Translations under genes and position numbers: made by a program
Notes under the pieces: model-generated
Database searches by the model: none
Seen by the model: the letters and a program-made list of their open reading frames with translations, nothing else
What the model was told of the DNA's origin: nothing
Shown: positions 1 to 64,000 of the stretch, piece by piece
Position numbering within the stretch: position 1 is the first letter of the stretch
Layout: each line of letters starts with the position of its first letter
From: a virus
Virus record (IMG/VR): IMGVR_UViG_3300037068_000078
Span: 1 to 64,000 of that record
DNA length: 64,000 bases
Reading direction: 5' to 3' (one strand)

Positions 1-2
1 GG

Positions 3-335
3 GCTCGCGCCATCGCGTCTCTCAAGTATTTCTGGGATTTCTCGTTTGGGAGTAAAGCTCTTTTGCTTCTCCTCATTGCCGTTTCATTCTCAGCATGCGC
101 GGCCCAACACCCGCAGCTTGAGAACACCGTTGTAAAAGCGCGGCCAACCTCCCCGCGCCCGCGTGCAATCGCCGTGCGTCCCCACGCGGTTGCAGCAAAG
201 CCGGGGCCGGTGGCTGTTGATCAGCCAGCTGCTACCGCCCCGGTGATTGCTAGGCCAGCCACGGTCAAGCGTCCCAACTGGTGGCAGCGGCTCCGCGCTA
301 AGTTTCACCGCAAGCCCAAGCCCGCCACCAACTGA
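3..335 (+). CDS. Proline/alanine-rich lipoprotein, 5' end outside window
   Basis: The reading frame is open to the left edge, so the gene begins upstream of the window. A TTG at 63 is only a fallback start. A hydrophobic stretch ends in a lipobox-like VSFSAC, suggesting a signal peptidase II lipoprotein. The mature part is rich in Pro, Ala and basic residues and ends in a Lys/Arg-rich tail. Small proline-rich lipoproteins include Rz1-type outer spanins, but no inner-membrane partner is visible, so the function is unassigned. Its stop overlaps the start of the small terminase gene (TGATG). Confidence 0.6.
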   Translation, partial: ARAIASLKYFWDFSFGSKALLLLLIAVSFSACAAQHPQLENTVVKARPTSPRPRAIAVRPHAVAAKPGPVAVDQPAATAPVIARPATVKRPNWWQRLRAKFHRKPKPATN

Positions 336-883
336 TGGTGGGCGGAGTCAAGAAGAAGGCGACGAGGGACACAGCCGAGAGGCAGGTGGACGACCGCGCC
401 TTCAACCCCACGCAGGAGATCTCGTTCACGAGCCTAGCTGCAACGATGAACTGCAGCACCCGGACTCTGCAGATCATGATAGATGGTGGCTACATCATCA
501 AGAGCAAGAGCGGGGGCTATCAGTTGAACACTGCGGTCCAGGGTGCTATGCGCTACAAGAGCGACCACGGCACCAAGAAGGGCGCGACCAAGGAGGCTGC
601 AGCGAGTCGAGTGCAGGAAGCCCGCGCGATCCAGATCGAGCAGGAGACGGCGCTGGCGGCGAAGGAGCTCATCAGCATCAGTGAGCACGTGGCGATCGTG
701 GACATCGTCGTCGGCACGGTGCGAGACATGTACAACAGCCTGTCCGCTCGCTACACGCGAGACCGCGAGGAGCGGGCGAAGCTGACACGGCTCTGCGAGC
801 AGGACATGAAGGGCCTGTCCGATAAGTGGGCACGACTGGCTAAGTCTGCAGAGGACGAAGCCGCAAACGAGGACGAGGAATGA
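335..883 (+). CDS. Terminase small subunit (Nu1-like)
   Basis: A 182-residue protein directly upstream of the large terminase gene. Residues about 30-55 form a winged-helix-like HTH (SFTSLAATMNCSTRTLQ), as in lambda Nu1, which binds the packaging site. The middle and C-terminus are charged, helical and probably coiled-coil, ending in an acidic tail. In lambda-type packaging this subunit recognises the genome end and recruits the motor. The start overlaps the previous stop. Assignment rests on the HTH, size and position. Confidence 0.8.
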   Translation: MVGGVKKKATRDTAERQVDDRAFNPTQEISFTSLAATMNCSTRTLQIMIDGGYIIKSKSGGYQLNTAVQGAMRYKSDHGTKKGATKEAAASRVQEARAIQIEQETALAAKELISISEHVAIVDIVVGTVRDMYNSLSARYTRDREERAKLTRLCEQDMKGLSDKWARLAKSAEDEAANEDEE

Positions 884-888
884 CGAAC

Positions 889-987
889 ATGCCAAATCCC
901 TACGCGCCGAGCCAGCCAGCGAATCCATACGGGCAGCAGCCGCCGAGCCCCCAGCCTCAGGATGATCCGCTGTTCATCGAATGTTAG
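889..987 (+). CDS. Small proline/glutamine-rich ORF between terminase genes
   Basis: A 32-codon ORF starting ATGCCAAATCCC, rich in Pro, Gln and Asn, ending DDPLFIEC. It fills the gap between the two terminase genes almost exactly (6 bp after the first, 6 bp before the second), which is the main argument that it is translated. GAGGACGAGGAATGA just upstream could serve as ribosome binding site. No family is recognised. Confidence 0.45.
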   Translation: MPNPYAPSQPANPYGQQPPSPQPQDDPLFIEC

Positions 988-993
988 CCCTCA

Positions 994-3069
994 ATGCCTG
1001 ACTTCTCATACATCGATCGCGGCAAGAGGGCTGCTGCTCTCTACCGCGCATCGCTCAACATCGTTCCGCGCCCCCGTCAGAAGCCTGACGAGTGGGGCGC
1101 GTTGAACCGCGTGTACCCTGCGCACACCGGCGTCCCTGGCCCGCGAGACCCCAACCTCACTCCGTATGCGATTGAGTGGGCACGCGTGCTCGGTGCCAAC
1201 GTGAGCGGTGGTCCTCTGTACATTCGTGGCGTGCTGGCGTGCGGAGCCCAGATGGGCAAGACGGATAGCATGCTCGACGTCATCGGCGAGCGCATGGACA
1301 ACCGGCCGAGCCCCATCATCTATGTGGGGCCGAACAAGGAGTTCAACGTCGACCAGTTTGAGCCGCGTCTCATGCAGCTATTCGACGAGTCCGAGAACCT
1401 CGGCGCGAAGCTGGCACGCGGCAAGCGTATGAAGAAGACACGCAAGCTTGTGTCCGGTGTTCCCGTGCGCTTGGCACATGCGGGCTCGTCCACCGCGCTT
1501 AAGAGCGACCCGGCTGCTCTGGCGTTGGTGGACGAGTACGATGAGATGATGGGGAACATCCGTGGACAGGGTGACCCTCTCGGTCTCGTCGAGGCGCGTG
1601 GCTTCACGTATGCAGACTTTGTAACCGGCATCTCAAGTACGCCTTCCTTGGGAGCCGTGGAGTGCGATGAGCCTGACCCTGCCAGTGGGCTCATCTTCTG
1701 GAAGCCGTCTCACCCAGATGACGTCAAGTCTCCCATATGGAGACTCTTCCAGGGGGGCACCATGCACCATTGGTGCTGGAGGTGCCCGCACTGTGATCAA
1801 TGGTTCGTGCCACGCATGAACCTCCTCAGCTGGACCCACGCGAAGCGCCAAGGGCGCGAGCAGGCCAGCCCCACCGAGGCACGCCGCACGGCGTATCTCG
1901 AGTGTCCGCGCTGCCACAAGCACATCGAGGACAAGTGGCGCACGGTGCTGAATGAGACGGGCCGCATGGTGGCTCCCGGGCAGTCGATCGACGAGGACGG
2001 CAACGTCTGTGGAGATCCCCCCGACTCACAGACCGCGAGCTTCTGGGTATCTGGCCTGTGCTCTCCGTTCCGCACCTTCGGCGAGCGAGCGCAGGACTTG
2101 GTCACTGCAGAGAACAGCGGTGACTCGCATGAGATACAGACCATTGTGAACTCGCGCTTCGGCGAGTGCTACATCAACCTCGCGGGCGACGCGCCGGAGT
2201 GGGCGCACGTCAAGGCGCACGCCAACATCTACGAGCGCGGCACCGTGCCGAGTGACGTCGTCAAGCTCGTGATGACAGTTGACGTGCAGAAGAACCGGAT
2301 CATGTGGTTGGTGCGCGGCTGGGGTGCGCGCGGCACCAGCTGGCTCGTGGACTACGGTGAGCTCTGGGGCGAGACGTTCGAGGCGGGGGTGTGGGATGAT
2401 CTCGCGGACCTGATCAAGCAGCCCTGGGACGGCATGGATCTCAACTTGGTGCTGGTGGACTCGGGCTTCCGCCCCGGCAAGAAGGACGAGATGCCCATCA
2501 ACCGGGTGTACGACTTCTGTCGCAGGTTCAGCTCGCTGGTGAAGCCCACCAAGGGCAGCAGCACGCCGATGCGCACGCCGATCAGCAAGGCGAAGGCCGA
2601 GGTGACGCGCAAGGCAAGTGCCGCGCGGTACGGGCTCGAGGTGGTACGGCTCGACACCGATCGCTGGAAGTCCTTCGTGCACGAGAAGGTGAAGTGGCCG
2701 GACGACAGCCCCGGTGCGTGGCACCTGTTCGCAGACGTCAGCGACGACTACTGCAGGCAGATCGTCTCGGAGTCGCGCGTCATCCATGAGTCTGGTCGCG
2801 TGGAGTGGGTACGCCGCAACAAGGAGAACCACTTCCTCGACTGCGAGGCGATGCAGGGTGCAGCCAGCTACATGCTGAACATGCAGCGCATGAAGGAGCG
2901 CCCACACGTACAGCGTGAGGAGGACCACAGTCCGCCGCCGGAGCAAGGTGCTCGCGTGCTGGTGCAGGGTCCTGATTACAGTGAGACGAAGCAGGAGCTA
3001 ACCACTCATGCTCAGCAAATAAGCGCCACGCGTAAGCGTACGAGCCTCGCAGACCGCCTGCCCAAGTGA
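994..3069 (+). CDS. Terminase large subunit (lambda GpA family)
   Basis: A 691-residue packaging motor of the GpA type. The N-terminal ATPase carries a Walker A-like GAQMGKTD near residue 87 and Walker B ALALVDEYDE near 180. Two Cys pairs follow (CWRCPHC and CPRC), a zinc-binding feature typical of GpA proteins. The C-terminal nuclease domain starts near VMTVDVQKN (about residue 425), whose Asp begins an RNase H-like fold, with LVLVDSGF further on. It cuts concatemeric DNA and pumps it into proheads through the portal. The length is normal for the family. Confidence 0.95.
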   Translation: MPDFSYIDRGKRAAALYRASLNIVPRPRQKPDEWGALNRVYPAHTGVPGPRDPNLTPYAIEWARVLGANVSGGPLYIRGVLACGAQMGKTDSMLDVIGERMDNRPSPIIYVGPNKEFNVDQFEPRLMQLFDESENLGAKLARGKRMKKTRKLVSGVPVRLAHAGSSTALKSDPAALALVDEYDEMMGNIRGQGDPLGLVEARGFTYADFVTGISSTPSLGAVECDEPDPASGLIFWKPSHPDDVKSPIWRLFQGGTMHHWCWRCPHCDQWFVPRMNLLSWTHAKRQGREQASPTEARRTAYLECPRCHKHIEDKWRTVLNETGRMVAPGQSIDEDGNVCGDPPDSQTASFWVSGLCSPFRTFGERAQDLVTAENSGDSHEIQTIVNSRFGECYINLAGDAPEWAHVKAHANIYERGTVPSDVVKLVMTVDVQKNRIMWLVRGWGARGTSWLVDYGELWGETFEAGVWDDLADLIKQPWDGMDLNLVLVDSGFRPGKKDEMPINRVYDFCRRFSSLVKPTKGSSTPMRTPISKAKAEVTRKASAARYGLEVVRLDTDRWKSFVHEKVKWPDDSPGAWHLFADVSDDYCRQIVSESRVIHESGRVEWVRRNKENHFLDCEAMQGAASYMLNMQRMKERPHVQREEDHSPPPEQGARVLVQGPDYSETKQELTTHAQQISATRKRTSLADRLPK

Positions 3070-3545
3070 ACCTCCGCATAGCAGAGGCGATGTTTGTTGT
3101 CGCTGGCCTGCTCATCGTCTACGCTCTTTTGGAGATAATTATGAACCAAGTAAGGCCGCGCGGTGAGTGGATCATCCGCTTGGTGGCCCTCGCAGGGCTG
3201 CTGCTCACTGCCTGGATCTCGATCGTGCCCTCGTTCGGTCGCGACGTTGATGGCCGCTACGCTGACTCGCCACTCAAGCCGTGGTTCGACAGCCTGCGCA
3301 GTGGCAAGGGGCCGTGCTGCAGCGACGCTGACGGCACCGCGCTGAGTGACACGGACTGGGACTTCAAGAACGGACACTACCTCGTGTTCATCGAGAACAA
3401 GTGGTGGGTGGTCCCCGATGAGGCCGTCATCAAGGAGCCCAACAAGGTGGGGCGAACCATGGTGTGGCCGACCTACTACCGCGCGAACGGCGTGCAGCTG
3501 GACCGCGTTGATATCCGTTGCTTCATGCCCGGGAGTATGACCTGA
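3066..3545 (+). CDS. Exported/membrane-anchored small protein
   Basis: A GTG start overlaps the terminase stop (GTGA) and gives 159 residues with two hydrophobic segments. An in-frame ATG at 3141 with GGAGAT 5 bp upstream would give 134 residues with a single signal-peptide-like segment and may be the true start. The mature part has a CCSD motif near the middle and ends in a conserved-looking RCFMPGSMT block. I recall similar small exported proteins from Rhizobiales genomes and their phages; the function is unknown. It ends in a TGATG overlap with the next gene. Confidence 0.65.
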   Translation: MNLRIAEAMFVVAGLLIVYALLEIIMNQVRPRGEWIIRLVALAGLLLTAWISIVPSFGRDVDGRYADSPLKPWFDSLRSGKGPCCSDADGTALSDTDWDFKNGHYLVFIENKWWVVPDEAVIKEPNKVGRTMVWPTYYRANGVQLDRVDIRCFMPGSMT

Positions 3546-3847
3546 TGCCATTAGTGGGCGGGAACTTCGGCATTCCGATCGGTGGGGGCAGCACGTCAAC
3601 CGCGCAGATCAACAAGACCTCCTTCGCGGGCATGACGCTCGCGCAGGTGCAGTCCTACTACACGTTGCTCCAGACTGCATACCTGGACCTGACGCTGGGC
3701 AACAAGCCGATCACGGTGAGCTACGAGGGTAAGTCGGTCACGTACACCGTGGCTGATGCCAATCGACTTAAGGAACTCAGAGACGAGGCCGCCCAGCTGC
3801 TCGGCTACGGCAGGCAGCGTCGCGCACTTCGCCCCTACTTCAGATAG
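3545..3847 (+). CDS. Head-tail joining protein, gpW-like
   Basis: A 100-residue protein starting at the ATG overlapping the previous stop. The core (residues about 30-85) has the gpW layout: a helix (TLAQVQSYYTLLQTAYLDL), a beta hairpin (ITVSYEGKSVTYT), then a second helix (ADANRLKELRDEAAQ), and a basic, aromatic end (RRALRPYFR) recalling the end of lambda gpW. gpW plugs the portal after packaging and is needed for tail attachment. The position just before the portal gene matches lambda order A-W-B. It carries about 25 extra Gly/Ser-rich N-terminal residues. Confidence 0.8.
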   Translation: MPLVGGNFGIPIGGGSTSTAQINKTSFAGMTLAQVQSYYTLLQTAYLDLTLGNKPITVSYEGKSVTYTVADANRLKELRDEAAQLLGYGRQRRALRPYFR

Positions 3848-3858
3848 GAGAGACCACG

Positions 3859-3996
3859 ATGGAAGTTTGGACACGCGTTCACGGAGCCGACGCTCGCACG
3901 CAACCCACGCAGGCGAGCACTGTCTCGCTCGTCACGGGTGGCGGTGGCAAGTCCGTCGTGACCACGACACACAGCACCAGCGGCAAGGGCCGGTAG
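3859..3996 (+). CDS. Small hypothetical protein (45 residues)
   Basis: ATG at 3859 follows a good ribosome binding site (AGGAGAGACC). The 45-residue product begins MEVWTRVHG and ends in a Gly/Ser/Thr-rich low-complexity tail (VTGGGGKS). It fills the space between the gpW-like and portal genes. Nothing indicates function. Confidence 0.5.
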   Translation: MEVWTRVHGADARTQPTQASTVSLVTGGGGKSVVTTTHSTSGKGR

Positions 3997-4006
3997 AGTA
4001 TCAAGC

Positions 4007-5653
4007 ATGCCTGAAGGCAAGGGAGTTCAGTTCCTCGATCAGTACGGCGCACCCATGCAGCCGCAGCGCAGTCGCGTTGCGCTGAATGGCGGCGGCCCCG
4101 GTGGCAGAGGGAACATCCCCTATGACGCGGCTGACATCTATGGTCAGCACATGTCTGAGTGGAGGCCGTTCCTGTGGAGTCCGGACGGCGAGATCAACAT
4201 GTACCGCGACCGCATTGTGTCGCGGGTGCGGGATCTCGTTCGGAACGATGGCTGGGCCAGTGGTGCTGTAACCCGCATTCTGGACAACGCCGTGGGTGGC
4301 AACCTGCGGCCCATCCCCAAGCCGGACTATCGCTGGCTGGCGCAATACACTGGCAACAAGGCGTTCGATCACGCTTGGGCCAAGGAGTACGCACGGGCCA
4401 TTGACGCCTACTGGCGCACGTGGGCTCTCGACATGGGCCGGTGGTGTGACGCCACGCGCAACCAATCATTCGGTGAGCTCATGTTCACCGGCTTCCGCCA
4501 CAAGCTGATTGACGGTGATGCTCTCGCCGTCATGCAGTACATTCCCGAGCGCCTTGGCTATGGACGCGCGCACTACGCGACGGCTGTCCAGCTGGTAGAC
4601 CCGGACCGTCTCTCTAATCCCCAGTTGCGTTTCGACTCGATGACCATGCGAGGCGGGGTTGAGATCGACAGTTACGGCGCTGCGATCGCTTACCACATCC
4701 GCAAGGCTCACGCGGGCGACTGGTTCAGCGCTAGGGAGTCGCTCACCTGGGAGCGCGTCCCTCGCGAAACGGACTGGGGCCGCCCCGTCGTGGTTCACGA
4801 CTTCGATGGTGATCGAGCGTCGCAGAATCGCGGCGGGGCTGGGATCTTCGCACCTGTGCTGCAGCGGCTCAAGATGCTGGTGCGGTACGACGGTGCAGAG
4901 TTGGACAGCGCCTTGATCAACGCCATCTTCGCGGCGTACATCGAGTCCCCGTTCGATCAGCAGATGGTGCAAGAGGCGCTCGACGACGGTGAGCACCTGA
5001 ACTACTATCAGCAGGAGCGAGTCAACTTTCACGCTCAATCGAAGCTGGCGCTGGGCAACGCGCGTATCCCGATCATGTTCCCGGGCGAGAAGATCAACAC
5101 GGTCAACTCCTCGCGCCCGAGCGACAACTTCAAACCGTTCGAGAACGCCGTGCTGCGGAACGTGGCAGCTGGCGTGGGCCTCTCTGCGCAACAGATCAGC
5201 AATGACTGGAGCGACGTGAACTACAGCAGCGCACGCGGTGCGCTTCTCGAGGCATGGAAGACGATCGATCGGAGGAGGGATGACTTCACACTTCACTTCG
5301 CGTCTCCCATCCGTGGCTGCGTTCTTGAAGAAGTTCACGCCATGGAGGACGTCCCCCTCCCCAATGGTGCACCGGACTTCGCCGAGTGCCGCACCGCCTA
5401 CTGCCGCGCCAAGTGGCTCGGGCCTGCGCGTGGCTGGATCGATCCTACATCGGAAGCGCAGGCGGCCATTCTAAGGATGGACGGTGCGCTCAGTACGCTC
5501 GAGGACGAGTGCGCTCAGCAGGGCCTGGACTTCGAGGACGTGCTGGAGCAGCGTCGCTACGAGATCGGCTTGTTCACTGAGTACGGCATCCCGCTGCCCG
5601 AGTGGTCCGGGATACAGCCGATTCCCGCAAACGAGACCAAGAAGCCAAAGTGA
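4007..5653 (+). CDS. Portal protein (lambda gpB family)
   Basis: A 548-residue protein. The order small terminase, large terminase, gpW-like, this gene, S49 protease is that of lambda. Features of the lambda-type portal include RDLVRNDGWASGAVTRIL near residue 75, a central FAPVLQRLKMLVRYDGAELDSA segment (quoted in part: VLQRLKMLVRYDGAEL) and YSSARGALLEAWKTIDRRR near residue 410. The portal forms the dodecameric ring at the head vertex through which DNA is packaged and ejected. The length is similar to lambda gpB (533). Confidence 0.93.
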   Translation: MPEGKGVQFLDQYGAPMQPQRSRVALNGGGPGGRGNIPYDAADIYGQHMSEWRPFLWSPDGEINMYRDRIVSRVRDLVRNDGWASGAVTRILDNAVGGNLRPIPKPDYRWLAQYTGNKAFDHAWAKEYARAIDAYWRTWALDMGRWCDATRNQSFGELMFTGFRHKLIDGDALAVMQYIPERLGYGRAHYATAVQLVDPDRLSNPQLRFDSMTMRGGVEIDSYGAAIAYHIRKAHAGDWFSARESLTWERVPRETDWGRPVVVHDFDGDRASQNRGGAGIFAPVLQRLKMLVRYDGAELDSALINAIFAAYIESPFDQQMVQEALDDGEHLNYYQQERVNFHAQSKLALGNARIPIMFPGEKINTVNSSRPSDNFKPFENAVLRNVAAGVGLSAQQISNDWSDVNYSSARGALLEAWKTIDRRRDDFTLHFASPIRGCVLEEVHAMEDVPLPNGAPDFAECRTAYCRAKWLGPARGWIDPTSEAQAAILRMDGALSTLEDECAQQGLDFEDVLEQRRYEIGLFTEYGIPLPEWSGIQPIPANETKKPK

Positions 5654-5660
5654 GGACACA

Positions 5661-5831
5661 ATGGAACTAGCAGCTATTGCACTTGCCGCCATTTTGTTGG
5701 TGGCGGGCATCGCCTACCTCGTGACCAGGAAGTCGACGGCCGTCGGCGGGGCAGCACCGGGACCCACCACACCAGCTGAGTCACCGCCGCAGGGAACCAA
5801 CACCAACCCGCCGAACGCACCTAGCTCGTAG
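5661..5831 (+). CDS. Small single-pass membrane protein
   Basis: ATG at 5661 with GTGAGGAC upstream gives 56 residues. The N-terminus is a hydrophobic helix (LAAIALAAILLVAGIAYLV) followed by a Pro/Asn/Thr-rich tail. The family is not recognised; it lies between portal and protease genes, where a membrane protein has no obvious morphogenetic role. Confidence 0.6.
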   Translation: MELAAIALAAILLVAGIAYLVTRKSTAVGGAAPGPTTPAESPPQGTNTNPPNAPSS

Positions 5832-5838
5832 GTGCACG

Positions 5839-6186
5839 GTGACTAAGCTCTCAAGCGTACTGCGTAGTACACACGATGGGTACTCGCATTACTGCCCAGC
5901 GTGTGAGAGCCTGCACTACATTCGTACGAAGGGCGCGCATGCCTGGGAGTTCAACTATCGCGTTGAGTCTCCCTCGTTCAACCCCTCTGTCAAGGTGGAG
6001 TACAATGGTCAGGACGCGGATACGCGCCCTGCCTACCGTGACGGGCACCGCGCTCCCTCGCGCGTCTGCCATTACTTTCTCATCCATGGTGAGCTCCTCT
6101 TCTGCACCGACTGCACGCACGAGATGGCTGGCAAGCGGGTGAAGCTTCCAGACATTCCACACGACGGTTATGAGGACTTCGAATGA
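5839..6186 (+). CDS. DUF6527-like phage protein
   Basis: GTG start, 115 residues. It has the pattern of the small phage family DUF6527: HYCPACESLHYI near the N-terminus, a central aromatic stretch ending PSFNPSVKVEY, then CHYFLIHGELLFCTDCTHE and a terminal LPDIP. Two Cys pairs suggest a zinc-binding fold. The function of the family is unknown to me. It overlaps the protease gene by 4 bp. Confidence 0.75.
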   Translation: MTKLSSVLRSTHDGYSHYCPACESLHYIRTKGAHAWEFNYRVESPSFNPSVKVEYNGQDADTRPAYRDGHRAPSRVCHYFLIHGELLFCTDCTHEMAGKRVKLPDIPHDGYEDFE

Positions 6187-7070
6187 AGACCGTTCCACAG
6201 TTGCTTAGCGAGCCCATGCTGATACTGCCGCAGAAGGCATCCACGATGCTTGAGGCGTGGCAGCGCTTGGGTCTTGAGCGGCACAGCAACGAGCTCGTTC
6301 GGCTTCGACCGCTCGCTGAAGTACTCGGCGAACGCGCTCCCCCCGATCCCCTGGCTTTCTCCATCGAGGCGGCGGATCGGGGGGATCGAAAGCCCTACCA
6401 AGTGGTGCAGGGTGTTGCGGTGATCGACATCAAGGGCGTGCTCATGCACGAGGTCTCTTTCTGGGGCTGGCTGTTCGGCGATGAGATGGGCTACCCGACG
6501 ATCCGCGAGGCGCTCATGATTGCCAAGGCTGACCCGGAGGTGCGCGGCATTGCGCTGGATGTAAACTCGCCCGGTGGCATGGTCAGCGGGTGCTTCGATC
6601 TCGCGGACACCATGTACGAAATGCGCGACGAGAAGCCGGTGTGGGCGATCATCGATGAGTCCTGCTACAGCGCGGCGTATGCGCTGGCCTCGACCGCTGA
6701 TCGCATCATACTCCCGCGCACGGGCGGCATTGGTTCAGTCGGCGTGATCACCATGCACGTGGACATCACCAAGGCGCTGGATGAGATGGGCGTCAAGGTG
6801 ACCACCATACAATACGGAAAGCGCAAGTCGGACTCCTACCCGACTACACCGCTCTCCAAGGACGCACGGGAGCGCATGCAGGCGGAGATCGATGTACTCG
6901 GTCAGATGTTTGTGGACCTCGTGGCAAGAAATCGCGGCATCGATGCATCCACGGTCCGCGAAACGGAGGCTGGATGCTTTCTTGGTGAGGCCGGTGTCGA
7001 AGTCGGCTTTGCAGATGCAGTGATGCCCGTTGATCAAGCGATCAGCGAACTAATTGAAGAAGTCAACTAA
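6183..7070 (+). CDS. Head maturation protease, S49/SppA family (gpC-like)
   Basis: A 295-residue serine peptidase of the ClpP/crotonase-like S49 type, as in lambda gpC. The oxyanion region DVNSPGGMVSG lies near residue 125; the nucleophile is the Ser of DESCYSAAYALAS near residue 160. The general-base lysine is likely in YGKRKSD near residue 210. It processes prohead proteins inside the immature capsid. It starts at an overlapping ATG and is followed by a separate scaffold-like gene, whereas in lambda the scaffold is nested in the C gene. Confidence 0.92.
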   Translation: MKTVPQLLSEPMLILPQKASTMLEAWQRLGLERHSNELVRLRPLAEVLGERAPPDPLAFSIEAADRGDRKPYQVVQGVAVIDIKGVLMHEVSFWGWLFGDEMGYPTIREALMIAKADPEVRGIALDVNSPGGMVSGCFDLADTMYEMRDEKPVWAIIDESCYSAAYALASTADRIILPRTGGIGSVGVITMHVDITKALDEMGVKVTTIQYGKRKSDSYPTTPLSKDARERMQAEIDVLGQMFVDLVARNRGIDASTVRETEAGCFLGEAGVEVGFADAVMPVDQAISELIEEVN

Positions 7071-7095
7071 CGTCCCCAAAAAGGAGAATAGACTA

Positions 7096-7704
7096 ATGAC
7101 TACAGTTTCAGGAGCTCCCACCAGTGGGCTTGCTCGCATTGCGGCCCTGGCCCGTGGCAACAAGGCTGCGAAGAAGGCCGAGGACGACAAGAAGGACGAG
7201 AAGGACGCCGACAAGGGCGGCGATGACGACGACGCCAAGGCCGAGGACAAAGAGGACGACGACGATAAGGCGTCCGACAAGAACCCGGACGAGGAAGAGA
7301 AGTGCGAAGAGGACGACGACTCGGCCGCCGAGGACGATGACGAGGAAGACGACGACAAGAAAAAGAAGGACTCCAAGAAGGCGGCCAAGGCTGCACGCTT
7401 GTCGGAGCGCGCACGCATCAAGAAGATTCTTGGATGCAAGGGTGCGCAGGCCAATCCTGATGGAGCCTTTGCTGCGGCGTTCGATACCAACATGTCGGCG
7501 AGTGAGGCCGTTGCGATCTTGAACATGATGGGTTCCTCGAATACTGCTGCTGAAGAGGCCAATGCTGGCACACGCGAGACCATGCGCCAGCGTCTGGAGC
7601 AGACGCCGTCCCCGACGGTTGGCTCCGGTGATGCCTCGACTCAGCAGCCGGACTTGGCGAACGCCATCATCGCAGCTGGCAAGAAGCGTCGCGGCGAGCC
7701 GTAA
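7096..7704 (+). CDS. Probable scaffold protein, highly charged
   Basis: The start is chosen at ATG 7096, after AAAAAGGAGAATAG, rather than the TTG at 7054 inside the protease gene. The product has 202 residues. Residues about 20-95 are almost entirely Asp, Glu, Lys and Ala, a disordered polyampholyte. The C-terminal part (RLSERARIKKILG, then SASEAVAILNMM) resembles the helical capsid-binding tail of lambda-type scaffold proteins. The position between protease and decoration protein fits a scaffold. No catalytic motif is seen. Confidence 0.65.
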   Translation: MTTVSGAPTSGLARIAALARGNKAAKKAEDDKKDEKDADKGGDDDDAKAEDKEDDDDKASDKNPDEEEKCEEDDDSAAEDDDEEDDDKKKKDSKKAAKAARLSERARIKKILGCKGAQANPDGAFAAAFDTNMSASEAVAILNMMGSSNTAAEEANAGTRETMRQRLEQTPSPTVGSGDASTQQPDLANAIIAAGKKRRGEP

Positions 7705-7757
7705 GCCTCGCCCCTCACACTACTCACGTTCAACCCCTTAAGAAGGAAGCATAGACT

Positions 7758-8795
7758 ATGGCACTCACCGTGGGACTCTACGGAGACAATCCTCAGCAGC
7801 CGTTCATCGCTGCCGAAAGCTACATCCCGGATCAATTGATCGCGGGCAATCTCAAGCTCGTCAGCGAGCAGATCACTGTCTCGGGTAGCGCACAGCTGCC
7901 GCGCGGCACCGTGATGGGCATCTCCAAGTTCGCCGCGCTCACGAGCTCGGTGGGCAAGACGCCCGCCACTGGCACCGTGATCGTTGCGGCCCTGCCCACC
8001 GATGGCGACACCGTCACCATCTTCGGCACCGCCATCACGTTCAACCTGCAGTCGCAGGTGGGTCAGCTACCGCGCCCGCAGCAGGTGTTGTTCACGTCTT
8101 CCATGACCACCGCGCAGGTGGCTCAGGCGCTGCTCGCGGCGTTGAAGGCTTCGAGCGACGCCAACATTGTCAAGGGCACGTACTCGCTCTCGGCTTCGAC
8201 CGTTACGCTGACCTCGGTGGCGTTCGGCACGGGCGCGAATGCTCTTACCCTGGCGACCAGCAACGGTACGGCGTTCACCGTCTCGGGCGCGACGCTCACG
8301 GGCGGCACGGCCAACACGGGCACCGCGACCATCGGCACGATCTCGGGCGGCCCCGCCACCAAGCCGGGCAACTACCTGATCACGCTGACGGGTGCCACCA
8401 CCGGCAACGTGGAAGCGCCGACCGGCGAAGTGATCGGCACGATGACCATGGGCACCGCGTTCGTTGACCCGGAGATCAACTTCACCATCACCACGGGCGG
8501 CTCGCCTGCGGCTGGTGATATCTTCTCGATCAACGTGCCGGACTCCACTCAGGCCAACGTGTGGAAGCTCTGCACGGCTGGTGCAACGGATGGCAGCAAC
8601 GTTCCCGCTGGCATCCTCGCCGATTTCGTCGATCCGACGGGCGGCAACGTCGGTGCAGGTGCGTATGTGCAGGGCGAGTTCAACGCGAATGCCATCGTGT
8701 ATGACTCCTCGCTCAGTGTCTCCACCATCCGTAACGCGTTCCGCGGAAACGGTATCTTCATCAAGAACGCGGTGAGCGCAGCGGATCCCACCTGA
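7758..8795 (+). CDS. Head decoration protein, gpD-like with large insertions
   Basis: A 345-residue protein directly before the major capsid gene, the position of lambda gpD (110 residues). N-terminal (SEQITVSGSAQLPRGTVMG) and C-terminal (VPAGILADFVDPTGG) parts resemble gpD-family proteins. In between lie two Thr/Gly/Ala-rich beta segments: residues about 70-190 (GDTVTIFGTAITFNLQS) and about 195-270. These look like inserted domains that would project from the capsid surface. A strong AAGAAGGAAGCATAGACT leader implies high expression. Confidence 0.78.
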   Translation: MALTVGLYGDNPQQPFIAAESYIPDQLIAGNLKLVSEQITVSGSAQLPRGTVMGISKFAALTSSVGKTPATGTVIVAALPTDGDTVTIFGTAITFNLQSQVGQLPRPQQVLFTSSMTTAQVAQALLAALKASSDANIVKGTYSLSASTVTLTSVAFGTGANALTLATSNGTAFTVSGATLTGGTANTGTATIGTISGGPATKPGNYLITLTGATTGNVEAPTGEVIGTMTMGTAFVDPEINFTITTGGSPAAGDIFSINVPDSTQANVWKLCTAGATDGSNVPAGILADFVDPTGGNVGAGAYVQGEFNANAIVYDSSLSVSTIRNAFRGNGIFIKNAVSAADPT

Positions 8796-8847
8796 TCCGC
8801 TGAACTTTCCTCGGTCAACGCAACCTCTTTAAGGAGAGAATAGAATT

Positions 8848-9954
8848 ATGGTTGGTACTGTCACTGTTCCGGTTGGTGGGAACCTCATCTACGACACCAA
8901 TACGCTCATCGCGGTGGTCCCGAACTTGAAGCGGGCTACCTCGTTCCTTCTGGACAAGTTCTTTCCGAACGTGCACACGGCGGACTCGGAATTTGTCTCG
9001 ATCGACGTTGACATCGGCAAGCGGCGCATGTCGCCGTTTGTTTCGCCGCTCGTTGAAGGCAAGCTCGTCGAGCAGCGGCGCATTCAGACGAACGTGTTCA
9101 AGCCCGCGTACATCAAGGACAAGCGAGCGCCGGATCTTCGCAAGCCGGTGCGCCGCATGATCGGCGAGCGACTGGGCGGAGACATGACTGGTGCCGAGCG
9201 CGAGATGGCAAATCTCGAGTTCGAAATGTCCGATCAGGTGGACATGCTCACCCGTCGTCTCGAGTGGATGGCCGCGCAGGTGCTCGTCAAGGGCACTGTG
9301 ACCATCAGCGGCGAGGGCTTCCCCACCGTGGTCGTTGACTTCGGTCGCGACTCCACGCTCACCGTTGCCAAGACTGGCACGGCGAAGTGGACACCGGCGA
9401 ACGTTGCAGCTGGCAATGCGCTCCCGGTGATGGACATCGAGGCTTGGCAGCGCCAGATTCTCAAGAAGTCCGGCGCGCAGGTGACGGACATCGTGTTCAC
9501 CACCACTGCATGGGAGGGCTTCATCGCCGACCCGTTGCTGCGCGGCGCGATCTACTATCCGAAGCTCGGTGAAGGTGGCAACGCCATCAACATCGGCGCG
9601 CAGATCACGCGCGGTGCCGTGTACAAAGGCAAGTGGGGCCAGTACGACCTCTGGATCTACAACGAGTGGTTCGTTGAGTCCGGCACGGATGGACAGACGA
9701 ATGTCGATCAGGAATACCCGATGATGCCAGATGGCTCGATCATCCTGGCGGGCGCGGACCTGATGGGCATGCGCGCGTTCGGCCAGATCCTGGACCCCGC
9801 GCACAACTACGCGGGTCTCCCCTTCGCGCCCAAGACTTGGGTCAGCGAAGATCCCGCTCAGCGCTACCTGCTCATGCAGTCGTCGCCGATCGTGATCCCG
9901 TCGCGGGTCAACGGCTCGTTCGCAGCGCAGGTCTGCGATCCGGTGCTCGGCTAA
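8848..9954 (+). CDS. Major capsid protein (lambda gpE family)
   Basis: 368 residues, close to lambda gpE (341), with a strong leader (TTTAAGGAGAGAATAG) and the expected position after the decoration gene. Family features are FLLDKFFPN near residue 33, DIGKRRMSPFVSPL near 52, and a C-terminal QRYLLMQSSPIVIPSRVNG segment that matches the lambda-type C-terminus. It forms the icosahedral shell with an HK97 fold. The long minus-strand frame opposite this gene is a codon-usage shadow. Confidence 0.93.
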   Translation: MVGTVTVPVGGNLIYDTNTLIAVVPNLKRATSFLLDKFFPNVHTADSEFVSIDVDIGKRRMSPFVSPLVEGKLVEQRRIQTNVFKPAYIKDKRAPDLRKPVRRMIGERLGGDMTGAEREMANLEFEMSDQVDMLTRRLEWMAAQVLVKGTVTISGEGFPTVVVDFGRDSTLTVAKTGTAKWTPANVAAGNALPVMDIEAWQRQILKKSGAQVTDIVFTTTAWEGFIADPLLRGAIYYPKLGEGGNAINIGAQITRGAVYKGKWGQYDLWIYNEWFVESGTDGQTNVDQEYPMMPDGSIILAGADLMGMRAFGQILDPAHNYAGLPFAPKTWVSEDPAQRYLLMQSSPIVIPSRVNGSFAAQVCDPVLG

Positions 9955-10000
9955 GTAGCCGGGCACTACACCTTTTAACTCTCAGCAACAGGAGGCCTAA

Positions 10001-10291
10001 ATGGCAGAGGAAAAAGAGAGCAAGAAAATGGGCCGCGCGCTGGTGGCGCGCGGTCGCACGGTCGAGGCAGCAGTGCCCGGCTCCAAGCGGGTGGTCGGTT
10101 ACGATCCCGACACTAAGCAGGCGCTTCACGGCCCCGTGATGAAGCAATACGGCGAGCACCAGGAGGTTACGCTGCCTCTCGATGAGATCCGCACGCTGCA
10201 GGACAGCGGGTTCCTCATTGACCCCAACAAGGGTCAAGAACCGAGGAACGCGTTGGCCGAGGGCTCTCACATGCAAGAGTTCTCTAACTGA
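10001..10291 (+). CDS. Hypothetical protein after major capsid gene
   Basis: 96 residues, ATG after an AGGAGGCCTAA ribosome binding site. It is charged at the N-terminus (MAEEKESKKMGR), with VPGSKRVVGYDPD and LPLDEIRTLQDSGFL further on. It is probably a small virion or head-completion protein by position; no family is recognised. It overlaps the next gene by one base. Confidence 0.7.
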   Translation: MAEEKESKKMGRALVARGRTVEAAVPGSKRVVGYDPDTKQALHGPVMKQYGEHQEVTLPLDEIRTLQDSGFLIDPNKGQEPRNALAEGSHMQEFSN

Positions 10292-10704
10292 TGTTCCCCG
10301 AGTGGGTCCTGCTCATACTGAAAGAGAACGGAGTCGCGGGGGCGATCGTCTTCGTTCTCTGCAGTGTGGTAGTGGCCCTCGCTTACGTTGTTCGCTCGAT
10401 GTACAATCAAGCGAACAAGGTCTACGGCTATCGCCTCACCGAGCGCGACACGCTCACCAAGGCGCTGAACGATGCCACAGCTGCGATCAACGCCATGAAG
10501 GTGTCAGCTGACGAGCGCAACGAAGTTACTGACGAGATGGCTATTTCCCTCAAGCTACTCGTGCAGCGAATAGAGTCCAACCACCTAGCGCTCAAGGATG
10601 AGATGATCCGCACGGGCGCTTCGGTCACTACTGCGGCAACAGTGTATGCGAAGACGGTCGACGACATTCGTGCCACTATCCTCGCGATTGGACACCGCAA
10701 GTGA
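10291..10704 (+). CDS. Single-pass membrane protein with coiled coil
   Basis: 137 residues with one N-terminal transmembrane helix (GAIVFVLCSVVVALAYVV) and a long helical, coiled-coil-prone cytoplasmic or periplasmic part. It starts on the last base of the previous stop and shares a GTGA junction with the next gene. It belongs to a run of membrane or coiled-coil genes (10291-11379) inserted between the capsid and connector genes. Holin-like or superinfection roles are possible, but nothing decides between them. Confidence 0.65.
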   Translation: MFPEWVLLILKENGVAGAIVFVLCSVVVALAYVVRSMYNQANKVYGYRLTERDTLTKALNDATAAINAMKVSADERNEVTDEMAISLKLLVQRIESNHLALKDEMIRTGASVTTAATVYAKTVDDIRATILAIGHRK

Positions 10705-10982
10705 GCATCATAAGGTCTTTGTTGGGGGCGCTGCACATCTACCCCAGCGTATCGAGAGCAGAGTACGAAGAGGCGCTCGATGAGAATGTGCAGTACGACT
10801 TGGAAAGTCACTCTCGCGCAGTCGAGGGGCTCAAAGAGGCCACGGCACAGAATCGCGTGACCAATCGGAACCTCCGATCAACAGTCGCAGGGATCAAGCG
10901 CAGTGCGTTCATCGATCTCGAAGACATGATCAACCGCGACGTGGGCAAAAGGGCAAATGGAAATCATCAGCTTCCTCGCTAG
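10701..10982 (+). CDS. Hypothetical helical protein
   Basis: GTG start overlapping the previous stop; 93 residues. A short hydrophobic N-terminus (SIIRSLLGALHIY) precedes a charged helical part (YEEALDENVQYDLESHSRAV). It overlaps the next membrane protein gene by 26 bp. Not recognised. Confidence 0.55.
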   Translation: MSIIRSLLGALHIYPSVSRAEYEEALDENVQYDLESHSRAVEGLKEATAQNRVTNRNLRSTVAGIKRSAFIDLEDMINRDVGKRANGNHQLPR

Positions 10983-11379
10983 AGAGTGCCTGAACGGGAT
11001 CATCTTCCCGCTGGGGATGTGCTTCCTGTACTGGACATTCTGGCATCTAACGCAGGCACGCCTATCGTACGGTCCCGCCAAGTGGTTACGCGCCCCCGGT
11101 GTGGCAATGGCGTGCGTACTGGCCTGGATCTTCTTTGCGGATACTCTTGAGTCCGGGTCGATGTTCATCTTTCTGCGCGCGTTCAACGCGCACCAGACGG
11201 TGTCGATGCTGAAGTTCAACTTGGTCCTCATCGTATCCGGCTGCGCAATGGTGTTCGGCATGCTGCGCGGCATCTATCTCTTCTCGCGCAGGGAGATGGG
11301 ACACAAGGGCTGGATCTTCAGCGCGTTGTTCGCCGTCGCATTCGTAGCTGCTAGCCAGTGGTGGTCTCATGCCTATTGA
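10957..11379 (+). CDS. Multi-pass membrane protein
   Basis: 140 residues, mostly hydrophobic, with four likely transmembrane helices, e.g. GIIFPLGMCFLYWTFW, GVAMACVLAWIFF, LVLIVSGCAMVFGML and IFSALFAVAFVAAS. It resembles small phage inner-membrane proteins of unknown role. It overlaps the FII-like gene by 11 bp, so translation is probably coupled. Confidence 0.65.
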   Translation: MEIISFLARECLNGIIFPLGMCFLYWTFWHLTQARLSYGPAKWLRAPGVAMACVLAWIFFADTLESGSMFIFLRAFNAHQTVSMLKFNLVLIVSGCAMVFGMLRGIYLFSRREMGHKGWIFSALFAVAFVAASQWWSHAY

Positions 11380-11749
11380 CTTCTCTGCGCTCGTGCTCGG
11401 CCCGTGCATGAACACGTTCGCGAAAGGCGTGAGTGTTACGCCGATCGCGTCCAATCCGATGGGTGCACCGTACACCGCACGCGGCATCTGGATTGTCGAG
11501 AACGTCACGGTCATGGCGGACTACGAGGCACCTGTCTCGTCGCGCAACATAAAGTTCGGCATCAAGCTGGATGACTTCCCGTTCCCGCCCGCGCAGGGGG
11601 ACTACGTGACGGTCGCGGTCAAGGATCTGCCCATGGGGTACAAGGCGGACAACCTGGACCCCAGTGCCAGCGTAGACTTCGTCATCGACAACGACCAGCC
11701 CGACGGGCAGGGCGGCAGCACGCTGTTCCTCAAAAGAAAGCCACAGTGA
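11369..11749 (+). CDS. Head-tail connector, lambda FII-like
   Basis: 126 residues with a predominantly beta pattern. The N-terminal FSALVLGPCMNTF resembles the start of FII-type attachment proteins, followed by beta strands around a DYVTVAVKDLPMGY segment and a conserved-looking SVDFVIDNDQPDGQGGSTLFLKR. FII caps the connector for tail attachment. The position between head genes and tail completion genes supports this. Confidence 0.65.
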   Translation: MPIDFSALVLGPCMNTFAKGVSVTPIASNPMGAPYTARGIWIVENVTVMADYEAPVSSRNIKFGIKLDDFPFPPAQGDYVTVAVKDLPMGYKADNLDPSASVDFVIDNDQPDGQGGSTLFLKRKPQ

Positions 11750-12315
11750 GCACTATCGCCACGTACATACGCGATCAGGCGTACAAGCGGCTGACCGTTG
11801 GCCCCATCGCGGGCAACTGGGAGAAGACGCGCAAGCTGCCTATCCCCACGCTCAGCGACCAGGATCTGCCCTGCCTCAGCGTGTTCATGATCCGCGAGAA
11901 CATGGAGGCCGATGGGGATGAAACCGTTGGGCCGCCGCGCTTCGTGTGCAACATGGTACTCGGCATCTCCATCTTCGACAGCGCGCTGAAGCCGGACGTG
12001 CTCGACGGCAAGCTTGATACGCTGGTGGATCTCATCGAGGACACGCTGCTGCAGGATATCACGTTCGTCTCCATGAAATGGACGGATGGTCAGCAGTTGC
12101 TCGAAGGGTTCCCCAGCATACAGCGGACGAACCACTACCCGCAAAACGGCGAGTCGTATCTCATGGAGGCACGCATCGCCATGACTATCAAGTACCGCGT
12201 GTTCTTCGAGCCCATCGCACCGAATGCCTTCACAGAGGTGGACGTGCACGCGGCACCGTTCGACGGAACCATAGACTCCGGCGAGTTCACTACTTCGATT
12301 GACCTGCCACAATAA
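11746..12315 (+). CDS. Tail completion/terminator-like protein
   Basis: GTG start, GTGA junction with the connector gene. 189 residues with an alpha/beta pattern: IATYIRDQAYKRLTVG at the N-terminus, LPCLSVFMIREN and a C-terminal MEARIAMTIKYRVF strand, like small tail-terminator proteins. Such proteins cap the tail tube and join it to the head. The assignment rests mainly on its position before the sheath gene. Confidence 0.55.
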   Translation: MSTIATYIRDQAYKRLTVGPIAGNWEKTRKLPIPTLSDQDLPCLSVFMIRENMEADGDETVGPPRFVCNMVLGISIFDSALKPDVLDGKLDTLVDLIEDTLLQDITFVSMKWTDGQQLLEGFPSIQRTNHYPQNGESYLMEARIAMTIKYRVFFEPIAPNAFTEVDVHAAPFDGTIDSGEFTTSIDLPQ

Positions 12316-12332
12316 TCATAAGGAGCCCGCAC

Positions 12333-12620
12333 GTGCCCATCATCACAGTGTACCCTACGCATGAGAACGCGCACGTTCTCGCCCATCCGCAGAGCGGCAA
12401 GATCAGTGACGAGGGCTCCAAGTGGGAGCACGACCCGTTCACGCAGCGGCTCATCGACACGAACGAGATCTCTACGGATCCCGCACGCGCGCACAAGTTC
12501 AGCGCCAACAAGAAAACCGATCACGGCAAGCCCCCCGCCCGCGCGACCACTGCAGGTCAAACGGGGGCGGCGGCAGCTGCGATGGTTGCTGACTCGCCCT
12601 CTTCCACGGATCAGAGCTAA
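12333..12620 (+). CDS. DUF2635-like small tail gene (Mu gp38-like)
   Basis: GTG start after a TAAGGAGCC ribosome binding site; 95 residues. The first half (PIITVYPTHENAHVLAHP, then WEHDPFTQRLIDTNEIS) follows the DUF2635 pattern of a small protein encoded just before the Mu sheath gene. The second half is Ala/Thr/Ser-rich and looks disordered. The position immediately before the sheath supports the call. Confidence 0.6.
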   Translation: MPIITVYPTHENAHVLAHPQSGKISDEGSKWEHDPFTQRLIDTNEISTDPARAHKFSANKKTDHGKPPARATTAGQTGAAAAAMVADSPSSTDQS

Positions 12621-12633
12621 GGAGCCACGCTAG

Positions 12634-14400
12634 ATGACTATCAGCACGCAAATCCCCGAGAGTTGGAACCTTCCGCTCTTTTGGGCCACGGTCGACGGAA
12701 GTCAGGCCGGAAACACTTCGAGCGCACAGCGCGCTCTCCTCGTAGGCCAGATGTTCACGTCCGGTGGTTTCTCGGGGACCGCCGCGCTGAACGTTGCCAT
12801 CCCGGTGGGGTCCGCTGCGCAGGCGGCCAACTTCTTCGGGCTCGGCTCCATGCTTCATCGCATGTGCGTGGCGTTCTTCGCCAGTAACACGTCGCAGCAG
12901 TTGTGGTGCCTGCCCATCGCGGACCCTGCAGGGCAGGCGGCCACGGGCACGCTCGTGTTCAGTGTCAGCAACCTGCAGTCCGGTGTTCTCTCGCTCTACA
13001 TCGCGGGCCAGAACATGCAGATCACGGTGAACTCGACGGACACGGCGACCATCGTGGCGACAAACGTGGCTGCGGCCATCAACGCGCTTGACCCGCTGCC
13101 CATCACCGCCACTGCTGCGGCTGGTGTCGTCACCATGACTTGCCAGTGGGTTGGGCTCACCGGCAACGACATCATCGTCATGCCGAACTACTACGGCCCG
13201 CAGTCCGGCGAGGTGATGCCAGCTGGCTTGACCATGCTGATGTCGCAGATCACCATCCCGGCCTCGGCAGCCACCACGACCGCGTCGCCGACGCTGACGT
13301 TCACTGCAGGTGCAGACATCAACGTTGTGGCAGGTATGACCGCGTATGACCTGACGGTCGGAACACCGAGCGCGACGTCGATCCTGGGCACGGTGCTCTC
13401 GGTCGCCAACACCACGGTGACGCTGAATGCGAACGCCGCACATGCGGTTACGCTGAGCGACAACATTGGCTTCTTCTCCACTGCGTGGGGGCAGCTGCAG
13501 GGTGGAACGGGCAACCCCGGCTTCTCGTCGGCGATCGCCAACATCCAGCTTCTGCAGTTCCTCTACGTGGGCCTGCCGTACAACGACGCGGCGTCACTCT
13601 CCGCGTGGGCGGCGGAGTACGGCTTCGGCACGGGGGGCCGCTGGAACTTCCAGCGCCAGCAATATGGCATGGTGCTCAACTGCAGGCGGGATACGTACTC
13701 GAACCTGCTCACCTGGGGCATCACGCAGAACGCGCCCGTCATCTCGACGCTCGGCATCGAGCCCAAGGTCCCGACGCCGCTCTGGGAGGTCACGGCGTGC
13801 TATGCCGCTGACGCTGCCCTCGGCTTCACTGACGACCCTGCTCGTCCACTACAGACCCTTGAGCTCCTGGGCGTGTTGCCCGCGCTTCAGCAGGATCGCT
13901 TCCTGCAGACGCAGCGCAACAATCTCGCCAATAGCGGCCTTGCCGTGCAGGGCGTCAACTCAGCTGGCAACATGGAGATCCTCGTCGAGGAGTCGCAGTA
14001 CCAGTTCAACGCGTTCGGTCAGGCGGATACCGCGTTCGGCAAGCTCACCGTCCTGGCGACGCTGGCCGAGTTGCTCACGCGCATGAAGTCGGCGATCACG
14101 TCGAAGTACCCGCGCTCCAAGCTGGTGCCTGATGGCACCCGCATCGGTCCAGGCCAAGCGGCCGTCACGCCGACGGACATCAAGGCTGAGATCGTGTCGG
14201 AGTACCGTGCTGCAGAGTTCGACGGGCTAGTTGCCAGCACCACGGACTTCATCGCGAACCTGATCGTTCAGATCGACCCGAACAGCCCCAACAAGGTTCA
14301 GGTTCTCTGGCCGCCGCGTCTCGCTGGTCAGCTGCGTCAATTCGACGTGCTGGCACAGTTCCGTCTCATGTACCCCGACGACACGCAAGTCGCGTCGTAA
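12634..14400 (+). CDS. Contractile tail sheath protein (Mu gpL-like)
   Basis: 588 residues. The N-terminus (IPESWNLPLFWATVDGS) and C-terminal domain match Mu gpL-type sheaths: LVGLPYND-like text near residue 310 (FLYVGLPYNDAASLSAW), GIEPKVPTPLWEVTACYAA near 375, and a C-terminal QVLWPPRLAGQLRQFDVL. Residues about 95-285 carry an inserted Thr/Ala-rich beta domain. The sheath contracts to drive the tube through the host envelope; this gene identifies the phage as a myovirus type. Confidence 0.93.
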   Translation: MTISTQIPESWNLPLFWATVDGSQAGNTSSAQRALLVGQMFTSGGFSGTAALNVAIPVGSAAQAANFFGLGSMLHRMCVAFFASNTSQQLWCLPIADPAGQAATGTLVFSVSNLQSGVLSLYIAGQNMQITVNSTDTATIVATNVAAAINALDPLPITATAAAGVVTMTCQWVGLTGNDIIVMPNYYGPQSGEVMPAGLTMLMSQITIPASAATTTASPTLTFTAGADINVVAGMTAYDLTVGTPSATSILGTVLSVANTTVTLNANAAHAVTLSDNIGFFSTAWGQLQGGTGNPGFSSAIANIQLLQFLYVGLPYNDAASLSAWAAEYGFGTGGRWNFQRQQYGMVLNCRRDTYSNLLTWGITQNAPVISTLGIEPKVPTPLWEVTACYAADAALGFTDDPARPLQTLELLGVLPALQQDRFLQTQRNNLANSGLAVQGVNSAGNMEILVEESQYQFNAFGQADTAFGKLTVLATLAELLTRMKSAITSKYPRSKLVPDGTRIGPGQAAVTPTDIKAEIVSEYRAAEFDGLVASTTDFIANLIVQIDPNSPNKVQVLWPPRLAGQLRQFDVLAQFRLMYPDDTQVAS

Positions 14401-14429
14401 CCCCGCCATTTTGAGAGGACGAACAAACA

Positions 14430-14795
14430 ATGGCAAGCCCGAATAGAATTGGCGGTGTCCTCAGTCTGCGTGTCGATGGCACGCAGTATGAGGCTCGCGG
14501 CAACTTCCAAGTCACACCTAGCTCTGTCAAGCGTACGGGCGTGGCTGGTCAGGACAACGTGCACGGCTTCATCGAGGAGCCGATCGTACCGTCCATCAAG
14601 GGAGACCTCTCCATCGGCAATCAGTTGTCGGTGAAGCAGCTGGAGGCACTGGACAACGTCACAGTGCAGGTGATCCTCGCCAACGGGCGCACGTACGTTC
14701 TATCGAACGCGTGGACCACGTCGGCGTTCGTCATCGACGCGCACGACGGCAAGGTCGAGGTCACGTTTGAGGGGCTCACCTGCGACGAGATGTAG
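14430..14795 (+). CDS. Tail tube protein (Mu gpM-like)
   Basis: 121 residues with the Mu-type tube pattern: IGGVLSLRVDGTQYEARGNF at the N-terminus and a central VKRTGVAGQDNVHGFIEEP, a hallmark of this family. It sits directly after the sheath gene. The protein polymerises as hexameric rings to form the inner tube. The length is normal. Confidence 0.93.
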   Translation: MASPNRIGGVLSLRVDGTQYEARGNFQVTPSSVKRTGVAGQDNVHGFIEEPIVPSIKGDLSIGNQLSVKQLEALDNVTVQVILANGRTYVLSNAWTTSAFVIDAHDGKVEVTFEGLTCDEM

Positions 14796-14858
14796 TTGGA
14801 ATGAGGGCTGGCAACTTGCCCTAAAAGTTGCACCACAAACAAAAATCAGAGGACTACC

Positions 14859-15221
14859 ATGACGAAGCGCGTTGCAAAGGTTGAAAAGGAAGGGCTCACC
14901 GAAGAACAGCCTGAGGCTGTGCCTGCGGATGAGCTTTTCTCATATGTGCTGCAGAAACCGATCAAGTCGTACGGCAAGGAAGTGCGTGTCATCAAGATGC
15001 GTCGACCGACCGGTCATGATTTGATGGCAGTGGGCAACCCGGTGGTTTTCTATCCATATACTACGCCAATCAAAATCGAGCACGACTTGCCCAAGGTGCT
15101 CAACATGGTGGCGCGTATCTCCGAGCCGCCCATCCCGTCAGGCTCACTGGCGGACATGGACCCCAACGACATCCTCGGCATTGCTTGGGCCATCTCGCCG
15201 TTTTTTACTCCGGCGAGGTAG
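14859..15221 (+). CDS. Tail assembly chaperone, short form (Mu gp41-like)
   Basis: 120 residues in the zero frame, ending FFTPAR. A central KMRRPTGHDLMAVGNP and DMDPNDILGIAWAISPFF match tail assembly chaperones encoded between tube and tape measure. The chaperone coats the tape measure protein during tail assembly. A T6 run near its 3' end allows a -1 slip into the next frame (see the fusion entry). Confidence 0.85.
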   Translation: MTKRVAKVEKEGLTEEQPEAVPADELFSYVLQKPIKSYGKEVRVIKMRRPTGHDLMAVGNPVVFYPYTTPIKIEHDLPKVLNMVARISEPPIPSGSLADMDPNDILGIAWAISPFFTPAR

Positions 15222-15376
15222 ACACGCCGTTGGTCTACGAGCTCGTAGACATCGCAATCGACCTCGCCTTGACTTTCAAGTGCAGCCCCTTCGAGTTCAT
15301 GGACGTACCACCGCGCTCGCTATACATGCTCAGGCAGCGCACGAACGTCGTGATCAAGAAAATGCAGCAGGATTAA
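14859..15376 (+). CDS. Tail assembly chaperone, -1 frameshift fusion (Mu gp41-gp42-like)
   Basis: Slipping back one base in TTTTTTA at 15201-15207 joins codon TTT (15204-15206, re-paired to 15203-15205) to TAC TCC GGC GAG in the -1 frame. This gives about 172 residues ending KKMQQD just before the tape measure ATG. The downstream segment (PLVYELVDIAIDLALTFKC) has no good start of its own. Programmed -1 frameshifting at this locus is established for lambda G/GT and many phages, including Mu-like ones. That it happens here is inference. Confidence 0.7.
15200..15207 (+). other. Slippery sequence for -1 frameshift
   Basis: GTTTTTTA, with zero-frame codons TTT TTT ACT. The zero frame stops 12 bases later at TAG 15219-15221. 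The -1 frame stays open to 15376. The first re-pairing (TTT to GTT) is imperfect, so single-tRNA slippage on the second TTT is more likely. Confidence 0.65.
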
Positions 15377-17476
15377 ATGTCTGAACAAGAGACCCTTCGC
15401 CTCGTCGCTGAAGTAGTCGACAAGTACAGCGCACCGATGAAGCAGATGATGGACCAGCTGAACAAGCTGGGCCAAGCGGCGAAGGGTGTCCACGAGGATG
15501 GCAAGAAGCGCACTAACGAGCACACCAAGGCGTTTCGTGATCTTCACGACCAGCTGAACAAGGTCAAGGATACTACCACCGACGTTCTTCGTCCCGCGTT
15601 CAATGCGCTGGGTATTACGGTTCTCTCCGTTGCAGGCAGCATCGCAGCGGTGAGCGAGGCGGTCAAGAACTTCGGCGAGTACGGGCAGAAGCTGGAGTAC
15701 GCACACCGCGCCAGCGGCCTGCTCACATCCTCCGTGCGGGGCTTGTCCGAGGCGAACGAGCGCTTCGGCATGTCAGCCGAGGACACCATACGCTCGCTGG
15801 AGCAGTTCGGCGGGCACATGAACGAGCTCGCTCGCAAGAACCCGAACTACATAAACGAGTTCAAGAAGTACCCGCGCCTGTGGAACGAGCTAGGCAGCGC
15901 GCTGATGAACGGGCATCTCACCCGTCAGCAGCAGCTGGACAAGGCGATGAACTACGTCTCTACCATCCGAGACGTCGACCAGAAGAAGCGCGTGCTGGCG
16001 CTGCTCGGCCTACCCGAGAACTGGGCTTATCTCTCCGAGAAAGAGATGGCCGAGATGCGCAAGCGGGCGGAGGACTTCAACAACCGCTTCCCGTTCAGCG
16101 CCAAGGCCGCCGAGGATGCCAAGAAGGCGTGGGACGACTTGATCACCACGTTCCACGGCCTGCGCGATGAGATGGGTGGCGAGTTCGCGCCCGGCTTCTC
16201 TAAGGGCCTGAAGGAGTTCAACGAGCTCATTAACTCCGAGTCCTTCAAGGAGTTCAAGGGCTACGTTGACGCCGTGGGCAAGTCGCTGAGCGGCTGGAAC
16301 ATCGGCTCATTCAAGTCTGACGCGCAGGATCTAAAGGCAATCATGGACGCCATCAGCGCGACCGTGCACGGCGTCGAGGGTATGTGGGCGAAGATCGCCG
16401 AGATCTGGAAGCGAGGCTTCGGCAGCGGCACGGGCACAGGTGCGCCCGGTAGCCAAAGCGACCAAAAGCAGCAGGACAACGTGAAGGAGGGCACTCGCAA
16501 GGGTCTCGAGGAGTTCTACAACACGCTCAAGCAACAAAACAACGACGGCGGCTACACTCCCATGGCGTACCATCCCCCCGGCTCATCCGGCGGCGGAGGC
16601 GGGGGGACGCCGAGGTTTGGAAGCGCGGAGTACCCGAACCTTGGTGCGGGCGCACCGGGTGGCGGCGGTGGTCTCAGCGGTGGCAGTGTTCCGAAGTCCT
16701 CGCAAGGAACAGGGAACGGTGCTCTGGGTCCCGATGCGATGTACTCAATGAACCCTGGTCCGCAGAATGATTCGGCGCTTGCCTCTGATCGTGAGAAGCG
16801 GTTTAGGGATGAGGTCACTAGAAATCCCGGGCTTCTTGACCGCATGGCGCAAATATCGCTCGGCGAGAACAAGGGCAAGAAGGCCAATCAAGAGGTCATC
16901 GAGACGATATTCAACCGCGCTTCAGCGCGCGGCACCTCGCTTGCGCAGGCAATGAAGGAATACACGGGGCGAGGTTCCGATGGTTACTATCCGGGGACCA
17001 CGTTCTCGGGCGGTGCGCGGGCGATGGGCAACGCAAAGCTTCGCGCCATGGCAGAGGAGCACATTCGCAAAGCGTGGGGCGGCAGCAACGTCAGCGGATA
17101 TGCCACGGACAATTCATCGAGTTGGTTGGCTGAGAAAGAAAAGCGGTCTGGTGCATTCACGTGGCACAACGACGACAGCGCTGAGTCGTTCTTCTCACCG
17201 GGAAAGTCTGGGGGTGGGCGAGCCTCTCGAGGCAGCTATCTCAAGTGGCTGCACGGGCTCGATGGTCAGAGGAAAGACAGCGACGCCGAGCTTCTCTCCA
17301 AGGGCATGAAGACCATGGACAACCGCGACTTCAAGGGCAACGCCAACGTGACAGTTGACTTCCGCAACATGCCGAAGGGCGTTGCCGTTGCTGGCAAGGC
17401 TGATGGCATGTTCAAGCAGGTGACGCTCAACCGTGGGCGGCAGATGTTCGACAGCGACAAGATGGGTCTCGGCTGA
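15377..17476 (+). CDS. Tape measure protein with C-terminal peptidoglycan-hydrolase-like domain
   Basis: 699 residues. The N-terminal 350 are helical and coiled-coil-prone with a hydrophobic segment (FNALGITVLSVAGSIAAV, near 75-92), typical of tape measures. A Gly/Ser-rich linker spans about 395-455. Residues about 495-625 (MAQISLGENKGKKANQEV, then IETIFNRASARGTSLAQAM) resemble SleB-type cell-wall hydrolases or transglycosylases with a candidate catalytic Glu in LGENKG. The C-terminus (VTVDFRNMPKGVAVAG) resembles Mu-like tape measure ends. It sets tail length and probably helps degrade murein during infection. Confidence 0.85.
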   Translation: MSEQETLRLVAEVVDKYSAPMKQMMDQLNKLGQAAKGVHEDGKKRTNEHTKAFRDLHDQLNKVKDTTTDVLRPAFNALGITVLSVAGSIAAVSEAVKNFGEYGQKLEYAHRASGLLTSSVRGLSEANERFGMSAEDTIRSLEQFGGHMNELARKNPNYINEFKKYPRLWNELGSALMNGHLTRQQQLDKAMNYVSTIRDVDQKKRVLALLGLPENWAYLSEKEMAEMRKRAEDFNNRFPFSAKAAEDAKKAWDDLITTFHGLRDEMGGEFAPGFSKGLKEFNELINSESFKEFKGYVDAVGKSLSGWNIGSFKSDAQDLKAIMDAISATVHGVEGMWAKIAEIWKRGFGSGTGTGAPGSQSDQKQQDNVKEGTRKGLEEFYNTLKQQNNDGGYTPMAYHPPGSSGGGGGGTPRFGSAEYPNLGAGAPGGGGGLSGGSVPKSSQGTGNGALGPDAMYSMNPGPQNDSALASDREKRFRDEVTRNPGLLDRMAQISLGENKGKKANQEVIETIFNRASARGTSLAQAMKEYTGRGSDGYYPGTTFSGGARAMGNAKLRAMAEEHIRKAWGGSNVSGYATDNSSSWLAEKEKRSGAFTWHNDDSAESFFSPGKSGGGRASRGSYLKWLHGLDGQRKDSDAELLSKGMKTMDNRDFKGNANVTVDFRNMPKGVAVAGKADGMFKQVTLNRGRQMFDSDKMGLG

Positions 17477-17997
17477 TGGTGCTCTCATTCTGGCGGCTCA
17501 ACCTGCAGCCCGCCTCCTTCAATGGTGCAGTCTTTCACATCGCGGTCAGCTCTCGTCAAGGAGGCAGGCGGCAGGTGGAACATGAGTTTCCCAAGAAGGA
17601 GGATCCCTTCGCGGAGGACATGGGCCGCAGGGCGCGTGGCTTCAACATCCTGGGGTACGTCATCGGTGCAGACTTCGAGCAACAGCGCGATGCGCTGATC
17701 GAGCAACTGGAGCTCGAGGGCAATGGTACGCTCGTGTTACCCACTTACTCCGAGGACCAGATCGTGGTCTGCGACGTGTACAGCGTAGTGGAGCGGCGCG
17801 AGCACGGTGGGTACGCGGAGATAGAGATGCGCTTCCTCGAGGCTGGGCAGGATCCATCCACGGTGGCCTCAGTGGACACGCAGGGGGCGGCGAACGCAGC
17901 TGCAGACCAAGCGGGCGGGCTTGCCTCGTCCTCGCTGCAGGGCAATGACTTCAACGGCGCATTCATGAACTCATCGGACATTACACAACTCACATGA
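17476..17997 (+). CDS. DNA circularisation/baseplate protein gpN-like, N-terminal part
   Basis: 173 residues matching the N-terminal domain of Mu gpN-type proteins (DNA_circ_N): ASFNGAVFHIAVSSRQGGRR at the start, HEFPKKEDPFAEDMGRRAR and FNILGYVIGADFEQQRDALI after it. In Mu and relatives one gene encodes this and the C-terminal domain; here the reading frame ends and the rest is the next gene. The product belongs to the baseplate. It starts with TGATG overlap to the tape measure gene. Confidence 0.85.
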   Translation: MVLSFWRLNLQPASFNGAVFHIAVSSRQGGRRQVEHEFPKKEDPFAEDMGRRARGFNILGYVIGADFEQQRDALIEQLELEGNGTLVLPTYSEDQIVVCDVYSVVERREHGGYAEIEMRFLEAGQDPSTVASVDTQGAANAAADQAGGLASSSLQGNDFNGAFMNSSDITQLT

Positions 17998-18680
17998 ACA
18001 GCTTAGACGCAAACGAGGCGATGCAGGTATTGAACGGCACGGTATTCCCGTCGCTGCTCTCCTTGGTCTCGGGCTCGACACTTGCCAGCGCGCAACTGAT
18101 CAGCTTGATCGGCATCCTCGCGGTCAATGGCCCGAACGAGTTGCAGGCCGTGCCAGATGGCGACAAGACATTCTGGCAGGACATCACCGTAATCTTCGAT
18201 CAGGCGCAGGTCATGGGGGCTACGTTCCAGCAGCTGGAGAACGTGCGCACGACCATCGACGCGCTGACGCTCGTCGGTCTACCGGCCATCGCCGTGCGGA
18301 ACTACTGCGTGCGCATGTGTCTCGTGGAGCAGGTGCGCATACTCGCTGACACTGTCTTCACGAGTAGGCAGCAGATAGACGCCTACTTCGACGCTATCAA
18401 CACCTCGTTTGGTGACGCCGAGGAGGTCGCGGCGAATAACAAGGATAACGTTGCGTATATCGCTCTGCTCAAGTTGCATGGAGCAGCATCCAATGATCTT
18501 GCCACGCGCTCGCGCCCGTTACCGCTCATGACTACGTACAGTTACCCCAACGCGCGGCCCGCGCTGTGGATCGCGCAGAACCTGTACCAGGACCCCTCGC
18601 GATACAATGAGCTCATCTCGGAAAACAACCCGATCCGCCCGCTGTTCATGCCGACTAGCGGCAAGGCGTTGGCCTCGTAA
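17994..18680 (+). CDS. gpN-like protein, C-terminal part as a separate gene
   Basis: 228 residues, ATGA overlap with the N-terminal half. The C-terminus (ARPALWIAQNLYQDPSRYNE then LFMPTSGKAL) is the LysM-like ending of Mu gpN-type proteins. Residues 1-130 are helical. A clean start/stop overlap and good coding on both sides suggest a stable split rather than a sequencing error. It is expected to act with the preceding protein in the baseplate. Confidence 0.75.
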   Translation: MNSLDANEAMQVLNGTVFPSLLSLVSGSTLASAQLISLIGILAVNGPNELQAVPDGDKTFWQDITVIFDQAQVMGATFQQLENVRTTIDALTLVGLPAIAVRNYCVRMCLVEQVRILADTVFTSRQQIDAYFDAINTSFGDAEEVAANNKDNVAYIALLKLHGAASNDLATRSRPLPLMTTYSYPNARPALWIAQNLYQDPSRYNELISENNPIRPLFMPTSGKALAS

Positions 18681-19732
18681 TGCCCAATCCAAAGGAGTTG
18701 GCGGCAGTGGTCGCCAATGGTCAGCGCTACGAGATCTGGACTGAGATCGAGGTGACACGAGACGTCTCTGACATCATCGATCACACGCTACTCACCGTAG
18801 CGGAGATCAGCCCAGAGACCAGCGGTGCCATCAGTGCATTGAAGCTGCAGCCGGGTGACAAGTGCACGGTCTTTCTAGCTGGGCAGAAGGTCATCACTGG
18901 TATGGTCTACATGCGACAGGCCGTGCTCGACCCAAACAATCATCAGGTGCAGATCGGCATCTCGTCGCAGGCACAGGCTGTGATGGTCTCCACCGTGGAT
19001 GGCAATCCTGGTCAGTACACCAACCAGACGCTTCAGCAGATGGGCAGCGCGGTGTTCGGCCCCGTGGGCGTTAACTTCACGGTGAAGGCCAGCGGCGATG
19101 AGCAGTTCACGCGCGTAAGCGAGCACATCGGTGAGACACGTTTCGCATTTATCGAGCGCCTCGCGCGCATGGTCAACATGCATCTCTTCGACGACGGCAA
19201 CGGTGGCATCCAGGCGTTTCGCGGGGCTTCCGGTGGCGGGCTCACGCTGAAGGAGGGCACCAACTTCAAGCGCGGGCGCATCCTGCTTAAGAACAGCGAC
19301 CACGTGGACGACATCACCATCAAGGGCCACGACTTCGGCAACGACAGCGCCGACATGAACCGCTCGCCCGAGGGGAAAACCACGGCGGACCCGGCCATTG
19401 GAAGGTCGTTCAAGATGATCGCCGAGGAGATGGGTAGCTCTAGCAAGATGCAGAAGCGCGCCAATCATCAAGGAGACTGGACCAAGTACATGCAGGTGGA
19501 TGGTGACATCACGACGCAGGGTTGGTTCGCCCCCGACGGTACACTCTGGTGGACGCATGTTGGAGAGAAGATCATGGTGAACTCGCCTTCGCTGCTGCCC
19601 GAGAACACTTTTAAGTTCATGATCAAGGGCGTGGTGCACCGTCAGTCCACCGCCAACGGAACGACGACTGACGTGCTGCTGTGCCGCGAGGACGGTTTCG
19701 GCAGTGGTCAGCAAGAACCGATACAGCACTGA
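18680..19732 (+). CDS. Baseplate hub protein (Mu gpP/gp44-like)
   Basis: 350 residues. The N-terminal YEIWTEIEVTRDVSDIIDH and LKLQPGDKCTVFLAGQKVI match the gp27-like hub fold of Mu gp44, followed by ISSQAQAVMVSTVDGNPGQY. The hub connects tube and spike. Its start overlaps the preceding stop (TAATG), and the spike gene follows with TGATG, the Mu order. Confidence 0.9.
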   Translation: MPNPKELAAVVANGQRYEIWTEIEVTRDVSDIIDHTLLTVAEISPETSGAISALKLQPGDKCTVFLAGQKVITGMVYMRQAVLDPNNHQVQIGISSQAQAVMVSTVDGNPGQYTNQTLQQMGSAVFGPVGVNFTVKASGDEQFTRVSEHIGETRFAFIERLARMVNMHLFDDGNGGIQAFRGASGGGLTLKEGTNFKRGRILLKNSDHVDDITIKGHDFGNDSADMNRSPEGKTTADPAIGRSFKMIAEEMGSSSKMQKRANHQGDWTKYMQVDGDITTQGWFAPDGTLWWTHVGEKIMVNSPSLLPENTFKFMIKGVVHRQSTANGTTTDVLLCREDGFGSGQQEPIQH

Positions 19733-20499
19733 TGAGATTCGTATCACCACGCGGCTCGGCCGAGCGGGTTGGCAACTCGCTTTCACGCACCATCGTCGAG
19801 AAGGTCGACGACACCAAGCTCATGCAATATCACAATCTGTCGCTCTACTCGGACGAGCAGCAGAACGGAGTTGAGCACGCGCACCAGTACGGGTTCGTCA
19901 ACGTGCCGCAGGAGCCCACCGGCGAGGGTAAGCAGCGCACAGGTGCCGAAGCATTCATGGGCTTCATGGGCGGCGGTCGCAGCCACGGCGTCGCGTTCAT
20001 GGCGGGCGACAGGCGATATCGCCTGTACAAGCTGGCAAATGGCGAGGTCGCCATGCATGACGACCAGGGTCAGCAGATCCACATGAAGCGCGACGGGCTT
20101 TGGGCATCCGTGCCCAATAGCAAGAAGGTCATGATGCAGATCATGGACGACGACAAGCTGCCGCAGGCGGACGACGCGCCCACCAGCGGCAAGCAAAAGA
20201 TGGGGCAGGTGCAGCAAGCGGGCCGGTCGGCGGCGATCAACGTCGTGCTCGACAAGAGCCAGTTCACCATCAACCATCCTAGTGGGCACGTGCAGGTCAA
20301 CTGCGCGAGCTTCGGTGTAAACGCCAGCGGCGACGTCGGCGTGAAGGGTGGTGGCAACGTAGAGCTACAGGCGGGCAACAAGCTGGGCTTCGACGCGAGC
20401 GGCCCCGTGGTCACCAAGGGTGGTGGCAGCGTGGGTAGCAACGGTGCTGTCAGCAGTCCCGGCGACCAGCCTCCGATCCCAGCTTGGGAGGTGCCGTAA
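19732..20499 (+). CDS. Baseplate spike protein (Mu gp45/gpV-like)
   Basis: 255 residues from ATG 19732. The N-terminal VEHAHQYGFVNVPQEP and middle GVAFMAGDRRYRLYKLANGE match Mu gp45, an OB-fold domain followed by a beta-helical spike. The C-terminal region has repeated short strands (HVQVNCASFGVNASGDVGVK) of a trimeric beta-helix. It punctures the outer membrane. No PAAR gene was identified. Confidence 0.88.
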   Translation: MRFVSPRGSAERVGNSLSRTIVEKVDDTKLMQYHNLSLYSDEQQNGVEHAHQYGFVNVPQEPTGEGKQRTGAEAFMGFMGGGRSHGVAFMAGDRRYRLYKLANGEVAMHDDQGQQIHMKRDGLWASVPNSKKVMMQIMDDDKLPQADDAPTSGKQKMGQVQQAGRSAAINVVLDKSQFTINHPSGHVQVNCASFGVNASGDVGVKGGGNVELQAGNKLGFDASGPVVTKGGGSVGSNGAVSSPGDQPPIPAWEVP

Positions 20500-21393
20500 G
20501 TGGGCTTCTCAGATCTCCGCTTCATGTTCGACGCCACGCAGAACCGCGTGTTCGTGCAAGACATACCAGCCAGTGTCACACTCTCGCTTGCTACCAACAT
20601 CAATCAGATCTGGTACAAGGAGGGCGTCGGGCTCATCTACTTCAACGACAGGCAGCACATCGGCGAGCCGTTCACCGACCCCTCCGTCTACCAGACGCAG
20701 ATCAACGCGTGGATAACGGCGATGGCTACTGCAACTCCAGCGCTCACGCTTGCGCAAGCCAAGGTCATCAAGAACAAGTTCGTTGGAGCTATCTACGACG
20801 TCAAGCGGCAGGCACCAGTCACGGTCGGCACTTCTCTCGGTACGCTGCAGTTCGAGGCGACTGACTCTGCGATGCTCGCGTATACATTGCAGACAGGCTA
20901 TCAGTTCGTGGCGAACCTGAACGCGATCATCGCGCAGCTAAACCAGTGCATCGCAGAGGGCAACGCAGTTCTTGGTGCAGCGAACGGCAACCTGATACCG
21001 ATCGTCAATGCGCTCATCGGCAACAGTGGCGGCAGTGGTTTGGGCAAGTACGAGGTCCTGATGGATCAGTACAACCTAGAGACATTCGGTCTTTCTGGTG
21101 GTCAAGTCCAGCCGAATCCGCCCATTCGCGCGAACCTGCCCGGTGACGCGAGTGCGTGGGGCGGAAGTTTCGGCAGTGGCGTGGGCGGCATATCATCTGC
21201 ATCTCCTGCCCTCGTCTCTCTTGGTTCTACAGCGGCACAATCATTCACCGAGAATGATCTCATAGCTATTATTGCGGCGGTCTCAACACAGGTCGTCGTC
21301 AAGCAGGCTGTGAACAACGCAAAGCAGGCAGCGGTGAACGCCTGCGGAACAATCGCAGCAGTTGTCGCGCTCGACGTGACGACGGGATGGTGA
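20500..21393 (+). CDS. Hypothetical baseplate-region protein with DUF4376-like segment
   Basis: GTG start one base after the spike stop; 297 residues. Residues about 70-130 (AQAKVIKNKFVGAIYDVKRQ then LQFEATDSAMLAYTLQTGY) resemble the DUF4376 segment found in tail fibre and collar proteins. The remainder is Ala/Gly/Ser-rich. No equivalent gene lies at this place in Mu, where gp45 is followed directly by gp46, so this is an insertion in the baseplate block. It is probably a virion protein. Confidence 0.6.
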   Translation: MGFSDLRFMFDATQNRVFVQDIPASVTLSLATNINQIWYKEGVGLIYFNDRQHIGEPFTDPSVYQTQINAWITAMATATPALTLAQAKVIKNKFVGAIYDVKRQAPVTVGTSLGTLQFEATDSAMLAYTLQTGYQFVANLNAIIAQLNQCIAEGNAVLGAANGNLIPIVNALIGNSGGSGLGKYEVLMDQYNLETFGLSGGQVQPNPPIRANLPGDASAWGGSFGSGVGGISSASPALVSLGSTAAQSFTENDLIAIIAAVSTQVVVKQAVNNAKQAAVNACGTIAAVVALDVTTGW

Positions 21394-21394
21394 G

Positions 21395-21904
21395 ATGGCA
21401 GACTTCAGGTTACAGGCACAGGACAGGGACCACATCAATCTGAACTTCGATTGGTTGCAGCTGGCAAGTGGGCTCATCGATGAGTCCATGGAGCTTGCTA
21501 GCGCTGTGCTCATTGCTTTGAACACCGACGCCACCGCCAGCGAGACGGACGTGCTGCCGGATCCACGCTCGACCGACAGGCGTGGATGGTGGGGAGATCT
21601 CAATGCAGGCACGTTGTGGGGTGGGTGGCCCATCGGTAGCAAGCTCTGGCTCCTCAAGCGTGCCAAGATCGTGGACAACAATGCGCGCGAGGGTGCGACC
21701 ACTGCACGCGTGCGCTCGTACATAACCGCGTGCATCAGGCCCTTCGTCGACAACGGCATTTGCTCAAAGTTCACCATCGACAGCGTCGTCGTGGACAAGT
21801 CGAACAAGAAGATCTCTGCAGCCTTCACAATATATCGCGGACCTAAGTCGGCGATCAAACTTTCATACCAGCCACTCTGGTCTCAGCTGTTCCCGGGAGC
21901 ATGA
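21395..21904 (+). CDS. Baseplate protein (Mu gp46-like)
   Basis: 169 residues with the gp46 signature SETDVLPDPRSTDRRGWWGD and PIGSKLWLLKRAKI. gp46-family proteins have a gp25-like wedge fold that nucleates sheath assembly. It lies directly before the gp47-like gene, as in Mu. Confidence 0.9.
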   Translation: MADFRLQAQDRDHINLNFDWLQLASGLIDESMELASAVLIALNTDATASETDVLPDPRSTDRRGWWGDLNAGTLWGGWPIGSKLWLLKRAKIVDNNAREGATTARVRSYITACIRPFVDNGICSKFTIDSVVVDKSNKKISAAFTIYRGPKSAIKLSYQPLWSQLFPGA

Positions 21905-21909
21905 CCTAA

Positions 21910-23019
21910 ATGCCTTGGACTACACCAACGCTCGATGACGCGCGCACCATAGTTCGCGACGCCATTCAATCGCAGCTGCGCTCGGGGCCAATGATCCCGA
22001 ACAGCGGCCTGCGCGTCATGTCCGACGCCAACGCCGCGCTCGCCCAGCTGACGATGCTCTACATCGACTGGCTCGCGCGCCAGTTGCTCCCAGACACCGC
22101 CGAGAAGGACTTCCTCGATAGGCATGCGGCCATCTGGCTGCCGAACAACGGGCGCAAGTCAGCGACGCTGGCGAACGGCGGTGCCACCATCACCGGCATC
22201 ACCGGCAAGGTGCTCCCAGCTGGCTCGCAGTTCCAGGCGACCAGCGTCGATGGGACGACGACCTACCTGTTCCAGTCTGGCAACGCGGTGACTCTCAGTG
22301 GCGTCCCCACGCCGTTCACGTTCACGGCCATCACGGCTGGTCACACTGGACTTGCTGCAGGCGACACGCTGGCGCTCAACGTGGGCATCTCCGGCATCAA
22401 CGGCACGGCCACTATCACTTCTATCGCTGATGGTATCAACGGTGAGACTGACGATGAACTCCGCGTCCGCGTCCTCGCTCGCATTCAGCAACCCCCGGTA
22501 GGCGGAGATGCGAACGATTTCGTGCAGTGGGTACTCGCGACACCGGGGGTGGCCGTGACGCGCGCGTGGTGCAGCCCGAACGAGATCGGCGCTGGCACCG
22601 TTACACTGCGCTTCATGGTGGATGACCTTCTCAACGAGATCAACGTGTTCCCTACTGCGCAGCAAGCGACGCTAGTCACTGCGTATGTAGACACGGTGCG
22701 CCCGGTCTGCCTGAAGGACAGGTTCGTGTTCGCTCCTACGCCAGAGCCGATCAACTTCGCCATCTCTGGCCTCTCGCCAGACACCGTTGCGAACCGCAAC
22801 GCAATCCAGGCTTCGGTGAACAAGATGCTTTTCGAGCGGGCCGCACCTGCGCATGCCATCAACGGCGTGACGCAGGGCGCACAGACGATATATGCAGAGT
22901 GGGTCAGCGATGCCATCTCGCAGATCGCGTCCATCGATCACTTTACCTTGCTCATGAGTGATCACCCCATGCCGTTCAAGTCGTCTCTCGCGATTCTTGG
23001 AACCATCACCTACGGATGA
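21910..23019 (+). CDS. Baseplate wedge protein (Mu gp47/gpJ-like)
   Basis: 369 residues. The pattern of baseplate J proteins is clear: ATWLP-like AIWLPNNGRKSATLANGG near 75, GINGETDDELRVRVLARIQ near 175, GGDANDFVQWVLATPGV near 197, and VTLRFMVDDL near 232. It forms the outer wedge of the baseplate. Confidence 0.93.
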   Translation: MPWTTPTLDDARTIVRDAIQSQLRSGPMIPNSGLRVMSDANAALAQLTMLYIDWLARQLLPDTAEKDFLDRHAAIWLPNNGRKSATLANGGATITGITGKVLPAGSQFQATSVDGTTTYLFQSGNAVTLSGVPTPFTFTAITAGHTGLAAGDTLALNVGISGINGTATITSIADGINGETDDELRVRVLARIQQPPVGGDANDFVQWVLATPGVAVTRAWCSPNEIGAGTVTLRFMVDDLLNEINVFPTAQQATLVTAYVDTVRPVCLKDRFVFAPTPEPINFAISGLSPDTVANRNAIQASVNKMLFERAAPAHAINGVTQGAQTIYAEWVSDAISQIASIDHFTLLMSDHPMPFKSSLAILGTITYG

Positions 23020-23025
23020 TTTTAG

Positions 23026-23697
23026 ATGTCTTGGACGCAGCTATCCACTGTTGATTATCAGCAGGCGCTGAACAACCTTCTGCCCACGGGCGATGCTTGG
23101 CCCCGCGAGTTCAACTCCAGCATAGCTCTGCAGGAGGTGATCGCCGGTCTCGTGACGATCTACGGTGATCCAACTACCTCGGTGGAGCAACTAGCGGCGC
23201 TGTTGCTGCAGACTGAGAGTGATCCGCGCAAGGCCAACGTTCTACTCCCCGACTGGGAGACTGCGTTTGGTTTGCCAGATATTTGCTTACCGAGGTCTTC
23301 TGGGCTCACGATCGCACAACGTCAGCAGAGCCTTGTCAATAAGATAACTTTTCTAGGTGCGCAGTCTCGCGCCTTCTTCATCGCACAGGCCGCACTCAAT
23401 GGTCAGACTGTCAGTCTCACGGAGTATGCACCCTACCAGTGCGGCATCTCTGGCGTGGGCAACACGACCAATCTTACCGATGACGGAACGTATCGCTGGG
23501 GACTTGGTCGCGAGGAAATACGCTTCGTGTGGGTTGTCGCACCGACCGCTCTCACTGCGAGCTTCAACGGTGCGGACTTGTTCTGCTTCATGAACCGCTG
23601 GAAGCCAGCGCACACCGAGGTGACGTTCGACTACAGTGCTCTCGCAGAATTTCGCTTCTCGCGACCCTGGAACTCCGGGTTGCTTGCCACTCTCTGA
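23026..23697 (+). CDS. Baseplate/tail protein (Mu gp48-like, DUF2313)
   Basis: 223 residues. LLPTGDAWPREFNSSIALQ near residue 18 and DPRKANVLLPDWETAFGLPD near 65 are typical of DUF2313. The C-terminal WKPAHTEVTFDYS is also family-like. It follows the gp47 gene as in Mu and probably links baseplate and fibres. Confidence 0.9.
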   Translation: MSWTQLSTVDYQQALNNLLPTGDAWPREFNSSIALQEVIAGLVTIYGDPTTSVEQLAALLLQTESDPRKANVLLPDWETAFGLPDICLPRSSGLTIAQRQQSLVNKITFLGAQSRAFFIAQAALNGQTVSLTEYAPYQCGISGVGNTTNLTDDGTYRWGLGREEIRFVWVVAPTALTASFNGADLFCFMNRWKPAHTEVTFDYSALAEFRFSRPWNSGLLATL

Positions 23698-23712
23698 TAG
23701 GGGATCTACGCA

Positions 23713-24414
23713 ATGCCTTCTGCAAATGATAACATCAGCCTCAAGGACGGCGGCGACAATCCGTTCAAGATGCGCGCGATCGACGTCTCGCTTCTCGGAG
23801 ACGGAACGGTTCAGCTCATTCGGCACTACTCGACGCTGTACCCTGCTGACTATGGTGTGGGCGGTAGCTATCACACGACCGTCAAGAGTGGGGCAATGGC
23901 CGTGGGATTGGGTGCAACTGCTCCGATACTTGCATTCCGAAATCCATCCGCGAATTTGCTTGCTGTCCTGCGGCGCATCAAGTTTGAGGCGTGGTCCACG
24001 GGCACAGGTTTTGCGGCTGGTCTGGCGTCCATCGACATGTCCATCGCTCGTAGTTTCTCGGTGCAAGACACGGGTGGCGCGGCTGTCTCGCTGACATCAC
24101 CTCAGGCCAAGTTGCGCGCGGCAATGTCTGCTTCATCATCACTCATTCAGGTGGCGACTACCGGGGCGCTCACAGCTGGTACGCGCACCAAGGACACCAA
24201 CCCTATCGAGGCATTACGCATCGCGGTGGGGACGGCCACGAACACGCCGTTCATTCCATTCGGTACGGAGCTCTACAAGAAACAGGGCAGTGATCATCCA
24301 GTGGTACTGGCACTGAACGAGGGCTTCGTTCTCGAGGCGACAGTTCCCGGAACGGGAACGTGGGCATGGGCCTCGACTCTCGAGTGGGATGAGCTCCCGA
24401 TCAGCAGCTTCTAA
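23713..24414 (+). CDS. Putative virion protein, beta-rich
   Basis: 233 residues, no signal peptide or membrane helix. It begins SANDNISLKDGGDNPFKMRA and is rich in Ala, Gly, Ser and Thr with short beta-prone stretches, ending WAWASTLEWDELPISSF. Position between gp48 and the collagen-like fibre suggests a fibre base or tail decoration. Not recognised as a named family. Confidence 0.6.
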   Translation: MPSANDNISLKDGGDNPFKMRAIDVSLLGDGTVQLIRHYSTLYPADYGVGGSYHTTVKSGAMAVGLGATAPILAFRNPSANLLAVLRRIKFEAWSTGTGFAAGLASIDMSIARSFSVQDTGGAAVSLTSPQAKLRAAMSASSSLIQVATTGALTAGTRTKDTNPIEALRIAVGTATNTPFIPFGTELYKKQGSDHPVVLALNEGFVLEATVPGTGTWAWASTLEWDELPISSF

Positions 24415-24429
24415 GGGGGAGCCATTTAA

Positions 24430-25296
24430 ATGGACTACGCAGTACCATACGCCAACCCCGCACCGAACGGGACTTCGTACGTTGACGGCGATCCGATACA
24501 CGGCATCGCGCCGAGCATTATCCCTGCTGCAGCCGTCGAGTACCCTCAGCGCGAGATCGTCAACACCATTCTTAAGAACCAGATCTCGCCGAGCAACGGC
24601 GACCTCACGCAGCTGGCTCGTGCTCTGCAGGCAGATATCGTCAACTGGGCGGTTGACAGTGGCACCGCAAACCATATTATCATCAATCTAGATCCTGCTC
24701 CGCCCACACTATTCGCGGGGCTCAAGGCGTGGATCCTCGTCAAGGTCACCAACACTGGTACGACTGACGTCACGTGTAACGGCATCGTCAAGCCACTGCT
24801 GACGCAGGGTCTCGCAAACCTTGCCTCTGGCGTCATCGTCACGAATGGCATCGCCATTATCGTCTACGATGGCACGCAGTGGCAGCTGATGCTCGGTACT
24901 GCGGCCACAAGCGGCCCCGCTGGTCCAACGGGCGCGACTGGTGCGGCAGGTGCACCGGGTGCGCAGGGTGCTACGGGTCCGGCTGGTTCGACGGGTGCGC
25001 AGGGTCCTGCCGGTCCACAGGGACCTCCAGGCTCACCAGCGAGCTTGATCCCTGGTCCATATAACGTCGGCGCGTACAGCTTCGCGTTCAACGCGCACTC
25101 CAACGACGTGTTCGTGGCAGCTGGCTCCGGTGGTACGGGCGTCGCGGGTCCAGTCACCATTGCACGGCAAGACTTCGTCCTTCAACCTTATATCGGCGGG
25201 ACGTGGCGCAACTACGGTGTCGCGTTCATGAGCGGTGGTATCGGTTGGTCAGAGAGTGGAACACAGGACATCTCGATCGTGCAGAGGATTGGGTGA
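24430..25296 (+). CDS. Tail fibre with collagen-like repeat
   Basis: 288 residues. Residues 1-155 form an N-terminal attachment domain ([20 protein letters not shown], then [15 protein letters not shown], a common phage fibre motif). Residues about 162-202 are an uninterrupted Gly-X-Y run ([19 protein letters not shown] and onward), predicted to form a trimeric collagen-like rod. The C-terminal 85 residues are a beta-rich head, presumably receptor-binding. Confidence 0.85.
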
Positions 25297-25694
25297 TGGG
25301 GGACTTCAAGCGAACTATCGTCGGGGCAATGTGTCCGCACAGATACGAGGACAGCTTCACCGAGATATGGCTCAAGGTCTGGTTTGAAGAATTAGACTTT
25401 GCGGTGCCGTTCTTGGCGACCGTCTTCGACTGCGAGGGACACGGGCGCGAGCTCTGGTTCCGGGCCATGAAGGGTGAGTATGGTGAGATCGAGGTCATCG
25501 GTCCCACGTGCCCACTCCCCAAGCCAGTGCCGAGACAATACATCACGATGGCAGTTGCCGACTCACCCGTGATCATCTCGGATGGACCTCGTCCTCTTCC
25601 CGCGCCGAGGGCACGGCTCGCCATAACAATGCAGGTCATCGACTCGCCCATGATAATCTCAGATGAACCAAAACTGCTGGAGTATCATCCGTGA
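25296..25694 (+). CDS. Hypothetical protein with internal repeat
   Basis: Starts at the ATG overlapping the fibre stop (TGATG); 132 residues. The first 70 residues contain an aspartate/glutamate-rich alpha/beta segment; the last 55 contain two copies of a short motif, ITMAVADSPVIISDGP and ITMQVIDSPMIISDEP. The family is not recognised; it may be a fibre chaperone or virion protein. Confidence 0.55.
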   Translation: MGDFKRTIVGAMCPHRYEDSFTEIWLKVWFEELDFAVPFLATVFDCEGHGRELWFRAMKGEYGEIEVIGPTCPLPKPVPRQYITMAVADSPVIISDGPRPLPAPRARLAITMQVIDSPMIISDEPKLLEYHP

Positions 25695-26047
25695 GCGTCG
25701 AGGTTGATATCACCACGTACAGCGACGCGGACTTCAATCTCGCGCAGACGCTGCTCACTGCGATGCCAACTGACACCACGTCCAAGTTGCACATGCAGTC
25801 GAGACAGTCCGCCACCGACGCCAATGTCTATCTCAACCTGACGTCGGACGCCGGTCAACTTACCATCGTGGATACTACACACGTCACCATCTCGGTGCCG
25901 CAGTCTATGCTCCAGTTCCTGCCGCCTGGAGTCTACACCTACTCGCTGATATGCACGAGTAACGGTGGGGCGGTGCGCACCGAGGTGTTCAGGGGCGTAC
26001 ACACGCACAACGCCGGTCCCACGCAGTTCAACGCGAACACGGCGTAA
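25691..26047 (+). CDS. Tail protein, BppU N-terminal-like fold
   Basis: GTG start overlapping the previous stop; 118 residues. The pattern (YSDADFN near the start, IVDTTHVTISVP, then LPPGVYTYSLICTSNGGAV) resembles the immunoglobulin-like N-terminal domain of baseplate protein BppU. It is similar in layout to the C-terminal 110 residues of the large repeat protein at 26867-29788. It is probably an adaptor for fibres. Confidence 0.6.
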   Translation: MSVEVDITTYSDADFNLAQTLLTAMPTDTTSKLHMQSRQSATDANVYLNLTSDAGQLTIVDTTHVTISVPQSMLQFLPPGVYTYSLICTSNGGAVRTEVFRGVHTHNAGPTQFNANTA

Positions 26048-26077
26048 GTACCCAAAACAAAACAGAGGAGAATAGTC

Positions 26078-26248
26078 ATGGGTCTACAAGTAAAGGGCAA
26101 CGTGAAGAGCGCGACTCTTGAGATGACCATCATTCGCAGGGGTGGGACACGTGAGCCGCTTGGAGTCGTGGGGTATCAGAGCTCCAACAAGTTCAAGCAC
26201 TACATCGTCAACAAGTGGATCAAGTTCAAAGAAAGAAGGAGAATCTAA
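26078..26248 (+). CDS. Small basic hypothetical protein (56 residues)
   Basis: ATG at 26078 preceded by CAGAGGAGAATAG, the same strong leader type used before the capsid genes. The product is basic and beta-prone (VKSATLEMTIIRRGG; NKWIKFKERRRI). It lies in frame-tight packing between two structural genes. Not recognised. Confidence 0.6.
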   Translation: MGLQVKGNVKSATLEMTIIRRGGTREPLGVVGYQSSNKFKHYIVNKWIKFKERRRI

Positions 26249-26251
26249 AAC

Positions 26252-26629
26252 ATGGTTGCGCAAACTCAAAACGGCGGCTTGGCCCGCGTCACCGCCGCAC
26301 TTGCTGCTCTCTCGTGGTGGTTCCAGTGGGGCACTGGCTCTGCCGCCGCAAAGACGGCGAACGCCGTAACGACCACGTCCACGACCGAGGCACGCGTGGC
26401 GTGTACCGCCGCTCAGGCCACGGTCTCGGTCACCAGCGACACGCTTCAGCTGACGGGCACAGTCACCGCAGCTGGTGCACGCACGATCACAGAAGTCGGC
26501 GCGTTCGATGCCGTGGGCTCAGGCAGCCCCCCGACCGGGGGGAACATGGACTATTACTGCGACTTTAGCTCTGTCTCCTTGGCGAGCGGCGACAGCATCG
26601 CCTTCACGCTCAAGGTGCAGTACACCTAA
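26252..26629 (+). CDS. Putative virion protein
   Basis: 125 residues starting 4 bp after the previous stop, with AAGAAGGAGAATC upstream. FQWGTGSAAAKTANAVTTT is followed by an alternation of strands (VSVTSDTLQLTGTVTAAG), ending SIAFTLKVQYT. This is a pattern I associate with small phage tail or head decoration proteins, but no named family can be assigned. Confidence 0.55.
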   Translation: MVAQTQNGGLARVTAALAALSWWFQWGTGSAAAKTANAVTTTSTTEARVACTAAQATVSVTSDTLQLTGTVTAAGARTITEVGAFDAVGSGSPPTGGNMDYYCDFSSVSLASGDSIAFTLKVQYT

Positions 26630-26638
26630 GAGGAATGG

Positions 26639-26860
26639 ATGGCAAACATTCAGATGACAATCAAAGCGCTCGGTGTTGCATACACCGGGCGCAGCTGGGA
26701 CGACGTCGCTGATGAGGTCGGCGATAAGATATTGACAGCGGGCCACGTGTACCGCTGGTTGGAGCCGGGCACTGACGTTCATCTCGGAGAATTTCGGCAC
26801 GATCGCATCAGCGTTCTAGTCGACAAGGACCACATCATCACCGGCTACTCGGTAGGATAA
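26639..26860 (+). CDS. Peptidase inhibitor I78-like small protein
   Basis: 73 residues. The pattern GRSWDDVADEVG, a central VYRWLEPGTDV, and RHDRISVLVDKDHIITGYSVG resembles the I78 (Elastase-inhibitor AFLEI-type) fold, in which an arginine-aspartate-arginine stretch and a final strand are conserved. I78 proteins inhibit serine proteases. Lying among fibre genes it could be a virion protein or protect fibres from host proteases; this is inference. Confidence 0.5.
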   Translation: MANIQMTIKALGVAYTGRSWDDVADEVGDKILTAGHVYRWLEPGTDVHLGEFRHDRISVLVDKDHIITGYSVG

Positions 26861-26866
26861 TACTCA

Positions 26867-29788
26867 GTGACGACATTCGTAGACAGCGCGAAGGGCTCAA
26901 CGACGATCACAGCGCCGACGCACGCCGTCGGTGACTTGATCCTCGTCTGTGCGACCCGCAATGCCAGTGCTACTGCACCGGGTCTCGCGACTGGTTATAC
27001 GAATATTGGAACGACGACTGGCAACACGAACGCGATGCGTGTTGCCTACAGGATCGCGACGACGACGAGCGACTCTGGTGGTACGTGGTCCAACGCCACT
27101 GAACTCGTTCTACAGATCTACCGACCGACAAGTGGCAATCAGGCGGCCATCGGCGCGAATGCTGGTCTCTCTGGTTCCTCGACGACGCTGACGTACAGTG
27201 CACTCACGCTGCAGGATACTTCAGGCGCTTCCTGGGTCGCCGCTTTCGGTCAGTCAAAGACATCCGGTGTTGGTCTCTCCTCGATGCCCTCTGGTCTCAC
27301 GCAGAGACAGGATGAGGTGGGCACTGGCGAGCTAGTTGGTGGTGATACCAATGGTGGCGTGAGCAGCTGGTCTGCACACACGGACACGATCACGACTTCC
27401 GTGTGGAAGGCGTTTGCCATTGAGATCAAGGATGTTACTCCACCGGGGGGTGATGCGTGGAGCAACGTGCCGTGCTTCGGCGGGTTCACGTTCACGAACA
27501 GCTTCAAGACCGCGACCGGTCTCAATAACAACGACGCTTGCGTCTCGGTCACTAACCATACCTCGGGAAAGCAATACTTCGAGACCACGGCGATTGGTGG
27601 CGTGCACGACGGTGGTGACCACTTCGGCCTGCGAGACGACATCGGCGCTTCAGCTAACCACTGCAACTGGACGTCGGACGGCACAGTCGATGACAGCTTC
27701 GGAGGCGTGCTTGGCACCATCCAAGTGTGGAACAGCGGCGATACGCTCGGCTTCGCCATTGACATCGACCATAGTCTTATCTGGTTCAAGAACATCACCC
27801 AGTCCAGCAACTGGAACAACTCAGGCACGGCCAATCCAGCGACGGGCGTCGGTGGGTTCACGTTCTCGATTAACGTGAGCGCGGGTGGCTGGATCGTCTT
27901 CTGGTCCACGAACGATAACGGAGCAACGCTCAACACTGGCACCAGCACGTTCGCTGGTTCCGTTCCCAGCGGCTTCTCTGCATGGTTCAGTGGTAGCGGT
28001 CCCGTCACCAATCCAGTGAGTCTCTCCATCACTGCATCTGCTACTGTATCAGCAATCAAGAGCGCGGCGCGGAAGCTCGCCGTTACTTCGGCCTCCACAA
28101 TATCAAACTTGAAAAGCGTGGGGAAACCACTAGCCTTCTCGTCTGCGAGTGCGGTCAGCTCCACCTTGATGAAGCTGAAGAACGTGCTCGTCTCGTTCAC
28201 CAGTGGATCGACACTGACGCTGGTCAATCAAACTGGCAAGAATATCATCGTGCCAGCTGGGTCTATCCTTAGCCAACAGAAAGTAGTGGGCAAGGTCTTG
28301 GCCGTGTCTGCTAGCAGCGTACTCACACTGCTGAAGCAGATGAGCAGAGCATTCAGCTTTGTCTCCACGAGCGCGATCTCGGTGTTGAAGCTATGGCCCA
28401 AGACGCTATCGTTTTCCTCTTCTTCGCTCGTCACCAGGGCGAACAGCGTCAGCAAGCTGCTGCAGGTGGCCGCACCCGGTGCTGTCTCACTAGTGAAGCA
28501 GATCAGCAAGCCGCTTGCGATCACTTCTGCCAGCATCGCGTCTATCATTGCCATCAAGGCAAGGAGTGTTCTGCTCGCCATCACTAGTTCCTCGACTGTC
28601 ACAGTCTCAAAGAACGTGGTGAAGCAGCTATCCATCGCATCTGCGGGTATTGTTGCAGTCGTGCGCGCGGTGACGAAGACGCTCTCTTTCAATGCGACGT
28701 CTGCTGTCTCAGTGCTGCGGCAGTTGGGCAAGATACTGCCGATCCTCTCAGCCAGCATTGTCTCAGTGCTCGCCATCAAGGCTCGGTCAGTTGTGCTCGC
28801 CATCACTGCCGCCTCGACTGTCAGTGTTACGAAGAGTGTGGCGAAACCGCTCGCCATTGTATCTGCGAGCGTCGTCGCAGTCGTGCGAAGCTTCGGCAAG
28901 GTGCTCCTCGCCACGTCTTCAGCTATTAGCCTAGTGCTGCTGAAGCAGGTCAGCAAGTCGTTCTCGGTCACGGGAGCTAGCACGGTCTCGATCATAGCGA
29001 TCAAGGCCAAGACAGTTTTCCTGGCGATCACCAGTGCATCATCCATCACCTTGTCGAAGGCCATAACCAAGCCGCTCCTCATCGGTGTGCTCAGTGCTAC
29101 GACTCTGTTGAAGCAAGTCAATAAGCCACTGTCTTTCACCTCTGCCAGCGTGGTCAGCGCCACGGCGGGGCGGCTATTCATTCGCGTGCTCAACGTGGTG
29201 AGCGCATCGGCTGTCAGCGTGAAGCGTGGGTACACAAAGACACTGCAGGTTGTTTCTGGCTCAAGTCTGAGCATGTCGAGGGCCATCAGCAAGATCCTGC
29301 AGATAGAGTCTATCAGCAGACTCATAATCAGCATAGCGTCCTCGGTCAGGTCGTCGGCTGGCGCACCTCGCCGCGTACTGGGCAGGATCACTCGCTACTT
29401 CGTGACGGGCAGTCTGGAAATCCAACGCATAACTGGAAGCATCAACATGGACCAACACGAACCGCTGGACTTCCTCTGCAACACGGACTGGCAGCTGGGC
29501 GGGCCACTTACCGATGGGCTCGGCAACGTGCTGAGCCTTGCCGGTGCCACGCTCACGTGGAAGCTGGACAGTCTCGATGGGGGTACCAACTTCATCACGC
29601 TCACGGGTAGCCCGGCCATAGCTATCACCGACAATGCAACGTCGACCGTGCTGGTGGACGTGCCGACAGCTGAGACTGGGCCACTGCCTCCCGGTACATA
29701 TCGCGACTATCTCTATGTCACCACGTCCGGCGGAGCCTTCCTGCCACTGTGGTCAGGGCTCATTCGAGCGAAAGCAGCACCAGCGTAA
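26867..29788 (+). CDS. Large tail adhesin with SPRY-like domain and tandem degenerate repeats
   Basis: GTG start, 973 residues. Residues 1-190 form a Thr/Ser/Gly-rich beta domain. Residues about 195-378 look like an SPRY/concanavalin-type domain (SGKQYFET near its start, GDTLGFAIDIDHSLIWFKN in the middle, PSGFSAWF at the end). Residues about 381-825 consist of over 20 degenerate repeats of 18-20 residues built as K-P-L-x-I-x-S-A-S-x-V-S-v-x-K. Residues about 861-973 are BppU-like (LPPGTYRDYLYVTTSGGA). It is probably a receptor-binding side fibre. It ends just before a terminator. Confidence 0.7.
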   Translation: MTTFVDSAKGSTTITAPTHAVGDLILVCATRNASATAPGLATGYTNIGTTTGNTNAMRVAYRIATTTSDSGGTWSNATELVLQIYRPTSGNQAAIGANAGLSGSSTTLTYSALTLQDTSGASWVAAFGQSKTSGVGLSSMPSGLTQRQDEVGTGELVGGDTNGGVSSWSAHTDTITTSVWKAFAIEIKDVTPPGGDAWSNVPCFGGFTFTNSFKTATGLNNNDACVSVTNHTSGKQYFETTAIGGVHDGGDHFGLRDDIGASANHCNWTSDGTVDDSFGGVLGTIQVWNSGDTLGFAIDIDHSLIWFKNITQSSNWNNSGTANPATGVGGFTFSINVSAGGWIVFWSTNDNGATLNTGTSTFAGSVPSGFSAWFSGSGPVTNPVSLSITASATVSAIKSAARKLAVTSASTISNLKSVGKPLAFSSASAVSSTLMKLKNVLVSFTSGSTLTLVNQTGKNIIVPAGSILSQQKVVGKVLAVSASSVLTLLKQMSRAFSFVSTSAISVLKLWPKTLSFSSSSLVTRANSVSKLLQVAAPGAVSLVKQISKPLAITSASIASIIAIKARSVLLAITSSSTVTVSKNVVKQLSIASAGIVAVVRAVTKTLSFNATSAVSVLRQLGKILPILSASIVSVLAIKARSVVLAITAASTVSVTKSVAKPLAIVSASVVAVVRSFGKVLLATSSAISLVLLKQVSKSFSVTGASTVSIIAIKAKTVFLAITSASSITLSKAITKPLLIGVLSATTLLKQVNKPLSFTSASVVSATAGRLFIRVLNVVSASAVSVKRGYTKTLQVVSGSSLSMSRAISKILQIESISRLIISIASSVRSSAGAPRRVLGRITRYFVTGSLEIQRITGSINMDQHEPLDFLCNTDWQLGGPLTDGLGNVLSLAGATLTWKLDSLDGGTNFITLTGSPAIAITDNATSTVLVDVPTAETGPLPPGTYRDYLYVTTSGGAFLPLWSGLIRAKAAPA

Positions 29789-29852
29789 TTTGTCCCCTCC
29801 GGGCAGATGGCGACTCGGGCTGCTTTTCCTCTCAGTCCGTGCGTCCAAACTT

Positions 29853-29882
29853 GGTGGGGGCTTCGGCCCCCATCCTTTCTTT
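29853..29882 (+). terminator. Rho-independent terminator after tail genes
   Basis: GGTGGGGGC-TTCG-GCCCCCATC folds into a 9-bp stem (one G-U pair) with a UUCG tetraloop, followed by a pyrimidine/T-rich stretch (CTTTCTTT). It separates late structural genes from the lysis cassette. Confidence 0.75.
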
Positions 29883-29896
29883 AACAGGAGAAGCAA

Positions 29897-30772
29897 ATGC
29901 GGAGTTCACAGGAGGCGGTTGACTACTGCGTCCGACAGGAGGTCACTTCTCCTGCGTACTACACCAAGCACTATCAAAATCCAGAGTGGCCGGGCGCGAG
30001 CAGCGGCATCACCGTGGCGTGTGGCTACGACCTTGGCTACGCCTCGCCGGAGAAGATCCGCCGCGACTGGTCAGGTCTTGTCAGCGCCGAGATGCTCGAC
30101 GTCATGCTGCACTGCTCGGGCGTCAAGGGGCAGGAGGCGAAGGCGCTGCTGCCGCAGGTGCGCAGCAAGATCTCCATTCCGTGGGCAGCTGCCGTGCAGG
30201 TGTTCATGGACAGCGACTGGCCCCAGTGGGAGTCCACGGTGGCGCACGCGATACCCAACACCGAGCGGCTCACTCCCACGTGCTACGGCGTGCTGACAGC
30301 GACCGCATACAATCGCGGCGCGGCTGGCTTCAACTCCAATGCTGCGCGCTTCACCGAGATGCACAACATTCGCAACGAGGTGGACCAGGGCGATCTTCCA
30401 CCCGTGGCGGGGCAGTTCCTCAGCATGCGTCGGCTGTGGCCCACGCTCAAGGGCCTGCAGGACAGGTACACCGAGGCGGCCTCGCTCTGGAACAAGGGGC
30501 TAACGCAGCCCACTCCGATCGTGGTGGCTCCCCCCGTTCCTCACGACGGTGAGCACCCGCTCAATGCAGGACCTGCGCGTACCAAGCCACCTGCAACTAC
30601 CAACGCGCAGAACGGCGCAACGACGGCCGTCGTCGTGGCAACCGGGGGGATGGCGAAGAAGGCTGCAGAGAGCGGAATGCCGCTGTGGCAGGTAGCGTTG
30701 ATGGTCGTGGCAGGGCTCGTGGTGGCCGGGACCATCTGGTATGCGTGGTACAGAAACCGTAACCCGAAATAG
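29897..30772 (+). CDS. Endolysin, T4-lysozyme/pesticin-like, with C-terminal membrane helix
   Basis: 291 residues. The lysozyme domain (1-190) has RQEVTSPAYYTKHY near the N-terminus with a likely catalytic Glu15, then WPGASSGITVACGYDLGYAS, comparable to the Glu/Asp-Thr arrangement in T4-type lysozymes. TATAYNRGAAGF near 135 is also family-like. A Pro/Thr/Ala-rich linker leads to a transmembrane helix near 262-282 (MPLWQVALMVVAGLVVAGTI). It degrades peptidoglycan at lysis. The C-terminal anchor is unusual. Confidence 0.8.
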   Translation: MRSSQEAVDYCVRQEVTSPAYYTKHYQNPEWPGASSGITVACGYDLGYASPEKIRRDWSGLVSAEMLDVMLHCSGVKGQEAKALLPQVRSKISIPWAAAVQVFMDSDWPQWESTVAHAIPNTERLTPTCYGVLTATAYNRGAAGFNSNAARFTEMHNIRNEVDQGDLPPVAGQFLSMRRLWPTLKGLQDRYTEAASLWNKGLTQPTPIVVAPPVPHDGEHPLNAGPARTKPPATTNAQNGATTAVVVATGGMAKKAAESGMPLWQVALMVVAGLVVAGTIWYAWYRNRNPK

Positions 30773-30787
30773 AGGACTCAGCATCAC

Positions 30788-31159
30788 ATGATGGTCTTAT
30801 TCTTTTGGCTGCTCAATGCAGCCACCGTTATCGTTGTCTATCTCTACTGGATCCGCCCACTGTTGTTGAAGAACGCCAAGTTCTCGGCGCTGGTCAACAG
30901 CTGGGAGGGCTCTTACTTCTCGGCATTCAGCGCCAAGTTCGCTGGCATCAAGCAGAAGCTCACCGCTGCGCTCGTGTATTTAGCGGGCATGGTTGTCATG
31001 ATGCACGACTGGATCGCGCCGTACGTCACCGGCGTCGACGTGACACCGATCATCGGTGAGATCCAGGCGAAGATGCCCTCGTGGGGTTGGCCGGTGCTTC
31101 TTGTGGCGATCACCGCGCTGCTCGACTACTTCCGCAGTCTAGCGGACAAGCGAGCGTAA
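30788..31159 (+). CDS. Membrane protein of lysis cassette (possible holin)
   Basis: 123 residues with three hydrophobic segments: FFWLLNAATVIVVYLYWI, LTAALVYLAGMVVMM and GWPVLLVAITALLDYF. It lies between the endolysin and another holin-like gene. The size and topology suit a class I holin or an accessory/antiholin. I do not recognise a named family. Confidence 0.6.
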   Translation: MMVLFFWLLNAATVIVVYLYWIRPLLLKNAKFSALVNSWEGSYFSAFSAKFAGIKQKLTAALVYLAGMVVMMHDWIAPYVTGVDVTPIIGEIQAKMPSWGWPVLLVAITALLDYFRSLADKRA

Positions 31160-31160
31160 T

Positions 31161-31550
31161 ATGTGGGAAGCGATCATCGGCTTTCTGGGAGGCCCTGTCG
31201 TCAAGGGTCTCCTCGCTGCGTACAACGCCAAGTTGAAGGCGGCGACCGACGACAAGACGATTGCCAGCGGCCTAGCCGCTGATCAGATCGCGGCAGAGAC
31301 TGCCTCGGGCGAGATGGCGATGAAGCTCAAGGTGGCACAGATCGGCCATCCATTCGAGCCCGAGAAGCTGGCGTTCTACGTCGTGCTGATCTACTTCGCC
31401 AAGTGTCTTTTGTGGGACAAGGTGCTGGGGCTTGGCAGCACGGACCCGGTTACGGGAGCCGTCGGCGTGTGGGCAAATCTGGTCATGTCCTTCTACTTCG
31501 GCAAGCGCACGATTGAGAACGTAACCACCATCGTCAAAGCGTTCAGGTAG
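31161..31550 (+). CDS. Holin-like protein (3TM holin family pattern)
   Basis: 129 residues, one base after the previous stop. The N-terminal GFLGGPVVKGLLAAYNAKL and charged helix are followed by AFYVVLIYFAKCLLWDKVLG and WANLVMSFYFGKRTIENV. This matches phage holins in which an amphipathic helix precedes membrane segments and a WDKV motif is conserved. It probably forms the lysis pore together with the neighbouring gene. Confidence 0.7.
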   Translation: MWEAIIGFLGGPVVKGLLAAYNAKLKAATDDKTIASGLAADQIAAETASGEMAMKLKVAQIGHPFEPEKLAFYVVLIYFAKCLLWDKVLGLGSTDPVTGAVGVWANLVMSFYFGKRTIENVTTIVKAFR

Positions 31551-31573
31551 ATTTTTCCGGGGCCTCACTCACG

Positions 31574-31582
31574 TGGTACAAT
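31574..31582 (+). promoter_or_regulatory. Candidate extended -10 promoter for the ParA-like gene
   Basis: TGGTACAAT is an extended -10 (TGn plus TACAAT) 27 bp upstream of the ATG at 31609. The -35 region is T-rich (TTTTTCC) and not consensus. It would drive the two-gene ATPase unit independently of the lysis genes. Confidence 0.5.
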
Positions 31583-31608
31583 TGAACAAACACACAGGGG
31601 AATGAAAG

Positions 31609-32277
31609 ATGAAGCCAAGAGTTATCGTCGTCGGCGCTGATAAGGGTGGCGTTGGCAAGACTACCGTCTCGCGCGTCATGCTCGACTACTTCACGAACGC
31701 GCACCTGCAGCCGCGCGCCTTCGACACGGAGAAGAAGGAAACGGGCGTGCTCAAGCGCTTTCATCCAAGCATCACGGAGATCGTTGACTTCTCCAAGGTC
31801 GATGGGCAGATGCGCGTGTTGGACTCGCTCAAGACGTCACCGCTCACGCTCATCGACTGTAGGGCCAACTTGCTGTTGGACTCGTTGGATACGCTCGCCA
31901 ACATCGGCTTCCTCGACAAGGTGAAGAATGGTGAGATCACCATCCAGACATTCCACGTGCTGGATGGATCCGTGGCCGCGCTCGACGAGGTGGCGGACGC
32001 CGCAAAGATCCTCAATAACGAGGGCTACTACGTTGTGCGCAACCACATCAATGACCGTGCCTTCTTCAGCTGGAGCGAGACGCGCTCCAAGATTGCTGGC
32101 ACCGTGGTTGACGTGCCCAAGCTCGATGAGCGCGCCAGCGAGGCGGTGGACGACATGGGCGTCTCGTTCGAGGAGTTCATTTCCAAGACGGATAGCGACG
32201 TGCTGCGCGGCTACGTGAAGCACTGGAAGCAGAAGGTCTACGCCGTGTTCGACGGCATCGGTCTCAGTAAACAGTAG
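31609..32277 (+). CDS. ParA/MinD-like P-loop ATPase
   Basis: 222 residues. VVGADKGGVGKTTVSRVML is the deviant Walker A of the ParA/MinD/SIMIBI class; TLIDCRAN near residue 80 is the second motif. The end (VLRGYVKHWKQKVYAVFDGI) is a charged helix. It is shorter than plasmid ParA (about 250-400) and lacks an N-terminal HTH, so it resembles MinD/MipZ-size or small phage/host ATPases. Its partner may be the coiled-coil gene downstream. The role could be DNA positioning, virion protein placement or host interference; none is proven. Confidence 0.75.
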   Translation: MKPRVIVVGADKGGVGKTTVSRVMLDYFTNAHLQPRAFDTEKKETGVLKRFHPSITEIVDFSKVDGQMRVLDSLKTSPLTLIDCRANLLLDSLDTLANIGFLDKVKNGEITIQTFHVLDGSVAALDEVADAAKILNNEGYYVVRNHINDRAFFSWSETRSKIAGTVVDVPKLDERASEAVDDMGVSFEEFISKTDSDVLRGYVKHWKQKVYAVFDGIGLSKQ

Positions 32278-32287
32278 GGAGGAACGC

Positions 32288-32836
32288 ATGCCACCACTCA
32301 TTCGGGATATGGCTCGAGAGCTCGACGTGGAGGCCCAAGAGATCATGGTGCTATTCAGCACCATGGTGAGAGAGTTCCAGGGTGTGAAACACCTGTTGGA
32401 ACGTGTAGAGGCCAATCAGGCCGCAATGATGGAGAAGATTAACATGGTTGATGCGAACGTTCAGAAAGTCGTCGACGACGCAAATGCAATCAAGGCACAG
32501 ATGGATACGGTCGTGGCGAAGCTTGGTGCCAATGCTGCCACCATCGCTGACTTGCAAGCGAAGCTCGACGCTGCCAACGCGACGATCGCGGCTGGTGGCA
32601 CCATCTCGGCGGACGACGTTGCTGCCCTGCAGGGCGTAGCGGCGACGCTGGAGGCGGGTACGTCCGAGGCGCAAGCTGCTGCGGCACCCGCTGCGGCGGC
32701 GGCCCCTGGGGTCGCTGCGGCTGCTGCGGTCGGCGCTGCTGCCGATCCCACTGCCACGGCTGCGGCTGCGGCGGCGGCTACGACCGACGCGTCGGCTGGC
32801 GCGGCTGGTGGCGCTGCACCCACCAGCGGCAGCTGA
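32288..32836 (+). CDS. Coiled-coil protein with alanine-rich tail
   Basis: 182 residues, 10 bp after the ATPase stop with GGGAGGAACGC upstream. Residues 1-60 are helical (FSTMVREFQGVKHLLERVEA), 60-115 form a heptad-like coiled coil, and 125-182 are almost purely Ala, Gly, Pro, Thr and Ser. No DNA-binding motif is visible. The tight linkage suggests that it works with the ParA-like ATPase. Confidence 0.7.
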   Translation: MPPLIRDMARELDVEAQEIMVLFSTMVREFQGVKHLLERVEANQAAMMEKINMVDANVQKVVDDANAIKAQMDTVVAKLGANAATIADLQAKLDAANATIAAGGTISADDVAALQGVAATLEAGTSEAQAAAAPAAAAAPGVAAAAAVGAAADPTATAAAAAAATTDASAGAAGGAAPTSGS

Positions 32837-32892
32837 CCTCCTGGGGTCGCGCTGCGATCCCTAGGGCGAAGGTTGTGGGGGTAAGATAGTAT

Positions 32893-32918
32893 GGCCGGGG
32901 CGAGAGCCCCGGCTTTTT
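32893..32918 (+). terminator. Rho-independent terminator
   Basis: GGCCGGGGC-GAGA-GCCCCGGCT forms an 8-9 bp G/C stem with a GAGA loop followed by TTTTT. It ends the plus-strand late/ATPase region and faces the convergent minus-strand operon, whose last stop codon overlaps the T tract. Confidence 0.85.
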
Positions 32919-33099
32919 ATTGCCTGGAGGCGAAGCGCCGTACGCAGCTGGGGCAGCTGTGCAGCCACTCTCCTTTTATCTGGTGCGTGCGCCAGCCCTT
33001 GCGCTTGGCAACGGCGAGCGCCGTGCGAAAGTCCTCCTCGTCAGTGTCGAGGTAGTCGGGACACTCGTCGCACTGAAACATGCCGCGATCGAAGCTCAT
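32917..33099 (-). CDS. Small zinc-ribbon-like protein
   Basis: 60 residues on the minus strand with two Cys pairs (FQCDECPDYL and HSCPSCVRRF) separated by a charged, helical middle (EEDFRTALAVAKRKGWRT). This layout is typical of small phage zinc-ribbon proteins of unknown function. Last gene of the minus-strand operon; its ATG overlaps the stop of the preceding gene. Confidence 0.75.
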   Translation of the reverse strand: MSFDRGMFQCDECPDYLDTDEEDFRTALAVAKRKGWRTHQIKGEWLHSCPSCVRRFASRQ

Positions 33100-33263
33100 C
33101 GTCTGAATGTCCTTAGCTGCACGTCAATGAGTGTCTTAAACGCATCGCGCCGTATTTCATCTAGTTCTTTGTTTGGTCCGTACTTGCTGGTGGCGTCATC
33201 CATCTCACGGATAACGCGACCAAGCCGGGTCACTGCCTCCATGAACACACCGTGGGAAATCAT
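33096..33263 (-). CDS. Small hypothetical protein (55 residues)
   Basis: Minus-strand ORF with ATGA overlaps at both ends, to the helicase upstream and the zinc-ribbon gene downstream. The product (MISHGVFMEAVTRLGRVIRE, then SKYGPNKELDEIRRDAFKTL) is helical and charged. No family is recognised; the exact fit between two genes is the main support. Confidence 0.6.
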   Translation of the reverse strand: MISHGVFMEAVTRLGRVIREMDDATSKYGPNKELDEIRRDAFKTLIDVQLRTFRR

Positions 33264-34813
33264 ATTAGCCACTTTCTAAACTCCTCTTGGTTCATTAACG
33301 TCGCTAGGTCAAGCTTCTTGCGCAGGCTGCGCACCACATCCCAATCAATAGTGTTCTCTGTCAAAAGATCGACGTAGGTCACGGGCCGGTGCTGGCCCTT
33401 GCGCCACGTGCGGCGCTCGCTTTGGTCGCGCTGCTCAAGGTCGTAGTTGTTAGCATAGTAGATCACCAGCGCGGGCTTCACCCACGTGTTGCCGCGCATG
33501 CCCGCGCCCTGCGTCGCGCACATGTACAGGCAGTCTGGATCGTTGATGAAGCGACGCTCCTCGGCGCTGCGCGTGTTGACGTTGCCACCGTGCCACTGTG
33601 CCACGGCCTGCGGGCCAAACTGCTTCTTCAATCGGTCGATGATCTTGAACAGCGGCGGCTTCCACGGGCACCATATCACCGCCTTCTCGCTGGGGTTGTC
33701 CTGCAGCACTTCGAGCAGAACGTCCGTGCGCTTCTCAGGTATCTCCCGGAACTTTCCCTCGTCGTCCACCACGTAGCCGCAGTTCACCTGAATGCGCCGC
33801 GTGATCATCTTGATGACCATGTCCACGGTGACGAAGCCGTCGCCCACCTGCGCATGGCCGAAGGACTTCAGATCACTCAGCACGCGCTTCTGCTCGGGCA
33901 GCAGCGGCACGTCGCGCGGCACGTACACCTTCTCTGGCAGGTCCAGGCAGTCCTCGGCGCGCACGCGGTAGCTGTACTGCGCGACCTTGGCCTGTAGCTC
34001 ATCGAGGTTCTTGAACGCGACGATCTGCTTTATGGTGCGCGAGTTTTGCTTTCCCGCTGCGTCCTTGCCGGGCAGGTAGATCTTCTGCGGCTTGATGACT
34101 GCGTATCTGTATTTGAAGGCCCACTCGTTAGACGCGCGCAAAATGCGCTCGTCCAGGAACAAGCACTGCGAGTAGACGTCCATCGGTGAGTTGGGAGACC
34201 ACAGCCCTGAGAGTATGCGCTTGGCGTGAGACTGCGCGCCCAAGTTGACGAGGAAGCGCGTGCGGTCTGCACTACCGTTCTTGATGACGGTGCTCTCGTC
34301 GATGGCAACCATCGCCCCGCGCTGCTGCACGAACTCCCACGCTAGATCCTGCGCGGCCTTCACGGATGAGAGCGCCTCTACGTTGATTGTGATGACGCGC
34401 TGGCGCTTGGGGTCCTTGCACCCTAGCAGCGCCTCGGTGCGCCGCTTCAGCGGGCCGGTCGTGGACTTGCCACTTATCCACGGCACCTGCAGCATCCGCT
34501 TGTACAAGCCGGGGTCCAGGTGCTTGCGGTACTCGCACCAGTTCTCCTCGTCGTCGCCCTTGTCCAGCCACCAGTTGCGATACGAGCCTGCAGGCGCAAC
34601 GATCAGCAGATCTGGCGTCCCCCCGTTCATCGACTGGCTCGCCCAGTCCGCCAGCAACGCAGCTGACTTGCCAGTGCCCATGTCCATGAGATACGCGAAG
34701 ACGTCCTCTGGCACAGGAACGGGGGGAGCGTTACGGCTGGCGGTGATGGCGGCTAGCTGGTGGGACATCAAGGGCAGGCGCGGCTTGTAACCGTCCAGAA
34801 CGTCGGTGGGCAT
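33260..34813 (-). CDS. SNF2-type superfamily 2 helicase
   Basis: 517 residues from ATG 34813, preceded by GGAGG on the minus strand; an upstream in-frame ATG at 34885 lies in the control region. Motif I is LMDMGTGKSAALLADW, motif II AIDESTVIKN, and motif VI SERRTWRKGQHRPVT, the SNF2/DEAD-like set. Comparable phage proteins act in recombination, replication or remodelling of protein-DNA complexes. It is the first gene of the only minus-strand operon. Confidence 0.88.
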   Translation of the reverse strand: MPTDVLDGYKPRLPLMSHQLAAITASRNAPPVPVPEDVFAYLMDMGTGKSAALLADWASQSMNGGTPDLLIVAPAGSYRNWWLDKGDDEENWCEYRKHLDPGLYKRMLQVPWISGKSTTGPLKRRTEALLGCKDPKRQRVITINVEALSSVKAAQDLAWEFVQQRGAMVAIDESTVIKNGSADRTRFLVNLGAQSHAKRILSGLWSPNSPMDVYSQCLFLDERILRASNEWAFKYRYAVIKPQKIYLPGKDAAGKQNSRTIKQIVAFKNLDELQAKVAQYSYRVRAEDCLDLPEKVYVPRDVPLLPEQKRVLSDLKSFGHAQVGDGFVTVDMVIKMITRRIQVNCGYVVDDEGKFREIPEKRTDVLLEVLQDNPSEKAVIWCPWKPPLFKIIDRLKKQFGPQAVAQWHGGNVNTRSAEERRFINDPDCLYMCATQGAGMRGNTWVKPALVIYYANNYDLEQRDQSERRTWRKGQHRPVTYVDLLTENTIDWDVVRSLRKKLDLATLMNQEEFRKWLI

Positions 34814-35155
34814 TTTAGAGAGAACCTCCTGTGTGCATATAAAGTCTACCATGTATTGAAGGCGGATTTTCCAATACGAAATCAATACGTCGATTCGCTA
34901 GGGGGGCCAGTACCTTAGCGCGTGCGTATTGGAATATTGATTATTTCTCCGTGCGGGCGCGCGCACGTACGCACTGGTGCGCCTGCGTAGAAATCCAATA
35001 CATTCGGGTTCCGTTAGGGCCGCGCCTGCCCCCCGTGCTATGATTGCCCCCGGCGAGTTCCCTAGCAGCAGCAAAGCACTCTCCAGCGGCCCACGTCACA
35101 CAGCCCCGGTGGCGTGGGCCGTCTACACACCGGGGCAGCACACGGGGCCTACCAC
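34814..35155. promoter_or_regulatory. Divergent control region with repeated CCAATAC sites
   Basis: This 342-bp stretch separates the minus-strand helicase operon from the plus-strand replication operon and shows no convincing gene. CCAATAC or its complement GTATTGG occurs at 34871-34877, 34926-34932 and 34995-35001. Near matches are GTATTGA at 34853-34859 and TCAATAC at 34882-34888. Sites flank both operons' starts and look like operators for a regulator not identified here, or iterons of an origin. Confidence 0.6.
35036..35044 (+). promoter_or_regulatory. Candidate extended -10 promoter for the replication operon
   Basis: TGCTATGAT is a full extended -10 (TGn plus TATGAT) about 110 bp before the first plus-strand gene. 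No good -35 hexamer is seen, as is usual with extended -10 promoters. The CCAATAC site at 34995-35001 lies about 40 bp upstream. Confidence 0.5.
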
Positions 35156-35803
35156 ATGAACAAACGAGCGACGCCGGTCCCCAAGCCGGTTAGCGCTGCC
35201 ACGCGAGCGATGCTCGACGAGATGGCAGTGGATAGCAGCAAGCCAGCCAGCGAGGATAAGCTGGAGGCGTGTCGCACCAAGCTGGTCACCCTGCGCGACA
35301 AGCAACGTGAGAAGCAGGATCTCGAGGAGCGCATCAAGGTACTCAACACCGCCATCCTGGAGATCACGCAGCGCGAGCTCGTGGACCTGATGCAGGACGC
35401 GAAGATCGACAAGCTGGGCCTGCCCGCCACGGGCAATTGGCCCGCGTTCGACGTCGAGTTGGACGACTACTACCACGCCGTCATCCCCAAGGAGAACGAG
35501 CAGCTTGCGTACAAGCATCTCGAGAAGGTGGGGATGGAGGATCTCATCAAGACTACGTTCACCATCAGCTTCGGGCTGGGCGAGGGCAAGCGCTGCCAAG
35601 CGTTCCTGAAGAAACTGGAGAAGTTGAAGGAGCCCTTCGACGTGAAGCAGGGCGTGCCGTGGAACTCCTTGACCGCCTACATCAAGGGTGAGTACAAGGC
35701 TGGAAGACCGCTCACCGAGAAGGTGAAGGGACTACTCGGTGCGACGGTCGGTCGCATCGTGAAGGTGAAACCGCAGAAGAAGGACCAGCGGAATGGCAAG
35801 TAA
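35156..35803 (+). CDS. Hypothetical coiled-coil early protein
   Basis: 215 residues from ATG 35156 (a GTG at 35114 would add 14). Residues about 35-85 are a coiled coil (KLVTLRDKQREKQDLEERIK). Residues about 95-215 contain conserved-looking aromatic segments (VELDDYYHAVIPKENEQLAY, FTISFGLGEGKRCQAFLKKL). First gene of the plus-strand replication operon, overlapping the SSB-like gene. Not recognised; its place suggests DNA metabolism. Confidence 0.65.
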   Translation: MNKRATPVPKPVSAATRAMLDEMAVDSSKPASEDKLEACRTKLVTLRDKQREKQDLEERIKVLNTAILEITQRELVDLMQDAKIDKLGLPATGNWPAFDVELDDYYHAVIPKENEQLAYKHLEKVGMEDLIKTTFTISFGLGEGKRCQAFLKKLEKLKEPFDVKQGVPWNSLTAYIKGEYKAGRPLTEKVKGLLGATVGRIVKVKPQKKDQRNGK

Positions 35804-36728
35804 GACACAGCAGCAGACGAAGAAGCCCGCGCCCGCGCCCGTCAAGGGCAAGACGCAGGCTGCACCGCCGCCGAAGGCCAGTGTGCCAGCGGTGCGTAAG
35901 CAACAGGAGATGGTCGCGCAGGGTGAGTCCTACGAGACCGACATGATGAACGAGATGTCAGGCGACGCGGGTCGCGGCGTCAGCACGGCGGCCAACGACA
36001 ACATCGTACCGCTCATCTATGTGCTGCAGTCGCAGTCGCCGCAGGCATTGCGCCAGAAGACGGAGTTCATTCCGGGCGCGCAGGCTGGCATGTTCTGGAT
36101 GCGCGGGACCAAGGAGGTCGTGGACGGCGAGGAGGGCCTGCCCGTCGTCATCGTTCATCTCAACGTGGTGTGGGTCGAATGGCGGCCGAACCGGGGTGGC
36201 TTGGTTGGCCGCCATGCAAGCAAGCCTGCGAACGCGGTGCAGAAGGCGCTCGACGCGCAGAAGCCCGACCGTCTCTCGTGGGTGCTGCCCAACGGTAACG
36301 TGGTCGTGGAGACGCGCGAGCACGCCATTATCCGCGTGGACACCGGCGACGCCTACGTCATCCCGCTCTCTGGCAGCAACCACGGCGCGGCCCGTCAGCT
36401 GATGACCAGCATCAATCGCAAGAAGATCCCGGGCACGGACCTCAAGGCGGCGGTGTACGGCTATCAGTGGCGCATGAAGACGATCGCCAAGACCAACGAC
36501 GACGGCGATTGGTTCGGTATCATGTTCGAGGAGGAGATGGATGAGGCAGGTGAGAACCAGCTGCTCACCTGGAACATCGACGGCGGCAAGACCTACAAGT
36601 TCGCGCGCCAGCTTAATGAGGACTTCGAGTCCGGTCGCAAGGTCTCTGACCAGGGCGACGAGAGCGAGCTCGGCGGAGGCGAAGATAGCGACGATGGAGA
36701 CGGTGAAGGCACCGGCAAATCCTTCTAG
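35793..36728 (+). CDS. Putative single-stranded DNA-binding protein
   Basis: 311 residues: a Lys/Pro/Ala-rich disordered N-terminus (1-40), a beta-rich core (about 60-265) with YVLQSQSPQALRQKTEF and VIVHLNVVWVEWRPNR, and a strongly acidic tail rich in Asp, Glu and Gly ending GTGKSF. An acidic tail with terminal aromatic residue is typical of SSB and T7 gp2.5-type proteins. Its position in front of the primase supports this. The fold is not confirmed. Confidence 0.5.
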   Translation: MASKTQQQTKKPAPAPVKGKTQAAPPPKASVPAVRKQQEMVAQGESYETDMMNEMSGDAGRGVSTAANDNIVPLIYVLQSQSPQALRQKTEFIPGAQAGMFWMRGTKEVVDGEEGLPVVIVHLNVVWVEWRPNRGGLVGRHASKPANAVQKALDAQKPDRLSWVLPNGNVVVETREHAIIRVDTGDAYVIPLSGSNHGAARQLMTSINRKKIPGTDLKAAVYGYQWRMKTIAKTNDDGDWFGIMFEEEMDEAGENQLLTWNIDGGKTYKFARQLNEDFESGRKVSDQGDESELGGGEDSDDGDGEGTGKSF

Positions 36729-36799
36729 CACTTCTTCGCAGCGGCGCGGCTACCCGGTCCCCAGCGCGGGGCCGGGTAGTTCCTTAAACGGGGTAGGTG

Positions 36800-38476
36800 A
36801 TGGCGAGGAAGCCGAGCAAGAAACCAGAGGAAGCGGTAGCAGCGCGTATGATGGCGTTGTTCGATGGCTATAAGTCTGCGAGCGGCACGCACGGTGAGCC
36901 GAACAGAGACGCCAACGGCATCAAGTGGTCTATCAAGAAAACGGCAAAGACTGTGAGCATGCCCGTCACCGCTGAGTTATGGATGAAGCACCTTAGCGGC
37001 GAGCGCCCGCTGGGCGTGGTCCCCATCCGATCTGACGACAGCTGCATTTGGGGCAGCGTGGACGTTGACAAATACAACATCGACCTTCTCGAGGTCGTCA
37101 AGCGGGTGAAGGCAATGAAGCTGCCGCTGGTGCCGTGTCGCTCCAAGTCAGGTGGGCTCCACCTGTTCATGTTCACCAAGGAGCCGGTGACGGCCTCGGC
37201 GATGCAGCTGACCTTGCGCAACTTGGCGGCCACGCTGGGCTTCGCGGACAGTGAGATCTTCCCTAAGCAGACGAAGATCCTGGACGAGCAGGGTGACAGC
37301 GGCAGCTGGATGGTGATGCCGTACTACGGCGACACGTTTGGCGGTAAGCTCAAGTTTCAGCGCGGGTTGAAGGAGACTGGCGCGGAGATGACGGTGGAGG
37401 AGTTCCTGAACTTCGCCGAGCGGCACCGCGTCACCGAGGAGGACATGGCACAGCTGCGCAGCCGCAGCGTGCCGGAGGAGCAGGGCGGGCCGCCACGCAA
37501 GAAGCGCGCGAACGGCAAGTCCGTGGCATACGGCGATGGTCCGCCGTGCCTGCAGTTCATGGCGGAGTCCGGCTTCCCGGAGGGGGGCCGCAATAACGCG
37601 CTGTTCCACATAGGCGTGTATCTCAAGAAGGCGGAGCCCACGAAGTGGAAGGAGCTACTGGAGTCCGATAATCAGAAGTACATGCGCCCGCCGCTGCCCA
37701 GCGAGGAAGTCGAGCAGGTGAAGAAGTCGCTCGAGAAGAAGGACTACGAGTACAAGTGCAAGGACCAGCCCATGGCGTCCCACTGCGACAGCATCATGTG
37801 TCGCAGCCGCAAGTACGGCGTGGGCAACGACGTGTTCCCGCAGATCACCAGCGTGCGCAAGGTGGAGAGCGAGCCGCCCGTGTGGTTCGTGGACATCGAT
37901 ACGCCGGAGGGGACCAAGACCCTGCGGCTCAAGACCGAGGAGTTCCAATACTACCACCACTTCCAGCGCCACTGCATGGAGGTGGCGACCGTCATCTTCA
38001 AGCACCTGCCGCAGAACATATGGAACATCATCATGATGGACGCCATGGCTAACACCGAAATCCATCTGCCTCCCCCCGACCTGCGAGCGGGGGGTAGGTT
38101 TAGGGAACTCATGGAGACGTTCCTTACTAACAGGACGCGCGGCCTCACGAAGGAGGACCTACTACGTGGTGCTTCGTGGGAGGACGAGGACGGTGGCCGG
38201 TTCTACTTCAGGCTGGCAGACCTCAACAAGTTCATGGAGCGCGAGGGCATCAAGCTTTCGCGCAGTGAGCTCACGTCGCTCATCAAGCGCATGCACAACA
38301 CCTTCGACGACGAGGGCGAGCTCGTTGGCGAGAACATGGCGAACAAGGTGGACTTCAACCCGCACGTGGGCATGCGCATCAAGACCAACTACGTCAACAC
38401 GTGGTGGGTGCCATCATCCGTCGTGCAGCGCGCACCCGAGTTGGACGCGCCCGAACTACCCAAGGAGAACCTATGA
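36800..38476 (+). CDS. AEP-type primase (archaeo-eukaryotic primase-like)
   Basis: 558 residues from ATG 36800 (a GTG lies just before). The catalytic region has WGSVDVDKYN near 92 (metal-binding DxD), SKSGGLHLFMF near 118 (the S-x-H motif) and a downstream EIFPKQ near 150, the AEP layout. A central Cys-rich part (YKCKDQPMASHCDSIMC) suggests a metal or Fe-S site, and residues 400-520 look like a helical C-terminal domain with a winged-helix segment. It makes primers for the family A polymerase. Confidence 0.78.
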   Translation: MARKPSKKPEEAVAARMMALFDGYKSASGTHGEPNRDANGIKWSIKKTAKTVSMPVTAELWMKHLSGERPLGVVPIRSDDSCIWGSVDVDKYNIDLLEVVKRVKAMKLPLVPCRSKSGGLHLFMFTKEPVTASAMQLTLRNLAATLGFADSEIFPKQTKILDEQGDSGSWMVMPYYGDTFGGKLKFQRGLKETGAEMTVEEFLNFAERHRVTEEDMAQLRSRSVPEEQGGPPRKKRANGKSVAYGDGPPCLQFMAESGFPEGGRNNALFHIGVYLKKAEPTKWKELLESDNQKYMRPPLPSEEVEQVKKSLEKKDYEYKCKDQPMASHCDSIMCRSRKYGVGNDVFPQITSVRKVESEPPVWFVDIDTPEGTKTLRLKTEEFQYYHHFQRHCMEVATVIFKHLPQNIWNIIMMDAMANTEIHLPPPDLRAGGRFRELMETFLTNRTRGLTKEDLLRGASWEDEDGGRFYFRLADLNKFMEREGIKLSRSELTSLIKRMHNTFDDEGELVGENMANKVDFNPHVGMRIKTNYVNTWWVPSSVVQRAPELDAPELPKENL

Positions 38477-38850
38477 AGACGTGGGAGATAATGATCCCGG
38501 GACTGCGTTTCAGCGTGCTGCTGTACAGGGGCGACGACTCGCAGCCATCCATCGATGAATGCTGGGAGGCGATGCAGCGCACCGGCTTGATTAGTGGCAC
38601 GAAGGAGAGTTGGACGTACATGCTCGCGGAGCTAGGGCCACGGCGCTGCGACTATGGGTTCGGTAAGTTACCACAGGGGCGAGGCTCTGCCGTTGAGCGA
38701 GCCAGAGAGGAACTGAGACGTGAAGCGCAAGCCATCATCGACCGCCAAGCCAAGGAGCAAGAGCAAGTCCGAGAAGTCCAAGACGGACAGAAGCGAGCCT
38801 ATCGTCACAGGCGAAGAACTACGCTTCCGGATAGTGATCACCTACTATGA
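38473..38850 (+). CDS. Hypothetical protein after primase
   Basis: 125 residues, ATGA overlap with the primase stop. The first 80 residues are well-behaved (WEIMIPGLRFSVLLYRGDD, then ECWEAMQRTGLISGTKESW); the end is a charged helix and a less protein-like RTTLPDSDHLL tail. It overlaps the next ORF by 131 bp in another frame. Not recognised. Confidence 0.6.
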   Translation: MKTWEIMIPGLRFSVLLYRGDDSQPSIDECWEAMQRTGLISGTKESWTYMLAELGPRRCDYGFGKLPQGRGSAVERAREELRREAQAIIDRQAKEQEQVREVQDGQKRAYRHRRRTTLPDSDHLL

Positions 38851-38956
38851 CGGACGCAGGTACCGCACTCGCATCGAGGCGCTGCGCGCACTCAAGACTT
38901 TCAAGTTGAAGCCAGGACAGCTGGCGACGGTCATAGATGGAGGTACAGGTGAGTAG
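38720..38956 (+). CDS. Small overlapping hypothetical protein
   Basis: GTG start, 78 residues; AGAGGAACTGAGAC precedes it. A basic N-terminus (KRKPSSTAKPRSKSKSEKSK) is followed by a natural-looking segment (ELRFRIVITYYDGRRYRTRI, then KLKPGQLATVIDGG). The latter part is not covered by the previous gene, so a real product, perhaps from a later start, is likely. It overlaps the Nudix start by 8 bp. Confidence 0.45.
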   Translation: MKRKPSSTAKPRSKSKSEKSKTDRSEPIVTGEELRFRIVITYYDGRRYRTRIEALRALKTFKLKPGQLATVIDGGTGE

Positions 38957-39407
38957 ACTGATTATGGTGGCAGCGTTCGCGCTGTGCAACGAGGAGGTTC
39001 TTCTCGTGCGAAAGGAGAAGCCGAAGTGGCAGAGCGGCTTGCTGAACGGCGTGGGCGGCAAGGCAGAAGTACACGAGACGCCTCTTGATGCAATGTGCAG
39101 GGAGTTCTTGGAGGAGACCAACATCGAAGTCTCAGCCGATAGGTGGAACCACTTCGCGTCGGAGTTCGGGCGCGGCTACGTGGTGCACTTCTTCCGGTGT
39201 CGTCTCTCGACGCTGGTGCGTGACGTCACTCCCACGCAGAACGACGCGGGCGAGAAACTGTACTGGTACAACGCGCGCATGCTGGACAGGCAGTCGATCA
39301 TCGGCAACCTGCAGTGGCTCATCCCGCTGGCGGTGGACCCGCGCGGCTTCAACCGTCCAGTGATCGTGGACGCGATCGAGGACATCAAGGAGAACCCCAC
39401 GTGGTGA
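38949..39407 (+). CDS. Nudix hydrolase
   Basis: 152 residues from GTG 38949, which has GGAGGT 4 bp upstream (an ATG at 38937 adds 4 residues). The Nudix box is GGKAEVHETP through REFLEETNI, with the usual Gly near the end replaced by Asn. Nudix enzymes hydrolyse nucleoside diphosphates linked to another moiety. In this operon a role in nucleotide-pool clean-up is plausible; the substrate is unknown. Confidence 0.88.
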   Translation: MSRLIMVAAFALCNEEVLLVRKEKPKWQSGLLNGVGGKAEVHETPLDAMCREFLEETNIEVSADRWNHFASEFGRGYVVHFFRCRLSTLVRDVTPTQNDAGEKLYWYNARMLDRQSIIGNLQWLIPLAVDPRGFNRPVIVDAIEDIKENPTW

Positions 39408-39877
39408 TAGACGAACGGTTGGTGCGCTTGGGCGCGCAGGGTGGCTGGATCGCGGTGGACCTCGACGGTACCGCGCTGGTCTACGACAAGTGGGTGGCGT
39501 GGAACGCGTTCGGCGAGCCAATCTGGCCCATGATCGAGCGCATCAAGGCATGGCGCGCAGCTGGCATCGAGGTGCGCTGGATGACGGCCCGCGTGTTCCC
39601 GTTCATCCCCAAGGTCAACGAGGGCGCGTGGTCCATTCAGCAAAAGTGCCGCATGACCGACCGCATGTGGACCATCGGCGAGATGATCACGGCCATACAG
39701 GCGCACACCGAGCCGTTCGTCGGCGAGCGACTGCCGTGCACGTGCGCCAAGGACGTGGACATGATCGAGCAGTGGGACGACCGCGCCGTGCAGGTAGTGG
39801 CGAACACTGGGCAGACGCTGGCGCAAGGTTGGGAGGCAGAGCGCGAGGCGCTGCACGGGAAGGTGTTCAAGTCATGA
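39401..39877 (+). CDS. HAD-like phosphatase
   Basis: 158 residues from GTG 39401 with AAGGAG 6 bp upstream (GTG 39404 also possible). AVDLDGTALVYD near residue 17 is HAD motif I. Motif II lies in RWMTARVF near 52 and a late acidic motif in DMIEQWDDRAVQVV near 122. This resembles phage phosphatase-like proteins that act on nucleotides or polynucleotide ends. The start overlaps the Nudix stop, and ATGA joins it to the helicase gene. Confidence 0.75.
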   Translation: MVIDERLVRLGAQGGWIAVDLDGTALVYDKWVAWNAFGEPIWPMIERIKAWRAAGIEVRWMTARVFPFIPKVNEGAWSIQQKCRMTDRMWTIGEMITAIQAHTEPFVGERLPCTCAKDVDMIEQWDDRAVQVVANTGQTLAQGWEAEREALHGKVFKS

Positions 39878-41394
39878 AGCCCACCATCATCCTCGGCCCG
39901 CCCGGTACGGGCAAGACTACATCGATCCTCAACCTCGTCGAGGAGTCGATGGCGCGTGGCACCGCGCCGGATCAGATCGCACTCGTCACGTTCACCAAGC
40001 GCGGGGCGGACGAGGGCAAGACGCGTGCAAAGAAGAAGTTCAACCTGGAGGATCGCCAGCTGCCGTTCTTCAGCACGCTCCATGCCATGTGCTATCGCCA
40101 GTTGGGGCTCAAGCGGAGCGACCTGCTCGCAGGGCAGGCGTTCAATGAGTTCGCCCAGTACGCAGGCGTGCGCGTCACCGGCCGAGCGTGGTCCGACGAC
40201 GGCATTCTCACAGGCTTCGAGGCGGGCGACCGCATACTGTTCATGGAGAACCTGTCACGCATACGGCAGGTGTCGCTCCGCGAGCAGTACGAGTGCGGCA
40301 ACGACGACCTCGACTGGAACGAGGTGCAGCGCGTGAGCAAGGCGCTGGCTGCGTTCAAGCATCGCAAGGGCCTGCTCGACTTCACGGACATGCTCATCGA
40401 GTTCGTGCGCATGGGTAATGGCCTGCCGATAGAGGAGCTATACGTCGATGAGTCGCAAGATCTATCTAGTCTCCAGTGGGCCGTCGTCGATCTCCTCGCT
40501 GCCAACTGCAAGCGGGTCACGGTGGCTGGCGATGATGACCAAGCTATCTACAGATGGGCGGGTGCCGACGTCGAGCACCTCATCAACATGGACGGAGACG
40601 TGCGAGTGCTCGGGCAGAGCTACCGAGTGCCTACGGCTGTGCAGGCATTGGCGAACGAAGTGATCGGCGGTGTCGCGCACAGGCGATCCAAGGAGTGGGC
40701 CGCGCGCAAGGCCAAGGGGCGCGTGGACTACGCCATGGCGTTCTCTGACGTCGGCGTGGATAGCTCTGACGTGCTGGTGCTGGCGCGCAATACCTACGTG
40801 CTGAAGGAGCAGGTGATGCCAGCGCTGAAACAGGAGGGCATCATCTACGAGGTAGGTGGCAAGTCCTCGGTGGACGTAAAGATCATGCGGGCAGTCACCT
40901 CGTGGGAGATGCTGCGCGCGGGCGACGCCGTCTCGCTGGAGGAGGCCCGCGTGATGTACGGGTACATAAGCAGCAGCACCGGCGTCAAGCGTGGCTTCAA
41001 GGAGCTGAAGAACTACGGCGACGACGGCGACGCGCCCATCACCATGCGCGACTTAGTCAACACGGGCGGCCTGCTCGTGGACCCGGTGACCATCTGGCAC
41101 GAGGCGTTGGACCGCCTGCCGAAGGAAGAGATGAGCTACATGCTGGCGGCCCGCCGCAGGGGCGAAAAGCTGAAGGGTACGCGCCCGCGCGTGCGGCTCT
41201 CCACCATCCACTCTGCCAAGGGAGCAGAGGCGGAACACGTGGTCTTGATGAAGGAGATTGCCGCACGCACTCACTACGAGATGCAGCAGCAGCCGGACGA
41301 CGAGCGTCGCGTGTGGTACGTGGGGGCCACGCGCGCGAAGGAGAGACTGACCATCGTAAACTCAGAGACACCGAGGGAGTGCCCCTGGCTATGA
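39874..41394 (+). CDS. UvrD/Rep-type superfamily 1 DNA helicase
   Basis: 506 residues from ATG 39874. All SF1A motifs can be read: I ILGPPGTGKTTSI; Ia LVTFTKRGADEGKTR; II LYVDESQDLS; III VAGDDDQAIYRWAGA; IV VLGQSYRVP; V LSTIHSAKGAEAEHVVL; VI VWYVGATRAKERLTI. It is shorter than UvrD (720), with reduced 1B/2B domains, like the Dda-size phage helicases. It probably unwinds DNA during replication or recombination. Confidence 0.92.
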   Translation: MKPTIILGPPGTGKTTSILNLVEESMARGTAPDQIALVTFTKRGADEGKTRAKKKFNLEDRQLPFFSTLHAMCYRQLGLKRSDLLAGQAFNEFAQYAGVRVTGRAWSDDGILTGFEAGDRILFMENLSRIRQVSLREQYECGNDDLDWNEVQRVSKALAAFKHRKGLLDFTDMLIEFVRMGNGLPIEELYVDESQDLSSLQWAVVDLLAANCKRVTVAGDDDQAIYRWAGADVEHLINMDGDVRVLGQSYRVPTAVQALANEVIGGVAHRRSKEWAARKAKGRVDYAMAFSDVGVDSSDVLVLARNTYVLKEQVMPALKQEGIIYEVGGKSSVDVKIMRAVTSWEMLRAGDAVSLEEARVMYGYISSSTGVKRGFKELKNYGDDGDAPITMRDLVNTGGLLVDPVTIWHEALDRLPKEEMSYMLAARRRGEKLKGTRPRVRLSTIHSAKGAEAEHVVLMKEIAARTHYEMQQQPDDERRVWYVGATRAKERLTIVNSETPRECPWL

Positions 41395-41609
41395 GCGAGC
41401 TAACACCAGAGCAGAAGGCGGCGATCATTGTGGCGCGTGCGGCAGTCCTCAACACGCGGGTCGCTGCCCTGCAGGCAGAGGCGGAGACACAAAGGTTTGA
41501 GGGCCGGTTCGTAACGGTCAGCAGTGCAGACTTCATTCGATTGATCAACGAGAGCGGCTGCATGGACGCAGACGTTCGCGCGTTGTTAATGACAGGGAGG
41601 TGGGTGTGA
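41391..41609 (+). CDS. Small hypothetical protein
   Basis: 72 residues, ATGA overlap with the helicase stop. A helical N-terminal half (TPEQKAAIIVARAAVLNTRV) precedes VTVSSADFIRLINESG. Not recognised. Confidence 0.6.
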   Translation: MSELTPEQKAAIIVARAAVLNTRVAALQAEAETQRFEGRFVTVSSADFIRLINESGCMDADVRALLMTGRWV

Positions 41610-41875
41610 GCAGAACACCAGAGAGCGTGATTATCGTACAATGGCACGACGTCGAGACGGATGCGCCGCCGGAGAAGAAGCTGCTGATGGTGACCGGCGA
41701 CAGCGGCTACGTCAACAACAAGGATTTCCTGTGCCTCGCGTACTACGACGAGCAGTATCGTCCACGACTGGGCGGCGAGATTCGTTGGCAGTCTGTTACC
41801 AATGACTCGCTCTCTGACTGCGGTTGGTATCCGAAGCGATGGGCTCATCCCATCAATCTGGAGAACGTGCCATGA
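41606..41875 (+). CDS. DUF551-like small protein
   Basis: 89 residues from GTG 41606, overlapping the previous stop. VQWHDVETDAPPEKKLLMVT at the N-terminus and the C-terminal WYPKRWAHPI resemble the small phage family DUF551, whose function is not known. The resemblance is moderate. Confidence 0.55.
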   Translation: MSRTPESVIIVQWHDVETDAPPEKKLLMVTGDSGYVNNKDFLCLAYYDEQYRPRLGGEIRWQSVTNDSLSDCGWYPKRWAHPINLENVP

Positions 41876-42126
41876 ACAATGACCACTTCTGGCGCGTCTG
41901 CCGCGAGATTGCAGACATGCGACACGACGAGGTGTACGACCTGCCTGCTCAAGCGCTCAACGACATGAACGTGCCGCACGACGACCCGTTCGGCATTCCA
42001 ACGGTGGAGGACAAGCTGCGACTCATAAAGCAGTACGCATGTATCTATGCGCACGGCGACATGTTCGACTGCCGCGTTTCACACGACCCACACAAGTACA
42101 CCTTTGAGAGGAAGAGACCATCATGA
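41872..42126 (+). CDS. Small hypothetical protein
   Basis: 84 residues, ATG 41872 overlapping the previous stop, rich in charged residues (FWRVCREIADMRHDEVYDL, then FGIPTVEDKLRLIKQYA). Not recognised; part of a run of ATGA-linked small genes leading to the exonuclease. Confidence 0.6.
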   Translation: MNNDHFWRVCREIADMRHDEVYDLPAQALNDMNVPHDDPFGIPTVEDKLRLIKQYACIYAHGDMFDCRVSHDPHKYTFERKRPS

Positions 42127-42659
42127 TGAACGTAATGCTAGACCTCGAGACGTGGGGCACAAAGCCGGGCAGCGCCATTCGCAGCATCGGTGCTGTCACG
42201 TTCGACCCATTCGGCGACGGGACGGTCGACGAGTTCTACGCCAACATCAGCGACGAGTCGTGCGCTGCGGCCAATCTCACGAAGGACCCGAGCACCATCG
42301 CATGGTGGGCGAGGCAGTCCGAAGCAGCACAGAAGTCTCTGCTCAAGGACCAGCAACCGATCGAGAAGGTCGTGCGCGACTTTCGCCAGTGGTTCATCGC
42401 GAACAAAGGTTTGTGGGTGTGGTCGCAGGGCAGCAACTTCGACGTCGTGTTGTGGGAGGCTGCACACGAGCGGGTCAACGTCGTCGTCCCGTGGAAGTTC
42501 TGGGATGCTCGCGACACCCGTACGGCGTACGAGATCGGCAGGCTGAACACCCGCACGATCAAGCGCGCTGGCACCTACCACAACGCGCTGGACGACGCCA
42601 AGCATCAGGCGAAGTGCGTGCAGCTGGCGTACAAGCGTATCTCTGTGTCGATGGTTTAG
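42123..42659 (+). CDS. DEDDh 3'-5' exonuclease (T4 DexA-like)
   Basis: 178 residues. The exonuclease motifs are MLDLETWGTKPGS (D-x-E) at the start, WSQGSNFDVVLWEAA near 97, and YHNALDDAKHQAK near 153 (the DEDDh His and Asp). A central DPSTIAWWARQS is also found in DexA-type phage exonucleases. It degrades single-stranded DNA or RNA from the 3' end. It may support nucleotide recycling. Confidence 0.88.
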   Translation: MMNVMLDLETWGTKPGSAIRSIGAVTFDPFGDGTVDEFYANISDESCAAANLTKDPSTIAWWARQSEAAQKSLLKDQQPIEKVVRDFRQWFIANKGLWVWSQGSNFDVVLWEAAHERVNVVVPWKFWDARDTRTAYEIGRLNTRTIKRAGTYHNALDDAKHQAKCVQLAYKRISVSMV

Positions 42660-42709
42660 ATAACGAGTTTCAACCAAGGGTAGCCCCCAAAAAGAGGAGA
42701 ATAAGGGAA

Positions 42710-43189
42710 ATGTTTACGGAAGAGCTGAAACAACTGCTTGAGAAAGCCATCAAGCACGGAAACCGTGAAGCCAGAACTAGGATTGTGGTTCTGTCTGAGC
42801 ATGCTGGTGTCAGTGTGGTTTCGTATATCGAGCAAGAAGCTCAGCTAGAAGAAAAACAACAGCGATCTCCCGTGCAACACGCACCGCGTGAAAAGCTAGC
42901 AAAATTTCTGCAAGAGATCGAAGACACTGACTGGGATGGGGCCGGAGCTGAGACTCCGCCTGAGGAAGTGTTAGGCTCATTACAGCGGATGCGAGACAAT
43001 CATGACACATACGAAGAACTTTCAGATGGACAAAAGAGATTTGTCTCGCTGTTGGAGAACTTGTTTGACGCGCGTATGGCGTTTGAAGATGTTGACCGCG
43101 ACATGCTGTTCCCTTCAGGATTCCCAAGATATCGGAACAGCGCACGCAAAATGAAAGCGCTGGCAAAAGCAAACGGATGGAAGAAATGA
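42710..43189 (+). CDS. Hypothetical protein of foreign codon usage
   Basis: 159 residues from ATG 42710, with a CCCCCAAAAAGAGGAGAATAAG leader (first 20 bases quoted in part: CCCCAAAAAGAGGAGAATA). The codons use many A/T third bases (GAA, AAA, CAA, TCT, GTT) unlike neighbouring genes. The sequence (MFTEELKQLLEKAIKHGNRE, then FLQEIEDTDWDGAGAETPP) is acidic and helical. It looks like a recent acquisition at the front of the modification cluster. Function unknown. Confidence 0.65.
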   Translation: MFTEELKQLLEKAIKHGNREARTRIVVLSEHAGVSVVSYIEQEAQLEEKQQRSPVQHAPREKLAKFLQEIEDTDWDGAGAETPPEEVLGSLQRMRDNHDTYEELSDGQKRFVSLLENLFDARMAFEDVDRDMLFPSGFPRYRNSARKMKALAKANGWKK

Positions 43190-44136
43190 AGTCCGGCATC
43201 CAGCGCTTCTTCGCCTACGCACGCGCCCGCCACGAGATCACCCTGCGGCGGGCGCTGGGGCTACCGCGTCCGTGGACCAAGGACAGCATCCTTGACACGT
43301 ACCGCTTCACGTGCGTGTTCCGCGAGCAGGACAAGACAACCAAGTGGTTCCGGCAGAACGTGCGTGACCCCATGCGCAATGCACAGTCAGTGCTGCTAGC
43401 AACGGTGGTGTTCCGCATGCTCAATCGCATCGAGGTGGGCGAGGCCATCTTTCATGCCGAGTACAAGAACGGCGGCACGGCGTGGGATGCCTTCCTCGAG
43501 AGCCGCGACGTGCGCCACCTGCAGCGCGCCATCAAGCGAGCCATCCCGGACGGTCCCTACGTCACGGGCGGGTACATCATCACGTCTCCCCCCGGCTGCC
43601 CGAAGTTGGAGGGCATGATGAAGGTGATCAAGTCCTTTGAGCGGGGGGAGGAAGAGTGGGAGGGGCTTGGCGCTGGCATAATCGGCACGATGAATTGGGA
43701 CGGCGAGGAGGGGGCAGCAGAGTACATGCTGCACAATCGCGGCGATGTCACGCTCGAGAGTTGCTGGCGCTGGCTGCGTCGCTTCAAGTGGTTCGGTGAC
43801 TTCCACTCGTACGAGATCGTGACGGACCTGCGTCACACGCGACTGCTCGACATGGCACCTGACATCAACACTTGGGCCAATCCCGGCCCCGGTGCAAATC
43901 GCGGGGCGAACCGCGTGTACGGCCGTGACAAGGACACGCGCAATAGCAAGGAGAAGCTGAACGCGGAGATGCATGAACTTCTTGGTCATTCACTTGATAG
44001 CAAGTTGTGGCCGCAACGACCAGTCAATGAATGGCCAAGATGGGAGATGCGAGACGTAGAGCACACGCTCTGCGAGTTCGACAAGTACGAGCGCGTGCGG
44101 CTGGGCGAGGGGCGTCCTCGCGGAGTCTACAGGTGA
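43186..44136 (+). CDS. aGPT-pyrophosphorylase-like thymine hypermodification enzyme
   Basis: 316 residues from ATG 43186 (ATG 43177 also possible). DTYRFTCVFREQDKTTKWF near residue 30 and a C-terminal DVEHTLCEFDKYERVRLGEG near 295 are the marks of the alpha-glutamyl/putrescinyl-thymine pyrophosphorylase and 5-hmdU-kinase helical-domain superfamily; PGPGANRGANRV near 246 also fits. In phages with hypermodified thymidine such proteins displace pyrophosphate from 5-pyrophosphomethyl-dU in DNA with an amino acid or polyamine. No P-loop is fused here; a kinase would have to be encoded elsewhere. Confidence 0.75.
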   Translation: MKSGIQRFFAYARARHEITLRRALGLPRPWTKDSILDTYRFTCVFREQDKTTKWFRQNVRDPMRNAQSVLLATVVFRMLNRIEVGEAIFHAEYKNGGTAWDAFLESRDVRHLQRAIKRAIPDGPYVTGGYIITSPPGCPKLEGMMKVIKSFERGEEEWEGLGAGIIGTMNWDGEEGAAEYMLHNRGDVTLESCWRWLRRFKWFGDFHSYEIVTDLRHTRLLDMAPDINTWANPGPGANRGANRVYGRDKDTRNSKEKLNAEMHELLGHSLDSKLWPQRPVNEWPRWEMRDVEHTLCEFDKYERVRLGEGRPRGVYR

Positions 44137-44137
44137 C

Positions 44138-44683
44138 ATGGCACTGACTGATGAAGAGAAAGAGAAGTTCCGGGCAGCGGTGACCAGCGGCGAATACTCC
44201 ATGTCGCAGATCGCCAGGATGTTCAACATGGTCTCAGTCAACGCGGCGATAGGGAGGGCGCACCGCATGGGTATCTCAAACGGCAGGGCACCGCTGAACA
44301 ATAACAAGCGCCGTTTACCCGAGGGCTCGGGTCTCGAGCTCATAAAGAAGATCGGGGCTGGCATACCGCGCAGGCCGCGCGGTCGTCCACCGGGCAGCAT
44401 GAGACTGACGTTCACGCCACCGCTCGGTGATGTCACGCCACCCAAGCTGAAGTTGATAGCAGAGTGGGACAAGAAGAAGTTTCCGCAGCCGAACGCCGCG
44501 TGCTTCGACTGCATCAACCTGTTCACGCAGTGCAAGTGGCCCATTCGTGATGAGCCAGTTCAGTTCTGCGGTGAGTTAAAGCGTGAAGCGAAACCGGGTG
44601 AGAAGTTGAACGATGTGCCGTATTGTGATAGGCACTCCAAGATGGCTAAACAGGAACCGTACAAGAAGGGAGAGCAGTGGTGA
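44138..44683 (+). CDS. GcrA-like transcription regulator
   Basis: 181 residues. The N-terminal HTH (SMSQIARMFNMVSVNAAIGR, then AHRMGIS) and the C-terminal Cys/His-containing CKWPIRDEPVQFCGE and VPYCDRHSKMA follow the pattern of alphaproteobacterial GcrA. GcrA binds sigma70 and acts at promoters with methylated GANTC sites. A phage copy could redirect host transcription or sense methylation state; that is inference. It is embedded among DNA modification genes. Confidence 0.8.
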   Translation: MALTDEEKEKFRAAVTSGEYSMSQIARMFNMVSVNAAIGRAHRMGISNGRAPLNNNKRRLPEGSGLELIKKIGAGIPRRPRGRPPGSMRLTFTPPLGDVTPPKLKLIAEWDKKKFPQPNAACFDCINLFTQCKWPIRDEPVQFCGELKREAKPGEKLNDVPYCDRHSKMAKQEPYKKGEQW

Positions 44684-45465
44684 GAGTTTATATCCCAAGC
44701 ATGGGCCGGGCGGGTGACATCGGCGCGAAGGTGATGACGTGCAACTACATTGACCGTGCGACCTACGTGGTGCCCTCGGCGGAGGTCAAGCGATATCAGA
44801 ACTCGCTCGGCATGCGCAAGGGCACGTACGAAGTACTTGCCTGCGACGAGGTCGGCATCGCGCAGACGCGGCGCTGGATCGGTGAGCAGGCCGCGTCGCG
44901 CAAGGAGGCCTCCTTCTGCATGATGGACGACGACCTGCGCTTTGCCGTGCGCGAGGGCAAGGATGGCATCAAGCTGCGCAATGCCGAGCGCCCGGACGTG
45001 GCAGCGATGCTGGAGTGGATTGCGGGCAGCTTAGGCAAGTACGCGCACGTCAGCGTATCGGCGCGTGACAAGAACCACACGAACACAGACGCGCATGACG
45101 TCAACTGTCGCACCCTGCGCGTGCTGGCCTACCAGACCAAGAAGTTCTTGGCGATGGAGCACGGGCGGGTGGCCGTGATGGAGGACTTCGACGTCAACCT
45201 GCAGCTGTTGCGCAGCGGCGAACAGAACATCTGCTCGTTCGTGTTCGCCAGCGACCAGCGCGAGACGGGATCCAAGGGTGGGTGCAGCAGCTACCGCACG
45301 TTGGAACTGCACAACGCAGCTGCGCATCGCATCGTGGAGCTTCACGCGCCCTTCGCCAAGCTGCGTGAGAAGGAGACCAAGGCCAAGGGCGTGTTGAGCA
45401 AGCGCATGGAGGTCACTATCTTTTGGAAGAAAGCGTTCGCATCGAGCCAGAGGAGAGCCGCATGA
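44680..45465 (+). CDS. TAGT-like DNA glycosyltransferase
   Basis: 261 residues from GTG 44680 (GTG 44677 also possible). The N-terminal VRVYIPSMGRAGDIGAKV, a RATYVVPSAEVKRYQNSLG region and the metal-binding DDD in FCMMDDDLRFAVR near residue 85 match the TET/JBP-associated glycosyltransferase (GT-A fold) pattern. A second acidic motif, VMEDFDVNLQL, lies near 170. These enzymes are predicted to glycosylate hydroxymethylated bases in DNA. Its cluster position supports that role. Confidence 0.72.
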   Translation: MRVYIPSMGRAGDIGAKVMTCNYIDRATYVVPSAEVKRYQNSLGMRKGTYEVLACDEVGIAQTRRWIGEQAASRKEASFCMMDDDLRFAVREGKDGIKLRNAERPDVAAMLEWIAGSLGKYAHVSVSARDKNHTNTDAHDVNCRTLRVLAYQTKKFLAMEHGRVAVMEDFDVNLQLLRSGEQNICSFVFASDQRETGSKGGCSSYRTLELHNAAAHRIVELHAPFAKLREKETKAKGVLSKRMEVTIFWKKAFASSQRRAA

Positions 45466-45710
45466 ATAACCCGTACGTTTGGGCCGCGCTCGCTGTTGCC
45501 GTTACACTGTGTGCACTTGGTGCAGCGTGGCGGATGGCGCACCGCGCGGAGCGTCACAGCCGCGATGAGTACGACCGGTTGATGCGCCGCGTGGGCACGG
45601 ACGGCGCGTACTACTACGGCGAAAGCGACACGGTCTATGACGAGTCCGGCATGTCGGCGGGCTTCGGCGTGGGACCACTGATCAAGAAGGATGGGAAAGA
45701 TGGCGTATAA
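45462..45710 (+). CDS. Small membrane protein
   Basis: 82 residues from ATG 45462 (AGAGGAGAGCCGC upstream; ATGA overlap with the glycosyltransferase stop). One N-terminal transmembrane helix (VWAALAVAVTLCALGAAW) is followed by a charged soluble part (EYDRLMRRVGTDGAYYYGES). Not recognised. Confidence 0.6.
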   Translation: MNNPYVWAALAVAVTLCALGAAWRMAHRAERHSRDEYDRLMRRVGTDGAYYYGESDTVYDESGMSAGFGVGPLIKKDGKDGV

Positions 45711-46674
45711 GCAGGAGCCGCCGTTCGCGGTGCAGATCGAGCTCGCAGAGGGGTGCAACCTGCGCTGCTCCTTCTGCGGGCTGAATGGCATACGCGGCAA
45801 GGAGAACGACTTCAAGGTGATGACGGACAAGGTGCTGCAGTCCGCCATCAAGCAAATGCTGGCGTTGAACTGGAACCCGCGCATTGAGTTCGCAATGCAC
45901 GGCGAGCCCACCATGCATCCAGGCTTCGTGGACATGGTGAAGATCGTGCGCTGGCTCGCGCCCAAGTTCCACATCATGATGACCAGCAACGGCGGCGGAC
46001 TGCTGAAGAAGCCGGGGCCGGTGCAGCTGATTAAGGACCTGTTCGACGGTGGGCTCAACTGCCTAGCGCTGGACGACTACCAGGACGCGAAGCTGGTGCC
46101 GAAGATCCGCGCGGCACTGGGGAACAACCTGGGCGAGCACGTGGACGCGCAGGTGTACGAATATCCGGAGGACAAACGTGGCAACCCGCACGCAAGACAT
46201 CATCGACGCTCACTCGTCTTCATTCAAGCGATTGATGCAGCAACGACAGGAACTCACTCGCATCTCAACAATCATGCTGGAGCGGGAGCTCCTCCTAATG
46301 ATGACGGCGCTGGGAAGAGATGCGCTAAGCCATTTCGCGAACTTTCAATACGATGGGACGGTAACGTGGCGGTCTGCTGCAATGACTGGCGAGGTGTTTA
46401 CAAATGCGGAAATGTTGTTTCGGACGGTCTTGACACCGTCTGGAATGGTGATCCAATGCGCGCTGCCAGAGTTAAGCTCTACCACGGAGAGCGAGACTTT
46501 GGTCCATGCAACGGCTGCGATGCTAAGTCGGATCGCGTCGGACTTCTTCCAGATAAATTCGGCCGTGAGGATCTACCGAGAGTTTCAGCCGCCGTCAAGC
46601 GAGCAATCGGAGCCGCGCTTGAAGGTGATAGTTATACAAAAGCTGTACTGAGACCATGGGAGGTGGGGAAGTGA
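45700..46674 (+). CDS. Radical SAM enzyme with SPASM-like domain
   Basis: 324 residues. EGCNLRCSFCGLNGIRG near residue 15 holds the CxxxCxxC radical SAM cluster motif; AMHGEPTMHPGF near 62 and MTSNGG near 92 are core motifs. The C-terminus has extra Cys (CAKPF, AVCCNDWRG, KCGN, GPCNGC) of a SPASM-type auxiliary Fe-S domain. Such enzymes modify hypermodified-thymine side chains in some phages. Codon usage changes near 46178, GC-rich before and relaxed after, so the gene may be chimeric. Confidence 0.85.
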   Translation: MAYKQEPPFAVQIELAEGCNLRCSFCGLNGIRGKENDFKVMTDKVLQSAIKQMLALNWNPRIEFAMHGEPTMHPGFVDMVKIVRWLAPKFHIMMTSNGGGLLKKPGPVQLIKDLFDGGLNCLALDDYQDAKLVPKIRAALGNNLGEHVDAQVYEYPEDKRGNPHARHHRRSLVFIQAIDAATTGTHSHLNNHAGAGAPPNDDGAGKRCAKPFRELSIRWDGNVAVCCNDWRGVYKCGNVVSDGLDTVWNGDPMRAARVKLYHGERDFGPCNGCDAKSDRVGLLPDKFGREDLPRVSAAVKRAIGAALEGDSYTKAVLRPWEVGK

Positions 46675-46883
46675 ATACAGAAGAGAACACAGTTAAGCTG
46701 GTGGGACAGATAGAGAGGCGCACCGACTACATCGCCACCATCAACGGCGTGCTTCATCAGCTGTGGTGCCTCACGGACATGGCCCAGTATCACCAGCGAT
46801 GGGAGTGGCGCAAGGTGCCGTTCTACTCCAACGAGGAGGCATTGAAGATCGGTACGATCGTGGGAGGAGACAAGGCGCTGTGA
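46671..46883 (+). CDS. Small hypothetical protein
   Basis: 70 residues from GTG 46671 with GGGAGGTGGGGAA upstream, overlapping the radical SAM stop. It includes YIATINGVLHQLWCLTDMAQ and WEWRKVPFYSNEEAL. Not recognised; belongs to the modification cluster by tight linkage. Confidence 0.6.
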   Translation: MNTEENTVKLVGQIERRTDYIATINGVLHQLWCLTDMAQYHQRWEWRKVPFYSNEEALKIGTIVGGDKAL

Positions 46884-47356
46884 GGAAGCCCATCATCATC
46901 GGCATGAACAACCCCATCAGCCTTGCGCCCGGTCACGAGCTCTATCCGCTGCCCGATGGCTGCACCGGCAACCGGCTGTGGAAGATGTTGGACGCCAGCA
47001 TGCAGACGCGCGGCAAGGGGCGCGTGAAGATGAAAGCGTACCTCGACGCGTTCGAGCGGCGCAACTTGGTGATCGACAAGGCGTGGAACAAGGTGGCGGC
47101 CCGCGCACGCGCCCACGAGATATCCATCGAGCTCTTCGGTAGCAAGCGCACGGTGGTCCTACTAGGCACGGAGGTAGCAAACGCCTTCGGCCTCCCCCCG
47201 CTCAAGCTTGTTCCGACGATGGTCGGGGGGATTGTATTCCGGCAGGTGCCGCACCCGTCGGGAAGGAACCTCTGGTACAACACGCCGGAGAACATGGTCA
47301 GCGTGGGGAACCTGCTCGCTGACCTATATGAGGAGAGCATTCGTGAAGATGCCTGA
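46880..47356 (+). CDS. Uracil-DNA-glycosylase-fold protein
   Basis: 158 residues from GTG 46880. IIIGMNNPISLAPGHELYPL near the start parallels the UDG superfamily N-terminal motif; TVVLLGTEVANAFGL near 95 is the central strand, and VPHPSGRNLWYN near 130 is the HPSG-like motif that binds DNA. It could remove a base, read a modified base, or act on nucleotides. The usual catalytic Asp of family 1 enzymes is not evident, so activity is uncertain. Confidence 0.65.
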   Translation: MRKPIIIGMNNPISLAPGHELYPLPDGCTGNRLWKMLDASMQTRGKGRVKMKAYLDAFERRNLVIDKAWNKVAARARAHEISIELFGSKRTVVLLGTEVANAFGLPPLKLVPTMVGGIVFRQVPHPSGRNLWYNTPENMVSVGNLLADLYEESIREDA

Positions 47357-47663
47357 GTGTAGTTGCTACGCGGCTGACGCCGTGGCTGCAGAGAACTTGA
47401 ACTACGACGTGGCGTGGGCAGCTGCTCACTCCGCTGAGTTAGCGGCGACGTTGAACGGAATATGTAAGGAGGCGTACCCGTACTACGTCAACACCGTAGT
47501 CGTCATGCTGCTGCGGAGCGTAGCAATACACACCAAGGGCAAGAGGAAGGAGGACGAGCGCTTTTTGGAGATACTGGAGACGCTCGTGGGTGATGTTAAA
47601 ATGCGCGACGACGTATTGAACGCGCTGCTGGAGCGCAACAGAGAGGGAAGAACCAATCAATGA
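47343..47663 (+). CDS. Helical hypothetical protein
   Basis: 106 residues from GTG 47343 with AGGAG 7 bp upstream (ATG 47349 is also possible). It has ECSCYAADAVAAENLNY at the N-terminus and long helices after (YYVNTVVVMLLRSVAIH, then LEILETLVGDVKMRDDVLNA). Not recognised; its stop overlaps the thymidylate synthase-like ATG. Confidence 0.55.
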   Translation: MKMPECSCYAADAVAAENLNYDVAWAAAHSAELAATLNGICKEAYPYYVNTVVVMLLRSVAIHTKGKRKEDERFLEILETLVGDVKMRDDVLNALLERNREGRTNQ

Positions 47664-48739
47664 AAGTCATCAAGGGCCGGAACGTGAATGGGCTTTATGC
47701 CGTGGGCCACGACTACTTGACGTCGTATGGCGAGGAGGGGACGTCGCGCGCGGGGTCGGTGCTGGTATCACCCAAGCCCGTCACCTCGGTGTACCTGCAG
47801 CCGCGCGAGCGCGTGCTGTTCGACGCCGTGCGCAACGCCAACCCGTTCTTCCACATGATGGAGGGGCTGTGGATGCTGGCAGGACGCAGCGACGCCAAGT
47901 TTCTGAACCACTACGTGCGCGACTTCGGCAAGAATTTTGCGGAGGATGGTCTGTACATTCACGGCGCGTATGGTGACAGGTGGCGGAGCGCATTCGGCTT
48001 CGACCAGCTGACTGAGATTGTGGACAAGCTGCGCAAGAACCCGGACGACCGCCAGTGCGTATTGCAGATGTGGGACTCGCGCCCTGGCGCGCAGCACGAC
48101 GCGGGATGCGACGACCTGATGGGCGAGTGGAAGGACCGGCCCTGCAACACGCAGGCGTTCTTCCGCGTGCGCAAGGAGCACACGTTTCGGTTTCGCGGCG
48201 GCGAGTCGACCTACGACGACAAGCTCGACATGACCATCTGCTGCCGCAGCAACGACATCGTGTGGGGTGCCTACGGCGCGAACGCCGTGCACTTCAGCAT
48301 GCTGCAGGAGTACATGGCCGGGCGCATCGGCGTGGATGTCGGCACGCTCTATCAGGTGTCGAACAACTACCACGGTTATACGGCGGTGCTCGACGCGCTG
48401 GGCGACCCCATGCTGCAGGAGAGCGATCTGTACACCAGCGGCGAGGTCCACGCGCTGGACATGGGCACCGACTGGGGCAGGTGGGACGAGGACCTGAAGC
48501 ACTTCATGAAGTGGCACGACGACATTTTGTGGGCTGAGGGCCACGTGTCGTTCGGGACGAGCTTCTTCAACGAGTGGTTCACGCAGGTACCGATGCGCGC
48601 GGCTATTTCCAATTGGTGTCACCGCCGAGGCGACAAGGAGAAAGCGCTCGACTTCGCAAGTCGCATCGCCGCAAGCGACTGGCGCACCGCCTGCACGCAG
48701 TGGCTTCAGCGCAGGTACGACGGGAGCAACGGCAAGTGA
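47660..48739 (+). CDS. Thymidylate synthase / dUMP hydroxymethylase homologue
   Basis: 359 residues. Thymidylate synthase landmarks are FFHMMEGLWMLAG near 60 (folate-binding Glu), DRPCNTQAFFRVR near 160 (catalytic Cys, followed by Asn rather than the His of dTMP synthases), CCRSNDIVWGAYGANAVHFS near 193 (substrate Arg, Asp and the dUMP-selecting Asn). A retained Asn points to dUMP, not dCMP. It could make dTMP or 5-hydroxymethyl-dUMP; the neighbours favour the latter. Confidence 0.85.
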   Translation: MKVIKGRNVNGLYAVGHDYLTSYGEEGTSRAGSVLVSPKPVTSVYLQPRERVLFDAVRNANPFFHMMEGLWMLAGRSDAKFLNHYVRDFGKNFAEDGLYIHGAYGDRWRSAFGFDQLTEIVDKLRKNPDDRQCVLQMWDSRPGAQHDAGCDDLMGEWKDRPCNTQAFFRVRKEHTFRFRGGESTYDDKLDMTICCRSNDIVWGAYGANAVHFSMLQEYMAGRIGVDVGTLYQVSNNYHGYTAVLDALGDPMLQESDLYTSGEVHALDMGTDWGRWDEDLKHFMKWHDDILWAEGHVSFGTSFFNEWFTQVPMRAAISNWCHRRGDKEKALDFASRIAASDWRTACTQWLQRRYDGSNGK

Positions 48740-49350
48740 TCGACGAGATCGAGAGCGACCCGCGCATTGCGGGGCAGATCACGCGATACCACACGTGGCC
48801 GCGCCTGCGCGACCAATCCGTGGGCGAGCACAGCTGGCAGATCACTCGCATCCTGCTGACCGTGTGGCCCGCCTGCCCGCGTCGCATGTTGGTGCACGCC
48901 ACGCTGCACGACGTGGGCGAGATGGCCGGGGACATACCGTACCCTGGCAAGCGCAACGACCCGGTGCTGAAGGACAGAATGGACGCGGCCGAGCGGGCGG
49001 TGCATTACAGAATGACGGAGCGGTGGCGCTTGCCCTCGCCCGCCATCCTGTCTCACTACGAGGAGAAGGTGTTCAAGTGCATCGAGTACATCGAGATGTG
49101 GGAGTACGGCCTGCAGGAGCAGAACCTCGGCAACAAGTACGGCGCGGTCGTCTCACTGCGCATGATCGTGGCGGCCAACGCGTTGATCGACGCGCTGGTG
49201 CCAACGCGCGGTGACCCGGACATTCGTCCGTCGATCCGCAAGTACGTGGACGAGCGCAAGCGGCAGGAGTGGGGAGCAGAGGGCGTGCCCCCGCGCCTGA
49301 GAGCCGAGCAGGCAATCGAGAAGCAACAGGAGGAGCAGAGCAATGGCTAA
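48736..49350 (+). CDS. HD-domain 5'-deoxynucleotidase (YfbR-like)
   Basis: 204 residues from GTG 48736, overlapping the previous stop. SVGEHSWQITRI near residue 30 and HATLHDVGEMAGDIPYPGKR near 55 give the H...HD metal site and the GDIP-P-K motif typical of YfbR-type dNMP phosphatases. It could lower dTMP or other dNMP pools so that a modified nucleotide is used. Position next to the thymidylate synthase-like gene supports that. Confidence 0.82.
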   Translation: MIDEIESDPRIAGQITRYHTWPRLRDQSVGEHSWQITRILLTVWPACPRRMLVHATLHDVGEMAGDIPYPGKRNDPVLKDRMDAAERAVHYRMTERWRLPSPAILSHYEEKVFKCIEYIEMWEYGLQEQNLGNKYGAVVSLRMIVAANALIDALVPTRGDPDIRPSIRKYVDERKRQEWGAEGVPPRLRAEQAIEKQQEEQSNG

Positions 49351-50233
49351 CACGGGAATGGAACACATGAAGCACCTGCAGGCGGTCGTGGATAGCGACG
49401 TCCGCGTGCTGCAGAAGAAGGAGGCGACCTACCAGGGCAGCTGGAAGCGCGCTGGCGGGCGCTCGGCTTGGTTCATGATGCGCCGGAACATGGACCGGCT
49501 CATCGAGATGATGAAGAAGCCCGACGCCGGACACGGCTTCAGCGTCGAGGACCTCGACGATGCCATCCGTCACGCCACAGTGCGCGAGCCCACGAACCAA
49601 GATGTCACGCTTGACGCGTCGATAGTTAAGTACCTGCGCGACAGCTACTTGGCCGAGAACGTGTTCGCCAAGATCCGCGAGAACCCGGATGGCCGCGATG
49701 GCACCGTGCTCGCCTGCCTGCGCGACCTGCGTCGCTACCTCACGCTCATCGAGGCCGAGATGATCTCGCGCGGCGTCGTGAAGAACGAGATGCCAGCAAC
49801 GCTCGATGAGCTGTTGACCAAGCCACTCGTTGTAATGGAGACAGTTGTCACGACTGATCCAGTGCGCGCCCCATGGCAGATCTGCCACGCGCCCATGTCG
49901 CTCGACAGTCCACAGGAGACCGAGTTACTGCAGCACTTCTACTCGCAGCGCACGGAGACCATGTGGCAGCTGGAGCCGTTCGTCGTGAGCGATAACCTAC
50001 CGCGCTCACTAGTGAGCTACTACAATCTATCGGCACACGACAATCGAACGTGGGTGCTGCGCGTGCAGAATGCGCCCGCAGAACTGCGCGACCAGTGGCC
50101 GCGTCTGCAGCCAGAGCTCAACGCCAAGGAGCACGAGGACCACCCGAACCGTTTCATGTACGAGTGGCTAGACGGCCCGCAGAAGTACAGGCTGCGCGAC
50201 AGGTACGTCACGTTCTGGGGGAGGGAGGCGTGA
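49343..50233 (+). CDS. Nmad1/MazG-like nucleotide-modification-associated protein
   Basis: 296 residues. EATYQGSWKRAGGRSAWFMM near residue 27, then RRNMDRLIEMM, resembles the YG-SW-R motif of DUF1599/Nmad1 and related all-alpha pyrophosphohydrolase proteins that accompany base-modification genes. Residues 160-296 are a separate, beta-rich part (PWQICHAPMSLDSPQETEL) that I do not recognise. A pool-sanitising or sensing role is inference. Confidence 0.5.
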   Translation: MANTGMEHMKHLQAVVDSDVRVLQKKEATYQGSWKRAGGRSAWFMMRRNMDRLIEMMKKPDAGHGFSVEDLDDAIRHATVREPTNQDVTLDASIVKYLRDSYLAENVFAKIRENPDGRDGTVLACLRDLRRYLTLIEAEMISRGVVKNEMPATLDELLTKPLVVMETVVTTDPVRAPWQICHAPMSLDSPQETELLQHFYSQRTETMWQLEPFVVSDNLPRSLVSYYNLSAHDNRTWVLRVQNAPAELRDQWPRLQPELNAKEHEDHPNRFMYEWLDGPQKYRLRDRYVTFWGREA

Positions 50234-50505
50234 GCATCACGTACAACCCGGCCACGCTTAGGTTCGGCTGCGACGCGTGCGACGAGGCATTGGTTATAGA
50301 GGAGAGCGCTGGGGGCGGGGCTGACAGGCTGCCTCCCGCGTGGGGCAGAGTATCACTGTCCACTGGAGCAGACCCCAACACGGGATGGTACGAGGCAACA
50401 AGCTCGATCCTGTGCCCCGCATGCGTGATCAAATACAAGAAAAAGGTGATAGGTGAAGGCGACGACAAAAAGCATACGGCCCCGTCGGCAGGTTCTCAAT
50501 CCTAA
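50230..50505 (+). CDS. Small zinc-finger-like protein
   Basis: 91 residues from GTG 50230 after GAGGGAGGC. Cys pairs FGCDACDEAL near 13 and LCPACVIKYK near 65 could bind zinc. It overlaps the DNA polymerase start by 53 bp, with the polymerase in another frame. Not recognised. Confidence 0.6.
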   Translation: MSITYNPATLRFGCDACDEALVIEESAGGGADRLPPAWGRVSLSTGADPNTGWYEATSSILCPACVIKYKKKVIGEGDDKKHTAPSAGSQS

Positions 50506-52549
50506 CCAGATGCCGTTGATCACGCCGAACTCCACGTGGGTTCGGCCGTCGGAACTCCCGGACCTGCGAGGGCTCCGGGAGTTCGCCATTGACACAGAGG
50601 AGAAGGACGATGGACTTGCCAACGATCGCGGCCCCGGTTGGGTGTACGGCGCTGGTCACGTTGCTGGTGTTAGCTGCGCTTGGCGCGAGGGCGACGGCAC
50701 GCTGCGGTCGATCTACGCACCCGTACGCCACCCGGACAGCGACTGCTTCGATCACGACGCTGTACGCAGGTGGCTCAAGGACCACTTCAACTGTGGTGCG
50801 CGGGTCATATTCCAGAACGGGCCGTACGACCTAGGTTGGATCGAGCAGGACTTCGGCGTTAAGGCTCCGGAGCACATCGACGACATCGGCTGCATGGCGG
50901 TGATGATCGACGAGACACATCGCGAGTACAGCCTGGACGCCATCTCGCGGCGACTGGGGCGGCAGGGCAAGAACATGCGCGAGCTCATCGAGGCCGCGCA
51001 CGCCTACGGCTATCCAGCTGCCAAGGTCAAGGAGGCGATCGGCAGGATGCCCGCGCGCTACGTGGGGCCGTATGCAGAACAAGACGCAGTCGAGACGCTG
51101 CTCGGGGCCGAGGACATGCGGCCGGAGTTGGCGGAGCAGGGCTTGCTCAACGCCTACCAGCTGGAGATGGATCTCATCCCGCTGATCCACGCCATGCGCA
51201 AGCGCGGCATTCGCATGGACATGGACCGGCTGTACGCAAACCGCGACAAGCTCTACGAGATGCGCGACGAGACGCTGAAGGAGATACAGCGCAGGTGCGG
51301 TGGCCGCCAGCTGGTGATGGAGGACATCCGCTCGGAGGACTGGCTGCACCGCACGTTCGGCGCGCAGGGTGTCGAGTACCGGGGTGACGATGGCTCCTAT
51401 AACTTCCAAAAGGACTGGATGCGTCAAGGCTACCTGGGACGCTACCAGGACGGCAAGGAGGGCCACTGGCTGCCGCTACTGGTGGCGCGTGCCAAGCAAT
51501 GTCACGATAGCGCCGACAAGTTCATCGATGGCTTCCTCATCAACTTCGCGCACAACGGGCGCATCCATGCCAGCATCAATCAGTTCCTGAACGAGGACGG
51601 TGGCACCCGCACGCACCGCTTCTCCTACTCTGATCCCCCGCTCCAACAGATGCCGAGCCGGGGGGAGATGCTGATAAAGACGTGGCTGTTGACGAAGCAG
51701 ATCGTGGAGATGATCCGCGTGTGCTTCCTGCCGGAGCGTGGTGAGAAATGGTTCAGCCCGGACTACTCGCAGCAGGAGTACCGGCTGATGGTGCACTACG
51801 CTGCGATGGAGGAGTTGACGAAGGCGGACTGGGCCGCGCAGAAATACATCGACGACGTCAACACCGACTTCCACAACATGGTGGTGGAGATGACGGGCTT
51901 GCCGCGCCAGCGCGCCAAGGACGTGAACTTCGCCAAGTCGTACGGCGCTGGCCTGAAGAAGTTCGCGGCCATGACGGGCATGACGCTGGAGGAGTCTGAG
52001 AAGACAATCACGCAGTACGACACCGAGATGCCGTTCATTAAGCAGTTGAACGAGCGCTGCGACAAGGCCGCGCAGCAGCGCGGGTACATCGTGATGCTCG
52101 ACGGCGCACGCATGCACTTCAACACCTGGGAGTGCGCCAAGTGGATCGACTACGACGTCAAGCGCGCGGCGGAGTTCGCGGGCTATAAGCAGAACGACTG
52201 CCACAAGGATGAGGCGCTTGAGCGCACGCGCACACCGGGGCATCCGTGGTTCGGCAAGCCGTTGCGCCGCGCCAACACGCGCAAGGCCATGAACGGCTTG
52301 ATCCAGGGTGGGTCGGCGCGCATGGGCAAGCGCGCGATGCGCGACATGTGGCGCGAGGGCTACGTGCCGCTCGTGCAGATGCATGACGAATTCCCCAACT
52401 CCGTCGCGAAGGAGAAGGATGGCAAGCGCATTGCTGAGATCATGCGGTCTGCCTTCAAGGGGCGCGTGCCGTTCAAGGTGGATGAGGAGTACGGACCCAA
52501 TTGGGGAGAGGCGAAATACAAATGGAAGGAAGTCAAGGCAGCAGCATGA
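50453..52549 (+). CDS. DNA polymerase, family A, with 3'-5' exonuclease
   Basis: 698 residues. Exonuclease motifs: REFAIDTEEKDDG near 42, VIFQNGPYDLGW near 117 and YAEQDAVETL near 205. Polymerase motifs: A FSPDYSQQEYRLM near 440; O-helix QRAKDVNFAKSYGAGL near 485 (Arg, Lys, Phe, Tyr-Gly); C VQMHDEFPNS near 640. No 5' nuclease domain. GTG 50453 has AAAAGGTGAT upstream; ATG 50510 is an alternative. It is the replicative polymerase. Confidence 0.94.
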   Translation: MKATTKSIRPRRQVLNPNQMPLITPNSTWVRPSELPDLRGLREFAIDTEEKDDGLANDRGPGWVYGAGHVAGVSCAWREGDGTLRSIYAPVRHPDSDCFDHDAVRRWLKDHFNCGARVIFQNGPYDLGWIEQDFGVKAPEHIDDIGCMAVMIDETHREYSLDAISRRLGRQGKNMRELIEAAHAYGYPAAKVKEAIGRMPARYVGPYAEQDAVETLLGAEDMRPELAEQGLLNAYQLEMDLIPLIHAMRKRGIRMDMDRLYANRDKLYEMRDETLKEIQRRCGGRQLVMEDIRSEDWLHRTFGAQGVEYRGDDGSYNFQKDWMRQGYLGRYQDGKEGHWLPLLVARAKQCHDSADKFIDGFLINFAHNGRIHASINQFLNEDGGTRTHRFSYSDPPLQQMPSRGEMLIKTWLLTKQIVEMIRVCFLPERGEKWFSPDYSQQEYRLMVHYAAMEELTKADWAAQKYIDDVNTDFHNMVVEMTGLPRQRAKDVNFAKSYGAGLKKFAAMTGMTLEESEKTITQYDTEMPFIKQLNERCDKAAQQRGYIVMLDGARMHFNTWECAKWIDYDVKRAAEFAGYKQNDCHKDEALERTRTPGHPWFGKPLRRANTRKAMNGLIQGGSARMGKRAMRDMWREGYVPLVQMHDEFPNSVAKEKDGKRIAEIMRSAFKGRVPFKVDEEYGPNWGEAKYKWKEVKAAA

Positions 52550-53016
52550 GAAAACTACCGAGCCAAACTGTTCTCTGCACGCTGTTCCGATATGCGCCCA
52601 AGTCCGGTGTGCTCACGCGGTGGGATGGCCGCACCTGCGGCAAGAAGGTGTCGATCAAGAATGCCGACTACTGGGCCACGCGCGTGGTGTGGAAGATGCA
52701 GACAGGCAGCGACCCGCGCGTGGTGGTGCCGCGCGATGGCGACCCGAGCAACCTGCGCTGGTCCAACCTGATGGAAACCAGCCACAGCGGGCACCGGGTG
52801 CGGGGCGCGGCACACAGTACCAGCAAGACCGGCCTGCGGGGCGTGTATAAGGTGGGTGCCCGGACCTACCGGGCTCAGGTGTGGTGGCGGGGCCGCAAGC
52901 TACACTTGGGCACCTTTCCGTCCGGGGTGGCAGCTGTGGCGGCCCGCAAGACGGCCCTGGCGCGACTTATGGCGGGCAAACCGGCTCTCACAGCTGCCAA
53001 GATAAGGTCGCGTTAA
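52546..53016 (+). CDS. HNH-AP2 homing endonuclease-like protein, degenerate active site
   Basis: 156 residues, ATGA overlap with the polymerase stop. The N-terminal part resembles HNH endonucleases (ATRVVWKMQTGSD, then RDGDPSNLRWSNL), but the catalytic His before the Asp-Gly-Asp is replaced (VPRDGDP instead of HIDGD). The C-terminal part is an AP2 DNA-binding domain (SKTGLRGVYKVGARTYRAQV, HLGTFPSGVAAVAA). It is probably an inactivated mobile endonuclease kept as a DNA-binding protein. Confidence 0.75.
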   Translation: MRKLPSQTVLCTLFRYAPKSGVLTRWDGRTCGKKVSIKNADYWATRVVWKMQTGSDPRVVVPRDGDPSNLRWSNLMETSHSGHRVRGAAHSTSKTGLRGVYKVGARTYRAQVWWRGRKLHLGTFPSGVAAVAARKTALARLMAGKPALTAAKIRSR

Positions 53017-53044
53017 CCAGCTGGGGCCAGTCTCAAAATAGTCC

Positions 53045-53074
53045 TTGCGCCCCGGCAAGAACCGCCACTATAGT
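53045..53074 (+). promoter_or_regulatory. Candidate sigma70 promoter
   Basis: TTGCGC at 53045-53050 and TATAGT at 53069-53074 are separated by 18 bp, close to the sigma70 consensus. Transcription would start near 53081, inside the structured noncoding region. Confidence 0.55.
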
Positions 53075-53080
53075 ATGAGC

Positions 53081-53508
53081 GTGATTTGGTAGTGCTTAAG
53101 GCAACGGTCTCATTAGCCGCGAAGCCCCACTCCAGATCATCCGACGCGGTACACGTACTAGCGCCCGGTGCTGGCAACAGCACCCGCCCCGTACTTACAC
53201 TGCGCCACGCGCCAGCCAAAAGGGCAGCGGGTTCTCCATACCCCAAGGCAGCGCACGGTGCGGTACAGTCTCTCCTCCGGCATACGCCTAACGGCAGCCG
53301 CACATCCGGAGAGGCGCAGGGGCTAAGGCACAGCTAGGCACGGGGTGGATTCCGGCGGGCTGCGGTGCAAACGCGGCGGGTTACAAATTTTAAACAGGCA
53401 AAAGTTTATGCGCCGCGCGGCACCAGCTGCGCGGCGCATTGCCGTTTGCCTAGCAAGCGTAACGCGGGCCGCATGGTGCGGCCTGCACAACAGCAAGTGG
53501 AGAACGAC
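53081..53508 (+). ncRNA. Structured noncoding region, possible RNA gene or long leader
   Basis: The 492 bp from 53017 to 53508 contain no convincing gene. Four strong hairpins lie on the plus strand. At 53167-53184, GGTGCTG-GCAA-CAGCACC has a GNRA loop. At 53268-53315, an 8-bp stem encloses smaller repeats. At 53408-53439, ATGCGCCGCGCGGC-ACCA pairs with GCTGCGCGGCGCAT over 14 bp; it is nested in AGGCAAA/TTTGCCT at 53396-53402 and 53445-53451. At 53464-53486 there is a 9-bp stem with loop ATGGT. It may be a free RNA or the leader of the gene at 53509. Confidence 0.4.
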
Positions 53509-53742
53509 ATGATGTACGACCAGAAGAAGGCGCTGCGGTTGCTGGCGCGCTGCACGATGCGTGATTTCACCAAGACCGACTGGTACGGGTTCGCCGGTTG
53601 CGAGACCAAGGACCCCATGATCGGAGAAGTTGACGAGCACACACTGATACTCGACGGCGACGTGCTGCTGGTGCTGGACAAGCAAGACCTGGAGGGCGGC
53701 ACCGAGGGCGTCACCTTCAAGCTGAAGATCAACAGCTACTGA
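53509..53742 (+). CDS. Small hypothetical protein
   Basis: 77 residues from ATG 53509 (second Met at 53512), with AAGTGGAG upstream. MMYDQKKALRLLARCTMRDF is helical, followed by beta strands (HTLILDGDVLLVLDKQDLEG, EGVTFKLKINSY). The in-frame extension to 53365 has no ribosome binding site and crosses the hairpins. Not recognised. Confidence 0.6.
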   Translation: MMYDQKKALRLLARCTMRDFTKTDWYGFAGCETKDPMIGEVDEHTLILDGDVLLVLDKQDLEGGTEGVTFKLKINSY

Positions 53743-53743
53743 G

Positions 53744-53842
53744 ATGCGCATCCTCCGCACAACGAAAGCGCTGCGAGCCCTCGCAGCGTTCACCGCGTGG
53801 AAGCTCACGCTCCTCACCATTGTACCAGCACTGGCAAACTAG
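53744..53842 (+). CDS. Very small hydrophobic ORF
   Basis: 32 residues, one base after the previous stop: a basic start (MRILRTTKALRALAA) and hydrophobic end (LTLLTIVPALAN) like a signal peptide or toxin-like peptide. No clear ribosome binding site except CTACTGAG. Translation is uncertain. Confidence 0.3.
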   Translation: MRILRTTKALRALAAFTAWKLTLLTIVPALAN

Positions 53843-53852
53843 GAGATCGCAA

Positions 53853-54053
53853 ATGAAGTTTCGCAAGGTTGGGCGCGCACCGCGTGCCACACGCAAGCAA
53901 ATGGGTCTAGCACCTGTAGCCACGGTTCAGCATGTGAAGCAGGAGCTGAGCAAACTTCGCCGCCTGCGCACACTTGGTTACGCTACGCAGTACGGTCGCA
54001 TCGAGGAGCTCGAGAGCTTCATCGAGACCAATGGCGCTTCACACGGGTACTGA
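53853..54053 (+). CDS. Small basic hypothetical protein
   Basis: 66 residues from ATG 53853 (AGGAGATCGCAA upstream). A basic N-terminus (MKFRKVGRAPRATRKQMGL) precedes a helical part (HVKQELSKLRRLRTLG). Not recognised. Confidence 0.6.
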   Translation: MKFRKVGRAPRATRKQMGLAPVATVQHVKQELSKLRRLRTLGYATQYGRIEELESFIETNGASHGY

Positions 54054-54063
54054 GGAGATCGCA

Positions 54064-54246
54064 ATGTCCGACAAGTTCATGCAGGCATACGTCAACGGCA
54101 AGCGGCTCGCAGCACTGCGCGCCCATCCTAAGTTCGAGGCGCTGCGGCAGGACACCTTGCGCCTGCAGCGCGAGGCGCTCGACAAGGCGCGCAGCGCCAT
54201 CACCAAGGTTGAACCCAAGCAACGTGACCTGAGGAGGGAACCATGA
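54064..54246 (+). CDS. Small helical hypothetical protein
   Basis: 60 residues from ATG 54064 with GAGGAGATCGCA upstream, the same leader as the preceding gene. Charged helical sequence (KFMQAYVNGKRLAALRAH, then LRLQREALDKARSAITKV). ATGA overlap with the next gene. Not recognised. Confidence 0.6.
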   Translation: MSDKFMQAYVNGKRLAALRAHPKFEALRQDTLRLQREALDKARSAITKVEPKQRDLRREP

Positions 54247-54512
54247 GGCAGCTAGGCAAGGCAGTCGGCATCCTATTGGCGTTTGACCGGTTGAGCGATG
54301 CACAGTTCGAAGACTTGCACGCGTTCCACGCGCCGAGTGAATGCTACGGCGACGTTGAGCACGGTTTGCGCCGTCGCTTCCGCACTGTGCGGCGACACGC
54401 CTGCCACGTGGCGGGCTGCAAGAACCTCGCGCAGCTGCGCAGGGCAGTCATCAAGGTGTGTCCCACGTGGGACCGCTACAATCACCACCGTCTCGGCATC
54501 AGCGTTATCTAA
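54243..54512 (+). CDS. Small hypothetical protein
   Basis: 89 residues with overlapping ATG. Contains LAFDRLSDAQFEDLHAFH and a His/Cys-rich middle (RRHACHVAGCKNL) that might bind metal. Not recognised. Its stop lies 2 bp before the first copy of the 53-bp double-hairpin element. Confidence 0.6.
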   Translation: MRQLGKAVGILLAFDRLSDAQFEDLHAFHAPSECYGDVEHGLRRRFRTVRRHACHVAGCKNLAQLRRAVIKVCPTWDRYNHHRLGISVI

Positions 54513-54513
54513 G

Positions 54514-54566
54514 AGTTCATCGACGAGCGCCGTTGCGTGCGGCGCTCCACGATGCACTTACGCATC
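54514..54566 (+). repeat. 53-bp double-hairpin element, copy 1
   Basis: Identical over 53 bp to 55253-55305. It contains GAGCGCCG-TTGCGTG-CGGCGCTC (8-bp stem) followed directly by GATGC-ACTTAC-GCATC (5-bp stem), and lies 25 bp before the ATG at 54592. The flanking bases also match partly (GCAAA, TGGAG). Confidence 0.9.
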
Positions 54567-54591
54567 TCAACCGCAAACTGGAGTTCACAAC

Positions 54592-55254
54592 ATGGCTCGC
54601 AAGCGCTTCGCATTCGACGTCAAGGCCGCGATCAAGGCAGCGTGGGACTACTGCTGGGCAAACAACATCAAGACCCGCGCCAACGGGGACCACTACCGCC
54701 CGTCGACGACCTACTACCTCACCTCCTCAGACATCGAGGCGCAGGTGCGGCGCTTCGCCGAGGAGACCGCAGCTGGTAAGCAGTGGGGCAGCACGGGCCG
54801 CGCCTACGGCAAGGGATACTCGACCGTGCGGCTCTCGGGCAACCTGCTCGGTGCGGTGCGCGACTGGCTGCATGAGGAGTGCTACAGGGGGCGCATCGTT
54901 GCCCACAACTTCGGCAAGGGGCACATCTCCGGGCAGCGCTACCGCCCAGCTGGCGAGCCGGTGAGCGAAGTCGAGCAGCGCACGTTCGACGCCAAGGCCA
55001 AGCGGGCGGCCACGCCGCGCCCGGTGCACCTCTACTGCGGGCACGAGCAGCGCAAGCGCTTCCTGTGCGCGCAGGTGAAGAAGCCCTCGTTCCGCGTGCC
55101 GCGCTCGCAGGCACGCTGCACCAGCGATGCTGCGAAGGTCACCTGCCCGCGCTGCATCAAGCTAATGCGCGACAAGGACGGCAAGCCAGCGGCGGGCACA
55201 CCCGGCCCGCAGCTGCTCACCGACATCTTCAACAATAGCTTTGGCAGAGGCTAG
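54592..55254 (+). CDS. Hypothetical protein with Cys motifs
   Basis: 220 residues from ATG 54592, downstream of the first hairpin element. AFDVKAAIKAAWDYCWANN near the start and RLSGNLLGAVRDWLHEE near 80; the C-terminal half has two possible metal-binding sites (YCGHEQRKRFLC, and RCTSDAAKVTCPRCIKLM). It may be a DNA- or RNA-binding protein; not recognised. Confidence 0.65.
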   Translation: MARKRFAFDVKAAIKAAWDYCWANNIKTRANGDHYRPSTTYYLTSSDIEAQVRRFAEETAAGKQWGSTGRAYGKGYSTVRLSGNLLGAVRDWLHEECYRGRIVAHNFGKGHISGQRYRPAGEPVSEVEQRTFDAKAKRAATPRPVHLYCGHEQRKRFLCAQVKKPSFRVPRSQARCTSDAAKVTCPRCIKLMRDKDGKPAAGTPGPQLLTDIFNNSFGRG

Positions 55255-55305
55255 TTCATCGACGAGCGCCGTTGCGTGCGGCGCTCCACGATGCACTTAC
55301 GCATC
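55253..55305 (+). repeat. 53-bp double-hairpin element, copy 2
   Basis: Same 53 bp as 54514-54566, 20 bp before the ATG at 55326 and overlapping the stop codon of the preceding gene. Both copies sit between a stop codon and the ribosome binding site (TGGAG) of the next gene. Confidence 0.9.
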
Positions 55306-55325
55306 AACTGCAAATGGAGGACTAC

Positions 55326-55700
55326 ATGCGTGACAAGATCAAGGTCAATGTCTACACCAATCGCGACGCCATCGAGGTTGCCTTCTCCGCGCGTTGGGTC
55401 ATCTGCTCGGCATGCGAGGGATGCGCCACCGATCGCGGCCGCAGCGTCGAGTGCGACGGCGGTGGGTTCACGTCCAGCGAGTGGGCCGAGCAAGACGACG
55501 AGTTCAAGCAGGACTACTTGGCGGGCCGCTACGACCGGCCATGCACGTACTGCAACGGCTTGGGGCGCGTGCAGGAGATCGACGAGGAGCAGGTGCAGGG
55601 CTGGCGCGAGAAGATCCTGTACAAGGAGTACTGCAGGCAGCTGCAGGACAACTACGACATCGACGCGATGCAGGCCGCAGAGCGGAGGATGGGAGCATGA
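55326..55700 (+). CDS. Cys-rich protein with DnaJ-type zinc-finger pattern
   Basis: 124 residues from ATG 55326, following hairpin copy 2. Two Cys clusters, VICSACEGCATDRG and RPCTYCNGLGRVQ, resemble the CxxCxGxG repeats of DnaJ zinc fingers, separated by an acidic segment. It ends in a helical tail. Probable small zinc protein; function unknown. Confidence 0.65.
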   Translation: MRDKIKVNVYTNRDAIEVAFSARWVICSACEGCATDRGRSVECDGGGFTSSEWAEQDDEFKQDYLAGRYDRPCTYCNGLGRVQEIDEEQVQGWREKILYKEYCRQLQDNYDIDAMQAAERRMGA

Positions 55701-55909
55701 ACGCGTACCAACGGTTCCTCGCCGAGATCGCTCGGTCGCACGACGGTGACATCGAGATCACCGGGATGCTGCGCTACGCCTGCGGCACGCTCGTACTGTT
55801 CAAGCGCGAGTACCGCAGCGCCAGCTTCGGCGACCAGCTGGAGCACCGCGTTGCCTTCTTCCGCGTGGAGAACAACGTGGCCCACAAGGTGTGGGACCAC
55901 ATCGCCTGA
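55697..55909 (+). CDS. Small hypothetical protein
   Basis: 70 residues, ATGA overlap with the Cys-rich gene. Helical start (YQRFLAEIARSHDG), then strands (TLVLFKREYRS, HRVAFFRVENNVAHKV). Not recognised. Confidence 0.6.
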   Translation: MNAYQRFLAEIARSHDGDIEITGMLRYACGTLVLFKREYRSASFGDQLEHRVAFFRVENNVAHKVWDHIA

Positions 55910-55935
55910 TCAACAGCAACACGGAGTTACAAGTC

Positions 55936-56562
55936 ATGATCGAGAAACTTACCAAGGCACAGGAGCGCGTCAAGACGGCGCTGGCCTGCCTCATCAAGGA
56001 GAAGCATCCGGTGGCCCGCGCGGTGGAACCGCTGCGCGAGGCCGCAGTCGAGCGCGCTGCGGAATATGCACGTGAGCAGGTGGCGGCGGTGCGCAAGGAA
56101 CTGAAGGCTGCGGGCAACGACCTCAACGTGTGCGCGCCATACCCGCGCAGCGGCTCGCTGAGCAGAAACGATTGGCTCCACGCGCATCGCAAGTACACGC
56201 TCTTCGGCGCGCTGTGCAAGTGGCGCAAGTCCACGATCTCTATGAACGAGCCGCGTCTCGCGGACGTCGACCCCGAGCTAGTGAAGCGCTTCATCGACGA
56301 GGCCAAGAAGGACGCGGCCTGGGAGTACGATGCCTTCATCGTCAAGCTGTGTCGCAAGGTCAACGAATACGGCCCGTGCAAGCGGGCGAAGGTTGCTGAC
56401 GACAACACCAACGTGTGGGGTCGCAGCTACCTCTACGTCACGCTGGCAACCGGCGAGGAGCAGGCATGGCTCACGCAGCAGATCATCAACGTCTCCAAGC
56501 TGGGACGTCCCTTTAACCAGTGGCCCACGCGGCTCATGAAGAACCACTATGTGCCAGCTTAG
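55936..56562 (+). CDS. Hypothetical helical protein
   Basis: 208 residues from ATG 55936. Residues 1-65 are a long basic/acidic helix (KLTKAQERVKTALACLIKEK, then EYAREQVAAVRKELKAAG). The later part includes DEAKKDAAWEYDAFIVKLC and WGRSYLYVTLATG. Not recognised. Confidence 0.6.
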   Translation: MIEKLTKAQERVKTALACLIKEKHPVARAVEPLREAAVERAAEYAREQVAAVRKELKAAGNDLNVCAPYPRSGSLSRNDWLHAHRKYTLFGALCKWRKSTISMNEPRLADVDPELVKRFIDEAKKDAAWEYDAFIVKLCRKVNEYGPCKRAKVADDNTNVWGRSYLYVTLATGEEQAWLTQQIINVSKLGRPFNQWPTRLMKNHYVPA

Positions 56563-56580
56563 CATCCTACTACTTCGCGT

Positions 56581-56601
56581 CCCCCCGCTCATGGCGGGGG
56601 G
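56581..56601 (+). other. G/C hairpin between genes
   Basis: CCCCCCGC-TCATG-GCGGGGGG forms an 8-bp stem, 18 bp after one stop and 49 bp before the next ATG. No T tract follows, so it is an RNA-stability or pausing element rather than a standard terminator. Confidence 0.5.
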
Positions 56602-56649
56602 CTTCATCATCGCCCTCGCAATCGGGGGATGGATCGCAGGAGGACTACA

Positions 56650-57027
56650 ATGAAGGCTCGAAAGCAATTGGCTGCGGTGCTCGACGCCGCGCAGTACACG
56701 TCCCTGAAGGGACAGGAGGTTCGCTTCGGTCGCTACGTGGTGAAGGTGGACACCTATACCCGCAGCGGTCAGTCGGGCAGCTGGGGCACTGGCTTCAAGT
56801 TCAGCACGATGACGTACGGCGTGCTGACCCGCAGGCACCCGGACAAGTTGGGTTGGCGCTTGTACAGCGCGAACCACGGCGCGACGTGGCACGAGCAACT
56901 CAAGATGGCCCTGCGCGCCAAGGGCAAGGTCATACTGAAGCGCGAGCGCCGCAAGGAGTTCGCGTTCGACAGCATCCAGAAAATCAACCGGGACTATTAC
57001 GGTTCCAGCTACCAGTGGAGGCGGTGA
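56650..57027 (+). CDS. Hypothetical protein
   Basis: 125 residues from ATG 56650 (CAGGAGGACTACA upstream). Contains QEVRFGRYVVKVDTYTRS, then GWRLYSANHGATWHEQLK, which reads as a beta-rich N-terminal part. Basic C-terminus (LKRERRKEFAFDSIQK). Not recognised. Confidence 0.6.
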   Translation: MKARKQLAAVLDAAQYTSLKGQEVRFGRYVVKVDTYTRSGQSGSWGTGFKFSTMTYGVLTRRHPDKLGWRLYSANHGATWHEQLKMALRAKGKVILKRERRKEFAFDSIQKINRDYYGSSYQWRR

Positions 57028-57365
57028 TGGTTGAGGTCTACGTTGTAAGCACGATGGGCACGCTGTTCCTGGTGTCGATCGCGGTAGTCTACCTCGCTCG
57101 ACGCGCGTTGTTAGAGAAGGGCTACGTGCTGGAAGAGCAAGTCAACGAGAACTGGCGCGTGCACCGCGCCCAAGTGGGAGGGATCATGAAGCAGGTATCG
57201 CAGGACAAGTGGCGCGATGGCGTCAAGTTCCTGGCGGGGCTGGGCGTTGGCCCCACGCTCACGCTTGAGGAGCAGATCGCACTGAAGAAGCGCATGCTCG
57301 ATCGTGGCATGTCGGATCAGGAAGCAGCAGTGACGCTACACAGCATGGGATGGATACGCAGATGA
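57027..57365 (+). CDS. Single-pass membrane protein
   Basis: 112 residues, TGATG overlap. One N-terminal transmembrane helix (STMGTLFLVSIAVVYLA) followed by a charged helical part and LTLEEQIALKKRMLDRGMSD, resembling a short EF-hand-free helix-turn-helix tail. Not recognised. Confidence 0.6.
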   Translation: MVEVYVVSTMGTLFLVSIAVVYLARRALLEKGYVLEEQVNENWRVHRAQVGGIMKQVSQDKWRDGVKFLAGLGVGPTLTLEEQIALKKRMLDRGMSDQEAAVTLHSMGWIRR

Positions 57366-57553
57366 GCAGGATCAACACCGTGCGACCCTGCCCGTGCGGC
57401 AGCGGCCTTCCCAGCGTGTGGCGCAACGACGCGCGGGGCATCCCGCTGTGCCGCACCTGCACCAAGTGCCACGTGGAGCGCATGCGCGGTTACCGCGCCG
57501 ACGTGCTGACGAACCCGGATTACGAGGCCACAGAGGCCATCGACGAGGATTAG
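57362..57553 (+). CDS. Small SEC-C-like zinc protein
   Basis: 63 residues from ATG 57362 (ATGA overlap). RPCPCGSGLPSVW near the start is a SEC-C-like motif; IPLCRTCTKCHVER gives further Cys. A small zinc-binding protein, function unknown. Its TAG stop is part of the stem of the RNA-like element that follows. Confidence 0.6.
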   Translation: MSRINTVRPCPCGSGLPSVWRNDARGIPLCRTCTKCHVERMRGYRADVLTNPDYEATEAIDED

Positions 57554-57652
57554 GAGCGGAGCACTCCCAAGGCGAAGCCGCTGTAACAACGGTCGCAGGT
57601 GGTTAGAAACATTTGCCCACCACACAGGACATCGTTCCCGGCTCTGCTCCTA
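57551..57652 (+). ncRNA. Long-stem RNA-like element
   Basis: TAGGAGCGGAGC at 57551-57562 pairs with GCTCTGCTCCTA at 57641-57652 (12 bp, one G-U). It encloses 78 nt that include GGTGG/CCACC (57598-57602 with 57617-57621) and short GGC/GCC pairs. It lies in a 286-bp space (57554-57839) without a convincing gene. It may be a small RNA or a processed leader. Confidence 0.35.
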
Positions 57653-57766
57653 GTCGCCATCACGTCAAGGGTGGCGACACCATGACCAAACGGGTGAAAC
57701 GGTGTAAGTTACACTGCTGCTGCGGCCCCGCGTGGCCGCTGTAGTGTGAGAGTTAGTCCTCCCACT

Positions 57767-57823
57767 CTGCGCTTCGTGTGTGTATTTTCACGAAGCGCAG
57801 CAGGGAGCACTTCCGCTCCTTTT
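57767..57823 (+). terminator. Perfect 12-bp hairpin plus terminator-like hairpin
   Basis: CTGCGCTTCGTG (57767-57778) and CACGAAGCGCAG (57789-57800) form a perfect 12-bp stem with a 10-nt loop. Immediately after, GGAGC-ACTTCC-GCTCC (57804-57819) is followed by TTTT. This could be a terminator or an attenuator in front of the gene at 57840. Confidence 0.5.
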
Positions 57824-57839
57824 AGAAAAGAGGAATACC

Positions 57840-58079
57840 ATGGCTACCAAGAAGACTGCAGCGTCTCGCCGGGTCAGCAACGATGTCAAGATCACCGTCG
57901 TGAAGAAGGAGAACCCCTTCGTCGACGGCACGCACCGCGCCAAGATGGCGAAGTACGTGCTGACGCACAACGGCAAGACCTACGGCGAGTTGAAGGACGC
58001 GTCGAAGGGGCTGGTCGACAGCTGGATCATCCGCCAGCTGGCTGACCGCAAGCTCATCAAGGTAAGGACCGCAGCCTAA
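57840..58079 (+). CDS. Small paralogous protein (domain shared with 60431-61054)
   Basis: 79 residues from ATG 57840 (AAAGAGGAATACC upstream). After a basic start (MATKKTAASRRVSND) comes NPFVDGTHRAKMAKYVLTHN and KGLVDSWIIRQLADRKLIKV. The same ~58-residue pattern ends the protein at 60431-61054 (NPFTKGTDRAKKIGYVLDRD, then EGLVDGWTIRQCIERGLVEL). Possibly a small nucleic acid-binding domain. Confidence 0.7.
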   Translation: MATKKTAASRRVSNDVKITVVKKENPFVDGTHRAKMAKYVLTHNGKTYGELKDASKGLVDSWIIRQLADRKLIKVRTAA

Positions 58080-58144
58080 CGTCCCGCATTCCCAATCCAT
58101 CACCTGATTGTGTAATGCGTAGGCGCTAGACTGGGGGCGGGACG
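58080..58144 (+). other. Long inverted repeat in 157-bp spacer
   Basis: CGTCCCGC (58080-58087) and GCGGGACG (58137-58144) pair perfectly over 8 bp, with a further CCCA/TGGG inside. It starts right after the preceding stop codon, and the next likely ATG is at 58237. It could be a leader structure; no T tract follows. Confidence 0.4.
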
Positions 58145-58236
58145 GCGCGGCAATTTCGTGCGGCGTTGTGGACACGCTGGATCGCGCGGAGTTCGCGTCG
58201 TCCCTGCTTACCCTTTACCCACTGGAGAATGAACCA

Positions 58237-59244
58237 ATGACCGCAGATGTTGATCCGAAATTGATAAGCCGCGTGCGCAAGCTGCTCGCCATGGCGAACG
58301 GCGCTGGTGCCTCGCAGGCCGAGGCGGAGTTCGCCGCTGAGCGTGCACGCGAGATGATGGCCGAGCACGGCATGACCATTGCCACCCTGGAGGCGGGCGG
58401 CGGGCAGGGCGAGGGCCGCGCCAAGAGGAAGACCACCGGGCTCTCGGTGAAGGAGTGGCAGCGCGGTATCATGTATGCGCTGGCCCAGCAGAGCTTCGTG
58501 ACCGCGTTCTACGAGGACCGCAGGGACCGCACGGGCGGCCACTGGGATCTCATCGGCCGCGAGAGCGCGGTGGTGACGTGCCAGCTGATGCACGTGTACC
58601 TAGTGAAGACCGTGCTGCGCACCACCCGCGAGACCTACGGTGGCAAGTACGACGAAGTCTTCATGAAGGCCATGGGCGAGCGCATTGCCGAGCGCATCGA
58701 GGAGCGGCACGATGCCGCCATGTATGCGCAGAAGCAGGAGGCCGCAGCGCGACAGGCGCACGCTAACTCACACCCTGGCACCAATGCACTGGTGGTCGTG
58801 CTGGAGGACTTCGCGGCGAAGGAGGCGGACCTCAACAATGACCTAGCGAACGGCTGGGCACCGGGCACCACGGCGCGCAGGCGCGAGGAGGAGCTACGCG
58901 AGCAGGAGGCACAGGCCGCCAAGAAACAGAAGCGCCGCGAGGAGCTACGTGCGGCGGGTCTCGAGCACGACGTCGTCGAGCTCATGCTGTACGGCTACAG
59001 CGAGCAGCAAGCGCTCAAGATACTGCGAGCGTCGGAGGAGCCCAAGGAGACGGAGGAGGAACGTGCCAAGCGCAAGGCACGTGCGGAGCGCGAGCGCCGC
59101 ATATACGAGGAGCGCGAGGACAGGAGACGCGAGCGTGCGGCACGTTTGTATAACTCGTCCAGCTTCAGGGCTGGGCGGGCTGCGGGCGATAACGTGGGGC
59201 TGGATACCCAAGTGAACCAGCGCGAAGTGAAGAAGTTGACCTGA
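58237..59244 (+). CDS. DUF2786-containing protein
   Basis: 335 residues from ATG 58237 (TGGAGAAT upstream; GTG 58168 lacks one). Residues about 8-45 (LISRVRKLLAMANGAGASQA, then FAAERAREMMAEHGM) are a DUF2786 motif. The middle (GIMYALAQQSFVTAFYE) resembles the DUF7168 partner domain; the C-terminal 130 residues are a long charged coiled coil. Found in many phages, function unknown. Confidence 0.75.
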   Translation: MTADVDPKLISRVRKLLAMANGAGASQAEAEFAAERAREMMAEHGMTIATLEAGGGQGEGRAKRKTTGLSVKEWQRGIMYALAQQSFVTAFYEDRRDRTGGHWDLIGRESAVVTCQLMHVYLVKTVLRTTRETYGGKYDEVFMKAMGERIAERIEERHDAAMYAQKQEAAARQAHANSHPGTNALVVVLEDFAAKEADLNNDLANGWAPGTTARRREEELREQEAQAAKKQKRREELRAAGLEHDVVELMLYGYSEQQALKILRASEEPKETEEERAKRKARAERERRIYEEREDRRRERAARLYNSSSFRAGRAAGDNVGLDTQVNQREVKKLT

Positions 59245-59298
59245 GTTGCGTGCGTAACTGAACCATCCAACAGCAAACAAAACTGGGAGCATATCGAA

Positions 59299-59592
59299 AT
59301 GTGCTATCAATACGACGTCACCATAGCAGGCACCAAGAACTCCGAACCCGAGCGCATGGTCATCATCGTGCACGCCATGACCAAGGACGGTGCGCGCGAC
59401 GAGGCACTGGACGAGGCCGCCAAGTACGGCGTCACCAGCTGCAACATCCACAAGATCGTGAACCGTGGCATCAGCAACGGGTTCCAGTGGCTACCTGCCA
59501 AGCAACACAGCTACGAGGACAAGAAGCTGCGCGCCAAGCAACCGCGCACGACGGGCAAGAAGGCGCGCAAGGCCGCGCTGACGGTGTCGTGA
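59299..59592 (+). CDS. Small hypothetical protein
   Basis: 97 residues from ATG 59299. An alpha/beta start (YQYDVTIAGTKNSEPERMVI) is followed by HAMTKDGARDEALDEAAKYG and a very basic C-terminus (RTTGKKARKAALTV). Not recognised; could bind nucleic acid. Confidence 0.6.
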   Translation: MCYQYDVTIAGTKNSEPERMVIIVHAMTKDGARDEALDEAAKYGVTSCNIHKIVNRGISNGFQWLPAKQHSYEDKKLRAKQPRTTGKKARKAALTVS

Positions 59593-59762
59593 TGCACACG
59601 TGGTTCAGCATGGTCCTGCCGCCCAAGCGCCGCAAGCGCAGGCGCGGCAGGCACATGGCGCACAAGGAGACGCGGCGGGCAGAGGCCCGTCGCAGTGCGC
59701 GCTACTACAATCGCCGCGTGAAGATGCACTGGCTGCTCAGCGAGGGCGACCAATGTGGGTAA
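59592..59762 (+). CDS. Very basic small protein (56 residues)
   Basis: ATG 59592 overlaps the previous stop. The product is extremely Arg/Lys/His-rich (PKRRKRRRGRHMAHKETRRA), like a nucleic-acid-binding peptide. Overlaps the next gene by 10 bp. Confidence 0.55.
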   Translation: MHTWFSMVLPPKRRKRRRGRHMAHKETRRAEARRSARYYNRRVKMHWLLSEGDQCG

Positions 59763-60004
59763 AGATCACAGGTAGTCCAAGCGTGGGCCTGGAGGCTCAG
59801 CACTTGCTGCGCTGGCACGGCAGGCCAGTGGCGACGATCAAGCGCCGCGCCCACGCTTGGGAGTGCTCCCTTTTGGAGCTATCATGTCTAGGTGCCCGAC
59901 CAGTCGAGCACCCGCTTTCACACTCGTTGAGCGAAGTGCAGCAATTGTGCGAACACGCGCTAACGGCAATGGGCTGGAGCCCGGTGGAGTTACGCCATGG
60001 ATGA
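59753..60004 (+). CDS. Small hypothetical protein
   Basis: 83 residues from ATG 59753. WVKITGSPSVGLEAQHLLRW at the start and HSLSEVQQLCEHALTAMGWS near the end. Not recognised. Overlaps the next gene by 8 bp. Confidence 0.55.
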   Translation: MWVKITGSPSVGLEAQHLLRWHGRPVATIKRRAHAWECSLLELSCLGARPVEHPLSHSLSEVQQLCEHALTAMGWSPVELRHG

Positions 60005-60434
60005 GAAGGCTTTCAAGGCACGCGAGGAGCACTATCGCGAGCGCATGCGTAAGGCAGGCTACAAGGTGACGGATGAGGACATGACCTACATCCGAGAGCT
60101 CGAGGAGCGCATCGGCCCCGACCCGTTCATGCGCGTGCAGACTAGCTTGGTGATGGGCATGATGTCCATCGCTCTCGCCAAGAAGCGCGCGATGGTGAGC
60201 GACGATGTGCTGTTGGACATCGCGGGCAAGCTGGCGGCGGATGCCATGCTGCGCATACTCATGGACGCAGTGGTGGGTGTGCTCAAGGTCGTGAAAGAGC
60301 ACAAAGACGATGGTGCCACGATAGAGAACGTGCTCGCGGCCAACTATCTGCAGTGGCACCGCGAGCAGCAAGCAGAGAACGTGCACCTGCAGAACATGCT
60401 CATCCTCATCTGCCCGGAGGAGATCAAGGAATGA
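59997..60434 (+). CDS. Hypothetical helical protein
   Basis: 145 residues from ATG 59997, mostly helical. It begins FKAREEHYRERMRKAGYKV and continues with VMGMMSIALAKKRAMVSDDV and AADAMLRILMDAVVGVLKVV; the last two are amphipathic. It is followed by an ATGA overlap. Not recognised. Confidence 0.6.
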   Translation: MDEKAFKAREEHYRERMRKAGYKVTDEDMTYIRELEERIGPDPFMRVQTSLVMGMMSIALAKKRAMVSDDVLLDIAGKLAADAMLRILMDAVVGVLKVVKEHKDDGATIENVLAANYLQWHREQQAENVHLQNMLILICPEEIKE

Positions 60435-61054
60435 GCGAGAAGATCAATTGGGTGAACGTGCGCGCCCTGCAGATCGAGGGCATGCACGGCGGCCACATGC
60501 TGCGCATCAAGCAATCGGTGGGCGCACCCAACGGCCCCGGTGCGTTCTGGTACTGCTACCGCAACGGGCAGTATCTCGGCATCGAGCACACGCTGGAGCT
60601 CGCAAAGGAGCGGTCCATGTCGGGCCGCATGCGGATGCCAGCCAGTGAGCTTGAGGAATGCCTGCAGCGCTACGGCAAGGATCTTCCCCCCGGCCTCCTG
60701 GCCTCGGAGAAGGCGCGCTTGGCCGAGTGGAAGAAGAACCCCGCCAGCAAGGCTCCCAAGAAGGTGCCCGAGGTGAGCGGGGGGAAGGAGAAGGTACAGG
60801 CTGCGAAGCCAGCTGCACCAGCGCCACAGGCCAAGCCGGGTGTGGTGAAGACGCGGTCGATCGACGGGCAAACCGTGGTCGTGAAGTCCCGGACCAACCC
60901 CTTCACCAAGGGGACGGACCGGGCGAAGAAGATAGGCTACGTGCTGGACCGCGACGGTCACACGGTGGGCCAGCTTAAGAAGGAGAGCGAGGGGCTCGTC
61001 GATGGCTGGACCATACGCCAGTGCATCGAGCGCGGGCTCGTCGAGCTCAAGTGA
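60431..61054 (+). CDS. Two-part hypothetical protein with paralogous C-terminal domain
   Basis: 207 residues. Residues 1-95 form an alpha/beta domain (WYCYRNGQYLGIEHTLELAK); residues 96-145 are a Lys/Ala/Pro linker; residues about 150-207 repeat the domain of the gene at 57840 (NPFTKGTDRAKKIGYVLDRD). Domain sharing within one genome suggests a reused small binding domain. Confidence 0.65.
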   Translation: MSEKINWVNVRALQIEGMHGGHMLRIKQSVGAPNGPGAFWYCYRNGQYLGIEHTLELAKERSMSGRMRMPASELEECLQRYGKDLPPGLLASEKARLAEWKKNPASKAPKKVPEVSGGKEKVQAAKPAAPAPQAKPGVVKTRSIDGQTVVVKSRTNPFTKGTDRAKKIGYVLDRDGHTVGQLKKESEGLVDGWTIRQCIERGLVELK

Positions 61055-61269
61055 TCGCCGTAGTAGCCTACGACGATGAGGCAAGGTCGGTGACCGTCGG
61101 AGTTGACGGCCGCCGTTATGAGTACGGGTTGGGAGACGCGTACCACGTGGCTCGGGCCGAGCTACACAAGCTGAGGCGTGCCCCTGGGCGACAGCTGAAC
61201 TGGCTGAAGCGCAGGGGCAGGCTCATGGGGAAGTGGGGAACAAATGGAGAAGCGAACGTCTTGGGTTGA
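61051..61269 (+). CDS. Small hypothetical protein
   Basis: 72 residues from GTG 61051, overlapping the previous stop. IAVVAYDDEARSVTVGVDGR and YEYGLGDAYHVARAELHKL suggest a small beta sheet plus helix, somewhat like KTSC-type proteins. Overlaps the next ORF. Confidence 0.55.
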   Translation: MIAVVAYDDEARSVTVGVDGRRYEYGLGDAYHVARAELHKLRRAPGRQLNWLKRRGRLMGKWGTNGEANVLG

Positions 61270-61390
61270 TCTTACGTTCTGGTTGATTATCATACTGGTG
61301 CTGGCGAACGCAGTGTCCGTCAGCACCGTCATTTCACTTAGCCTGTTCATGGACAGGCAGCAAACAATGGAGGAAGTTAGTAATGAGTGA
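61244..61390 (+). CDS. Small single-pass membrane protein (48 residues)
   Basis: ATG 61244 after GTGGGGAACAA; one transmembrane helix (FWLIIILVLANAVSVSTVIS). It overlaps the neighbour genes at both ends by up to 26 bp. It lies next to the Imm-like gene and may work with it. Confidence 0.55.
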   Translation: MEKRTSWVDLTFWLIIILVLANAVSVSTVISLSLFMDRQQTMEEVSNE

Positions 61391-62069
61391 TGGAGCAATC
61401 ATCTTGCTTGCGCTGTTCGCCCTGCCCACGGCGATAGCTGTTATGCGTGGGCACCAAAGCGTGCTGGCTATCGCGTTCATCAACGCGTTCGGCTTCGTGC
61501 TCTCGCTTTACTTCACGCCGCTGGCGGGGCTGGCGGGCTGGCTGATTGCTATGGTGTGGGCGCTCGCAGCCGTGCGGCGTCGGCGCAGGCTGAGCGCCCT
61601 GCAGCGGTGGGAGGGCAAGCGCGTGGTGATCTGGTTCGCGTTGATGATGGTGCTGACCGGGGCCTCTCAAGCGTGGGCGGCAGCACCTGGATATGAACTC
61701 GACTGTGACGCCCCTAGCGTCATGATTGGTGACGATACCCGTGACGACCCGGTAATTGGTGTGCGCATATTCTACACGCCAGATGAACACGCGTGGCGCG
61801 TTCTGCACGTGATGTCCACCGGGCTCATCGTCTCGCGTGGTGCGCAGTACGGCATCATGGACGCCACCAACGACCATCGCGTGCAGTGGCAGGGCGCGTT
61901 GATACGCAAGCCGAGCATCTACATGATCGGCGAGCTACAGCGCGGCAAGGACGGCGGTGTCTCGTACATGGAGTGGATCTATGACCGCGCTAAGAACAAC
62001 GCGCTCGTCATGCAGTCCATCGCCAAGTGCTTCAAGCCGACCCCGCCGCTGCCACGACCTACGATGTGA
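61383..62069 (+). CDS. Superinfection-immunity (Imm-like) membrane protein with extra C-terminal domain
   Basis: 228 residues. The first 70 residues have two transmembrane helices (LLALFALPTAIAVMRGHQ, then IAFINAFGFVLSLYFTPLAG) in the pattern of the superinfection immunity family related to T4 Imm. A third helix (VVIWFALMMVLTGASQAWA) then acts like a signal-anchor and is followed by a soluble 130-residue part (YELDCDAPSVMIGDDTRDD). It might block DNA entry of competing phages; the C-terminal part is unrecognised. Confidence 0.6.
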   Translation: MSDGAIILLALFALPTAIAVMRGHQSVLAIAFINAFGFVLSLYFTPLAGLAGWLIAMVWALAAVRRRRRLSALQRWEGKRVVIWFALMMVLTGASQAWAAAPGYELDCDAPSVMIGDDTRDDPVIGVRIFYTPDEHAWRVLHVMSTGLIVSRGAQYGIMDATNDHRVQWQGALIRKPSIYMIGELQRGKDGGVSYMEWIYDRAKNNALVMQSIAKCFKPTPPLPRPTM

Positions 62070-62079
62070 GGAACCAGTG

Positions 62080-62292
62080 ATGAGAGAAATGCGGGAGCCG
62101 ACAGTCACCATCAATGGCAAGGAGTTAACCAGCGCGCAGGCACTAACACTGCGCGTTGGCCTCAACATCTTTCTCATGGGCCTCAAGGAGCTTCAGCTCG
62201 GTGGCACGCTCGAGAACGGGTATCGTCAACGTGGCATCGAGGTGCTCACGATGATGCTCGAGACACCGCAGGAGTTGGGCAGCCATGGATGA
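62080..62292 (+). CDS. Small hypothetical protein
   Basis: 70 residues from ATG 62080 (GTG 62077 also possible). PTVTINGKELTSAQALTLRV and MGLKELQLGGTLENGYRQRG suggest a short strand then helices. A similar small protein with a GKELTxAQA motif is common in phages, without known function. Confidence 0.6.
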   Translation: MREMREPTVTINGKELTSAQALTLRVGLNIFLMGLKELQLGGTLENGYRQRGIEVLTMMLETPQELGSHG

Positions 62293-62389
62293 AGTATTCC
62301 AGTGGGTCATCTTCGCGTTGCTGGTGCTGTTCGTCGTGAGCGCGGTAGGCGTGCACGTTGCACAGCGGATCAAGCGCAGGCAGCCCTGA
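62285..62389 (+). CDS. Very small membrane protein (34 residues)
   Basis: ATG 62285 overlaps the previous gene; one transmembrane helix (FQWVIFALLVLFVVSAVG) with a basic end (RIKRRQP). Its stop overlaps the next ATG. Small single-span peptides of this sort are frequent in phages. Confidence 0.5.
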   Translation: MDEVFQWVIFALLVLFVVSAVGVHVAQRIKRRQP

Positions 62390-62760
62390 TGCCCAAGTTC
62401 CACGTGGGGCAGGAGGTCGTCTGCATCAACGACGACTTCTCTAAGATGCTCAAGATGTACAGCCTGCTCAACCTGCCCGGCTTCAACCTGCCGCGCAGGG
62501 GCAACCTGTACGTGGTGCGCGACTACGTGATACACGGCAAGTTCCCGGCGATCGTGGTCATGGAGTTGCACAACCCCATCATCCCGTACATGGATGACAT
62601 CTGGCGTGAGGCTGGCTTCTGGGATGAGCGCTTCGAGCCGCGCACCAAGCGCACAGTAAACGAGATGCTAACCAAGGCGCTGAGCGCGCCGTGGCAAGAT
62701 CCATACTTCGACGAAGCCGATCCAATGGTGGATCCGGTGCATCAAGGAGAAGATGCGTGA
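62389..62760 (+). CDS. Hypothetical protein
   Basis: 123 residues starting on the last base of the previous stop (TGATG). FHVGQEVVCINDDFSKML and GNLYVVRDYVIHGKFPAIVV give an SH3-like beta pattern, then an acidic end (DPYFDEADPMVDPVH). Not recognised. Confidence 0.6.
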   Translation: MPKFHVGQEVVCINDDFSKMLKMYSLLNLPGFNLPRRGNLYVVRDYVIHGKFPAIVVMELHNPIIPYMDDIWREAGFWDERFEPRTKRTVNEMLTKALSAPWQDPYFDEADPMVDPVHQGEDA

Positions 62761-63218
62761 CAAAAATGTACAAGGTAGTATTCATCGGCAACGAGCGGCA
62801 GCGCGATGATTTCGTGGAGCTATTCGGTGATGAGATCAAGCGCTACACAATTGAGCGCGTGGACGACGGCCCCATCGACAGTAGCAAGCCCATCAAGATC
62901 GTGAACGGTCACGCGACTGCAATGCCCCCGGCCAAGCGGCGCAAGAAGCGCAGGATCTCGTCGTCGCAGAACGGCCCGGCCCGCGACCAGTTGCTCCGCT
63001 ACATGCAGAACAACAGCGGCAGCATCACCAGTGCGGCAGCTGGCAAGTTCATGTCCAGGATCAACCTGAAGCCGAACGGCGGTAGCGCGCGGCTGGCTGA
63101 TCTCTGCCTCCTGGGGATGGTGGAATACAACGAGCAGTCCGAGGTCTATACTCTGACGGAGCTCGGCAAGACCACGGAGAAGACCCCGAACCCGGTGTAC
63201 AAGAGGGCAGGGCAATGA
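62757..63218 (+). CDS. Winged-helix-like hypothetical protein
   Basis: 153 residues from GTG 62757 (CAAGGAGAAGATGC upstream). Residues 1-60 are alpha/beta (MYKVVFIGNERQRDDFVEL), then a basic linker (PAKRRKKRRISSS). Residues about 75-140 read as a winged helix (RDQLLRYMQNNSGSITSAAA, LLGMVEYNEQSEVYTLTELG). It could be a regulator of this operon. Confidence 0.55.
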   Translation: MTKMYKVVFIGNERQRDDFVELFGDEIKRYTIERVDDGPIDSSKPIKIVNGHATAMPPAKRRKKRRISSSQNGPARDQLLRYMQNNSGSITSAAAGKFMSRINLKPNGGSARLADLCLLGMVEYNEQSEVYTLTELGKTTEKTPNPVYKRAGQ

Positions 63219-63406
63219 CCAAGCAACTCCCCAACCCGTTCGACCCCACAGACGAAGGCCGCTTCGAGTTTGACGCGGTGGCGTTCGTCCAGGCGCTTGA
63301 GGAGGCGCTCGTCATCGAGACGGAGCTCATGGCACTGCGCGGCCTGCGCACTAGCAAGTCCGCACAGCTGGACGCCATCGAGGACCTCCGGAGGCTGGCC
63401 TCGTGA
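63215..63406 (+). CDS. Small acidic hypothetical protein
   Basis: 63 residues, ATGA overlap. FEFDAVAFVQALEEALVIET is helical and acidic. Not recognised. Confidence 0.55.
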   Translation: MTKQLPNPFDPTDEGRFEFDAVAFVQALEEALVIETELMALRGLRTSKSAQLDAIEDLRRLAS

Positions 63407-63732
63407 CCAGCACCACACAGTGGAGGAAACTTGCCGTGGTGGTGGAGATACCAGTGCGCGGCAAGGCCAGCGAGAACGACTTGGTGTACGCCGTGCGAGC
63501 GGCCATTAGCGATGCCAAGCTGCACCAGACGCTCAAGCTGCGTCGCGTGGTGCAGACTGGCACGACGCAGGTGAAGGCCCTGGGGCGCGTGCTCCAGGGC
63601 CGCAACAAGGCCGAGCCCAACGGCGACATCAAGGCCATACGGCTCGCACTCAAGGAGATCAGTGTGCGCGTCTCGCGGCTGGAAACAGCAACCAACCCAC
63701 ACAGAGGGAGCCCAGCTGGTGACTTCGACTAA
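63403..63732 (+). CDS. Hypothetical protein
   Basis: 109 residues from GTG 63403, overlapping the previous stop. KLAVVVEIPVRGKASENDLV and LRRVVQTGTTQVKALGRV form an alpha/beta pattern; the C-terminus (ALKEISVRVSRLETATN) is a coiled-coil helix. Not recognised. Confidence 0.55.
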   Translation: MTSTTQWRKLAVVVEIPVRGKASENDLVYAVRAAISDAKLHQTLKLRRVVQTGTTQVKALGRVLQGRNKAEPNGDIKAIRLALKEISVRVSRLETATNPHRGSPAGDFD

Positions 63733-63946
63733 CAAGAAGAAACGCAGGCCGCAGCGGCACGAGCCACCCGTCAACCAAGTGCCACCGTACAACGGCCTGT
63801 GCTGCGGCGGCCCGTACGACGGACAGCCGATGGCATCCTTACGCCTGCGCAAGCCGATGACGCTTGCGGTGCTGGGGCGCATAGTGGGGTCCGGCGAGTA
63901 CGTGCTCACCTGGGGCGTCGTGTGGCTGTGGAAGAAGACGCCATGA
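63719..63946 (+). CDS. Small hypothetical protein
   Basis: 75 residues from GTG 63719 (AGGGAGCCCAGCTG upstream). Basic start (TSTNKKKRRPQRHEPP), then a GLCCGGPYDGQPM motif and a hydrophobic end (EYVLTWGVVWLWKK). Similar short proteins with a CGGPxDG motif are seen in phages and actinobacteria. Function unknown. Confidence 0.55.
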   Translation: MTSTNKKKRRPQRHEPPVNQVPPYNGLCCGGPYDGQPMASLRLRKPMTLAVLGRIVGSGEYVLTWGVVWLWKKTP

Positions 63947-64000
63947 CCACGCGCACAACCATCTTCACCATATTAGCCGTCGCCGCACTGTTGTTCGTGC
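63943..64000 (+). CDS. Membrane protein start, truncated by window edge
   Basis: ATG 63943 overlaps the previous stop. The visible 19 residues (MTTRTTIFTILAVAALLFV) look like a signal peptide or membrane helix. The rest lies outside the window. Confidence 0.45.
   Translation, partial: MTTRTTIFTILAVAALLFV

Follow-up and report, generated by a model that had tools for sequence, protein, structure and literature searches.

A run of plus-strand genes at positions 43177-50233 of the IMG/VR record IMGVR_UViG_3300037068_000078 most likely equips a bacterial virus to turn part of its DNA thymine into a sugar-bearing base. Here we describe this predicted thymine-modification gene island, which lies upstream of a DNA polymerase gene within the window, i.e. 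the whole stretch of 64,000 nucleotides that was analysed (positions 1 to 64,000 of the record). We consider it probable that these genes furnish the phage's genome with a glycosylated derivative of thymine, in which 5-hmdU receives a sugar from a TET-associated glycosyltransferase (TAGT) and the sugar is remodelled by a radical SAM enzyme. The gene set would most likely be a variation on known ways in which phages disguise their DNA, with the enzymes for phosphate and amino acid attachment replaced by sugar-adding and iron-sulfur radical enzymes.

The proposed pathway would start with the thymidylate synthase (TS) homologue, converting dUMP to 5-hydroxymethyl-dUMP, with the HD hydrolase perhaps reducing the amount of competing dTMP. 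The phage polymerase would then build 5-hmdU into DNA, where the protein named HEL, part of a fused 5-hmdU kinase elsewhere, would recognise it and present it to a partner. TAGT is the predicted partner, adding a sugar to the 5-hydroxymethyl group in place of the M6-type kinase, after which the BtrN-like radical SAM enzyme would alter the attached sugar, most likely by oxidation of a hydroxyl. A role in repair or quality control is possible for the TDG/MUG-like protein. Family membership and conserved residues point to the dUMP hydroxymethylation and glycosylation steps; gene exchange between loci and the nearest relatives suggest the presentation by HEL and the action of the radical SAM enzyme on the sugar.

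Table 1. Genes of the predicted thymine-modification island and the adjoining polymerase gene
Feature	Position	Strand	Evidence
HEL, HMUDK_hel (PF18723)	43177..44136	+	Pfam E 1.9e-42; phrog_2396 4e-62
GcrA-like transcription regulator	44138..44683	+	Pfam GcrA 3.7e-13
TAGT, predicted 5-hmdU DNA glycosyltransferase	44677..45465	+	PF20691 1.1e-12; phrog_842 ('HMC-alpha-glucosyltransferase') 8.8e-36
Radical SAM/twitch (SPASM-family) enzyme, BtrN-like	45691..46674	+	Pfam SPASM 4.5e-12, Radical_SAM 7e-9
UDG-superfamily (TDG/MUG-like) protein	46880..47356	+	phrog_12275 1.3e-16; predicted fold
TS homologue, predicted dUMP hydroxymethylase	47660..48739	+	Pfam thymidylate synthase 3.2e-18; phrog_5131 1.6e-99
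HD-domain hydrolase, weak call	48736..49350	+	YfbR-like 6.6e-5, HD_3 4.5e-4, both below cut-off; phrog_6047 6.7e-23
Conserved protein adjoining TS and polymerase	49343..50233	+	Many HEL loci have a relative beside TS and polymerase
DNA polymerase, end of syntenic block	50453..52549	+	ORF; named by position and by relatives that occupy this position in other loci

All the genes that an earlier note on this DNA had listed in the run lie where it put them (Table 1). Its names for the TAGT-like glycosyltransferase, the radical SAM/SPASM enzyme, the UDG-fold protein and the thymidylate synthase/dUMP hydroxymethylase homologue hold, and its HD nucleotidase stands as a weaker call, under the curated cut-offs. 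The aGPT-pyrophosphorylase-like protein does belong to the family meant, but under an old label: PF18723, formerly aGPT-Pplase1, is now the helical domain of 5-hmdU DNA kinase, and the amino acid:DNA transferase (ADDT), absent here, is a separate family, PF18724. The label Nmad1/MazG-like for the protein at 49343-50233 found no supporting match in Pfam, PHROG or NCBIfam; other members of its family match in Pfam only PF04927 (weakly) or DUF3310. Scans for promoters, terminators and repeats gave no signal above shuffled sequences or of use.

The AlphaFold model of HEL (pLDDT 92.9) is all-helical. Its best viral structural matches are the 5-hmdU DNA kinase helical-domain proteins of phiRSL1 and phiW-14 together with the 637-aa SP10 5-hmdU kinase; a sequence profile found no relative in the PDB. 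HEL is likely the shared component that binds and presents 5-hmdU in DNA. A single-sequence HEL scan of viral_contigs gave no matches. At least 593 HEL-encoding stretches were recorded in one scan, and an alignment-based scan provided a non-redundant set of 80 HEL loci, part of which was found via the radical SAM enzyme.

The effector genes in this set are distributed unevenly. TAGT never occurs with the kinase (0/24; Fisher 4e-4, ignoring shared ancestry), the radical SAM enzyme always occurs with a putative glycosyltransferase (22/22; 8e-9, likewise ignoring ancestry) and ADDT always with the kinase (14/14; 3e-11, with the same simplification). This pattern persists at 50% identity clustering, and the HEL tree contains 13 effector changes, of which the starred branches by themselves require no fewer than 4-5 for TAGT and kinase+ADDT. 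The GTB1 family is a putative glycosyltransferase by its motifs, with no Pfam match and negative profile comparisons; GTB2 members have weak glycosyltransferase matches, under cut-offs. Sequence profiles of the GT-B-like proteins found no relative in the PDB. Neither HEL nor the radical SAM enzyme is obligatory, since MW202897 carries TAGT and TS without HEL and 10 of the 24 TAGT loci lack the radical SAM gene. The earlier note did not recognise the exact gene combination, which is not unique to this phage: dozens of viral contigs carry the arrangement HEL-TAGT-radical SAM-TS-polymerase. The GcrA-like gene, which the note had counted in, is probably a passenger outside the modification chemistry because it is absent from most relatives; the profile of the window protein matched none of the other loci of the set, and one GcrA-like ORF was seen by eye in locus L040.

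In the radical SAM enzyme, the CX3CX2C cysteines C22/C26/C29 and the auxiliary-cluster cysteines C211/C229/C273/C276 are invariant across 43 sequences. Its best PDB match is BtrN, a twitch enzyme which oxidises an alcohol of an aminocyclitol (PMC9012708); the single alignment spans both domains and includes the four auxiliary-cluster cysteines, but the likeness is remote (E 3e-7) and the natural substrate of BtrN is a free aminocyclitol. NCBIfam gave only weak matches to many radical SAM families, and no cellular relative turned up when genome_contigs was scanned. Within the HEL loci the enzyme accompanies three unrelated (putative) glycosyltransferase families and is never without one, which suggests the transferred sugar as its target; gene exchange and nearest relatives likewise lead us to predict that it modifies the attached sugar. 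It is unlikely, for the same reason, that glycosylated thymine is made while the radical SAM enzyme acts on the 5-hydroxymethyl group itself (e.g. oxidising it to formyl) or on a sugar nucleotide that has yet to be transferred, even though radical SAM dehydrogenases such as BtrN oxidise alcohols and the steps may follow a different order.

The TAGT protein scores 48.7 bits against PF20691 (curated cut-off 27.5), and residues D84-D85-D86, R65, R130 and D170 are invariant in 43 sequences. In many loci its gene separates HEL from TS; in others this slot holds kinase+ADDT, GT-B-like proteins or methyltransferases instead. A search of 18 records representing the kinase, GT-B-like and methyltransferase types found no TAGT. 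In T6-like phages, TAGT proteins are linked to the glycosylation of DNA bases and are thought to extend a base that already carries glucose by a second sugar (PMC13390438); a first transferase could therefore be present here unrecognised. The window protein shares its family with these T6-like enzymes of DNA cytosine glucosylation, which act on hydroxymethylcytosine derivatives, whereas the TS homologue of the window carries a uracil-type Asn177. Both this location and the T6-like association make it improbable that the DNA holds 5-hmdU, possibly unmodified further, with TAGT and the radical SAM enzyme acting on a host glycan, sugar nucleotide or peptide, although the substrates of the two enzymes are not readable from sequence and peptides are frequent targets of radical SAM/SPASM enzymes.

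Synteny and homology link the island to PaMx11 and to SN1, an M6-like phage. SN1 is described as sharing 96.8% identity with M6, a phage with hypermodified thymines (PMC9476957). Phages of the M6/YuA and PaMx11 types (Mesyanzhinovviridae) have the same locus order, HEL-TS-HD-polymerase, with HEL 34-46% and TS 42-43% identical to the window proteins (TS 43% to the PaMx11 protein and 42% to the M6-like one), and the HD hydrolase is homologous to PaMx11_52 and SN1_016. The hallmark of these loci is a 5-hmdU kinase, an ADDT and a PLP/FAD enzyme, the kinase preparing amino acid attachment in M6-type phages. The island lacks all of these and has TAGT and a different radical SAM enzyme instead. Using PF18748 and our own profile A6, no P-loop 5-hmdU DNA kinase was found in the whole 77.7-kb contig; the kinase profile matched 0/19 TAGT-bearing records, this contig included, and 7/7 positive records. 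The contigs are metagenomic and may be incomplete. ADDT (PF18724) was likewise missing from the contig and every TAGT record tested, with 3/3 positives matched, and no PLP or FAD enzyme homologue was found.

Amino-modified thymidine of the M6/ViI/phiW-14 type, in which 5-hmdU is phosphorylated, an amine or amino acid displaces the phosphate and a radical SAM enzyme rearranges the product, is very improbable on this evidence and was rejected. The locus, HEL, TS, a radical SAM gene and the UDG-like protein are indeed common to SN1 or M6-like phages, but the M6-like radical SAM enzyme is a different protein of 480 aa with no detected similarity to that of the window, and the window type occurs with ADDT in 0/22 loci. 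The earlier proposal of a substituted or glycosylated base accordingly narrows to glycosylation, favoured because neither kinase nor ADDT occurs in the 77.7-kb contig or in any of the TAGT-bearing relatives that were tested.

The residues of the TS homologue were compared with those of E. coli ThyA, and it shares its pattern with the PaMx11 and M6-like proteins. Among 115 homologues, Cys146 is kept in 115 and Asn177 in 114, Trp80 is found in none and His147 is replaced by Asn in 114; the losses include M6-like phages, whose DNA modification derives from 5-hmdU. The protein is a predicted dUMP hydroxymethylase yielding 5-hmdUMP, and the HD hydrolase a possible deoxynucleotidase holding dTMP low. 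An ordinary dTMP synthase in a phage with unmodified DNA would explain the uracil-type Asn177, kept as in thymidylate synthase, but is scarcely credible given the loss of Trp80 and His147 in essentially all relatives and the neighbouring HEL and TAGT genes. Thymine hypermodification, as first proposed, is well supported by the M6/PaMx11-type synteny, the TS residues and HEL.

A Foldseek search with the UDG-like protein (model of 46904-47353, pLDDT 91.1) gave TDG/MUG glycosylases for each of the 25 top PDB matches (probability mostly 0.97-1.00, TM about 0.6, best E-value 4.5e-3); a sequence profile found no relative in the PDB. The idea that the protein lacks motif 1 was rejected, as the reading from GTG 46880 contains GMNNP (motif 1) and PHPSG (motif 2). 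Within the family, HPSG is present in 11/13 aligned rows and the third residue of the GxN-like motif 1 varies (N, Q, D, A). This putative glycosylase may be a repair or quality-control factor.

Other phages offer partial parallels. YerA41 is a phage precedent for sugar-bearing thymidine (PMC9023294); its oligosaccharide-substituted thymidine and the glucosylated and phosphoglucuronated DHPU of SP-15 are sugar-bearing thymine replacements, as predicted here, but both are large phages with other gene sets, and no HEL-TAGT-radical SAM cassette was found described in the literature searched. Brevibacterium phage LuckyBarnes (gp38-41, annotated as thymidylate synthase, two glycosyltransferases and a hypothetical protein) resembles the window in having TS, TAGT and HEL, with kinase and ADDT absent from its whole genome, and differs in its two TAGTs, the lack of a window-type radical SAM enzyme and a very diverged HEL (27%). 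No report of its base chemistry was found in the searchable literature; the phage is cultured, so part of the glycosylation reading is testable now.

We tentatively extend the proposal to HEL at large, at somewhat less than even chances: it may be neither a kinase-specific domain nor a pyrophosphorylase, but a general module for 5-hmdU in DNA with interchangeable group-transfer enzymes. Its partners would be kinase+ADDT (amino acids), TAGT or GT-B-like proteins with a radical SAM sugar tailor, kinase+GT-B-like proteins, and SAM methyltransferases. The window would be the version with TAGT and radical SAM, giving a radical-remodelled sugar on thymine, of which no description was found in the searchable literature. 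If true, a large group of phages, most of them uncultured, would decorate 5-hmdU by exchangeable chemistry, and the least explored branches among them would equip thymine with sugars, sugars altered by radical chemistry, or methyl groups. HEL, currently named after the kinase, would gain a testable general role and new DNA-modifying enzymes would become available, and one could predict which phages withstand restriction enzymes whose sites contain T, or are sensitive to modification-dependent nucleases.

The window covers 64 kb of its source, a 77,728-bp IMG/VR virus contig. An earlier note had described a candidate thymine hypermodification island on the plus strand, and since all cassette genes were found there in order between 43177 and 50233, that observation is confirmed.

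Positions of the cassette genes and other features in the window
Feature	Positions	Strand
Structural genes	1252-23019	
Replication/modification block	35000-53000	
Nudix-like protein	38937-39407	
Cassette as a whole	43177-50233	+
HEL (HMUDK_hel, PF18723)	43177-44136	+
GcrA-like regulator	44138-44683	+
TET-associated glycosyltransferase (TAGT, PF20691)		+
Radical SAM/SPASM protein (rSAM)	45691-46674	+
UDG-like protein		+
Thymidylate synthase (TS) homologue		+
HD protein		+
Unassigned protein (A5 family)	49343-50233	+
DNA polymerase (follows the cassette)		

HEL's current Pfam entry is named for the 5-hmdU DNA kinase helical domain, aGPT-Pplase1 being an older name, and the Nmad1/MazG label of the same note was without support in profile searches. 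The A5 family, whose members share a DLRRYLxLVEAEM stretch, is a conserved neighbour of TS and polymerase at many HEL loci. The GcrA-like regulator suggests an alphaproteobacterial host; a second GcrA-like ORF lies between HEL and the glycosyltransferase in locus L040. The Nudix-like protein, named by eye only and also present in L011 and L012, lies upstream of a UvrD-like helicase and could be a nucleotide-pool enzyme. The structural genes are of contractile-tail type (terminase, portal, sheath, baseplate) and occur together with a replication/modification block resembling the one in siphoviral Mesyanzhinovviridae.

Scanning with the rSAM protein retrieved 30 viral contigs (45-64% identity), in most of which HEL, TAGT, rSAM, TS and polymerase are consecutive. 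The HEL alignment scan gave at least 600 stretches; 593 of those listed were confirmed, and 80 were retained. Typing with our own profiles and reduction at 95% HEL identity then left a set of 80 loci. They comprise loci with TAGT (24/80, 14 of them with rSAM), Pfam Methyltransf_23 (20/80), kinase and amino acid:DNA transferase (ADDT; 14/80), FkbM methyltransferase and glycosyltransferase (6/80), GTB2 and rSAM (5/80), kinase and GTB1 (4/80, 3 with rSAM) and others (7/80), the "GT-B-like" label of GTB1 and GTB2 being based on motifs and weak Pfam matches only. Among these 80 loci, some found via rSAM and compared by tests that ignore shared ancestry, a kinase accompanies TAGT in 0 of 24, ADDT accompanies rSAM in 0 of 22, and a putative glycosyltransferase accompanies rSAM in 22 of 22; the pattern persisted at 70% and 50% clustering. 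The HEL tree (59 rows) holds at least 13 effector-class changes, so HEL has exchanged its partner enzymes. The window HEL is nearest to loci that combine kinase, GTB1 and rSAM (58-65% identity).

In four loci whose HEL is closely related to that of the window (L026, L040, L050, L055), a GT-B-like protein occurs together with a kinase of 5-hmdU type; three of the four also have the same rSAM, and a phosphate-linked sugar is one possibility there. In about a quarter of the non-redundant HEL loci (among them L062-L068, L105, L113 and L128), HEL lies at about 8.0 kb and is immediately preceded by a Methyltransf_23 protein, without kinase or glycosyltransferase; these loci are a candidate methylated 5-hmdU system. 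In loci of the L090-L098 type, HEL is accompanied by a methyltransferase of the FkbM family and a protein like glycosyltransferase group 1, adjoining TS, which suggests a methylated sugar.

The kinase/ADDT route was searched for with Pfam models, and neither kinase PF18748 nor ADDT PF18724 matched in the window's contig. Because PF18748 detects the PaMx11-type kinase poorly, a profile (A6) was made from five kinases; it matched 7/7 positive records and 0/19 TAGT-bearing records, including LuckyBarnes and the window's contig. The ADDT model matched 3/3 positive records and none of the TAGT records tested, and TAGT was found in none of the 18 records of kinase, GT-B-like or methyltransferase types; the contigs in these tests, many of 50-99 kb, are possibly incomplete, while LuckyBarnes is a complete genome.

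In PaMx11, SN1 and Sonora the matching stretch upstream of DNA polymerase holds ADDT, FAD or PLP enzymes, kinase, HEL and TS. The window retains HEL (46% identity to PaMx11_50, 34% to SN1_020), the TS homologue (43% and 42% to PaMx11 and SN1, respectively) and the HD protein, which it shares with PaMx11 and SN1; where those phages have kinase, ADDT and PLP/FAD genes, it has TAGT and a different rSAM. SN1, whose authors list the cassette, is described as close to M6, in which thymines are hypermodified (PMC9476957). The UDG-like protein, with relatives in M6-like phages, models as a TDG/MUG fold; it may act in repair or excise bases that carry a wrong modification.

For the TS homologue, 115 phage sequences were aligned to E. 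coli ThyA. Catalytic Cys146 is invariant, uracil-selecting Asn177 is retained in 114/115, Trp80 is lost in 115/115 and His147 is replaced by Asn in 114/115; the best PDB match is a CMP hydroxymethylase, with Asp at the Asn177 position. This fits a predicted dUMP hydroxymethylase, the activity expected in M6-like phages, better than it fits a dTMP synthase or a cytosine enzyme.

The AlphaFold model of HEL is confident (pLDDT 92.9). Its best matches among viral structures are two proteins annotated as 5-hmdU kinase helical domain, from phiRSL1 and phiW-14, and the 5-hmdU kinase of SP10 (637 aa), a larger protein that evidently includes the domain. The PDB search gave no significant match; suggestive ones (probability 0.4-0.6, E 0.4-0.9) were the phage 5-PmdU glycinyltransferase gp46 (8z2n) and OGG1-type DNA glycosylases, hinting at a glycosylase-like helical fold. 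Because HEL occurs with kinases, glycosyltransferases and methyltransferases, we infer that it handles 5-hmdU in DNA on its partner's behalf.

Across 43 sequences, three consecutive Asp residues of TAGT (D84-D86) are conserved, as are C22, C26, C29, C211, C229, C273 and C276 of rSAM. These cysteines line up with the two domains of BtrN, a twitch enzyme that oxidises alcohols (PMC9012708), and oxidation of a sugar hydroxyl is therefore the most likely predicted reaction, with modest confidence. Distant BtrN-like rSAM relatives (21%) occur in the cultured Campylobacter phages CP20 and CPt10.

In the proposed pathway the TS homologue would convert dUMP to 5-hmdUMP, the polymerase would incorporate 5-hmdU into DNA, TAGT with HEL would glycosylate it, and rSAM would tailor the product afterwards. 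The precedent of T6-like phages (PMC13390438) suggests that the sugar added by TAGT may be a second one, which would imply a first transferase beyond those recognised here. Sugar-substituted thymidine in YerA41 (PMC9023294) and sugar-substituted dihydroxypentyluracil in SP-15 (PMC5977210) mean that the product class is not unheard of; in the open literature searched we found no description of this gene set for a sugar-bearing thymine or of the interchangeability of partners around HEL. The cassette is real and well conserved and would encode a thymidine modification, probably of glycosyl type, and the gene exchange supports a predicted modular 5-hmdU hub around HEL.
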